A stretch of DNA of 38,604 nt from Verrucomicrobiaceae bacterium (GTDB lineage Bacteria; Verrucomicrobiota; Verrucomicrobiia; Verrucomicrobiales; V1-33), in NCBI GenBank assembly GCA_027483175.1, contig JAIXVE010000107.1, positions 1 through 38,604 on the forward strand, written 5' to 3'. Every line of letters begins with the position of its first letter. The stretch's first letter is position 1. Below, one piece after another: positions 1 through 38,604 of the stretch. A program made the position numbers and the translations under genes. The notes below the pieces were generated by a model. It did not search any database and was not told where the DNA came from. It was given only the letters and a program-made list of their open reading frames with translations.

Positions 1-194
1 CACGCCTGACAAGATTTCAATCACAAGATGCCCCATTCCGCACCGGAACCCATCCCTTCCACCCGCCATCCCACCACCAGCCACACTCACGCCTCCTTCA
101 TGTAAGGCCGCCCCATCACACCATCCCAATGCCCCCTCCAGCCAACATCTCCAATCCACCCCCTCACAACACACCCTATCTCAAATCCCCCGCC

Positions 195-435
195 TCCCCC
201 TTGGCCCAAAGGGTCAACCCATACCACACTGGGACATCGCCCCAGGTAAACCCCAACAACATCATCCCGCGGCCTGTAGGGCCACCACATACCCCACCCC
301 TCCGAACCCACGCCCCGCACGCTCTCACAAATGCCCCAAAGGGGACCAAATGTGATAGCCTGGGGCATGGCCCCAGGACAATCCCCCAACAAAAACCCCA
401 AGCCCTGAAAGGGCGCCATAACCCTTCGACGGACA
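195..435. repeat. GC-rich REP-like intergenic repeat cluster
   Basis: This non-coding stretch is a string of short units containing small inverted repeats, for example a GGCCCAAAGGG unit followed by a TGGGACATCGCCCCA unit, then GCCCCAAAGGGG followed by CCTGGGGCATGGCCCCAGG, then GCCCTGAAAGGGCG. The ORF track calls overlapping ORFs on both strands here, as expected of palindromic GC-rich repeats and not of a gene. Units of this style are common between genes in Verrucomicrobiota and Planctomycetota. The rest of 1-194 is C-rich with no gene I can support. Confidence 0.55.
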
Positions 436-460
436 TCGCCCCGCACCAAAGAGCCTCACA

Positions 461-572
461 CCGCCCCTCACCAACGTAGAACGGACTTTCCAGTCCGTTA
501 CCCCAAAAACACACGACCTCCGGCACCCGGCGGTCACTTTGCCCCTTCAGGGTGGTGCACTTTGGGTGACCG
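461..572. repeat. Dispersed ~110-bp repeat, copy 1
   Basis: The segment contains the perfect hairpin ACGGACTTTCCAGTCCGT (7-bp stem, 4-nt loop) at 481-498. A second block follows, reading roughly CCGGCGGTCAC and ending GGTGGTGCACTTTGG. In this copy GCGGTCAC and GTGACCGC form an 8-bp inverted repeat around the second block. The same two blocks occur in the same order at 1372-1490, and the second block recurs near 3614-3664 and 3849-3912. It looks like a non-autonomous REP/MITE-like element. From 573 to 742 I see only C-rich spacer. Confidence 0.65.
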
Positions 573-742
573 CTGCCAGGCGCCCCCATCCGCAAAAATC
601 CCCATCAAGCCACACCCGCAAAACTAAAAACGCCTCAATCACCCAACCCCTCACCTAGCCCCGTCAGTGGAACGCCGTGCCGCCTCCATTCCATCCCTCA
701 ATCGCCCCCGCCATCACTCCGACCAGCCACCTGAGAATCAGT

Positions 743-937
743 TCATTCGTTGATCTCCGCAAGGACATCATCAAGCGACCTCGTCGCCTCCGATGCCGCA
801 GATACCCGCTCCTCGCGCAGAACCCGGAGATCCTCCAAGTCTTCCAGTGCCTCCTGGATCTGCAGAAATTCCTCGTAAGGAAGGACAACAAACTCCTTCC
901 TTCCATCCTTTTCGATGATCTGTGGGTGAATGCTCAT
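743..937 (-). CDS. Type II antitoxin, Phd/YefM-like
   Basis: A 64-residue acidic protein starting MSIHPQIIEKDGRKEFVVLP, followed by a helical, Glu-rich stretch (EALEDLEDLRVLREE). This is the usual shape of short Phd/YefM-like antitoxins: an N-terminal DNA-binding beta-alpha part with a 'KDG..EFVVLPYEE' strand, then a C-terminal toxin-binding helix. It should neutralise the RelE/ParE-like toxin encoded just upstream and probably autoregulate the pair. Its ATG overlaps the toxin stop codon as ATGA, so the two are translationally coupled. The gene order is toxin first, the reverse of typical relBE or phd-doc. The family assignment is by sequence feel; a RelB-type antitoxin is the alternative. 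Confidence 0.8.
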   Translation of the reverse strand: MSIHPQIIEKDGRKEFVVLPYEEFLQIQEALEDLEDLRVLREERVSAASEATRSLDDVLAEINE

Positions 938-1185
938 GATCTGTAGGCTTCCTTCCGGTGGAGTATGCGATACACGATGATTTCGCCATCCGCGATCTCA
1001 AAAAGTGCCCGCCAATCGCCAGATCTCATCCGGTATTCCGGGTGATGATTGGTCAGGCGCTTCACGTCCCCGGAAAGATCCTCCTCAAGGAGCCTCAGTC
1101 GCTCAACGAGTCTCTTACGATCTTGAGAGGGCATTTCCTTCAGATCCTTCTCCGCTTTGGGTTTGAGTGTGACGCGATATCTCAC
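934..1185 (-). CDS. RelE/ParE-family toxin
   Basis: An 83-residue basic protein of typical RelE/ParE length. It has an N-terminal strand and helix (MRYRVTLKPKAEKDLKEMP), a middle 'LSGDVKRLTNHHPEYRMRSG' region and the diagnostic C-terminal strands 'RALFEIADGEIIVYRILHR'. RelE members cleave mRNA on the ribosome and ParE members poison gyrase; this sequence alone does not decide between them. The start is GTG (GTGAGATATCGC); nearby upstream ATG codons are out of frame. The gene ends in an ATGA overlap with the antitoxin gene, so the pair forms one operon in toxin-antitoxin order, as in HigBA-type loci. It lies among repeats in a region of apparent gene turnover. Confidence 0.85.
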   Translation of the reverse strand: MRYRVTLKPKAEKDLKEMPSQDRKRLVERLRLLEEDLSGDVKRLTNHHPEYRMRSGDWRALFEIADGEIIVYRILHRKEAYRS

Positions 1186-1684
1186 AAAGAAAGTTCATCC
1201 CTTTTTCGAGACTTCATACCTCGGTAGACGCGCCCCGTCCGCGGTGCCGTAAAGCACCACGTCATCAGGAACTGAACCGCCGCTCAGAGAATCCATCTCC
1301 GTAGCTATACTCCACCTCACGCCGGATGTCCACGCCCAAACCCCCGCAATTCCCGGGACTGCAGCCCCCATCCGCCACCCCTCACCAACGTAGAACGGAC
1401 TTTCCAGTCCGTTCCCCTAACCCAGAACCTCACACACCAACTCCGACACCCGACAGTCACTTCGCCGTCCAGAGTGGCGCACTTTGGAATGGTCAGCTGA
1501 TCGGCCCTGTTAGCCCATAACTCAAGAAATGGACCCGTTCCTCGCCCTCCCCCGCAGAGCGACTGAGTCTTCACCTTTTCCCAAAAAACCAGAAATTGCC
1601 AGCTCTATGCCGACCTGCACCATCCGGTGCCAAAACGGCGCCCTTCACCATTGATCGCACCAGCCACCCCGTTACCATGAGTGT
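1186..1684. other. Intergenic spacer with repeat copy 2
   Basis: No gene can be supported here. It should contain the promoter of the toxin-antitoxin pair at its left end, the second copy of the ~110-bp repeat at 1372-1490, and from about 1634 the start of the segment duplicated at 3211. The ORFs called here are shadows of the repeat. Confidence 0.5.
1372..1490. repeat. Dispersed ~110-bp repeat, copy 2
   Basis: Second copy of the element at 461-572. The core 'CTCACCAACGTAGAACGGAC' and the hairpin ACGGACTTTCCAGTCCGT (1395-1412) are identical, and the downstream block ending AGTGGCGCACTTTGG is diverged. The flanking 8-bp GCGGTCAC/GTGACCGC inverted repeat seen in copy 1 is not kept here. Confidence 0.65.
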
Positions 1685-1987
1685 GTGAACACGCTCAGCA
1701 GAAGTACCGGCGGCAAGGTGGTTCGCGACAATCTGCGTTTCCCTGAAAGCACAGCCAAACGACTCAGGGAAGCTTCGGCGATCCGTGGCCAGTCGGTCGA
1801 CGCATTCGTTCTGGAACTGGTTTCCCGGGAAGCCGACCGTGTGCTCGAAGAGGAGAAGTATTGGAACCTGTCGGTCGAAGCTGCTGAAAAGATTCAGCAG
1901 CTGCTCGCCAGGCCCCCAGCCATGAATGCAGCCGCAAAGAAAGCTGCCAAGCACCTCGCCGCACATGTCCGCATTCGACCTTGAGGT
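1634..1987 (+). repeat. Segmental duplication, copy 1 (DUF1778 gene plus upstream region)
   Basis: The DNA here and at 3211-3560 align along their whole length: about 50 bp of upstream sequence (CCCTTCAC.ATTGATCGCA..) plus the full DUF1778 reading frame. The match breaks down a few bases after the stop codon, so promoter and gene were duplicated together. Confidence 0.75.
1685..1984 (+). CDS. Orphan DUF1778-type (TacA-like) antitoxin, copy 1
   Basis: A 99-residue protein with a ribbon-helix-helix-like N-terminus ('VRDNLRFPESTAKRLREASA') followed by 'RGQSVDAFVLELVSREADRV', the pattern of DUF1778 antitoxins, which normally pair with a GNAT acetyltransferase toxin encoded directly downstream. 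No such toxin follows: the next 230 bp have no supportable ORF. The start is GTG. Four in-frame-unrelated codons, ATG-AGT-GTG-TGA, overlap this GTG, and the same arrangement (ATG-CCC-GTG-TGA) is kept in copy 2, so a minimal leader ORF or a decayed original start is possible. The protein differs from copy 2 at about 17 of 99 positions. It could repress its own promoter or protect against a related toxin elsewhere (inference). Confidence 0.75.
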   Translation: MNTLSRSTGGKVVRDNLRFPESTAKRLREASAIRGQSVDAFVLELVSREADRVLEEEKYWNLSVEAAEKIQQLLARPPAMNAAAKKAAKHLAAHVRIRP

Positions 1988-2213
1988 GCTGACGGAGGTG
2001 CTTGACCGAGGGGATCCGCCGCGGCCAAAAGCTTCCCCGCGCTCAACCCGCTGCGCGCGAACTCCTGCACGACTCAATCTTCCGCCGGTGTCACGAAGGC
2101 CCGGCCCTCCGAGTCCTGCGCATGAACGTATCAAAATCCATAAACAAGGCCACAGAATCGACCGGCGGAGCTATCCGCAGACGACCCAGTGTGTCTAATC
2201 TCGAAGCTTATCA

Positions 2214-2876
2214 CTATCGAGGACCCTCTGCCGCGCACTCTGCGATGGCATTCCTTACCGCCTCCGAAGAAACCGTCGCCATCGATCCCATTGAGCAGGT
2301 TGAGTGAGAGCGGTACGAAACAGCCATATTACGGAGCGCACATCTGAGTATTTGTTTGTGATGTGAATCCATGTTTTTTACAGCCGACACCAGCAAGCAA
2401 ATCCAAGTATTCAAATACTGATTCCTGTATGGCTGAAGCGGCAGCGAAGTCTGAACCGATCTCGCGTTCTCGTTAAGATAGCTCAGGACTGCCTTTACCG
2501 ATCTCCCATTGTGCTCATATTCGGAGATTTCAGGCAAATCCGAGCAGATTAAACCGCAGACAATTTGTATGCGGAGCGCCGACAATTCGGTGCTCCCAAG
2601 CCTATCCATGCAGCCCTTAAAATCAGATGTTTCACTAGAACTTTCATCTCCAATCACGTAAAGGACTTTTGCAGCATACAGAATGCATAGCCAAACCCAC
2701 TCAATTTGATCGACTTCACCCCTGTATCTATCGATCTTCACACTGAAGGCTTTACCGTCAGGCGTGGTCGCTGTAAACGCCATGATTGCTTTAGCAGTTA
2801 GAGCTTTTGCCGCAACCCAGTACATAGCTGCCACAACCACAATCAAAAACAATAAAATACCGAAGAATACTTGCAT
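2214..2876 (-). CDS. Hypothetical membrane-anchored protein
   Basis: A 220-residue protein with one strong N-terminal membrane segment (FFGILLFLIVVVAAMYWVAA, residues ~3-22), which may be a signal anchor, and a soluble remainder with several cysteines and no domain I recognise. The gene is clearly AT-richer than the suf operon or the P450 gene, which suggests a different origin. It stands alone on the minus strand between the two DUF1778 copies. Its extreme C-terminal residues (after about 180) look less protein-like, so the end may be affected by a frameshift or read-through; this is only an impression. Function unknown. Confidence 0.6.
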   Translation of the reverse strand: MQVFFGILLFLIVVVAAMYWVAAKALTAKAIMAFTATTPDGKAFSVKIDRYRGEVDQIEWVWLCILYAAKVLYVIGDESSSETSDFKGCMDRLGSTELSALRIQIVCGLICSDLPEISEYEHNGRSVKAVLSYLNENARSVQTSLPLQPYRNQYLNTWICLLVSAVKNMDSHHKQILRCALRNMAVSYRSHSTCSMGSMATVSSEAVRNAIAECAAEGPR

Positions 2877-3210
2877 TGGCTTTGATGAAGTTCGTTTTTC
2901 TCCAGTTTTTGGCTCTTGGCTCTAGCCTATCCGCGGAAGCGGATGGATTAAATCGTGAAATCCGGTTTTAGTCAATGATTCTTTCATCCGGATGACACCA
3001 AATAAAGAAATTTATCGCCTCCGCTCTCGCTGATGGACCCGCCGCCGCGGGTCCCGGCATCGAGGTGGTTCCTGCTGCCGCCAACTTCGAGCGGACAAAG
3101 TCCGCCTCCACTATGGTGATCGAAGACCCGGATGAGGCTGAAACCACGCCTCCCTCTAGCTCCGACGATGCCAAGTCTATGGGCGGCCTACACCAGTCAG
3201 TGCCTGTACG
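2877..3210. other. Spacer without a clear gene
   Basis: The left part is AT-rich and probably carries the promoter of the 220-aa gene. The right part (about 3010-3200) is GC-rich and holds a plus-strand open frame reading 'SALADGPAAAGPG..' without a convincing start or family. It may be a gene remnant. A small GCGGAC-AAA-GTCCGC hairpin lies near 3092. Confidence 0.35.
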
Positions 3211-3560
3211 GTTCCCTTCACGGTTGATCGCAGCGGCCACCCAATTACCATGCCCGTGTGAAGACGCTCAGCAGAAATACCGGCGGCAAGGTGGTTCGCG
3301 TGAATCTGCGTTTCCCCGAAAGCTCAGTCAAACGACTCAAGGGAGCTTCGGCAATCCGTGGCCAGTCAGTCGCCGCATTCGTTCTGGAAGTGGTTTCCCG
3401 GGAAGCCGACCGCGTGCTCGAAGAGGAGAAGTATTGGAACCTGTCCGCCGAGGCCACCGAGAAGATTCAGCAGCTGCTCGCCAGCCCCCCGACCATGAAT
3501 GCGGCCGCGGAGAAAGCTGCCATCGACCTCGCCGCACACGTCCGCATTCGATCTTGAGCT
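3211..3560 (+). repeat. Segmental duplication, copy 2 (DUF1778 gene plus upstream region)
   Basis: Partner of 1634-1987. The upstream stretch CCCTTCACGGTTGATCGCA and the whole DUF1778 frame are shared, and similarity ends just past the stop codon. Confidence 0.75.
3258..3557 (+). CDS. Orphan DUF1778-type (TacA-like) antitoxin, copy 2
   Basis: A 99-residue paralogue of the protein at 1685, with the same ribbon-helix-helix-like N-terminus (RVNLRFPESSVKRLKGASA) and an identical central 'SREADRVLEEEKYWNLS' segment. Changes cluster near the N-terminus and in the last 25 residues. The start is GTG, again overlapping an ATG-CCC-GTG-TGA string. No GNAT toxin gene follows; downstream lies repeat DNA. 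Keeping two intact frames without a toxin suggests either recent duplication or selection for an antitoxin or repressor role. Both are inference. Confidence 0.75.
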   Translation: MKTLSRNTGGKVVRVNLRFPESSVKRLKGASAIRGQSVAAFVLEVVSREADRVLEEEKYWNLSAEATEKIQQLLASPPTMNAAAEKAAIDLAAHVRIRS

Positions 3561-3613
3561 GCTGACGAACGAGCGAGCCCAAAAAGCGTTCCGCTGCGGC
3601 ATGCCTGGCGCAC

Positions 3614-3664
3614 GAACTCCCGTACCCGGCGGTCATCTCACCGTCCGCGGTGGTGCACTTTGGA
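3614..3664. repeat. Dispersed repeat, second block only (copy 3)
   Basis: The sequence ACCCGGCGGTCATCTCACCG.. followed by GCGGTGGTGCACTTTGG matches the second half of the repeats at 461-572 and 1372-1490. The ACGGACT hairpin half is absent. Confidence 0.5.
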
Positions 3665-3848
3665 GCGGAACCACCATCGTAGCGTGCCACCATCCGCCGG
3701 TTCACGCTTACTGCCGCAGAAATCCACCGCTGGGAAACTCCTTTCGCGGCAAGAACTTGAATGGCCTGTTGATCGGAGATGTTCAGGATGCGCCGCATAC
3801 CCCAACATCCCGATTCATACCGGCCCGGGCAGAGGCGCTTCGCGCTCC

Positions 3849-3915
3849 GGCAACGGTGCACTTTGACACCTCGAAAACTGACCATCGGTGGCGCACTTTT
3901 GGTGACCGCGGACCG
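3849..3915. repeat. Dispersed repeat, two degenerate partial copies
   Basis: Two short pieces of the same repeat lie close together: CAACGGTGCACTTTGACACC, then CGGTGGCGCACTTTTGGTGA followed by CCGCGGACCGCGG. Each keeps the GG(T/C)GCACTTT core. The 3561-4002 interval otherwise has no supportable gene. Confidence 0.45.
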
Positions 3916-4002
3916 CGGGTGCCAGAAGGCTTTGGTGACCACCGATCACACGACCGCTGCCAGCCGCACCCGTTGCCCGCATTCATTCAGCTCCGGATCC
4001 CG

Positions 4003-4248
4003 TCATCCCGGAGTCGCCTGATTCCGCAACAGTATCAGCCCTTCAAGCTTCCGGAACCCCTCGGTCGAAAGGATCTCTTCAGGGTACAAACGGGCTGCAT
4101 CTGCCAAAAACCCAAGCAGGTCGTCGGCAAGAAGATCGAAAGGCATGACCACACTGCGGACTTCACCCCCTTCGTCAAAGGACACCGACACGAGTCGGCG
4201 ACCCGAATCCTGATCAATGTATTCTCGAATGTTGCGTGCAATGTTCAT
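4003..4248 (-). CDS. Small hypothetical protein
   Basis: An 81-residue acidic protein with a regular, protein-like composition: 'VSVSFDEGGEVRSVVMPFDL' followed by 'LADDLLGFLADAARLYPEEI'. There is no membrane segment or known motif. It begins ATG (MNIARNIREYIDQDSG) and has no obvious Shine-Dalgarno sequence. The overlapping plus-strand ORFs look like shadows because their composition is not protein-like. It stands alone between repeat DNA and the frameshifted gene at 4318. Function unknown. Confidence 0.55.
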   Translation of the reverse strand: MNIARNIREYIDQDSGRRLVSVSFDEGGEVRSVVMPFDLLADDLLGFLADAARLYPEEILSTEGFRKLEGLILLRNQATPG

Positions 4249-4317
4249 CTACAGATGTGAGGTGAGAGGCTTCATTGGCGAGGAGCGCCCGCTTCTGAAA
4301 TTCAATGCCAGAGTGTT

Positions 4318-5025
4318 TTGGGGAAGAAGAAGCCCGCCTCTCCCCCGGCCCCGAAACGCGCCAAAAACACCTTGCGGAAATCATCAGCGGCGTTTAAAAC
4401 TATGTTATGCTCCAGTCTATTCCTTGGCCGGAAATGTTTATCGCATCCACAGCCCCTTGTCAAATACTTTTGGCAAGTCCACCGGAATCAATTGCAGCGC
4501 CTGCTTCCGTTTCAAAACGGGAGTCTCTACACACCACAAGGTTTTTGGCTCACGACCGAAGACTTCCGTCGGAGCCTCAAGGACTGGAAGACAGCAGACA
4601 ACACTTTGAACGGATCCTGAAACGCTATAACGACCATGTTACCACCCATCAAGTCGGCGGTGTCGTTGTGGAGGGGGCGCTAGACATTATGGATTCGACG
4701 CTCACTCTGGCCGAAGGCGGCGGCGCGGTCGCCGCGCCATTCACAAGAGGTACTTCCCTCGCTGTCAGTGGAACGGCCTATCTTTTACGCAAACAAATCG
4801 AGTACACGAAAGACGTTTACAAGGAGCAAGGCCGCGAGACTCTATCAAGACGATTAGCCCGAGACCTGAAACAGTTCCAGGCGGCAGACCCTCAATTATG
4901 AGCTTGCACAGGTTGCACTTTCGATTACTCTCGATAAGTTCATTAAATACTTCGCCAATTACGCGATATTTACGAAACCACTCTACCGCAAATTGCTTAC
5001 GAGCAAACACGCAGCATCAACATGA
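4318..5025 (+). pseudogene. Hypothetical gene broken by two compensating frameshifts
   Basis: No single frame covers this gene, but three overlapping frames join plausibly. Frame 1 from 4318 ends with protein-like 'TPQGFWLTTEDFRRSLKDWK' near 4600. The next frame (the 4407-4901 ORF) carries 'VVVEGALDIMDSTLTLAEGG', a glycine-rich hydrophobic stretch and 'RKQIEYTKDVYKEQGRETLS' up to about 4890. Frame 1 then resumes with 'ELAQVALSITLDKFIKYFAN' and stops at TGA 5023-5025. That stop overlaps the ATG of the next gene as ATGA, the usual sign of a coupled gene pair, which supports the third segment being the true C-terminus. The gene may be a decayed pseudogene, or the frameshifts may be sequence errors. 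No family is recognised. Confidence 0.5.
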
Positions 5026-5558
5026 AGACAACTTTTTTCTGGGATTTCATCGATTTAAGGTTCCGCGATTTGGCCTGCCTAGTCGGCGCGCTCCGAATTC
5101 TTAACAGTGCAACATTCTGCGGAATCATCGCCCTCGCGTTCTTGGCGCTCAGCACAACGGCGACCTTCGCTCAAGTTGGACTAAAGGTCGAGGAATTTGA
5201 TGCGAAAATCGGAACGCCCGTCAAGGAGCATCGCGAGAATGTCCCTGCGCCGACAAACATTTATCATAAGGATGGATTACAGCTCCAAGCTGCCCTGAAG
5301 AATGGCTCCATAACAGGATGCATTTATCACAAAATTACAGCTGTCGGTGCAGCAAAAAAACCACTTTCTGAAAGTGATATTAAACGCATCCTCGAATGGA
5401 ATGCAATCACAGCAGAAGACATGGAACTTGTCATCGAAAAGAAAGGGAAGAAGGTGTTCTCCGCGAAAGGTAAAAAGTTTTTGGTTGTCAACGACACTGT
5501 GGGTAATATGTACACCGTATTGGATTCGGCAGCAGCGGCGGAGTACTATTCCAAATAG
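5022..5558 (+). CDS. Hypothetical exported protein
   Basis: A 178-residue protein with a long N-region, then a hydrophobic core (FCGIIALAFLALSTTATFAQ, residues ~32-51) ending in a plausible signal-peptidase site after TFA. The mature part is a small alpha/beta-looking domain rich in Lys (e.g. 'MELVIEKKGKKVFSAKGKKF'). An internal start nearer the hydrophobic core is possible, but the ATG at 5022 overlaps the upstream stop as ATGA, which favours it. The DNA is AT-richer than the suf region. It probably forms an operon with the frameshifted gene before it. No family recognised. Confidence 0.65.
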   Translation: MKTTFFWDFIDLRFRDLACLVGALRILNSATFCGIIALAFLALSTTATFAQVGLKVEEFDAKIGTPVKEHRENVPAPTNIYHKDGLQLQAALKNGSITGCIYHKITAVGAAKKPLSESDIKRILEWNAITAEDMELVIEKKGKKVFSAKGKKFLVVNDTVGNMYTVLDSAAAAEYYSK

Positions 5559-5903
5559 GGTCGATCGCCACTAATTCCGGCCACCTCACAAGGAATTCAT
5601 CTCACGTGTGCAGCGATGATTCCCACGGCTCCGCAAGACAGCTAGCTAGCACCACCATAGAATTCGGCTTAAACTATCACTAAACCAATCAGCGCAACCT
5701 CGATGGATCAGGTCCCAACACATTCCTGATTTATTTCCAGCATTGACCTTAGCAAGTTTCGCTGCCGCAGCTGACACATCCTCTGAGAACTTGCTGGTAG
5801 CGAACAAAAAACCGCAACCGTGTCAGCAACCATCTAATGTCCGGGAGTTTCTTGTGAAGAATCAGGAACATATTGCCTCAGAGAACCTCGATCGGTTAAA
5901 ATA
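5559..5903. other. Spacer, possible gene remnant
   Basis: No intact gene. The minus strand near 5660-5830 has a short protein-like frame ('SAAAAKLAKVNAGNKSGMCW') without a start, which may be residue of a lost gene. The right end should carry the promoter of the gene at 5904. Confidence 0.3.
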
Positions 5904-6206
5904 ATGAAACCGTCTGTCACCACACTACTGCCAATTCCACTCTTGCTGCTTGCCCTAGCTCCGACGAATCCATACGCTTACTATACATTTTTGAGGATTG
6001 TCTGCTGTGGATGCTTCGGATACGCAGCATTCCTCCAGCGCAGCCAAGGTCGCAATTCATGGACATTCGCCTTTGTTGGACTTGCAGTAGTTTACAATCC
6101 AGTTTTTCGCATTCATCTGGATCGCACTTTTTGGAGCATTGTGAACATTGCGACCATAGTTTTCCTCATAGTCGCTTACAAGAACCTCCATCGCAGAGCG
6201 CCATGA
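5904..6206 (+). CDS. Small integral membrane protein, DUF6804-like
   Basis: A 100-residue protein with about three membrane segments: LLPIPLLLLALAP, FLRIVCCGCFGYAAF and the C-terminal SIVNIATIVFLIVAY. The order 'YAYYTFLRIV..', '..VYNPVFRIHLDRTFW..', then a final hydrophobic helix resembles the small DUF6804-type membrane proteins, whose function is unknown. The start ATG is clear. Such genes often turn up as single accessory genes, in keeping with this AT-richer, patchy region. Domain assignment is from memory of the family pattern. Confidence 0.7.
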   Translation: MKPSVTTLLPIPLLLLALAPTNPYAYYTFLRIVCCGCFGYAAFLQRSQGRNSWTFAFVGLAVVYNPVFRIHLDRTFWSIVNIATIVFLIVAYKNLHRRAP

Positions 6207-6632
6207 ATCATGTTTTTCTATGCTTTTTCAAAAAGCCGAAATTTTTGATTGTCACATTCTGGCGCGCATGGGCGGAACAGGCCCTTAAACGCACCCTCGG
6301 GTCAATTTCTTGTCATACCCATCAAGCAACACGAAGTTTACACAACATTCCATCGCCAATTAGCATGGCCCTGATGGAAATCCCTCCATTGCCTGGACCG
6401 TCCACAACCGGAACTCGTCACGAGGCGAACGCAGTCCCGCTTGGATTCCTGCGAAGATTTGCACTGGTTTATTTGTGGCGGCCCTGATTTGTCCGCCGCC
6501 ACTGAAAGCGGCCTTTTCCGTCACGGCTAATGTCCAAACCCCTACCTCTGTTTTCCGTTTCATGTCTGAGCGAAACACCCTCCGGTGATGCAATGGAAAC
6601 ACGTAGTATGCCGAAATCAGACTCCGGTGATC
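6207..6632. other. Spacer without a supportable gene
   Basis: Short ORFs occur on both strands, but none has protein-like composition or a family I recognise. No repeat or hairpin stands out. Confidence 0.35.
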
Positions 6633-6848
6633 TCAGCTGAATATGTACCTCAGAAGATCGATGGGCCAAATAAGAGCTCTCACGCTTGATTCCATCGACT
6701 TATCGAAAAACCAGGCAAAGAAACCGTGCTGCTGTATAAATTTCCAGCCGTGGTACGTGCCAGAAATCACGCACCCGATAGGGTAAATTACTTTAACTAG
6801 GTCAAAAAAAACCCTTCCGATCTCGCTTTCGTCTTTGTTATTAATCAT
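6633..6848 (-). CDS. Small hypothetical membrane-associated protein
   Basis: A 71-residue protein with a soluble N-terminus (MINNKDESEIGRVFFDLVKV), one hydrophobic region (VIYPIGCVISGTY) and an amphipathic, aromatic-rich C-terminal half (HGFFAWFFDKS..). Its ATG overlaps, as ATGA, the stop codon of the truncated reading frame at 6845-6991, which supports the start and suggests the two were once an operon. AT-rich. No family recognised. Confidence 0.5.
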   Translation of the reverse strand: MINNKDESEIGRVFFDLVKVIYPIGCVISGTYHGWKFIQQHGFFAWFFDKSMESSVRALIWPIDLLRYIFS

Positions 6849-6991
6849 TTTTTAAACCTTAAATAAGAGGGCGGTTTCGGTTGTCCAGCTCCATATTCAA
6901 TGAAAGAACCATCCCAATCATTTGATTTAATGTTGACGTCGAGCCCTCCGTTACAAATCTTCACCACACTTTTCCTCAAAATGCAAACAAT
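6845..6991 (-). pseudogene. 5'-truncated gene fragment
   Basis: This minus-strand frame is too short for the ORF track. It reads, after an upstream in-frame stop, 'KICNGGLDVNIKSNDWDG' then 'SFIEYGAGQPKPPSYLRFKK' and a TGA. It has convincing protein-like composition but no ATG start. The TGA overlaps the ATG of the 71-aa gene (ATGA). The frame is cut off about 20 bp from where the IS630-type remnant begins, so an insertion or deletion involving that element probably removed its 5' part. Confidence 0.45.
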
Positions 6992-7009
6992 TTATGCTGT
7001 AACCCGAAA

Positions 7010-7330
7010 GTGATGAGCTGGATCATATGGTGCAACCAGCGTCACCGCAAGCTGCACGGGGTGGTCCGCATGGCATTGCACTTCCCGCTAACCTCATCCT
7101 CATGGATGAATCTTGTCGAACGATTCTTCCGCGAACTGGCAATCGATTGCGTGCGCGATGGCAGCTTCAGAAGCGTCGGCGAGCTGGCGGCCTCGATAGA
7201 AGCCTATCTAAGGCAGCGCGATCATAACCCGAAGCGATACGTCTGGAAAGCCGAAGGAGCGGATATACTCAGGAAGTTGCACCGAGCAAAGGAATCTCTC
7301 ACCAAAGTCTGCGAATCAAAACCGTACTGA
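7010..7330 (+). mobile_element. IS630-family transposase, 3' remnant
   Basis: The 106-residue frame matches the C-terminal end of IS630-type DDE transposases: 'HFPLTSSSWMNLVERFFREL' includes the conserved third acidic residue (the Glu of NLVERFF), followed by a typical tail 'RQRDHNPKRYVWKAEGADIL'. The N-terminal helix-turn-helix and the first two catalytic aspartates are missing, so it cannot be active. No terminal inverted repeats or target duplication could be identified. The nominal start (GTGATG) is simply the first start codon in the open part. Confidence 0.85.
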
Positions 7331-7665
7331 AGACCTATTTCACGCCCGGCACATAAGATGTTTGCGAATGCTCACAGAATTCCTGCCGATTGCTCGGTGC
7401 GCAGATTCCCTGCACCGACCTCCTCGGAGTGACCCTCATGCCGAACGACCACAAGAACGGGCAGTTTCATAGCGGGCAAGGTAATGCGCCCTCCTGGCGC
7501 TTTGTCCAGAGGACCCTGAGGATCAAACCTCGGTGGGCCCTCCCCCGGAGTCTACTTTCCACCATTCCTCCACGACAGAAGATAACGGGCACGTAACCCC
7601 AGTTCGTGATCCGCCGTTTCACGAGCCAATGCCGCAGATTCCTCCGCAAACGCACAGCCCCCCCC
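7331..7665. other. Spacer between the IS remnant and the suf operon
   Basis: No gene supported. The stretch from about 7480 to 7610 is GC-rich and repeat-like (GCGCCCTCCTGGCGC). It lies downstream of sufD and is where the operon should terminate, but I cannot point to a convincing hairpin plus T-run. Confidence 0.35.
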
Positions 7666-8964
7666 TCACCCCCCAATCTCCGCCAGCCTTGCCGCCAGCA
7701 GCCGCACCGCGAGCGCTTCCACCGCCGGCTGGCCCAGCCGTTCCACCACCTCGAGCGCAAAGCCCAGCGACATCATGTGTTCCGCCGCTTCCCGCGGAAT
7801 CCCGCGGCTCAGCAGATAGAACACCTCTTCCTCGCTCAAGCGCCCGCTTGTCGACCCGTGCGAACACTTCACCTGGTCCGCATTGATCTCCAGACCCGGC
7901 ATCGAATTCGCTTCGCACTCGCCGCTCAGCAGCAGATTCCGGCACTTCTGATAGGCATCCGTGTAATGCGCCCCCTCGTCCACTCGGATCAGCCCCGCGA
8001 ACACCGTCCGCGCCTTCCCGAACAGGATGTTCTTGTAGAGCAGATCACTCCCCGTGTGCGCACTCAGATGATCCTGCAGCGTCCGCTGATCAACCTCCTG
8101 CGTGCCCGCCGCCAGAGACACGCTCAGCATGTCGCTCCGACCACCCTCACCCGCCACCTCACTCAGGACCTCCGTCCTCACAGAACCAGAGCCCAGCTGA
8201 AACGCCGCATGCTTCACCTGCGCATCCCGCTCGCTCCGCAGCGTCGAAAAATGCATCGCCTTCCCGCCCTCAGGATGCCCGTTGAACTGCACGTAATTCA
8301 CCGCCGCACCCCGCGCCGCATGAATCTGCGCCGCCCCGCACGACCACACCGGCCCCGTCCCTGCCGCCACATGATGCTCCACCACCGTCACCCGCGAATT
8401 CTCACCAGCCAGGATGATCGTCCGCGGGAAACCCGTGGCCTGCGCCTCCGTCAGCCAGTGCACAATCTCCACCGGTGCGCCCACCTCCACGCCCGCCGCC
8501 GTCACAATCACCACCGCATCCGCCAGTTGCGCCTGATGCAGCGCCGCAAACTTCTCGCCGCCCAATCCCGTCGTCGGCACCCCTAGCAACGCACGCAGCC
8601 GCTCCCCGTGCCGTCCGAGCGCCTCGCGCAGCGTCAGCACCTCCAGCCCCTTCACCTCCGCGCCGTCCTTCACCACCACCGCATCATTCACCGTCACGAC
8701 CCGCGCCGCCGTCTCCTTCAATCCCTCGAAACCCGGATCCTCACCCCCAGGCAGCCGCCGGAACCCGTCAAACTCCAGCAACCCCAGATTCGCAAACCGC
8801 CAGTGTTCATCCTTCCGGCTCGGCATCGCCAGATTCGTAAACCTCTCCCATGCCTCCCGCTGGGATTCAGCAAACCATTCCGGCAATCCAGCATGGTTCC
8901 ACATCGGAGCATCAAGAAACACAGAAGGCACGAAAGTAGGGGGTTGATTGAGTACAGTGGACAT
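7666..8964 (-). CDS. sufD: Fe-S cluster assembly protein SufD
   Basis: A 432-residue SufD, close to the family's usual length. SufD pairs with SufB and two SufC to form the cytoplasmic SufBC2D scaffold on which Fe-S clusters are built. The SufBD beta-helix core is recognisable, and the conserved C-terminal block 'QVKCSHGSTSGRLSEEEVFY' then 'YLLSRGIPREAAEHMMSLGF' carries the conserved His of the SufB-SufD interface. The start ATG (MSTVLNQPPTFVPSV) lies 41 bp after the DUF4177 gene. It is the last gene of the operon; no sufS, sufU/sufE or sufT follows, so the cysteine desulfurase must be encoded elsewhere. Confidence 0.96.
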   Translation of the reverse strand: MSTVLNQPPTFVPSVFLDAPMWNHAGLPEWFAESQREAWERFTNLAMPSRKDEHWRFANLGLLEFDGFRRLPGGEDPGFEGLKETAARVVTVNDAVVVKDGAEVKGLEVLTLREALGRHGERLRALLGVPTTGLGGEKFAALHQAQLADAVVIVTAAGVEVGAPVEIVHWLTEAQATGFPRTIILAGENSRVTVVEHHVAAGTGPVWSCGAAQIHAARGAAVNYVQFNGHPEGGKAMHFSTLRSERDAQVKHAAFQLGSGSVRTEVLSEVAGEGGRSDMLSVSLAAGTQEVDQRTLQDHLSAHTGSDLLYKNILFGKARTVFAGLIRVDEGAHYTDAYQKCRNLLLSGECEANSMPGLEINADQVKCSHGSTSGRLSEEEVFYLLSRGIPREAAEHMMSLGFALEVVERLGQPAVEALAVRLLAARLAEIGG

Positions 8965-9005
8965 CGAAAAAAAAGGTCAGCGCAAGTCAGGTTCCAAAGT
9001 TCGCT

Positions 9006-9218
9006 TCACGAAAGCACCTCTCGCTTGAACAGCAGCAGCACCTCCACAGTGCGCCCCGTCGTGTTGCTCGTCTCCAGCGTCGACACCAGCTCCCAGCCAA
9101 GCGACCCCAACCGGTTCAGCTCCGCGGCAATCTCATCCGTATCCACCCGGCCGCCTCCCCACCAGCCGATCGCCCCGCTGACCCCCGGCGTGATTACCTT
9201 GTACTCCCACCGCTTCAT
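9006..9218 (-). CDS. DUF4177-like small protein in the suf operon
   Basis: A 70-residue protein with the usual layout of DUF4177 proteins: '[12 protein letters not shown]' at the start, 'ELNRLGSLGWELVSTLE' in the middle and a final strand 'VEVLLLFKREV'. The function of the family is unknown. The start ATG overlaps the sufB stop (TGATG), so translation is coupled to sufB, and sufD follows 41 bp later. Its place between two obligate partners suggests it is co-produced with the scaffold, but nothing in the sequence (no Cys cluster, no ligand motif) shows a role in Fe-S assembly. Confidence 0.85.
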   Translation of the reverse strand: MKRWEYKVITPGVSGAIGWWGGGRVDTDEIAAELNRLGSLGWELVSTLETSNTTGRTVEVLLLFKREVLS

Positions 9219-10651
9219 CAGCCCACACTCCCCTCCATCTCAAGGTCGATCAGCCGCTTCAGCTCCACGCTGTATTCCATCGGAAACTCCCGCACCAGGT
9301 CGTTGATGAACCCATTCACCGACAGACTCATCGCCTCGCCCTCGCTCAGCCCGCGCTGCTGCATGTAGAAAATCTGCTCCGCACTCACCTGACTCACACT
9401 AGCCTCGTGCTGGCACGCATGCTCGTTCCCGCGCACCGTGATCGCAGGATACGTGTCCGTCCGGCTGCTGCTGTTGATCAGCAAGGCATCGCACTCCGTG
9501 TTGTTCTTGCACCCTTTCAGATGCTTCGGAATGTGCACCTGTCCGCGGTACGTCGAACGACCCGTCCCCAGACTGATCGACTTGCTCACAATGTTAGAAG
9601 TCGTCTCGTCCGCTGCGTGAATCATCTTCGCCCCGGTGTCCTGGTGCTGCCCGTTCCCTGCCAGCGCAATACTGATCACCTCGCCCCGCGCCCGCCGTCC
9701 CTTCATGATCACCCCGGGATACTTCATCGTCAGCCGGCTCCCGATGTTGCAGTCAATCCAACGGATCTCCGCATCCTCGTGCGCAATCCCCCGCTTCGTC
9801 ACCAGATTGAACACATTCGCCGACCAGTTCTGCACCGTCACATACTGAATCTTCGCCCCCTTCATCGCCACCAGTTCCACCACCGCGCTGTGCAGCGTGC
9901 TCGTCTCGAACTTCGGAGCCGTGCAGCCCTCCATGTACATCACCTCAGCACCCTCATCCACAATGATCAGGGTCCGCTCGAACTGCCCGAATTGCTCGCT
10001 GTTGATCCGGAAGTACGCCTGCAGCGGATGCTTCACCTTAACACCCTTCGGCACGTAAATGAACGACCCGCCCGAAAACACCGCACTGTTCAGCGCACTG
10101 AACTTGTTATCCCCCGTCGGAATCACCTTCCCGAACCACGGCCGGAAGATCTCCGCATGCTCCTTCAACCCCTCCGTGCTGTTCACAAAGATCACCCCCT
10201 GATCACTCACCGCCTTCTGAATGTTCGAATACGCCGCCTCACTGTCGAACTGCGCCTCCACCCCGGCCAGAAACTTCCGCTCCTGCTCCGGAATCCCCAA
10301 CCGCTCGAACGTCCGCTTCACATCGTCAGGCACTTCATCCCACGACCGCTTCGGCTGCGAACCACTGCTCAGATAATAACGGATCTTCTGGAACTCGATC
10401 GCCTCCAGATCCTTCGTCGCCCAGTTCGTCGGCATCGGCTTCTCGTTGAATACCTTCAACGCACGCTTCCGGAACTCGCGCACCCACTCCGGATCGTTCT
10501 TCACATTGCAGATGTAATCAATCGTCTGCTCGCTCAGCCCGAACCCCGCATCGTACGTGTGATTCTCAGGATAGGAAAAATCTCCCACACTGCGGTCAAT
10601 ATCGACCGCCGACATGGTTTCCTGATCAAGTTCAGTGGATGGCGAGGACAT
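9218..10651 (-). CDS. sufB: Fe-S cluster assembly protein SufB
   Basis: A 477-residue SufB, normal for the family. It is the scaffold subunit that receives sulfur and assembles the nascent cluster with SufC and SufD. The region '[20 protein letters not shown]' contains the conserved cysteine that aligns with the functional Cys of E. coli SufB, and '[20 protein letters not shown]' carries the conserved His-Glu pair. The conserved C-terminus '[20 protein letters not shown]' and the final 'LEMEGSVG' are present. The ATG start is preceded by AAAGAA and lies 32 bp after sufC. The stop overlaps the start of the DUF4177 gene. Long arginine/histidine-rich ORFs on the opposite strand are shadows. Confidence 0.97.
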
Positions 10652-10683
10652 TTCTTTAATTTGGTCAGTGGTTGTTTCCGCGT

Positions 10684-11427
10684 TCAGGCCGCCTTCAGCA
10701 GCCAGTCATAACCTTTCTCTTCCAGCTCCAGCGCCAGCTCCGGCCCCCCCGTCCGGATGATCCGCCCGTCCGCCAGCACATGCACCACATCCGGCCGGAT
10801 GTAATCAAGGAGCCGCTGATAGTGCGTGATCACCAGCACCCCAAGCTCAGGCCCGCGCATCGCATTCACCCCGTCCGCCACAATCTTCAGCGCATCAATG
10901 TCCAGCCCGGAATCCGTCTCGTCCAGAATCGCATACTTCGGCTCCAGCATCGCCATCTGCAGAATCTCATTCCGCTTCTTCTCCCCGCCCGAAAACCCCT
11001 CGTTCACACTCCGCGCCGTAAACGACCGGTCCATCTTCAGCATGTCCATCTTCTGATAGAGATGCTGATAGAACTTAACCGCATCAATCTGCTCCCCCTT
11101 CGGCAGCCGCGCCTGCAGCGCCGCACGCAGAAAATTCGCATTGCTCACCCCCGGGATTTCCACCGGATACTGAAACGCCAGAAACAACCCCTCGCGGCTC
11201 CGCTCATCAATCCCCATCTCCAGCAGATTCCGACCATCCATCAGCGCCTCGCCCCCGGTCACCTGGTAATCCTCATGCCCGGCCAGCACCTTGCTCAGCG
11301 TGCTCTTCCCGGAGCCATTCGGCCCCATGATCGCATGCACTTCGCCCTTCGGCACCTCAAGGCTCAGCCCTTTGAGAATTTCACGGTCGCCGATCGTGGC
11401 GTGCAGATTCTTGATTTCGAGTTTCAT
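10684..11427 (-). CDS. sufC: Fe-S assembly ATPase SufC
   Basis: An ABC-type ATPase of about 247 residues that powers the SufBC2D complex. All nucleotide-binding motifs are visible: Walker A '[10 protein letters not shown]', ABC signature '[10 protein letters not shown]', Walker B '[12 protein letters not shown]' and the switch His in '[11 protein letters not shown]'. I chose the ATG giving '[20 protein letters not shown]', which matches SufC N-termini. The ORF track begins six codons earlier at a TTG, and an ATG two codons before mine is also possible. It starts about 20 bp after the Fur-family gene stop and precedes sufB by 32 bp, so all are probably one transcript. Confidence 0.96.
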
Positions 11428-11448
11428 GATCATCAGAAAATTCAACGT

Positions 11449-11934
11449 TTACTTCCCTGCCCTCGCCGCCTTCTCCCCCCGCACCGACTTCGCACACTTC
11501 GGACACAACCCCCGGATCGACACCTCCATCCGGCTCACAATCGTCCCCCGCGGCAACTCCAGCGCCGCACCCGCAGGCCCGTCAATCTCCACATCCGTCA
11601 CCGCCCCGCACTGCTCACAGTGAAAATGCCCGTGGTCATTCAGATTCGGACAATACCGCGACGGCGCACGGTCAAGATTCACCTGCTTCACCAGCCCGCT
11701 CTGCGTCAGCGCTTCCAGACAATTGTAAACCGTCGCCAGCGAAATGTGCGGCACCCGGTCCTTCACCCGAATGAACAACTCCGTCGCCGTCGGATGATCC
11801 CGCTGCGTCCGCAGCACTTCGTACACCTCACGCCGCTGCCGCGTCAGCCGATACGCCGGCCCCAGCCCCGGCATCTCAGCAGGAACAGTGGTAGCAGCAA
11901 TCGGTGGACGGGAAGACATGGGGGCTTTGCGCAT
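11449..11934 (-). CDS. Fur-family transcriptional regulator (suf operon)
   Basis: A 161-residue Fur-superfamily repressor. The N-terminal winged helix is seen in 'RLTRQRREVYEVLRTQRDHP' and 'HISLATVYNCLEALTQSGLV'. The metal-binding part follows: 'HGHFHCEQCGAVTDVEIDG', then a C-terminal 'CPKC', so both CxxC pairs of a structural zinc site are present. The HxH in HGHFH is the regulatory-metal type signature. The start ATG has a GGGAG element nine bases upstream and a short basic extension. It is the first gene of fur-sufC-sufB-DUF4177-sufD. A PerR-like palindrome sits just upstream, so it probably autoregulates the operon according to iron or peroxide. Fur versus PerR type cannot be decided here. 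Confidence 0.92.
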   Translation of the reverse strand: MRKAPMSSRPPIAATTVPAEMPGLGPAYRLTRQRREVYEVLRTQRDHPTATELFIRVKDRVPHISLATVYNCLEALTQSGLVKQVNLDRAPSRYCPNLNDHGHFHCEQCGAVTDVEIDGPAGAALELPRGTIVSRMEVSIRGLCPKCAKSVRGEKAARAGK

Positions 11935-11954
11935 ACTTACGTCTCCCGGCTTAT

Positions 11955-11969
11955 CAAGAATTATTCCAA
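11955..11969. promoter_or_regulatory. Candidate Fur/PerR-type operator
   Basis: Read on the minus strand this is TTGGAATAATTCTTG, with a perfect GAAT-A-ATTC core, close to the PerR-type consensus TTAGAATNATTCTAA. It lies 20 bp upstream of the Fur-family start codon, within an AT-rich island in GC-rich DNA, where a repressor would block transcription of the operon. It also sits in the spacer shared with the divergent P450 gene. The match is by eye only. Confidence 0.45.
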
Positions 11970-12064
11970 ATAAGATTTTTTTCGCCCGCTCCCCTCACGC
12001 CCCCATTTCGCCTTTCCCGCCCCGCTTCCCCCACCCTATACCATCTCCCCCAGCTCCCGCTCCC

Positions 12065-13204
12065 ATGAACCCGCTCACCGATCCCTTCGAGTCCGCCCGC
12101 CGCGACGCCGGCGTCCTCCGCTGCCCCTTCAAAGGCGAGGACATCCTCATGCTCCTCCGCCACGAAGACGTCCGCTCCGCCGCCAAGGACTGGAAAACCT
12201 TCAGCTCCGACGCCCCCTTCCGCGTCCCCATCCCCTCGGAAGAAGACGTCCGCAGCATGCGCCAGCTCCCCATCGAAACCGATCCCCCCGAACACTCCGC
12301 CTACCGCAAAATCGCCGACCCCTTCTTCCAGCGACCCAAAAACCCCGACTTCATCGCCCGCGTCGAACACCTCATCAACTCCCACCTCGACGCCGCCCTC
12401 CAGCTCCCCTCACTCGAAGTCGTCCACTCCTTCGCCCTCCCCATCCAGTCCCACGCCCTCACCTATCTCCTCAACGTCCCCGAATCCGAAGCCGCCACAT
12501 GGATCGGCTGGGGCATCCACGTCTTCAAAGTCTCCGGCACCCTCAAAAAAGGCGTCGCCCTCGAAGACTACCTCCACGCCCAGTTCGATCGCGCCGAGCA
12601 ATCCCCAGGCGACGACTTCTTCAGCGCCCTCACCACCGCCGAATACCAGGGCCGCCGTCTCACCCGCGACGAAATGATGGGCTTCGCCAACCTCGCCTTC
12701 GCCGGCGGCCGCGACACCGTCATCCACACCATCGCCTGCGCCCTCGGCTGGCTCGCCGAACACCCCGAAGCCCTCGCCTTCCTCCGCGAAGACCCCGCAC
12801 GCATCACCCACGCCAGCGAGGAATTCTTCCGCGTCTTCATGCCCCTCACCCACATCGGCCGGGTCTGCCCCCAACCCACCGAACTCCACGGCCAATCCGT
12901 CCCCGCAGGCAGCCGCATCTCTCTCTGCTGGGCCTACGCCAACTTCGACGACGCCGCCTTCCCTAACCCCTACGAGGTCCGCCTCGACCGCAAACCCAAT
13001 CCCCACCTCTCCTTCGGCTTCGGCACCCACCTCTGCATGGGCGCACCTCACGCCCGGCTCATCCTCCGCACGCTCCTCCGCCTCGTCTCCTCCCGCATCA
13101 GCCGTCTCTCCATCATCCACGCCGAACCACGCACCGAACACGAAGCCCTCTTCTCCCGCACCCTCGGCTACGATTCCCTAACGCTCCGCTTCGAGCCGCT
13201 CTGA
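12065..13204 (+). CDS. Cytochrome P450
   Basis: A 379-residue soluble bacterial cytochrome P450 (haem-thiolate monooxygenase). Key motifs are present: the I-helix 'FAGGRDTVIHT' with its Asp-Thr pair, the K-helix ExxR in 'SEEFFRVFMP', and the haem-binding loop 'LSFGFGTHLCMGAPHARLIL' with the axial Cys. I start at ATG 12065 (MNPLTDPFESARRDAG); the ORF track's extra 59 residues are low-complexity Pro-rich sequence overlapping the fur promoter. No ferredoxin or ferredoxin reductase gene lies next to it, so the redox partner and substrate are unknown. It is divergent from the suf operon and convergent with the M20 peptidase; the two stop codons abut as TGATCA. Confidence 0.95.
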   Translation: MNPLTDPFESARRDAGVLRCPFKGEDILMLLRHEDVRSAAKDWKTFSSDAPFRVPIPSEEDVRSMRQLPIETDPPEHSAYRKIADPFFQRPKNPDFIARVEHLINSHLDAALQLPSLEVVHSFALPIQSHALTYLLNVPESEAATWIGWGIHVFKVSGTLKKGVALEDYLHAQFDRAEQSPGDDFFSALTTAEYQGRRLTRDEMMGFANLAFAGGRDTVIHTIACALGWLAEHPEALAFLREDPARITHASEEFFRVFMPLTHIGRVCPQPTELHGQSVPAGSRISLCWAYANFDDAAFPNPYEVRLDRKPNPHLSFGFGTHLCMGAPHARLILRTLLRLVSSRISRLSIIHAEPRTEHEALFSRTLGYDSLTLRFEPL

Positions 13205-14344
13205 TCACACCGACTCCAGAAACCGCCGGTAGAATCCCACGCCTTCCTCCAGTGCCGCCACGCTGATCCATTCGTCAGCCGTGTGCGCCTGCGCAATGTC
13301 CCCAGGCCCCGCCGCCACCGACGGAATCCCCCCGATCTCCGCCAGCCACAGCGCATCGCAGAACCACGTCGCCCCGGCCGTCCCGCTCCCCGCCGCCGCC
13401 AGCTTCACCACTAGCGGATGCCCCGCATCCGTCTCCAGTGGCGCACACACCGGATCACTCTCGATCCTGACCACTCCCGCGTAACCGCTCGACTCCAGAA
13501 ACTCCTCCAGCAGCCGCCTCACCCCATACCGATGCACCCCCGGCGTAAACCGGATGTCCAGCCACACCGTGCAGTGATCCGGCACAATGTTCGTCCGCGT
13601 CCCCCCGCGGATCATCCCGATGTTGATCGTGCTGTCTCCTAACACCCCATGCCGGAACTCCGGAGCTGCCAGCCGCTCCCGGAATCCCGCATCCAGCGCC
13701 GCCACCACCGGCAGCATCAGCGTCACCGCATTCACCCCCCGCTCCGGCGTCGACCCGTGCACCGCCTTCCCCTCCGTGTGCAGCCGCAGCCACCACGATC
13801 CCTTGTGCGTGTGCACCGCCGCACACCCCGTCGGTTCCCCCACCACCGCAAAATCATACTGCCCGGCATACCGCTCCGCAAAATGCCGCGACCCATGCTG
13901 CGCCGTCTCCTCACCCATGAACCCCGCAAACGTCACCTCCGCCCCGAGATCCGCTATCCCCGGCCCGATCTCCTCCAGCGCCGCCAGCATCGCCGCCATC
14001 GTCCCCTTCGTGTCACACGCCCCCCGACCCCACACCCGCCCGTCCCGCACCTCCGCTCCAAACGGATCAATCGTCATCCCGCTCACACTAACCGTATCCG
14101 TGTGCGGCCCCAGCAGAATCCTCGGCTTCCCCGCCCCGCCACGCGACGGAAACCTCGCCACCACATTCGGCCGCCCCGGCAGCACTTCATCATACCACAC
14201 CTCCGCTCCCAGCCTCCGGCAGAATTCCCCCGCGTACTCCGCACAGGCCAGCTCCCCAGTCTGCGCCGTCCCCGCCTCCCCGTCCGGATTGACGCTCGGT
14301 ATCGCAATGAGATCCTGAAGAATGCGGACAACCCTGGAATTCAT
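13205..14344 (-). CDS. M20-family metallopeptidase (ArgE/DapE-like deacylase)
   Basis: A 379-residue member of the M20 family, which hydrolyses N-acyl amino acids such as N-acetylornithine or N-succinyl-diaminopimelate. Metal ligands and catalytic residues are visible: His81 and Asp83 in 'LLGPHTDTVSV', Asp111 in 'GRGACDTKGTMAA', the Glu pair 145-146 in 'GFMGEETAQHGS', Glu170 in 'VVGEPTGCAAVHTHKGS', and the C-terminal His in 'IAQAHTADEW'. The insertion domain begins at 'WWLRLHTEGKAVHGSTPERG'. The exact substrate cannot be told. It lies 5 bp downstream of the epimerase gene, so the two are probably co-transcribed although no shared pathway is obvious. Confidence 0.92.
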   Translation of the reverse strand: MNSRVVRILQDLIAIPSVNPDGEAGTAQTGELACAEYAGEFCRRLGAEVWYDEVLPGRPNVVARFPSRGGAGKPRILLGPHTDTVSVSGMTIDPFGAEVRDGRVWGRGACDTKGTMAAMLAALEEIGPGIADLGAEVTFAGFMGEETAQHGSRHFAERYAGQYDFAVVGEPTGCAAVHTHKGSWWLRLHTEGKAVHGSTPERGVNAVTLMLPVVAALDAGFRERLAAPEFRHGVLGDSTINIGMIRGGTRTNIVPDHCTVWLDIRFTPGVHRYGVRRLLEEFLESSGYAGVVRIESDPVCAPLETDAGHPLVVKLAAAGSGTAGATWFCDALWLAEIGGIPSVAAGPGDIAQAHTADEWISVAALEEGVGFYRRFLESV

Positions 14345-14349
14345 ATCGT

Positions 14350-15309
14350 TCAGCGTTTCAGTCGTTCCTTCATCTCACGGTACCAGGCCACAAACTTCGG
14401 CACCCCTTCGCTCACCGGCGTGTGCGGCGCATAACCTAGCAACTCCTTCGCCTTCGTCACATCCGCATACGTCAGCGGCACATCCCCAGGCTGCAGCGGC
14501 AGATTCTCAATCTCCGCCGTCTTCCCCAGCGCCCGCTCCACCGCCACAATCAACTCACTCAGCTTCGTCGTCTGACTCCCCCCGAGATTGAAAATCTCAA
14601 ACATCGCCCCCTCATACCGCGACGACGCCAGAATCCCATCCACAATGTCCTCGATGTACGTGTAATCCCGCGCCGTCGACCCATCCCCGTACCGCGGCAC
14701 CGGCTTCCCTTCGTCAATCAGCTTCGTGAACTTCGAAATCGCCAGGTCAGGCCGCTGCCTCGGACCATACACCGTGAAAAACCGCAGACACACCGTCCGG
14801 ATCCCATACAGATTCGTGTAGTTCGAACACAACTGCTCCCCAGCCATCTTCGTCATCGCATACGGCGAAATCGTGTTCACAATCAGATCCGTCTCCGCAA
14901 ACGGCACCTTCTTGTTGATCCCGTACACCGACGAACTGCTCGCAAACACAAACCGCCCGCAGCCGTGCCGCCGCGACGCCTCCAGCAGGTTGAACGTCCC
15001 ATTGATGTTCGTCGCCAGATACAACTCCGGCTCCATGATCGACGGCCTCACCCCAGCCCGCGCCGCAAGGTGAATCACCAAGTCAAACTTCCCAGCCGCA
15101 AACACACGGTCCACCAGCCCGCGATCCCGAATGTCCCCCTCCACCACTTCCGCCCCACCGCCAAACGCCTCCACATTCGCACGCTTCACCGCCGGATCAT
15201 AAAAATCATTGAACTCATCCAGCACCGTCACCCGCGCCCCCTGCCCAAGCAGCCGCTCGACCGTATGCGATCCAATGAAGCCGGCGCCGCCGGTGACTAA
15301 AACGTTCAT
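14350..15309 (-). CDS. NAD-dependent nucleotide-sugar epimerase (UDP-glucuronate 4-epimerase-like)
   Basis: A 319-residue extended short-chain dehydrogenase. It starts with the Rossmann motif 'MNVLVTGGAGFIGSHTVERL', has the acidic NAD-binding end of strand 2 ('VLDEFNDFYDPAVKRANV'), the catalytic Ser region 'VFASSSSVYG' and the YxxxK pair Tyr150/Lys154 in 'SPYAMTKMAGEQL'. The 'DEFNDFYDP' stretch and 'LRFFTVYGPRQRPDLAISKF' are typical of UDP-glucuronate 4-epimerases, which supply UDP-galacturonate for surface polysaccharide. Related UDP-glucose epimerases or dehydratases remain possible. It is the first gene of a two-gene unit with the M20 peptidase. No glycosyltransferases are nearby. Confidence 0.92.
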   Translation of the reverse strand: MNVLVTGGAGFIGSHTVERLLGQGARVTVLDEFNDFYDPAVKRANVEAFGGGAEVVEGDIRDRGLVDRVFAAGKFDLVIHLAARAGVRPSIMEPELYLATNINGTFNLLEASRRHGCGRFVFASSSSVYGINKKVPFAETDLIVNTISPYAMTKMAGEQLCSNYTNLYGIRTVCLRFFTVYGPRQRPDLAISKFTKLIDEGKPVPRYGDGSTARDYTYIEDIVDGILASSRYEGAMFEIFNLGGSQTTKLSELIVAVERALGKTAEIENLPLQPGDVPLTYADVTKAKELLGYAPHTPVSEGVPKFVAWYREMKERLKR

Positions 15310-15570
15310 CCAGGGCGCTTACCCCTCACCCCCCAAAGGGTCAAGGAGAACCGCACCCCCCCTCCCCCCCTCCGAACCAGCGCGCCGCAGGCTCTGGACT
15401 GCTGGGAGAATCACAGCTCTCCCTGCGCACGGAGTGCGCCTACCAGCCCTCCGTACTCGCCCCTCTCCGACCAAGCCCCCTCCAAACCCGCCCTCCCCAC
15501 AAGCCCCCTTTTACTATTTACTATTTCCAATTTCCCCCCCTCCCCACCAGCCCTACCAGCCCAAGAAACC

Positions 15571-15602
15571 ATTCGTGCCCATCCGTGAAATCCGTGGTTC
15601 AA
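15571..15602. repeat. Dispersed repeat of the 'CCGTGAAATCCGTGG' type
   Basis: The block GTGCCCATCCGTGAAATCCG plus TGGTTCAA matches an intergenic repeat I recognise from many Verrucomicrobiota and Planctomycetota genomes, whose minus-strand translation gives 'NHGFHGWARM'. Only one copy is in this window, so the assignment rests on general recognition. Confidence 0.4.
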
Positions 15603-15626
15603 TACCCCCTCTCCCCACAAGCCCAT

Positions 15627-15661
15627 CTCAAATCTCAAATTTCAAATCTCAAATCTCAAAT
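15627..15661. repeat. Tandem repeat, 5 x CTCAAAT
   Basis: Five consecutive 7-bp units, CTCAAAT with one TTCAAAT variant, end 9 bp before the start codon of the gene at 15671. Slippage here would change the spacing to that gene's start. Confidence 0.8.
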
Positions 15662-15670
15662 CCCCCCCCC

Positions 15671-16054
15671 ATGACCCGCGCCCTCATCGCCATCCTCGCC
15701 CTCCAACCCCTCCACCTACCCGCCGCGCCCCCGGAACCACCACCACCGCCCGAATACCGCGTCGTCGCCATCGCCGGCCGCTTCGCCGCCTACGTCGGCC
15801 CCCAGCCGCTCATCCTCTCCAGCAAACTCAGAGAAAAATCCCCGACCACCTACGAAGCCGCCATCCTCGCCTTCGGCCCCGCCTTCACCCACCAGCAATC
15901 CTCCTCCGGATCATGGGAATGGCACTTCGATGACGGTAAATCCTACCGCGTCCCCGGCAATTGGTCCGGCCCCCTCACCTCCCCCATCACCCTCAAACTC
16001 CTCGAATCCTCTCCCCCACCACCACCCAAATCCCCAACCCCGCCACCACACTGA
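15671..16054 (+). CDS. Small secreted hypothetical protein
   Basis: A 127-residue protein with a signal-like start (MTRALIAILALQPLHLPAAP), a Pro-rich linker, a short folded-looking core ('YRVVAIAGRFAAYVGPQPLI' to 'WEWHFDDGKSYRVPGNWSGP') and a Pro-rich tail. I start at ATG 15671, straight after a C9-10 run; the ORF track's longer version runs through repeat DNA. It is convergent with the GrpB-family gene, 26 bp apart. It may be periplasmic or surface-located. No family recognised. Confidence 0.6.
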   Translation: MTRALIAILALQPLHLPAAPPEPPPPPEYRVVAIAGRFAAYVGPQPLILSSKLREKSPTTYEAAILAFGPAFTHQQSSSGSWEWHFDDGKSYRVPGNWSGPLTSPITLKLLESSPPPPPKSPTPPPH

Positions 16055-16080
16055 CAACACCACAGCCGCCCTCTCTCCAC

Positions 16081-16638
16081 TCACCGCCGCCGCGCCGCCA
16101 ACTCCCGATACCACCGCAACGCCTCCGCCTCGACTCGCCTGATCCAGTCCGCCTTGCAATCCCCGTAGGCATGGGAATCGCTCGCATGAAGCCCCGCACA
16201 ACGCAGCTTCTCACCCTGATACTCCCCTGCCACCGCCTCATGTGCCCTCAAATACTCCCGAAACGCTAGGTGCCGTTCCACATGCGGCGACCCCTCCCGA
16301 AAACAGTGCACCTGCGCCACCCGCGCCCCTGACACATCGTCCTTCGTGAAGTATCGACGACCCTCCATCCCTAGCTCTCCCCATCCACGATACCCCAATC
16401 CCTCCAGACACGTCGCCGCCCCGTCAATCACCGAAAGCTCGGCCACCACCACCATCAAATCAACAATCGGCTTCGCCGCCAGCCCCGGAACCGCCGTCGA
16501 TCCAATGTGGTGCACCTCACAAACCTCCCCACCAACCGCATCCTTCCACAACCCCATCTCCCGCCGCGCCCTCACCAGCCATTCCCCTGAATAAGGAACC
16601 ATCTCAACTCGGATCGGCGGCGGCATGGCAGGCGGCAA
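16081..16638 (-). CDS. GrpB/UPF0157-family nucleotidyltransferase-like protein
   Basis: A 185-residue protein with the family pattern: 'VEMVPYSGEWLVRARREMGL' at the start, the signature 'VHHIGSTAVPGLAAKPIVDL' with the GS and the DL/DxD-type acidic position of the nucleotidyltransferase fold, then 'VHCFREGSPHVERHLAFREY' and 'YGDCKADWIRRVEAEALRWY'. Members are about 170-190 residues and of unknown substrate. A start at Met5 is as likely as Met1. It lies alone between a convergent small gene and a repeat-rich spacer. Confidence 0.9.
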   Translation of the reverse strand: MPPAMPPPIRVEMVPYSGEWLVRARREMGLWKDAVGGEVCEVHHIGSTAVPGLAAKPIVDLMVVVAELSVIDGAATCLEGLGYRGWGELGMEGRRYFTKDDVSGARVAQVHCFREGSPHVERHLAFREYLRAHEAVAGEYQGEKLRCAGLHASDSHAYGDCKADWIRRVEAEALRWYRELAARRR

Positions 16639-16951
16639 TTCTCAGTTAGTCCCCATCAGAAATCCCCGCACCCCGCCAAGGGGTGCCGGCCTGTAGCCGG
16701 AGGTTGAGCGCGGCACCCGCGACACCACCGGATTGCCGCCCCCAACCCACGCACGCTCCCCCACACGATCGGCAGCACCCAATCGCCAAACCAACAACAG
16801 CACAACTCTCATCACAACACCACCCCTGCCACAACCCACCCCCCCCGTCACCACAAATCACCCTCCCCAACACGCCCTCTCCCCAAAGCCCGGCGGGTGA
16901 TTGCCTTCGTCCTCCTGATGGATGTCAGCAAAGGTTTCGATGGCATTGCCA
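16639..16951. other. Repeat-rich spacer
   Basis: No gene supported. It holds a nested hairpin repeat at 16669-16733 and C-rich sequence, and forms the 3' flank of the P-domain gene. Confidence 0.5.
16669..16733. repeat. REP-like nested hairpin
   Basis: GGTGCCG (16682-16688) pairs with CGGCACC (16711-16717), and inside it CCGGC-CTGTA-GCCGG forms a second hairpin. The block GCCTGTAGCCGGAGGTTGAG is of a kind that recurs between genes in Verrucomicrobiota. It could also act as a transcription stop or mRNA-end stabiliser. Confidence 0.55.
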
Positions 16952-17947
16952 TCAGGGCAACTGCACAGCCACCCTGGCAAAGCCGCGCTGGGTGGTGGCG
17001 CGGTCCAGCACTTGGCTGGCTACGATGCGTTCCCAACACGCATCAATAGGCGTGACCGTGACCGGCCCGGTCATGGGAATGAAGGTCCCAGGCTCCAGGT
17101 TGGTGGAATACTCAGGCGTGTAAAGCAGCCCGCTCACCGTGTTCCGCAGATACTCGACTTCCAGCGTGACGCTGGTGGCATTCTCCGTGATCCGGTAATC
17201 GGGCAGTCCGGCAGTGCCGCCCGTGCCGAAGATCAGCTGGCGCACGTCGGATCCGAGGGGATTGAGGTTGAAGGCATACTTCGTCAGATTGTTGACGCCG
17301 TCGTGGAATGGCGTTGCCAACGCCTGCGCATCCGGGCCGGATAATCCCGCGGCCCAGGCATTGAAGAGCGCCTGCGGGGAAGTGCCGGTGCCGCGGATCG
17401 TCAGGCCCCAGCTCACCAGCGTGCTCACATTGCCGCCGGAAGCATCCACGAGGAACAGGGTCCATTCGCCGTTGGGATCCAATCCTTGGAAGCTGCTGAG
17501 AAATGCGGTGCGGGGATTGGAATCCAGCACTTCCAGCGGATCGGTCTCCCGGGCGTCCGGCTGCAAGCTTCCGGTGAGCAGCGCCGTGCCAGTGGCGGCA
17601 TGGGCATCGGTCACGGCGTCATCGCTGAACGTCACCCGCAACCCGGTATCGCGGGCACCGGCTTCGGAAAACGCGGTGCGGCCCGGGCGGTTGAGCAATA
17701 CGGAGTAGCCGGTGTCGTGCGAGAGCCACGCATGGAGATCGCCATTCCAGCCGCCGGAAAGCTGAACCTTTACCTCCAGACTGGTGATGGAGGCGAAGGG
17801 TGATGACACGGTGCGGGTGTCGGCGAGGCCGGTGGAGTCGTCATCCGGGATGGTTTGGCCGGAGGCCCACTGGATCACGGTTTCCGTGGCCCCGGCGGTG
17901 AGGACGCCGCAGGCTAGGGAGAGGGCGAGAAGAGCGATAGATTTCAT
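16952..17947 (-). CDS. Secreted protein with proprotein-convertase P-domain-like region
   Basis: A 331-residue exported protein. A clear signal peptide is present (MKSIALLALSLACGVLTAGA). Residues ~40-195 look like a P-domain (P/HomoB): 'SLEVKVQLSGGWNGDLHAWL', 'LLTGSLQPDARE' and 'GEWTLFLVDASGGNVSTLVS' followed by 'WGLTIRGTG'. In other bacteria this domain is usually attached to secreted proteases or adhesins; here there is no protease domain. The C-terminal part ('TPFHDGVNNLTKYAFNLNPL') is a segment I recognise from the ends of many Verrucomicrobial secreted proteins. It begins 40 bp after the giant protein, same strand, so the two are probably co-expressed. Confidence 0.8.
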   Translation of the reverse strand: MKSIALLALSLACGVLTAGATETVIQWASGQTIPDDDSTGLADTRTVSSPFASITSLEVKVQLSGGWNGDLHAWLSHDTGYSVLLNRPGRTAFSEAGARDTGLRVTFSDDAVTDAHAATGTALLTGSLQPDARETDPLEVLDSNPRTAFLSSFQGLDPNGEWTLFLVDASGGNVSTLVSWGLTIRGTGTSPQALFNAWAAGLSGPDAQALATPFHDGVNNLTKYAFNLNPLGSDVRQLIFGTGGTAGLPDYRITENATSVTLEVEYLRNTVSGLLYTPEYSTNLEPGTFIPMTGPVTVTPIDACWERIVASQVLDRATTQRGFARVAVQLP

Positions 17948-17986
17948 AGCTGGAAGGAGGGTGGGTGGTTTGAGGGTCCAGTGGTT

Positions 17987-20900
17987 TTAAAGCTGCCGGA
18001 TGCGGAACATCGAATTGATCGGCGGTGGCGTCGACGTGACGAACTTCACATCGCCAACCCGGTCCGCCGTCGCCGTGCCGAGCACATTGAAGTTCACCCC
18101 GTCCGTCGTCTGCTGGATCGAGTAGGTCCGCCGCGCAATCCCGCTGAAGCTCACGCTCACATTCCCGTCCGGCAGCTTCGTCACCCTCGGCGCGTTCTTC
18201 GGATTCAGCCCCGGATCCGTCGCCACCACCACCGTCACCTGCCCGGTAATGATGCGGAATCCGTCACTGAACCTCACCTCAAAGGTATCCGTTCCTGCCA
18301 GCGGCACCGGCTGCGTGAAGACAAGAGACTTCTCCACTCGGGCGATGGCCGCTCCTTTGGCACTGAGGAGGGGAAATGAGGTGAGATTCACCGGGTCCCC
18401 GTCGGGATCCGTCACCTGCTGGAGCAGTTTATCCAATAGGAGAGTCGCCGGCTTGCCCTCCACGGTTTCGATAGTCAGCGGAGTGTAAACCGGCGCGCTG
18501 TTGGGCAACACTTGACCGGTGACCGGGAAGGTGAAGGTTCCCAGCACCGGATCATTGGAAGCGATGCCCACCGTGCCGCCGAAGGTGCCGATGGCATTGG
18601 CCGTCAGTTGGATTTGAATTTCCCCAGTGCCGCCTGCGGGAATGTTGGCGTTCAGGAACGCGACCCGGTAGCCGGGCGGCACGGAGACATTGCTGATAGT
18701 TAGGGGTGCAGTGCCGGTGTTCCTGACGAAGAAGATAATGGTCTTCGGGGAAGTGACCCGGGTAACCCCGTATTCCACCGGCTGCGCCTGACCGCTCGTC
18801 ACCGCCGGGAATCCCGGAGCGCTGGATCGCTGCACCGCGATGGCGGGCTGCTGGTCATTCGAGCCGATGAGCTTCAGGAGGACGAAATCCTGACTGTTCG
18901 CACCGGGACCGCCGGCGTGCCCGGCCACGTAGAGGTCTCCGGCGGCATCGACGATCACCTTGTAGGCGCTGGCCCCGGGACCGACGGGAATCATCACCCG
19001 TCCAGCGGTGCCGAAGGTGGAGTCCGGCAGGCCATTGGGCAAATAGCGCAGCACCGCGATCTCATCACCCGCCCGCCCGGCGACCACCACTCTGCCGTCC
19101 GCCTGCACAGCCACGCTGTTCGCCTGCTCTTTGTTGACTCCCGCAACGAGGTCCGTCAGCACAGCCCCGGTGGCCGCGAAGGTCACGTCGGGATCCAAAG
19201 TTCCTGACATTTGCCCGGCAATGAATCCGTGGCCGGTATCACGATCCAGCCCGGCCGTGCGGCGGGCCGCGAAAACAGGTTTTCCGGCGGTTTGCAAGGC
19301 CAGCGCCGACACGGTTTCGAACTCCGGCGCGGCACCCTCTGCCGGGTAGTCGGCAGGAGCGATCCCCGGGAAGGTGCCCACGTCCAACTGCACCCCACCG
19401 GAACTGGTTCTCCAGACACTGAGGCGACCCGTGGTGGTGGCCCGCCCGCCGATGAAGATTTCACCGGCCGCATTCTGTACCAGACACTGCCCGGCACCGG
19501 GACCGGGCAGCCGCAGCAGCCCGGCGGGCGAAGCAAATCCGGTGTCCAAGCTGCCGTTTTGATTGAACCGGCGGATATAGGCCCGGGTTCCCAGGATTTC
19601 CTGCAGACTGCCCGCCACCAGAATCTTGCCGCTCGCCGTGACCGCCACATCGCCAGTGGTGAACGCCGCCGCTGCCGACCCGTCCAGCGCTACCCCACCA
19701 GTGCCAAACGTGGCGTCCGGGGCACCGTCCGGCAGCAGCCGCATCAGCGCGAAGGTCCGGTCCGGACCGCTGAGGAACTCTGGCGGGCATGCTGCCGCGA
19801 GAATGCGACCGTCCTGCACGGCCAACCCGGTGATCGAAACGCCCGCCGCCGGGAACCCGGCCACGGTGCCCGTCGCCCAGCCGCTGTCGCCGAAGGATGG
19901 ATCGACCGAGCCGTCGGGCCGCAGACACAGAACCGCGTAGTCCGTGAGGACGCCGCTGGTCGTCCGACCCGCGAGCACGAAGCGCCCGTCCTCCAGTTGT
20001 GTCATCGCATAGGCCCGGTCATCGGAATCGTTGAAATCCGCCCGCACCACGCCGCCGGTGCCAAAGCGCAGGTCCAGCGACCCCGGCGTCATGTTCTGCA
20101 CGCCGCCCGTCACCGGAAACACAAACTCGGGATTCGCGGAATCGTTGGTGCTCACCGTCACCGGCCCGCTGAAGGTGCCCGGAGCCTCCGCCGTGAGGTG
20201 CAGGAAAAACGTGGCTGATTCCTGCGGTGCCAGCGGATCCGCCGGGACCGCCACCACCGCATAGCCTGGAGGAGCGGTGATGCCCGTCACCGTCAGCGGC
20301 AGGGCCCGCACGTTCTGAATGGTGAACGCCCGCGTCACTTGCTGCCCCGGCAGCGTGATCCCGAAATCCACCGCCGCTGCCTGCCCGTCCGCCAGCTTCG
20401 GACTGCCCGTGTCCGGTCCGTCATGCACGAAGACCTCCGGCGGGGTGATTTCAAAGATGTAGGCCGCACCCGAGTCGGTGGCGTTATTGTTGCTGCCATC
20501 GCCATTGATGCCCGTGGCGTTGCTGTCTTCAAAACGCGCACCGGCCACCAGCACCCCGCCGTCCAACGCTACAGCGAAACCAAATTGATCGAAGGCCTCG
20601 GTGTTGCTTGCCTTCAGAACCGCTTGTTGCACCCAGGCACCACCTGAGTGTTCGAAGAGATAGGCGGCTCCGGAATCCGGAGCACCTTGGTCCGGGCCAT
20701 TACCGTTGATTCCGAAGGAAGCGCTGCCTTCTACGCGGGCCGCCACAAGCACGCGGTTTCCGGAAACAGCCACCGAGCCCCCAAACAGATCTCCCCCGGA
20801 TGGACTGGACGCTTTCAGGTAAGCTTCCTGAACCCAGCTTCCGGTGTCGCGGCGGAACACGTAGGCCGCTCCACTGAGGGTCGCTTTCCCCAGATTCTGC

Positions 20901-23900
20901 GGCCCGTTGACGCCGGACGCTCCGCCGTCCTCACGCTCGGCTCCCACTACCAGCAAATCGCCCGAGAGCGCAACCCTTGCCCCAAACTCATCGCGCAGGC
21001 CGGGATTGGAAGCCTTGAGATATGCGCTTTGATTCCAAACACCACCGACCCGCTCGAATAAATACACGGCACCCGCGTTTTCCAACAAATTGTTGTTCTG
21101 GCTGCCGCCAACTCCAGCGCTGGCCCCATCCTCCCTATATGCCCCCACTGCCAGAGTGTTCCCGGATAGCGCGACTGCGACCCCGAAGCGATCCCCCCGG
21201 TCCGTGTTCGATGCTTTCACGTAGGCCGACAGTGTCCAGCTGCCGCCACTCCGCTCGAAAATATAGGCAGACCCTGAATCCGGGGCTGCATTCGACGCGC
21301 TGTCACCGCCAACACCGGTAGCATCGGAGTCCTCCAAGTCCGCGCCTACCACAACCGTGTCCCCCGAGATGGCCACTGCTCCTCCAAAACGGTCCTCCAC
21401 ATCGAGACGCGGTGGAGTGAGCAGCGCCTGCAAAGCCCAAGTGGTGCCCGTTCGCTGAAAGACGGCCACTGGCGCGTTGAGCACATTGCCCACCACCACG
21501 GTGTCGCCGGAGATGGCAACAGCGCTGCCAAAGTCACGCCCGGTCTGTATGCCCGGCGGAGTCCGCAATACGGCCTGAGGACTCCACTCACCGGAGCCGC
21601 TGTCTTTGACAAAGACATGAACTTCCTCGCGCAGGGACAGATTCGTTTGGCCACTCAATGGGGCACTTACCACCACGGTATTTCCACTCACCGCCACTGC
21701 CCGGCCCAAGTTGGAGCCGATTCTGGCCACGTCCGCCTTCGCATACGCCGTTTGTGCTATCATAAGCGGTGTCATGCCTGTGCCGGTCAGGGGGACACTG
21801 AAGGGGTTTTCGTCGGAATCGGTGCTGGCGATGCTCAGGGTGGCGTGGTAGGCGCGCAGGGCATCAGGTTGGAACTTCACGCGCAAGGCGCTGCCGTCAC
21901 CCGCGGCCAGCGAGGAGGCAAAGCCCTGGGTGTCCAGCACGAAGAAGGCTGCATCCGGGCCGGTGATGGTGGCGGCGATGGAGCCGAGGCTGGTGAGCGT
22001 GCCGACGTTTTCCACAATGAAGCTCCGTGCCGGGAAACTCACGCCAATAGGCTGGGCGCCAAAGTCCAGCGGGGCTCCATCCACCAGTTCCGTGTCCAGC
22101 GGATGCTGCACGGAGATTTCCGCGCCGATGCCACGGCCAGTGATCGTGAACGACCGGTCGGGCGCGTTGTCGCTCTCGAAGACGATTCTGGAACTGCGAT
22201 TCCCCAAGGCCTGCGGGATGAAGCCGACCTCTACGGCCACAGATTCGCCAGGTGCCAAGTCGTCATCGGTGACGAGCGCTGTGCTGGCGGCGCTGGCATC
22301 GTTGTTGGGAGCGATGGGATTGCGGATGCCGACGTTAAAAACATGGCCAGGGCCGGGATTCCGCAGGGTCACCGTGCGGGTCGCGGTGGTGCCCAGTGCG
22401 AGATCTCCGACATTGAGGGACGTGATGATGGTGCCTTGCGAGTTTTGCACAACCAGCCTGCCCTCATTCGCATTCACCGTAATGGTTACATCCTCCTCAA
22501 TGCCCTCGCCCAGATGCTCGGCGCGGAGGCGGACGGCGAGGCTCCGGGTGGCGGAGCGCAGCAGCGGGCGCGCGGTGACGAGCTGGTTGCCGGTCACGGA
22601 CAGCGCATCATTCGGCGTGGCGCTGACGATGGAGAAGGTGGCCGTGGCCTCCGGATCAGCGGGATTGATGACCGTGCCCAGGTTCGCGATCACAGTTCCG
22701 GCGGGCACATTTTCGAGTACGGCGGTGCCGCTCAGCGTGATGTCGGTCACAGCCACATCACCCACGGTGATGGCGAGATCCTGCTCGAAGCTCTCCCCAT
22801 TCGCATCCGTGGCCTTCACGCGAATGCTGCGGGTCGGAGCGTCCTCAAAATCGAGCGCGGTGGCGGCGGTTTTCACGGTGGTGCCGTCGAGGGTGAAGCG
22901 CGCATTGTCCGCCGCACCCGCCAACAATTCCCAGGTGCTGATGGCCGTGCCTGCCGGGACTATGGTGGTGACGGAGAGATCACCCACCGGGGCGTTGGCC
23001 TTGCCTTCGAGGATGGATGAGGTCGAAAGCGCGAGAGCGGTCGGGCCTTCGTCCGTTACGGAGACCGCTAAGGTCTGCGATGCCGATTCACCGCCCAGGT
23101 TGGTCGCTTTGACGAGCACATTGAACGGCCCGGGAGCGGTCTCGAAGTCGAAGTTGGCTTTGTTGGTGACGAGGTTCGAGTCGCTCACGGTAAAGGCCAG
23201 GGGCGCGGTGGTGCTGCCATCCACGGACACGACGGTGAAGGTGACGGGATCACCGCCGCCCGGCGGGTTGGTGGCGCTGAGCGCTCCGATCACATGGCCC
23301 GCCTGCTTGTTTTCCGGAAAGGTGTTGCTGGAAAGCGCCAGCGCTGTGGGATTCGGCACGTCCTGCACCTGGATGGTGAAGGTCTGCTCCAGGAAGCCGC
23401 CACCGTTGTTGGTGACGCGGAGCCGCACGCTGTAGGAAGTTTTGGTTTCGAAATCGAGGCCTGCCTTGGCCTGAAGTTGGTTGCCGGCGATTTGGAACTG
23501 ACCATTTCCCGTGTCCCCCGCGCCCGCCACGAGTGTGAAAGTAAACGTAGCCGCCGCATTCGGATCGGTGGCGCTGAGCAGGCCCACCACGGTGCCGAGT
23601 GGGGCGTTCTCCACGATCTGGTTGTCACCCAGCGTCAGACTGGTGGGGGTGGTCCGGAAGTCGGAGAGGATGACCTTGTCTGCGTTGAAGGCTTTAGGCT
23701 CGATGGCGGTGGTGTCGCCGTAGTTCACCTTGAAGGTTGCTTTGCCGTCTGCCGAAGCAATCCGTGCCCCATTGGGCGCGTTGGCGAAGCTGCCATTGAT
23801 CCTCGCCCCTGAGCCATCCACCACGGTGAAGGTATCACCAGCGGCCGGAAGGTAGCTCCCGGGCAGGTTCACCTCCAGGGTTACGCCGCCCACGTTAAAA

Positions 23901-26869
23901 ACTGCCGAGCCGCCCTCTAAGAGCTGGTCATGCTGTATGCCCGGCGTGGTGCCGCTGATGTCGAATCTGAATTTGCTATTCGTATTGAGGAGTATGAGAT
24001 CGCCGGTGATGGCCAGCGTGCCAGTGGTGGTGCCGATGCCAGGCTCAAAGGTGACTCCATTGGTGGTAGAGACCGAGACCGCTCCTGTGATCGTGCCGCT
24101 GCCCTGTATCTTGCCGCCCCGGATGGCAAAGGTGCCACCGCTCACACTGCCGCCATTGAGCACCAGTGCCCCGGCGGTCTGGGTGTAGGACGTGTTAAAA
24201 CGGATCGTGCCGCTGTTCGCGTTGACGGTGCCGCTGTTGTTGAAGTCTACTGAATAGACGTTTCCGATGATGGTTTCACCTGTGCCGCCGCTCTTGGTGA
24301 ATATGCCTTCGTTGTTGAAGGTTGCCGTGCTGTTGTAGGTGGCATTGGTGATGTTGCCATTGAAGGTGGTGATGAACTCCGAATCACTCCGATTGTTGAT
24401 CACGTTGCTATTGGTGTTTCCCCGGAATCCGATTTCTCCCCCCGTCCAATTGGCCGTCATCGTTGGGCCCACGCCATCGCCCAAGTTTAGCACGCGGCCA
24501 TAAGCGATCTCTCTGTTATCACCGTCAAAGGTCACACCACCTTTGGCGTTCACACTGCCCACTCCGTTGATTTTGCCATTACAGAAGAAAGGGCCGTTGA
24601 TGTCCAGCGGGCCACCATCAAGCGTGCCGGTGAACGTGAGAGTGGTATCCAATGTCGTCGCCCCACTGGCGGTGATGGCACCCGCGAACACTGTGGTGCC
24701 CGCACCGGTGAAAGTGGTGCCCGCGTTGAGGTTCATGGTGCCTAGGATGAGCGCTGCACCGCTGGCGATGACGAAGTCCCCTGTATTGGTGCCAGAACTG
24801 CCGACTCCTGTGGCGATGACCAGATTTCCGGAGTTTACCTGGATCAGGCCGCTGTTGCTGAAAACAAACGGATTGCTGTTGCCGCCAAGGGTGGTCGTGC
24901 CGGTTCCGTTCTGGTTGAAGGTGCCTTCATTGTTGAAGGCGACGGCGGCTCCGTTGAAATTGCTGTACATGGAGTTGTCCGCTGTGGCGTTGATGACCGA
25001 GTCACTCCGGTTATTGATCGTGGAGCTGGTTCCCATGACGATGTTGCCGCTCGACCATGTGGTCGTCGAGCCTGCATCGGGACCCGCGCCGTCGCCGAGA
25101 TTCAACACCGCGCCTTCGATGATCTGTCTTCCGTCCCCGTTGAATGTCACATCACCTGTGGCCGTGACGTTGGCAGATCCAGTGAGCACGCCCGTCAAGG
25201 TGAGGTTGCCATTTGCAGTCAAAGGGCCCGGGCCCGTCAGCATGCCGGTGATGTTCAGGCTTGAGTCCACCGTGGTTGCCGCGGCGGCGTCGATGACTCC
25301 GGAGAACAACAGGGTTCCGGCTCCCGTGTAGGTGGCACCGGCGGCCAGGGTTCGGGTCCCCGAGAATCCGCTTCGGAAATCGAGCGTGGCACCGTTGGCG
25401 ATCTGGAAAGCGCCCGAAAGGGTTCCGCCCGTGCTCTCCAGGGCGAGGGTTCCGGAATTCACCTGCACGGTGCCGCTGTTGTTGAATGAGAACGTGGATG
25501 AGCCGTTATTGACACCGCCGATGATGGCGGTTCCTGCGCCGCCATTCTTGGTGAAGGTCCCCTCGTTGTTGAAAACCATCGAGCCACCGCGGTTGATGTT
25601 GCCGAAGCTTCCGCCGTCGAAGCCGACGATGAAGTTCGAGTCACTCTTGTTATTGATCACCAGGCCGCTGTGGACCAGTGGATCGCCCGAACTCCATGTG
25701 GTGTTCACCACAGGGCCGGAGCCGTCCCCAAGATTGATGGTGCGCCCGGCCATTTCAAGGGGTCCGAATGCCGCGCCGCCGAGGGCATTGATGGCTCCCG
25801 AGCCATTCACCATGCCTCCGCCCAGCGTCAAAACATCGTTGGCCGTGAGATCGAAGCCTCCGCCGGTATTGGTGCCGCCGTTCATGGTGAACTTCTGGAT
25901 GGCGATGGCCTGGTCCACCGTCAGCGCGCCGCCGCTCTGCACGGCGTCATAGGTGGAGGCACTGTTGTTGGGAAAGGTGCCGGGCGCGGTTGGGGTGGAC
26001 CATTTGGTGGGGTCGCTCCAGTTCCCCGTGGTGCTGTTCCAGGCGGAGGTGTGGTGCGTTGGGACCGTGACCGTGGCGGGAGCGAGGAACTCCGCTGGCG
26101 TCAACGCGGCGGAAGTTAAGCGAAACTCGTCGATATAGCCGTCGAAGTTCCTTCGGTAGGAGGATCCGGGGCCGAGGAAGTTCCCTGCACCGATGTAGAG
26201 CGGTTGATCACCGTAGAAGAGATTGGGCCACACGCCCTGGGTGATGGAATCCAGCACGCCGTCCACATAGAAGCGGAGCTGATCCGTGGAGCCGGACACA
26301 TCACGATCCATGACCAGCGCGATATGATGCCACTTCCCGTCATTCACCAAGGCAGGACCGCCAAATCCCACACCAGCCCCTCCCCCAAAGCTGATAGAGC
26401 CTCCAACATTTCCGGAGAGACCGTAATCAAACTCAAACCCACCCAGGAAGCTGCCACCCTCTGCAGTGTTGAGCTTGACAGCAAACGTTGAGAAGCCAGG
26501 GCTGCCGTAGTCATCGTAGGGCGCGTCAACCTTGATGAACATCTCCACCGTGAAGTCACCCTGCTGGTGCAGCAGGGCGTTGTTGGGGATCTGCGCGAAG
26601 TTCATATCCCCGAGCGCATCGAGAGAGAAGTTCCCCGTGGCTGGAAGGGACGCACGGTCAGTGCTGTAGCTTAGTGTTCCTGCCGAGGTGCCGTGAAGCA
26701 GGTTGGGGCCGCTGTCCAAAATCGTGCCGACGGCCCCCGGACCATCTTCGAACCGGTAATGGGCGACCACATTTGACGGAGCCTGGGCAACCGCTATGCT
26801 TGCACCTGAGAAAAACGCGGCAAGGGTGCAAGAAAGGATAGCTGTTAGCCGGGACGGTTTGATCCTCAT
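17987..26869 (-). CDS. Giant secreted multi-domain protein (LamG, beta-helix, cadherin, FG-GAP, delta-60)
   Basis: A protein of about 2960 residues. I start at ATG 26869, giving the signal peptide 'MRIKPSRLTAILSCTLAAFF'; an ATG at 26932 is also possible, and the ORF track's 27040 start is a TTG. Domain order, read from sequence: a LamG-like jelly roll; a long autotransporter-passenger-like beta-helix; four cadherin-like repeats; an abnormal-spindle/choice-of-anchor-D-like region; seven FG-GAP-like repeats; a second anchor-D-like block; delta-60-type repeats; a third anchor-D block; an Ig/cadherin-like domain; and a C-terminal 'YSIQQTTDGVNFN' segment. No outer-membrane beta-barrel or PEP-CTERM tail is visible, so the export and anchoring route is unclear. 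It probably acts as a surface adhesin or matrix protein. Confidence 0.9.
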   Translation of the reverse strand: MRIKPSRLTAILSCTLAAFFSGASIAVAQAPSNVVAHYRFEDGPGAVGTILDSGPNLLHGTSAGTLSYSTDRASLPATGNFSLDALGDMNFAQIPNNALLHQQGDFTVEMFIKVDAPYDDYGSPGFSTFAVKLNTAEGGSFLGGFEFDYGLSGNVGGSISFGGGAGVGFGGPALVNDGKWHHIALVMDRDVSGSTDQLRFYVDGVLDSITQGVWPNLFYGDQPLYIGAGNFLGPGSSYRRNFDGYIDEFRLTSAALTPAEFLAPATVTVPTHHTSAWNSTTGNWSDPTKWSTPTAPGTFPNNSASTYDAVQSGGALTVDQAIAIQKFTMNGGTNTGGGFDLTANDVLTLGGGMVNGSGAINALGGAAFGPLEMAGRTINLGDGSGPVVNTTWSSGDPLVHSGLVINNKSDSNFIVGFDGGSFGNINRGGSMVFNNEGTFTKNGGAGTAIIGGVNNGSSTFSFNNSGTVQVNSGTLALESTGGTLSGAFQIANGATLDFRSGFSGTRTLAAGATYTGAGTLLFSGVIDAAAATTVDSSLNITGMLTGPGPLTANGNLTLTGVLTGSANVTATGDVTFNGDGRQIIEGAVLNLGDGAGPDAGSTTTWSSGNIVMGTSSTINNRSDSVINATADNSMYSNFNGAAVAFNNEGTFNQNGTGTTTLGGNSNPFVFSNSGLIQVNSGNLVIATGVGSSGTNTGDFVIASGAALILGTMNLNAGTTFTGAGTTVFAGAITASGATTLDTTLTFTGTLDGGPLDINGPFFCNGKINGVGSVNAKGGVTFDGDNREIAYGRVLNLGDGVGPTMTANWTGGEIGFRGNTNSNVINNRSDSEFITTFNGNITNATYNSTATFNNEGIFTKSGGTGETIIGNVYSVDFNNSGTVNANSGTIRFNTSYTQTAGALVLNGGSVSGGTFAIRGGKIQGSGTITGAVSVSTTNGVTFEPGIGTTTGTLAITGDLILLNTNSKFRFDISGTTPGIQHDQLLEGGSAVFNVGGVTLEVNLPGSYLPAAGDTFTVVDGSGARINGSFANAPNGARIASADGKATFKVNYGDTTAIEPKAFNADKVILSDFRTTPTSLTLGDNQIVENAPLGTVVGLLSATDPNAAATFTFTLVAGAGDTGNGQFQIAGNQLQAKAGLDFETKTSYSVRLRVTNNGGGFLEQTFTIQVQDVPNPTALALSSNTFPENKQAGHVIGALSATNPPGGGDPVTFTVVSVDGSTTAPLAFTVSDSNLVTNKANFDFETAPGPFNVLVKATNLGGESASQTLAVSVTDEGPTALALSTSSILEGKANAPVGDLSVTTIVPAGTAISTWELLAGAADNARFTLDGTTVKTAATALDFEDAPTRSIRVKATDANGESFEQDLAITVGDVAVTDITLSGTAVLENVPAGTVIANLGTVINPADPEATATFSIVSATPNDALSVTGNQLVTARPLLRSATRSLAVRLRAEHLGEGIEEDVTITVNANEGRLVVQNSQGTIITSLNVGDLALGTTATRTVTLRNPGPGHVFNVGIRNPIAPNNDASAASTALVTDDDLAPGESVAVEVGFIPQALGNRSSRIVFESDNAPDRSFTITGRGIGAEISVQHPLDTELVDGAPLDFGAQPIGVSFPARSFIVENVGTLTSLGSIAATITGPDAAFFVLDTQGFASSLAAGDGSALRVKFQPDALRAYHATLSIASTDSDENPFSVPLTGTGMTPLMIAQTAYAKADVARIGSNLGRAVAVSGNTVVVSAPLSGQTNLSLREEVHVFVKDSGSGEWSPQAVLRTPPGIQTGRDFGSAVAISGDTVVVGNVLNAPVAVFQRTGTTWALQALLTPPRLDVEDRFGGAVAISGDTVVVGADLEDSDATGVGGDSASNAAPDSGSAYIFERSGGSWTLSAYVKASNTDRGDRFGVAVALSGNTLAVGAYREDGASAGVGGSQNNNLLENAGAVYLFERVGGVWNQSAYLKASNPGLRDEFGARVALSGDLLVVGAEREDGGASGVNGPQNLGKATLSGAAYVFRRDTGSWVQEAYLKASSPSGGDLFGGSVAVSGNRVLVAARVEGSASFGINGNGPDQGAPDSGAAYLFEHSGGAWVQQAVLKASNTEAFDQFGFAVALDGGVLVAGARFEDSNATGINGDGSNNNATDSGAAYIFEITPPEVFVHDGPDTGSPKLADGQAAAVDFGITLPGQQVTRAFTIQNVRALPLTVTGITAPPGYAVVAVPADPLAPQESATFFLHLTAEAPGTFSGPVTVSTNDSANPEFVFPVTGGVQNMTPGSLDLRFGTGGVVRADFNDSDDRAYAMTQLEDGRFVLAGRTTSGVLTDYAVLCLRPDGSVDPSFGDSGWATGTVAGFPAAGVSITGLAVQDGRILAAACPPEFLSGPDRTFALMRLLPDGAPDATFGTGGVALDGSAAAAFTTGDVAVTASGKILVAGSLQEILGTRAYIRRFNQNGSLDTGFASPAGLLRLPGPGAGQCLVQNAAGEIFIGGRATTTGRLSVWRTSSGGVQLDVGTFPGIAPADYPAEGAAPEFETVSALALQTAGKPVFAARRTAGLDRDTGHGFIAGQMSGTLDPDVTFAATGAVLTDLVAGVNKEQANSVAVQADGRVVVAGRAGDEIAVLRYLPNGLPDSTFGTAGRVMIPVGPGASAYKVIVDAAGDLYVAGHAGGPGANSQDFVLLKLIGSNDQQPAIAVQRSSAPGFPAVTSGQAQPVEYGVTRVTSPKTIIFFVRNTGTAPLTISNVSVPPGYRVAFLNANIPAGGTGEIQIQLTANAIGTFGGTVGIASNDPVLGTFTFPVTGQVLPNSAPVYTPLTIETVEGKPATLLLDKLLQQVTDPDGDPVNLTSFPLLSAKGAAIARVEKSLVFTQPVPLAGTDTFEVRFSDGFRIITGQVTVVVATDPGLNPKNAPRVTKLPDGNVSVSFSGIARRTYSIQQTTDGVNFNVLGTATADRVGDVKFVTSTPPPINSMFRIRQL
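18840..20080 (-). repeat. Delta-60-type repeats within the giant protein
   Basis: Units such as 'LDLRFGTGGVVRADFNDSDD', 'VDPSFGDSGWATG', 'PDATFGTGGVALDG' and 'PDSTFGTAGRVMIPVG' recur at about 60 residues, each with a following 'DGRILVAG..'-like strand. They probably fold as a beta-propeller. Confidence 0.7.
20450..21770 (-). repeat. Seven FG-GAP-like repeats within the giant protein
   Basis: Seven units carry the pattern 'FG.AVA(I/L)SG.T(V/L).VGA', for example 'DRFGVAVALSGNTLAVGAYR', spaced about 65-75 residues apart and joined by 'YIFER..G.W..SAYLKAS'. Seven blades suit a closed integrin-alpha-like propeller. Confidence 0.8.
22480..23640 (-). repeat. Four cadherin-like repeats within the giant protein
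   Basis: Four units of about 95 residues each begin with a pattern such as 'LGDNQIVENAPLGTVVGLLS' and end with a 'DFET...VRLRVTN..G' strand, typical of bacterial cadherin-like, calcium-associated domains. Confidence 0.75.
24000..26090 (-). repeat. Beta-helix passenger-like region within the giant protein
   Basis: Gly/Asn/Thr-rich sequence with three similar long units, each with 'NN(K/R)SDS' followed by 'FNNEGTF' and 'SGTVQVNSGTL'. It ends in 'GSGTITGAVSVSTTNG', the usual close of autotransporter passengers. Confidence 0.75.
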
Positions 26870-27131
26870 GACGGGAGGGGGGGCGGGGAGGCGGAGAGAC
26901 TCGGAAAGGCGGGAGAGAGGTTCCGGATTCATGATGGAATGGCTGGATGGCGAGGTGGGTGTCGCTCTTTCCTTTCCCTTCCGTGCCGCCAGGTTGCGCC
27001 GAATCTGAAAATAAATCTCCGGGGCGCGGAAGGCAGCCAAGCGCGCGGCTTCCCCGGGGTGGAATTTCCCGCCAGGGGATTCCTCGCTGGTGACGGTGCC
27101 GGGCCGCCGCCGTCCTATCCCATCGGGAGGT
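26870..27131. other. Upstream region of the giant protein gene
   Basis: This spacer lies between the kinase stop codon and the giant protein's chosen start. It should hold that gene's ribosome binding site and perhaps a promoter, but I see no clear Shine-Dalgarno sequence. If the ATG at 26932 is the true start, the spacer is shorter. Confidence 0.35.
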
Positions 27132-30100
27132 TCACTCCTCCCAGCCGAGGCCCAGCTTTTTCAGTTCGGTCAGGAGGGCGTCGAGATTCCACTCGTAGAG
27201 GCGGTGGTTGCCATTGAGGAGGAACAGACGGCGGCTGTCGGCGCTGAAGGTCACCGCTTTGATGTCACGGCAGCGCGGGGTATACAATTCGATGAGCTTC
27301 CGCCCGTCCGGAATGCTCCGGATAGCGAGACGGTCGGTGTGTTCCTCGACAGCGGCGAGCCGGGAGTCCGGGCTGATGGCGGCGTGGCCAAAGTCGTTGC
27401 CGGACACGACGCAGACACTTTGCCACCGCTGCTTCCAGTCCGTCGTGGACAGCAGGCGGAAATTTCTCCGGGAGCGGGTGAGCATCCATTCTTCGTCCTG
27501 ACTGAAGAGGGCTTTGCCGGCCCATTCGCCAAAATCGAGGTGCTGCAGTCGCTTCCCGGAGGTGCCGTCATAGACCGGCAATACTTTCCAGGACAGGGTG
27601 CTGCCACTGAAGCGCAGGCCCGCGCTCCATTCCCCGCGACGGTCCCATGGGGGAAACAGAATGACCATGCGCTGTGGCCCGGCAGAATCCCCTTCCCAGA
27701 GCGAAGTCAGGCCCGCGCTCTGACGCAAAATGGAGCGGGTACCACGAGCATCCATCTGCTGGATCATCCAGTTCCCGGTGCCCGGGACCAGCACCGGCCC
27801 GCCCAGTTGCAGCGTCTGGTCCTTCCAGGTCAGACTGCGGCGATAAATGCCATCGCCCTTACGCTGGGAGGCGAAAAGGTTGGCACTGTCCGGCGCAAAG
27901 ACCGCCGTGACCTCCTTGCTGGCGGGATCGAATGGCCACTCCGCAGCCTCGCGCTGGAGCCGGGTGTCCCACAGCAGCACGCGGTTGTTCAGGCAGGTGG
28001 CGAGAAGCCGGCCATCCCGGCTGACCTCGATCTTTCCCCCGGGCCGCGCGGTGAGATCACGCGTGGTGAGGAACTCCCGGAACACCGCATCGGGCTGGAA
28101 CTCCCGCCGGTTCATAAAGGCATCCGTGCGGCTGATCATGAGGGCCTTCCCGTCCGGGGTGCTGCGCAGCGGCCCCGGACCGCCCGTGATCTGCTGGATC
28201 AGCTCCCCGTCGCGCATGTCCCACAGGCTGGTGATGCCGTCGTTGTTGACGCTCACCGCCGTCCAGGTGCCGGGCAGGGAGTCGATCCTGAGGCATGCGC
28301 CGCCGCTGGCGCGGAAGGTGGCGGCGACCCGATTGTCCCGGATCACGGAAACCTCCGGCGACCGGTCCCGGGCCGCCAGCAGGCCCATCCAACTCCAGTG
28401 CATCGGACGCCTGACTCCCGGCAGGTCGATATGGCTGAGTTGCCGGCCATCGCTGATTTTCCAGAATTCCACCCCATCCGCAGTGGCGAGGGCCAGCCTG
28501 TCCGAGAGTGGGGACCATGTCAGCCCGCGCAATTCCGTCGTTAGGGTCGTGACGGTGCTCTCCCGATCCTCCGTGAACCAGCGGACTTTCAATTCCTTCC
28601 GATCATTGAGCCATGCCACTGCCGGCTCTTTGGGCGAGAGGGCAAAGGGACGCCAATGGGTGGACGGCGCCGCATCCAGCTCCCCGACCCGCCGTTTTTC
28701 CACGGTGTCCCAAATCTCCACCGCCCCGCCATTCACCAGGACCGCCCAGCGACCGGAATCCGATATCTCCATTTGGAGCAGCGAAGGGCCGTCCATGTCG
28801 AGAGACCAAAGCTCGTTGGTCTCCGGTATCGTGCGCAAACTGAGCCGGCGCTTCTGGCCCGTGCGGTCGAGATTCCGGTAGAAGAAGAGGCGGGAGAGGT
28901 CCGCCGTGACGAGCGAGACCTGCCCGAAACTACGGATTTCCTTCCAAGCCATGCGGGAACCCACCTGCCGCAGCTCCGGAAGCGTCAGGACGGAAGCGGC
29001 CACGCTGGCTGCCCGCACCGAGGGAGCCTGCCGCGCCGATTCCTCAAGGAGTGGAAGGAGCACCTCGCGGCGGTTCACGTTGGCCTCCCCGAGCCGCGCC
29101 GCCGCCTGCTCCGCCAGCGCAGTGGCCAGACCTTCACGCAGTTTCAGATTTTTCGCCTCCATGTCGGCGTTAAGGCTGGCGAGCATGAAATTCCGCCAGA
29201 CCACGATGCCGATCACGCCGACGGTGAGCAGCAGCAACGCGGCCCATGCGGGATGCCGTCGCAGCCAGCGCCACACTTGCTCCCGCAACGGCTGCCGGCG
29301 GGCCAGGATCGCATCGCCCCGGAGCCAGCGGCGCAGATCATCCGCCAGTGCTCCGGCGCTGACGTAGCGGCGGGCGGGCAGCTTTTGCAGGGCCCGGCTG
29401 GTGATGATCGCCAGATCGCGCGGCACTTCCCTCGGCAGCGCGCCCGGTGCTTCTTCACTCAATTGCCGCAGCACCGTCGCCAGATTATCCCCGTGGAAGG
29501 GCGGATGTCCGGCCAGCAGTTCGTACAGCATGATCCCTAACGACCAGACATCGCTCGCGGTGCTTGCCGCGTCCTTGCCGCCGCGGGTCAGTTCCGGTGC
29601 CATGTAATTAGGCGTCCCCATCAGAGCCAGGGTCCGCGTCAGGTCGGACTCGCTCCCGAGAAGTTTGGCCAGTCCGAAGTCGCTCACGAACGGCTGCCCG
29701 CTTTCATCGAAGAGGATATTGCCCGGTTTCAAATCGCGATGCAGCACCCCGCGGGTGTGCGCAAACTGCACCGCCTCCGCCACCGTGGCGAGGAGTTCCG
29801 CAATGACCCGCCACTTTCCCCCGTAAGCCGCGATGCGTGCCGCAAGGGTGCCGCCCGTGGCCAGCTTCATGGAAAAAAACGGGGTGCCGTCCTCTTCGCC
29901 GGATTCATACACGGGAAGGATGCCGGGATGCTCCAGCCGCGCCATGGCCTCCGCCTCAAGCCGGAACCGCTGCCGCGCCTCCGGCGAATGCAGTTCCCCT
30001 CCCGGCAGAGCCTTGAGCGCCACCTCCCTCGACGGGTCTTTCTGTTGAGCCCGGTAAACCACTCCCATGCCGCCGCGGGCCAGCAATTCCAACAGTTCAT

Positions 30101-30263
30101 ACTCCCCCAGCCGGCCGATCCCGCCGTCGGGCGGTTCCGGCCCGAGCGCCCCCAGCAGCAGGCAGGCCGGGCACTCGCGTCCGGAAGCCCCATCCATAGC
30201 ACTGCCGCAACCGCTGCAGTGCGGGGACAGCGCGCCGGGATCCTCGTTTTCAGTTTCCGCCAT
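27132..30263 (-). CDS. Membrane Ser/Thr protein kinase with N-terminal zinc ribbon and propeller-like C-terminus
   Basis: A 1043-residue Hanks-type kinase. Residues 16-34 hold two CxxC pairs (CSGC and CPAC), a likely zinc ribbon. The kinase domain (~54-315) has the glycine loop 'LLARGGMGVVYRA', Lys84 in 'VALKAL', 'VLHRDLKPGNILF', 'SDFGLAK' and 'APE', so it should be active. A membrane segment (~339-356, WAALLLLTVGVIGIVVW) follows. The remaining ~680 residues carry WD40-like strands ('DSRRLFLLNGNHRLYEWNLD'), probably an extracytoplasmic propeller. It begins 2 bp after the ECF sigma gene stop; such sigma-kinase pairs are common in Verrucomicrobiota and Planctomycetota, where the kinase probably controls the sigma factor. 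Targets are unknown. Confidence 0.95.
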   Translation of the reverse strand: MAETENEDPGALSPHCSGCGSAMDGASGRECPACLLLGALGPEPPDGGIGRLGEYELLELLARGGMGVVYRAQQKDPSREVALKALPGGELHSPEARQRFRLEAEAMARLEHPGILPVYESGEEDGTPFFSMKLATGGTLAARIAAYGGKWRVIAELLATVAEAVQFAHTRGVLHRDLKPGNILFDESGQPFVSDFGLAKLLGSESDLTRTLALMGTPNYMAPELTRGGKDAASTASDVWSLGIMLYELLAGHPPFHGDNLATVLRQLSEEAPGALPREVPRDLAIITSRALQKLPARRYVSAGALADDLRRWLRGDAILARRQPLREQVWRWLRRHPAWAALLLLTVGVIGIVVWRNFMLASLNADMEAKNLKLREGLATALAEQAAARLGEANVNRREVLLPLLEESARQAPSVRAASVAASVLTLPELRQVGSRMAWKEIRSFGQVSLVTADLSRLFFYRNLDRTGQKRRLSLRTIPETNELWSLDMDGPSLLQMEISDSGRWAVLVNGGAVEIWDTVEKRRVGELDAAPSTHWRPFALSPKEPAVAWLNDRKELKVRWFTEDRESTVTTLTTELRGLTWSPLSDRLALATADGVEFWKISDGRQLSHIDLPGVRRPMHWSWMGLLAARDRSPEVSVIRDNRVAATFRASGGACLRIDSLPGTWTAVSVNNDGITSLWDMRDGELIQQITGGPGPLRSTPDGKALMISRTDAFMNRREFQPDAVFREFLTTRDLTARPGGKIEVSRDGRLLATCLNNRVLLWDTRLQREAAEWPFDPASKEVTAVFAPDSANLFASQRKGDGIYRRSLTWKDQTLQLGGPVLVPGTGNWMIQQMDARGTRSILRQSAGLTSLWEGDSAGPQRMVILFPPWDRRGEWSAGLRFSGSTLSWKVLPVYDGTSGKRLQHLDFGEWAGKALFSQDEEWMLTRSRRNFRLLSTTDWKQRWQSVCVVSGNDFGHAAISPDSRLAAVEEHTDRLAIRSIPDGRKLIELYTPRCRDIKAVTFSADSRRLFLLNGNHRLYEWNLDALLTELKKLGLGWEE

Positions 30264-30265
30264 AC

Positions 30266-31009
30266 TTATCCGTTCCCGTTTGGCGGACCGGAGTTGCCCG
30301 GCTCTGAATGATTGATCAGCAGTTTGGCCAGATAGCGAAGTTCCTCATCCACTTCATGCGGGGCGGAGACGGTGACCGAAACTGCCTGCCGCAACAATTC
30401 CCGGAACCGCTGCCGCAACCGGTGGATGGCCGCCTTCAGCGCCGAAAGGCTCAGGCCGAGTGATGCCGCCGCTTCCTCATAGGCAGGCGGAACCCCGGTG
30501 CCCGGCAGGTAAAACCGCAGCAATTCGAATTCGCGTTGCTGGTCTCTGGCCAAGAATTCCGCCTGCACCGCCTTCAGCGTGGAGTCCACCAGCGACAATG
30601 CCCATTCACGGTCGAACAGGCTGTCGGATGTCGATTGATCATCCATCATCTCCGGGCTGCTGTCATCGAAATCCTCCAGACTCAGCGGCGCGACGCCCCT
30701 GCCCCGTTTCAGAGCCTGCTGGCTCCGCAGGTGATGGTCCATCACGTGCCGAAGCGTGCCGAGGAGGAAATTGCGGAAACGGCCCTTCAGCCGGTCCGCC
30801 CGTTTCCATAAGCGGGATTCCACCAGCTTCAGAAGAAAGGCCTGGGTCAGGTCTTCAGCGTCCTCAAGGGGCAGGCCGCTGGCCTTGAGAAAAGCAAGCA
30901 CCGGCCTTCGGTAGGCATGACAGAGGTTCGCCAGCGCCTCCCGCCCAGCGGTGTCGCCATTCAACGTGGCATCCGCCAACAGGGTCCATCGGGTGGTGGG
31001 AAATGACAT
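30266..31009 (-). CDS. ECF-type RNA polymerase sigma factor paired with a Ser/Thr kinase
   Basis: A 247-residue sigma factor that directs RNA polymerase to its own promoter set. It begins 'MSFPTTRWTLLADATLNGDT', a start typical of kinase-linked ECF factors. Region 2 is seen in 'RRPVLAFLKASGLPLEDAED' and 'LTQAFLLKLVESRLWK', with 'RFRNFLLGTLRHVMDHH'. Region 4 is in 'YEEAAASLGLSLSALKAAIH' followed by 'RLRQRFRELL'. A C-terminal extension of about 35 residues follows. There is no anti-sigma gene; the next gene, 2 bp on (TAAGTATG), is the Ser/Thr kinase, so phosphorylation is the likely control (inference from the known ECF-kinase group). Confidence 0.93.
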   Translation of the reverse strand: MSFPTTRWTLLADATLNGDTAGREALANLCHAYRRPVLAFLKASGLPLEDAEDLTQAFLLKLVESRLWKRADRLKGRFRNFLLGTLRHVMDHHLRSQQALKRGRGVAPLSLEDFDDSSPEMMDDQSTSDSLFDREWALSLVDSTLKAVQAEFLARDQQREFELLRFYLPGTGVPPAYEEAAASLGLSLSALKAAIHRLRQRFRELLRQAVSVTVSAPHEVDEELRYLAKLLINHSEPGNSGPPNGNG

Positions 31010-31457
31010 CGCTTCTTCACCATCTATCCCCTAAACCTCTCTCGGCGCAAGACGCCACAACGCCGGGCCGACTCATCGAGGCGTCCAACAGTTCTCTCGT
31101 GCCCATGCCAGCGAATCCGGTGCCCGGAAAAATCCCACCGGTCCGACGCACCACTTCACACTCGCCGGCCACCGCCCCGAGCACCTCCATCATCGCCAAG
31201 ACCTCCTCGAGTCACCCGGCAGGCCTCACACCTGGAATTGTGAATGCCCCCGGCTTCGCCACCACCTTGATCATCACCAATGCCAAGTCACCATGGAAGT
31301 CGTTGCCAATTCCGTTGGCTCGGAAATCATGAGCGAAAGGCAGTCATATCCATTGAATCTCAGGACGTTGGAAGAAAAGGACACCCGGCCGAACGCCCCG
31401 GTTGAAAATGGATATTCGACCAGATATAGTGAAATAATAAACTCTTCGCCAGAAAAC
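31010..31457. other. Divergent spacer
   Basis: It lies between the ECF sigma gene (minus) and the MGMT-like gene (plus). The ORFs called here have Pro/Ser/Thr-rich, non-protein-like composition. It probably holds both promoters. The open frame before 31458 is continuous with the MGMT-like gene from 31293, so a longer N-terminus is possible. Confidence 0.4.
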
Positions 31458-31901
31458 ATGAAACCCAAAACGAAAACTGATTGGGAAGCTCGATTTGCTT
31501 GTGAGAAGCCCTTGCAAGTAAAGACGATTGATAAGGCCTTCGCGGGGATTCCAGCAGGAGCCACAATGCTGATTGTCACTCCAAAGATGGTTGATGAGGT
31601 CATTCGGAATGTGCCTATGGGATCGGTCGTCGATCAGTCCACCATTCGCAGGGTATTGGCGAAGAAGCACAAAGCAGACTATGCGTGCCCCGTTACGACG
31701 GGAATTGCACTGAGGGTTGTTTCGGAAAGAGCCTATCTGCGATCTCAATGTGAATCGAATCAATCCGACGTCACACCATTCTGGCGAGCCGTGGATCCGA
31801 GCAGCGATCTGGCTGAGAAGCTGGCGTGCGGTAGATCATACATTCTCCAGAAGCTGAACGAAGAAGTGGCCGAACCATCCGCTCCATCCCTCGGCGGGTA
31901 A
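31458..31901 (+). CDS. MGMT-family (alkyltransferase-like) DNA-binding protein
   Basis: I start at 'MKPKTKTDWEARFACEKPLQ'; the open frame extends 55 codons upstream to 31293. The body matches the small MGMT-like family by pattern: 'VDEVIRNVPMGSVVDQSTIR' (the helix-turn-helix part), 'CPVTTGIALRVVSERAYL', then 'TPFWRAVDPSSDLAEKLACG'. O6-methylguanine methyltransferases have a PCHR active site; here the equivalent position reads CPVTTG, as in the non-canonical subfamily, so direct methyl transfer is doubtful and lesion binding or an unknown role is more likely. It is the first of a run of unrelated plus-strand genes, and its 3' end runs into an imperfect palindrome. Confidence 0.75.
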   Translation: MKPKTKTDWEARFACEKPLQVKTIDKAFAGIPAGATMLIVTPKMVDEVIRNVPMGSVVDQSTIRRVLAKKHKADYACPVTTGIALRVVSERAYLRSQCESNQSDVTPFWRAVDPSSDLAEKLACGRSYILQKLNEEVAEPSAPSLGG

Positions 31902-31932
31902 CGTTCCTGTTTGAATTCGGGCTTTCCCGCCG
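31893..31932. repeat. Imperfect palindrome after the MGMT-like gene (attC-like candidate)
   Basis: CGGCGGG (31893-31899) pairs perfectly with CCCGCCG (31926-31932) around a 26-nt loop. Outside it lie a GCCGAAC on the left and a GTTCTC on the right. This resembles the folded arms of integron attC sites but the outer cores are poor. Confidence 0.35.
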
Positions 31933-31992
31933 TTCATGCGCTAGCTGTTCTCTCCGATTCGAGTGTATCTCGAAACTTCCTTTTCCGCCGTC

Positions 31993-32370
31993 ATGGATTT
32001 CCTGCCACCCAAAGACTTGGAGGATTTCATCATCACTGAGGTGCTCCGAACCGAAATTGATCAGATGATGGAAGATGGGCAGCGATTCGATGTGACTACC
32101 ACGTTTGTCGCTCATCACCAGCGTCGAGGCAGCCACAGCCTGGACACGACCAGGAGAGCCTCGCCAGCCACGATGACAGTGCGTTGTCGGAAGTCAGACA
32201 TTGCTGGCTGGAGCGATTTGGTCTGCGATTTTGCCGCTGAGCCCACCACGCCATCTGGCACAGGCAAATATTGGAGGCTCACTGCCAGCGTCCGGCAAGA
32301 CGAGAAGGGCTTCTATCTCACTCGACGCCAGTTCTCGCCTTCACGTGACGCTCCGGGGAGAGATGCGTGA
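31993..32370 (+). CDS. Hypothetical protein
   Basis: A 125-residue protein from ATG 31993 ('MDFLPPKDLEDFIITEVLRT'); the ORF track starts ten codons earlier at GTG. It is acidic at the N-terminus and has a strand-rich C-terminal half ('ASPATMTVRCRKSDIAGWSD', 'GKYWRLTASVRQDEKGFYLT'). No membrane segment, no family recognised. It lies in the middle of the series of small plus-strand genes, about 90 bp after the MGMT-like gene. Confidence 0.55.
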   Translation: MDFLPPKDLEDFIITEVLRTEIDQMMEDGQRFDVTTTFVAHHQRRGSHSLDTTRRASPATMTVRCRKSDIAGWSDLVCDFAAEPTTPSGTGKYWRLTASVRQDEKGFYLTRRQFSPSRDAPGRDA

Positions 32371-32408
32371 CCATTGATCTGCAGACAAACCACAGTGAGC
32401 TTTACCAA

Positions 32409-32542
32409 GAGCGAACAATCCGTTCGCTCACCGCCCGCAACCACGCCATCCCAGCGGTCCGGGCAGAAGACGAGTCACGCGCCACCCTCAAAACAAATCT
32501 TGCCCCCGCCTCCTGACCGGATACACTGCTTCACGTTCGCTC
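32409..32542. repeat. Palindromic spacer with repeated GTTCGCTC core (attC-like candidate)
   Basis: GAGCGAAC (32409-32416) is followed 5 bp later by its perfect complement GTTCGCTC (32422-32429), and a second GTTCGCTC lies at 32535-32542 immediately before the next start codon. The first and last copies could pair as the ends of a ~134-bp folded site. Little protein-like sequence lies between. Confidence 0.35.
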
Positions 32543-32544
32543 CA

Positions 32545-32703
32545 ATGATGAGATCGCTCGCAAGTTTTCTGACGGTATTCGCACTATGGCTCAGTGGGAG
32601 TTGCACCAGTTCAGCAGCGTTTGTCTATCACAGTGGAATCACGACCGAGGTCTATGCGGGACAGCCAATGACAACTCGGGCAGCTTTGCTTGAACGTCGC
32701 TGA
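32545..32703 (+). CDS. Small putative lipoprotein
   Basis: A 52-residue frame below the length of the ORF track's start choice. It reads 'MMRSLASFLTVFALWLSGSC', a signal peptide ending in a lipobox-like LSGSC, then about 30 residues with 'AAFVYHSGITTEVYAGQPMT'. The ORF track's version begins 57 codons earlier in spacer DNA. Its stop codon is 5 bp before the ATG of the next gene. Short, so only moderately supported. Confidence 0.4.
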   Translation: MMRSLASFLTVFALWLSGSCTSSAAFVYHSGITTEVYAGQPMTTRAALLERR

Positions 32704-32708
32704 AGAAG

Positions 32709-33281
32709 ATGCGCCGACGCCATGTTATCCTTGTAAGCCTTGCCGCCCTATTAATCGGCGGATGGTTGCTCGCACCGCGCATCGCAGTTTGGTCGATGGT
32801 GCTGGCCACCAAAAAAGGTGAAGAATCTTCGCAGGCGGCGCGGGACCGAATAGTCTTCTTTGGAGAGCGGGCGATTCAACCGACCATCGCAAGTATTGAG
32901 GAGCATTCTCCCTGGCAGCGTCGATACTGCTACCTGCCAAGCGCCCTTCAGAAAATCGGTGGATCGGCCCATCAGGACCTCCTTGCTGCGATCGATCAGC
33001 AGTACGACCCAAAGAAGCGTGCCCATCTCATCTCCGCCCTACAGTCCGCCTTCGATGACTACTCACGATTGGACACGATTATCCAGGATCATGAGGCAGG
33101 AACCATCTCTGAGATTGCTTTTGTCTTCATGGAGTCCGGTATCAGGCGTTCTTTCCCTGATGCGCCAGAACTGCTGACGGAGGGTTGGGCCCTCAATTCT
33201 GCCTTCAAGGCCTACTGGAAAAGACGCAGCGAACAAGACGTGGGTGGACAACCCGCTGCCCCGCCGAGAGTCGGAAATTGA
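32709..33281 (+). CDS. Hypothetical membrane-anchored helical protein
   Basis: A 190-residue protein with an N-terminal membrane anchor (HVILVSLAALLIGGWLLAP). The rest is helical and looks like HEAT/armadillo-type pairs ('RIVFFGERAIQPTIASIEEH' to 'LPSALQKIGGSAHQDLLAAI'). The region outside the membrane could bind a protein partner. It starts at a clear ATG 5 bp after the putative lipoprotein, suggesting co-translation. Its last codons ('GGQPAAPPRVGN') enter a long imperfect palindrome. No family assigned. Confidence 0.65.
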   Translation: MRRRHVILVSLAALLIGGWLLAPRIAVWSMVLATKKGEESSQAARDRIVFFGERAIQPTIASIEEHSPWQRRYCYLPSALQKIGGSAHQDLLAAIDQQYDPKKRAHLISALQSAFDDYSRLDTIIQDHEAGTISEIAFVFMESGIRRSFPDAPELLTEGWALNSAFKAYWKRRSEQDVGGQPAAPPRVGN

Positions 33282-33340
33282 ACCCTAATGCAAACCTTTA
33301 CTCTGAATCGACCCGGCGCTCCCCGTAGCGGGTGCCACCA
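33246..33340. repeat. Long imperfect palindrome between small genes (best attC-like candidate)
   Basis: The left arm ACCCGCTGC..CGCCG (33251-33266) pairs with CGGCG..GTAGCGGGT (33314-33333): nine positions with one mismatch, an unpaired internal stretch, then five more pairs. Inside, AGAGT pairs with ACTCT. A two-box arm with unpaired spacers resembles a folded attC site, but the left core GGACAAC lacks a proper GTT-type right core. Confidence 0.4.
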
Positions 33341-33359
33341 ATTCGACTTTCGCGAGAAA

Positions 33360-33779
33360 ATGAGCACTGAGATCGTCGATACTTGGAATGCCGTGCTCGC
33401 CAAAGAGGCGAAGTCGGGCGTCACCAGCCTCTCTGAGCAGGAACGGACCATTTATTTCGTGAATCGCTTCATCCGTGATTTCTCCAATGGCGGCCTGATC
33501 GGCTTTCTCTATAACCTCTCACCTGAGTGGAGATTGCTCGAATCCTTTGAAGAAGCAATCCGAAGGGTCGGGTGTGAGTCGATCGCTGCGGTGATTGCTG
33601 ACGTCCGGATGGTCTTTCAGAACGCCGGCGAGCTCGAAGAAAGGAAAGAGACATGGTCCGATTACCTCTCCCGCCTCGACCCGTCTGGCAGGCTTCTCTC
33701 GCTCGATTCAAAGTTCACGGGAGCAGATGAGGAGCTATGGGGGCGGCTGGAAGATTTCACGAAGGAATTGAACAAATGA
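33360..33779 (+). CDS. DUF4375 (DMP19-like) protein
   Basis: A 139-residue protein from ATG 33360 ('MSTEIVDTWNAVLAKEAKSG'); the ORF track's 24 extra residues lie in the palindromic spacer. The family pattern is visible in 'LSEQERTIYFVNRFIRDFSN' with the 'NGG..GFLYNLSPEW' segment, then a helical half. DMP19/DUF4375 proteins are small acidic proteins, some noted near toxin-immunity loci; function is otherwise unknown. It is one of the run of plus-strand cassettes. Confidence 0.75.
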   Translation: MSTEIVDTWNAVLAKEAKSGVTSLSEQERTIYFVNRFIRDFSNGGLIGFLYNLSPEWRLLESFEEAIRRVGCESIAAVIADVRMVFQNAGELEERKETWSDYLSRLDPSGRLLSLDSKFTGADEELWGRLEDFTKELNK

Positions 33780-33782
33780 AGA

Positions 33783-33833
33783 GGGCGAACCAGGCGGCAC
33801 AGACACCTCCGGGCCTGACCTTTAACGTTCTCC
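33783..33833. repeat. Short imperfect palindrome after the DUF4375 gene (attC-like candidate)
   Basis: GGCGAAC at the left end is complementary in six of seven positions to GTTCTCC at the right end, and an inner CAGGC pairs with GCCTG. The size (about 50 bp) and the AAC...GTT ends fit a short attC-like site. Confidence 0.4.
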
Positions 33834-33864
33834 AGGACAAGATTCACAACCAACCACAACAACC

Positions 33865-34242
33865 ATGGGATTAATGAACGCAATATTCGGCACCGCCTCA
33901 CAGATCGACCCAAACGAGCTCGCCTCTGAATTCGGACCACTCCTGATCGATGGAGAAGAGATCACGGGCGCATTTAAAGTCGTAAGAGATTTATTCGTCT
34001 TCACCCAATGCAGGCTCATCATTGCAGACAAACAGGGAATCACTGGCAAGAAGGTGGAATATCACTCGATACCCTACAAATCAATCAGCCAATTCTCTGT
34101 TGAGACCGCTGGACGCTTTGATCTGGATGTGGAACTCAAAATATACATCTCCAGCAATCCAATCCCTCTGAAGAGGGAATTCAAGAAGGGCACTGATATT
34201 ATTCAGATCCAAAAGCTTTTAGCGAAATACATCATGCAATAG
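33865..34242 (+). CDS. Bacterial PH-domain protein (bPH_1-like)
   Basis: A 125-residue single-domain protein that looks complete. It has the family pattern: 'LASEFGPLLIDGEEITGAFK', then 'VVRDLFVFTQCRLIIADKQG', 'KKVEYHSIPYKSISQFSVET' and 'LDVELKIYISSNPIPLKREF', closing with an amphipathic helix 'IIQIQKLLAKYIM'. Bacterial PH proteins of this type form ring-like assemblies in known structures; their cellular role is mostly unknown. The start ATG (MGLMNAIFG) lies 31 bp after the preceding palindrome. Its base composition is more AT-rich than its neighbours, in keeping with a separate origin. Confidence 0.88.
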   Translation: MGLMNAIFGTASQIDPNELASEFGPLLIDGEEITGAFKVVRDLFVFTQCRLIIADKQGITGKKVEYHSIPYKSISQFSVETAGRFDLDVELKIYISSNPIPLKREFKKGTDIIQIQKLLAKYIMQ

Positions 34243-34315
34243 AATGAGAACGCGCCTCACCACGTCTCCGCTAGTGAGTGAGCCATCACTTCCACGCTCA
34301 GCCCAGAATAAAGCC

Positions 34316-34999
34316 ATGACCACTCCCGACAGTGCCATTCCTAGATCTTGGATCACAGCAGGCTATTCACGACTTTGGGGCACCAAAGGGACTTACTCAT
34401 CGGTCGCCTATGAACGCCTTCCATCACTCCCTGCCGTTGACGCATCATTCTCTTGGTTGGCGAGCGTGCCCGATCGTGACTACAGCTCGACCTTGGACAG
34501 CGATGAGAACAAACTTCAGAGTTTGCCCCGCATCCAGGAGGAGCTATCCCGTCTTGGATTCGCCCTTCCAGAGGACTTCGTGACGTTCCTTGGCAGGCAG
34601 GACATTCATGGACGCATCCCGACTTGCACGAATTGCTACCTGGAGTTGTCAGAATCCGTAACCGAATTGCCGGGTTTTCCGGGCAGTTACGTCGTAAGGT
34701 TCATGAACGACTCGCAGTGTTGTGTTCTTTGGCATCTTCTGTTTCAGCCCTCCAGTACAGTGCGCGTGCTTGCATCGTCGTTCTTTCTGGAGCGGGACAT
34801 CTTCGACGCGATGGAGTATGCGGCGGACGATGATCAGCCCTTAGCCTATGAGGACGCACTTTCCGACGCCTGCATCTGTGCCGAGTCGTTCGGCGAGTTT
34901 ATTTGCCGATTCGGAATCGAGAACATGATTTGGTTCGCCACACACGATAATGAGACTCTTTCACCGGTCGAACAGCGATACCTCGACGAAGCCAAGTAG
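34316..34999 (+). CDS. SMI1/KNR4-like (SUKH-type) protein
   Basis: A 227-residue protein from ATG 34316 ('MTTPDSAIPRSWITAGYSRL'); the ORF track's start at 34244 lies in the spacer. The core 'RIQEELSRLGFALPEDFVTF' resembles the 'LP.df..fl' helix of SUKH proteins, followed by 'YLELSESVTELPGFPGSYVV' and 'RFMNDSQCCVLWHLLF'. SUKH proteins often act as immunity proteins against polymorphic toxins. No toxin gene is in the window. The assignment is by pattern and could be wrong. Confidence 0.6.
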   Translation: MTTPDSAIPRSWITAGYSRLWGTKGTYSSVAYERLPSLPAVDASFSWLASVPDRDYSSTLDSDENKLQSLPRIQEELSRLGFALPEDFVTFLGRQDIHGRIPTCTNCYLELSESVTELPGFPGSYVVRFMNDSQCCVLWHLLFQPSSTVRVLASSFFLERDIFDAMEYAADDDQPLAYEDALSDACICAESFGEFICRFGIENMIWFATHDNETLSPVEQRYLDEAK

Positions 35000-35037
35000 G
35001 GCCGCACAGAACGGATGCAGGCAAAGGCTCGGAGGAC

Positions 35038-35181
35038 GCGGGGAAGCTGACCTTTGATCCGATGTTTTTCACATCCGTCAGGCTCGAGGGCGGCACCATC
35101 GCATGGCCAAATGGCGCTGACCTTGCTCCTGAATACGTGGCAAAACGACTTGTCGAACAAGGCGTCGCTCCTGACTCCTGA
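35038..35181 (+). pseudogene. DUF2442-like C-terminal remnant
   Basis: Not in the ORF track. The frame reads 'GKLTFDPMFFTSVRLEGGTI' then 'AWPNGADLAPEYVAKRLVEQ' and stops at TGA 35179-35181. 'F..V......GT(I/V).WPNGADLAPE' is the hallmark of DUF2442 proteins, which are about 80-100 residues and sometimes lie with toxin-antitoxin genes. The first half is missing and there is no start codon before the in-frame ATG at 35065, so it is a truncated remnant in the cassette-like region. Confidence 0.6.
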
Positions 35182-35255
35182 CCCGCCGCCCCGCCGTCCG
35201 TCAATTCGCGGGCCCTTTTACTTTCGCGTAGCTGCGCGCATCGCTGGCTCGCTTG

Positions 35256-36626
35256 TCAGGGACCGATCAGGCGCCGGGCATCCTCTGACTGCGTCGCCAG
35301 CCAGTCGGCCGCCTCTTCCGGACGTTCTTCGCTCCATTCCCTGAACTGACGCTTCACGACTCCCGGCATTTGGGGCGCGGCTCCCGCGGCAAGGGCCGCC
35401 GTCAATCCCGCGGCAGGATCCGTCACCGCCAGCTTCATCGCTTGATTCAGCAATCCGGTGTCTTTCACCGACCCGGGCGGGAGAAGGGACATGGCCTTCC
35501 TGAGCATGGGTTCCGGAACGCCGAATGGGTCGCCGCTGTTCAGTAGGCTAGCCGTGAAGCTCAATTCCTGCCAGCGGCTGTGCGTCTCCATCAGAACGCC
35601 CAGCTTTGCGTCATTTCGAATGCTGACACACCCGGTAGCGGTCGCGATCACATACGCCGTACGATCCCGTTCTTCCCGTTCCGGAATCGATCGAAGCGCA
35701 GCGATCAAACCCTCCCGGTCGCGATCCCAAAGATCACCGAGTCGGCGCGCGATGGCCTGTCCACTCATCCCATCGTACCCGGAGGACAGCCCTATACCGA
35801 AGAATGGCTGATCGGTGCTCATGTCGAAAGCAGCCGCCCGACTGAGCGCCCCGCAAAGTCTCGCCGCAGCCACATAGTAACTGGCAGGCGGGGTAAGCGA
35901 ATGCAGGCGCTGAATGCCCCTGTTTCCGGCGACACGCGCCGCTTCAGCCTCCTTTCCGTCCGTTGATGAAACCGCCGCTGTAGCTTTGTTGACCTCAGCA
36001 ACAGCCCGGTCGAAGGCAGCTGCTGTCCTTGGATTGGCTGGTAGCCGCTGCTCGGCCTGACAAAAGGCCGCCGTATTGTTCCACGGCTCCGCCAGCGGCT
36101 TCCCTTCCAGCAAGGCCTCCTGAGGGCTCATCCCTGTGGCTGCCTGGAAACGCCGCACGGTTTCGTCCGGGCAGTGCCGACAGGCGAGACCGAGACCGGA
36201 AGGATACTTCGCAAGGATGAAATCGAGCGCTGCACCCGGAGCTTTGCGCAGCCAAACGTCGAGCAGAACCTGGAGCATTTCACTGCCGTGGGTCTCTCCG
36301 GAAAAGGCTAGTGCCGCCTCGCATTCACGGGCCAGTTCCTTCGTGCTCAGGCGTTCCACCGCAGCCATGACTCCAGCGACTTTGGAGGGTTCCGGCTCGC
36401 TGCTTTTGCTGGTGAAGAGGAATTCCTCCATCTGCACTGCCGCCGGGCTGTGCTTCTGGAACACCAACTCTCCGCCGGGAGCGGGAGTGACGACGGACAG
36501 CGCCCGCGCCGGCCGGGCCAGTGGAACCGGTGGCGTCGGCTCATGGTCATAGACTCCAGCCAGTCCTAGCACCACAGCGGTCGCGGCGGCAGAAAAGAGA
36601 AAAGGTGCCAGTCGGATCAGTTTCAT
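35256..36626 (-). CDS. Exported or anchored protein downstream of the membrane sigma factor
   Basis: A 456-residue protein with an N-terminal membrane or signal segment ('FLFSAAATAVVLGLAGVY', ~8-25), a Pro-rich linker, then mostly helical sequence with repeated 'P..A..(F/W)(I/L)' units such as 'RKAPGAALDFILAKYPSG' and 'DPAAGLTAALAAG'. No enzyme motif is seen. It starts 2 bp after the stop codon of the fused sigma factor, so the two are almost certainly co-translated. It may be a partner or anti-sigma-like regulator of that factor; this is inference from position only. Confidence 0.75.
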   Translation of the reverse strand: MKLIRLAPFLFSAAATAVVLGLAGVYDHEPTPPVPLARPARALSVVTPAPGGELVFQKHSPAAVQMEEFLFTSKSSEPEPSKVAGVMAAVERLSTKELARECEAALAFSGETHGSEMLQVLLDVWLRKAPGAALDFILAKYPSGLGLACRHCPDETVRRFQAATGMSPQEALLEGKPLAEPWNNTAAFCQAEQRLPANPRTAAAFDRAVAEVNKATAAVSSTDGKEAEAARVAGNRGIQRLHSLTPPASYYVAAARLCGALSRAAAFDMSTDQPFFGIGLSSGYDGMSGQAIARRLGDLWDRDREGLIAALRSIPEREERDRTAYVIATATGCVSIRNDAKLGVLMETHSRWQELSFTASLLNSGDPFGVPEPMLRKAMSLLPPGSVKDTGLLNQAMKLAVTDPAAGLTAALAAGAAPQMPGVVKRQFREWSEERPEEAADWLATQSEDARRLIGP

Positions 36627-36628
36627 GG

Positions 36629-38599
36629 TCAGGGTAATGCTCGCAGGGCCTCACGCAGCGGCTTGAAGACATCGTTTGCACTGCTTTCCAGAAACGACGC
36701 CACGCCAGCAGGGTCTGCGGTTTTCCACATGCGGAACCACGGCCCCACCCTCGACTCAGCCGGCGTCTTCACATATTCCTCGCGCTTCGCGTTGTCGGAA
36801 ATCAAGTCTCCCATGAATCGCCTGTTGAGGAGCTCAGCCACCTCCGCCGCCCCGTTCCTCACCAGATCGGGGTGAGCTTCCAGCCACGGCAGCCACGTGT
36901 CAGGATCTGTCAGCGACCAATTGCCGGCAATGCTGAGCATCTCGGGAGCCCCGGCGGGATGATCGTAAATCATGTCCGCGGCTTCCATGACTTCGTGGCG
37001 GGAGTTTGCAGAATTGAGCGCACGCCCCAGTGCCGGTGATCGCGCTGAAGGCGGCTGATCCAGCCCCCAGGTGAGGAGGCCGCGCCATGACTTCTTTGCC
37101 CATTCCGTGCAGAGGGCATCGCAGGTGCGCCTCAAGGCATCGCCGCGCAGGCACTCACTCAACGCCGTCGCACAGCGCAGAAAATCCTCCTCCGATTCAA
37201 CAAAACGAATGGCTGCCTCCGCCCACCAGCGGTGTTTCGCCCGCTGCAGACCTTCCAGACTTTCCTCCAAGTACTGCTCCCGGTTTGCCAGATCCACGAA
37301 CCCATCGGCATCCAGCCTGCCCAGCCAACCGGCGGCGCTTCGGGCAGCATCGTCGCCGGGATACTCACCATTGAGAATGCGCCGGCAGAGCGCATCACGC
37401 GGCCCCTGCGGCAGCGCACGCAGCCCTATGTGAAGATGGGAATTCGCCCGCTGCACGAACCAGGACGGAGCAGGCGGCAGCATCAGTTCGTAGAGCGCCT
37501 CCACGTTGTGCTGCGCGAGACTTTCCAGCCACGTGGCATAGAGAAACCGCCCGCGGTTTCCAGTCAGGGAGAAATTCTCCTCTTCCAGCAGCTCCAGCAA
37601 CCGCCGCAGTGCCTCCGGCTGGTCCGCGACAGCCACAGACTGGGCCAGCGCAAGCTGCCGGTAATGCGTTGCCGGCGGCGCATAATCCCCAGGCTCAGCA
37701 ATGCACAGCGCCACGAGCTGCTGCACGATTTCCTCAATGGCCGCCGCGGCAGGCCGGGACGGAAACATCCGCACAGAGGCTTTCGCGGGACGCCCCACGG
37801 CCCGGTTGGCCTGCCCCGCGGTGACATGGCTGGAAACACGCTGGAGTGACGGGGCACTGCACAGCAGCACCGCCCCCACACCGGCGACCATCGGTGCAGC
37901 CATTGCCGTCCATCTCCACACCCGCGCCGCCGTGCCGCCCACCATCGGGCGCACACTCTGCAGAATGGCCGAGGGAACCCCCGGAGCCGCGGCCTGCGCC
38001 GGATCGCGCAAAGCAGCCACGATCGCTGCCACGCTGAGCGCCCCCGCTGCTCCGCCACGACTCAACCGGGAGCGCATCCGCTCCAGCGCCCGACTCACCC
38101 GCTTCTGTGCCGCATCCTCCGAAATGCCCAGCACCGCACTGACCTCGCGCAGGCTTCGCCCTTCCAGATAGCGCAGCGTCACCACTTCCCGGTCCGCCCG
38201 CGGCAAGGCCGTCAGGCAGTCATCGAGGTCCGCCAGCAACTCCACCTGCGGACCCGACACCGGGCGTTCATGCAAATCGGCCGCCACCTGTTCCCGGGCC
38301 CGCCGACGGCGCTCCGCCTTCAGGTAGTCAGCCGCCGCCATGCAAGCCCGACGGTGCAGCCACCCGCCCAGCCGCTCATCCTCAGGCAACGACGGACCGC
38401 GCTTCGCCAGCGCCGCAAACACATTCTGCGCCACATCCTGCGCCGCCGCCGGCTCCCCCGTCTTCCGCAGCGCAGTGCTGTACACAAGCCCGGCATACCG
38501 CTGCACAATCCCCGCAAACGCACGCTCCGACCCGTTCCGCCGGTACGCTCCCAGCAGGACGGACACCGGCTCCACAGATTCACTCACAGGCGCACTCAT
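36629..38599 (-). CDS. ECF-type sigma factor fused to a transmembrane and large C-terminal domain
   Basis: A 656-residue protein from ATG 38599 (a GTG one codon upstream is possible). The 5' end is only 5 bp from the window edge. Sigma region 2 lies at ~26-98 ('PAAAQDVAQNVFAALAKRGP') and region 4 at ~124-180 ('LPRADREVVTLRYLEGRSLR', 'EVSAVLGISEDAAQKRVSRA'). A hydrophobic segment follows (~231-249, WTAMAAPMVAGVGAVLLC), then ~400 residues without known motif, probably outside the cytoplasm. This fusion type is seen in PVC and Acidobacterial genomes. How it is released from the membrane is unknown; the next gene, 2 bp on, is an exported protein. Confidence 0.88.
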   Translation of the reverse strand: MSAPVSESVEPVSVLLGAYRRNGSERAFAGIVQRYAGLVYSTALRKTGEPAAAQDVAQNVFAALAKRGPSLPEDERLGGWLHRRACMAAADYLKAERRRRAREQVAADLHERPVSGPQVELLADLDDCLTALPRADREVVTLRYLEGRSLREVSAVLGISEDAAQKRVSRALERMRSRLSRGGAAGALSVAAIVAALRDPAQAAAPGVPSAILQSVRPMVGGTAARVWRWTAMAAPMVAGVGAVLLCSAPSLQRVSSHVTAGQANRAVGRPAKASVRMFPSRPAAAAIEEIVQQLVALCIAEPGDYAPPATHYRQLALAQSVAVADQPEALRRLLELLEEENFSLTGNRGRFLYATWLESLAQHNVEALYELMLPPAPSWFVQRANSHLHIGLRALPQGPRDALCRRILNGEYPGDDAARSAAGWLGRLDADGFVDLANREQYLEESLEGLQRAKHRWWAEAAIRFVESEEDFLRCATALSECLRGDALRRTCDALCTEWAKKSWRGLLTWGLDQPPSARSPALGRALNSANSRHEVMEAADMIYDHPAGAPEMLSIAGNWSLTDPDTWLPWLEAHPDLVRNGAAEVAELLNRRFMGDLISDNAKREEYVKTPAESRVGPWFRMWKTADPAGVASFLESSANDVFKPLREALRALP

Positions 38600-38604
38600 C
38601 ACCC

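Follow-up and report, generated by a model that had tools for sequence, protein, structure and literature searches.

The window analysed here (the whole of contig C154, 38,604 nucleotides, from a 5.86 Mb Verrucomicrobiaceae genome assembled in 365 contigs) contains, at one end, two closely spaced reverse-strand genes (Table 1). The first encodes an ECF sigma factor fused, via a single predicted transmembrane (TM) segment, to a C-terminal part of some 405 amino acids; the second encodes a putative exported protein, whose reading frame begins 2 bp past the fusion stop codon. Both had been recognized in the initial annotation, as a membrane-tethered sigma factor with ~400 residues outside and an exported partner at 2 bp spacing. 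The open reading frames, Pfam and TIGR02937 matches, and hydropathy support this description, and place the partner translationally close to the fusion.

Table 1. Features of the sigma-TM fusion gene and its exported partner (window coordinates; res, residues).
Feature	Coordinates	Strand	Details
ECF sigma-TM-ectodomain fusion	36629..38602	-	657 aa from GTG; 656 aa from adjoining ATG codon at 38599
Sigma region 2, res 32-100	38303..38509	-	Pfam PF04542 Sigma70_r2, 1.9e-9; AF2 pLDDT about 94-98
Sigma region 4, res 125-176	38075..38230	-	PF08281 Sigma70_r4_2, 1.3e-13; contains recognition helix LGISEDAAQKR (QK class)
Linker from sigma region 4 to membrane, res 183-230	37913..38056	-	Loose conservation between fusions whose ectodomains are unrelated
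Single transmembrane segment, res ~231-250	37853..37912	-	Predicted from hydropathy
Predicted extracytoplasmic domain, res 256-657	36632..37837	-	Helical-repeat superfamily, most evident at res 463-587 (37216-36842)
Exported partner, 456 aa, ATG start	35256..36626	-	Distant member of the ectodomain's repeat superfamily, most evident at res 382-447 (35483-35286)

The sigma part of the fusion consists of regions 2 and 4 with no region 3, as is characteristic of ECF sigma factors, and matches TIGR02937 at 1e-21 (77.3 bits versus a cut-off of 42.9). An AF2 model of the sigma part and linker is good at residues 13–182 (pTM 0.47) and predicts helices at 191–205 within the ~50-residue linker (mean pLDDT 88 for residues 191–200); the docking of the linker was not read from this model. 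TM hydropathy peaks at 1.76 over 19 residues (value from the orthologue at locus L023). No Pfam or NCBIfam match was obtained for the C-terminal ~405 amino acids, nor any Pfam match above chance for the partner, which begins with a hydrophobic segment—a signal peptide or an anchor—in which no lipobox was seen. An AF2 model of the partner was discarded as too poor for use (pLDDT 48). Both genes recur in another genome of this genus, with 97–98% identity in the fusion and 92% in the partner, and the L023 orthologue of the fusion is 98% identical. Among named records, Verrucomicrobiaceae bacterium C1_MAG_00061 is nearest (98% identity in the fusion).

Sigma-TM fusions are not confined to this locus: five more are encoded in the same genome, and over 50 were gathered outside it, mostly from Verrucomicrobiota. 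A contig scan yielded 34 related loci, the majority being fusions and the majority coming from Verrucomicrobiota; about 20 additional loci were from other families and classes of that phylum. Across the fusions, the order sigma part, linker, TM is constant, and hydropathy puts the TM segment in the same position in nearly all, while the ectodomains are entirely different. Most linkers follow a loose pattern of [KR]RG[VI], an alanine-rich hydrophobic stretch and A-P, and recognition helix LGISEDAAQKR is near-invariant within one large fusion class. An exported partner is coupled within about 60 bp in ~27 of 58 fusions, often through an ATGA overlap. The remainder have no partner or an unrelated one: at L022 (7404–10114) the fusion overlaps the gene for an exported redoxin/thioredoxin-like protein, and at L051 (5920–7890) there is a 4 bp overlap with a type IV pilin-like protein gene. 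At L106 (1381–6587) the fusion is followed by an exported protein of 1079 residues that has beta-propeller and ankyrin hits, and then by an ectodomain homologue (137–1315).

The regions upstream of the fusions contain a promoter-like element, TGTCGGAT or its variant TGT[G/T]CGGTT, some 40 nt ahead of the start codon. Its core TGTCGG occurs within 110 bp upstream of 28 of 58 fusions versus 1 of 233 other genes of the same loci (Fisher 9e-22), a count that, like the p-value of the pairing given below, overstates independence because the pairing traces back to roughly two changes in the sigma phylogeny. In k-mer counts of the same 58 upstream regions, no 6-mer exceeds 17 after shuffling. In alignment, the sites have the form TGTCGGAT(T)T, followed ~18–22 nt further on by a GCGGGTGTA-like sequence; this −10 half is only loosely conserved. 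The distance from the start of the element to the ATG has a median of 41 nt, and many fusions without TGTCGG carry TGT[G/T]CGGTT in the same position. With the −35-like element just ~40 nt from the start codon (47 fusions), transcripts would be nearly leaderless. The two forms of the element pair with two forms of the sigma region 4 recognition helix: QK with TGTCGG (26:0), and RM with TGT[G/T]CG[G/C/A]TT (13:0). At locus L034, one sigma factor of each helix/promoter kind is found side by side.

The window stops 2 bp above the GTG codon of the fusion, and so its promoter can be read only via contig C222, which has an exact 119 bp overlap with the last bases of the window. On C222 the gene is preceded by TTTGTCGGCAAT...GGGTGTCTTAT, with TGTCGG 38 nt before the ATG—the form predicted by its QK helix class. 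A position weight matrix trained without the genus of the window scores this site at 12.2, a value reached at 2 of ~77,000 window positions. The element block is retained in the second congeneric genome, where identity begins right at the element and the DNA above is unrelated. In C222 (L017, 119–160), congeneric synteny ends a few bases above the element, as if promoter and operon were one cassette. The element resembles an ECF −35/−10 pair, and we infer that it is recognized by the window sigma factor. Given such an element ahead of the sigma gene, and the correspondence between the element's two versions and the two recognition-helix variants, the sigma factor is probably functional and autoregulated.

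As for the promoter targets that the initial annotation left to be found, a candidate now exists before the fusion's own operon; exact-pattern searches of the same genome gave no convincing further one. Across 13 genomes, covering its own and its family, there were 34 exact-pattern matches versus 7 for a reversed control; outside sigma-fusion operons nearly all lie within genes, and hence no wider regulon is claimed.

Relatives of the ectodomain and of the partner were sought in 289 genomes of the order. Both proteins weakly match exported repeat proteins of ~400–700 amino acids, some of them shared. When iterated, the partner profile reaches the fusion ectodomain at 5e-32 (residues 463–587) and the ectodomain profile reaches the partner at 4e-6 to 9e-8; profiles from each side also gather some 70 more database rows, of which almost all are sigma-TM fusions or proteins that are exported. 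Because iterated searches can drift, a control profile was built from ten free-standing family members alone, with the window proteins left out. With this profile, the ectodomain scores 28.1 bits and the partner 24.4, whereas none of 4,000 shuffled copies exceeds 9.0, and HMM-HMM comparison with the free-standing members gives probabilities of 85% and 80%, respectively. Direct comparison of the ectodomain with the partner shows no similarity (hhalign probability 0.2%), and the link runs via the family. With both proteins matching the family profile and the direct comparison blank, they are distant members of a single exported helical-repeat superfamily.

The free-standing relatives carry N-terminal export signals, which argues that the C-terminal part of the fusion also belongs outside. 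The initial annotation could have failed on two points—non-functional residues in region 2 or 4, and a cytoplasmic C-terminal part. Regions 2 and 4 are conserved and appear functional, with a recognition helix that pairs with the −35 element, and the ectodomain is homologous to exported proteins. TM hydropathy is moderate, as an inactive module or a cytoplasmic C-terminus would allow; nevertheless, either condition is made highly improbable by a recognition helix that hardly varies, its pairing with the promoter, the strong conservation and the exported ectodomain homologues.

In at least two ectodomain families unrelated to that of the window, operons also encode an exported homologue of their own sigma factor's ectodomain. 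Firstly, in family 2 (Verrucomicrobiaceae/Akkermansiaceae-type), the homologue is the third gene in 6 of 6 loci, after a second gene that is mostly lipoprotein-like; ectodomain and homologue match directly at E values of 9e-17 to 2e-24 (HMM-HMM, 6e-29). Secondly, in family 3 the homologue is the next gene, at L030 (3e-46), L034 (twice) and L035 (HMM-HMM, 4.6e-20). A further case is L151 (4e-38). Weaker cases are L149, L150, L154, L157 and L160, with homology at L149, L150, L157 and L160 being marginal (23–25 bits or less, partly coiled-coil biased). For the window-type repeat, an ectodomain homologue lies in the operon also at L024 and L106. A general reading of this recurrence is tentative, and to our minds holds somewhat less than an even chance: one-protein ECF receptors across the phylum, each regulated by a sigma-less copy of its own ectodomain. 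The ectodomain would have been duplicated repeatedly, in unrelated ectodomain families, to give a co-produced exported decoy or co-receptor, with periplasmic self-recognition in place of an anti-sigma factor, and an autoregulated promoter.

For the window itself, the account that we judge slightly better than even is a self-contained, membrane-anchored ECF sigma transducer with partner-shielded tethering, proteolytic release and self-activation. It would work as follows: (i) the sigma factor is kept at the inner membrane, with the ectodomain in the periplasm, (ii) ectodomain and partner assemble there into a complex that keeps the fusion uncut, (iii) an envelope signal alters or removes the partner, (iv) the fusion is cut by a periplasmic protease and then by an M50 site-2 protease, (v) the released sigma factor switches on its own operon, and (vi) levels of both sigma factor and partner rise, with fresh partner restoring the shielded state (i.e., positive and negative feedback). 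The domain layout, the family ties and the conserved element with its matching helix are seen in the sequence itself; that tethering is the off state, that release occurs by intramembrane proteolysis, and that the partner is regulatory are steps that we infer. A partner cannot be essential to the general mechanism, given that it is coupled in only ~27 of 58 fusions and is an ectodomain homologue in only some.

The partner might instead be an output: the sigma factor would mainly control its own operon, the exported repeat protein would be the delivered effector, and the likeness to the ectodomain would reflect binding of the same ligand. The position of the partner within an apparently autoregulated operon fits this, as do the lack of a convincing further target by exact patterns, the mostly free-standing, sigma-less occurrence of related repeat proteins, and the adjoining genes at L106 (beta-propeller/ankyrin protein) and L022 (redoxin). 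However, ectodomain homologues that recur across unrelated families argue for a functional tie to the ectodomain itself, and the regulon search used strict patterns only; we consider an output role unlikely.

ECF sigma factors normally depend on a separate anti-sigma protein. For the fusion, neither an anti-sigma gene nor an anti-sigma domain was found with Pfam/NCBIfam, and the earlier suggestion that the fusion may itself replace the anti-sigma factor is plausible, though not new, having precedents in IutY and ECF52. Membrane-spanning extensions are known in ECF sigma factors for which proteolysis has been shown (IutY) or is expected (ECF48/52/53) (PMC8999054, PMC5826349). IutY (ECF243) of Pseudomonas putida, a sigma/anti-sigma fusion, is activated by Prc/RseP proteolysis (PMC8999054; PMC5411451). 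Like IutY, the window protein is an ECF sigma factor fused C-terminally to a membrane-bound part, with no separate anti-sigma gene. In IutY, the C-terminal part serves as anti-sigma factor in iron cell-surface signalling, whereas Pfam/NCBIfam recognise no anti-sigma domain in the window protein, whose coupled gene encodes an exported repeat protein.

That IutY, a membrane-fused ECF sigma factor, requires proteolysis (PMC8999054) also bears on whether the window fusion is released at all. A tethered sigma factor could bind RNA polymerase at the membrane, the ectodomain merely shifting its conformation; the ~50-residue, partly helical (by prediction) linker between sigma region 4 and the membrane would accommodate this, and cleavage of the window fusion is itself a proposed step. 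Against it stand the IutY precedent and the M50 proteases, although these are near universal: two are encoded in this genome, and as all 14 of 14 control genomes have one, their presence permits release but hardly supports it. Signalling without release seems quite improbable, and we retain proteolytic release as part of the preferred transducer.

Other groups resemble the window protein in outline. ECF52 and ECF48/53 are like it in joining an ECF sigma factor through a TM segment to a long extension outside the cytoplasm, and positive autoregulation has been suggested for the ECF52 member SCO4117 of Streptomyces coelicolor (PMC5826349). ECF52 proteins, from Actinobacteria only, possess a zinc-finger domain, a proline-rich stretch and a carbohydrate-binding domain (PMC5826349); in contrast to ECF52/48/53, no zinc-finger anti-sigma domain (Pfam/NCBIfam), proline-rich stretch or carbohydrate-binding domain was found in the window protein. 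ECF57, exemplified in Singulisphaera of the related Planctomycetes, likewise has a large C-terminal extension, described as WD40-like repeats plus two conserved cysteines (PMC8999054), rather than the helical repeats of the window protein. Membership of ECF57 was rejected: the cysteine pair is not conserved, with at most 7 of 37 fusions having a cysteine in any column. Also rejected was TIGR02989 (Sig-70_gvs1, Rhodopirellula/Verrucomicrobium), at 56.3 bits below its curated cut-off of 124.55.

In the open-access literature we found no description of this fusion family, of an exported ectodomain homologue in the operon, or of the helix/promoter pairing in this phylum. Novelty is provisional, as coverage was of open-access literature and the separation from named ECF groups rests on domain matches and published descriptions. 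The arrangement matters in that transmembrane signalling would seemingly run within one polypeptide whose regulator, if we are right, would be related to the outer half of that same polypeptide; in this phylum, envelope signalling is as yet poorly understood. The promoter element and matching helix provide the basis for a reporter assay with two candidate specificities: QK/TGTCGGAT and RM/TGT[G/T]CGGTT.

The second sigma module that the initial annotation placed within 6 kb is indeed present, 4.2 kb from the partner gene. It occupies 27132–31009 on the reverse strand: an ECF-like sigma factor (31009–30266; 247 aa, with a weak Pfam match for region 4) lies 2 bp before a gene for a 1043-residue Ser/Thr kinase (30263–27132) with a WD40-like C-terminal part. 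Further along the same strand are an exported 3017-residue giant with, by eye, cadherin-like and FG-GAP-like repeats (17987–27040), and iron-sulfur cluster assembly genes, also identified by eye (sufC, sufB and sufD-like; 7666–11445).
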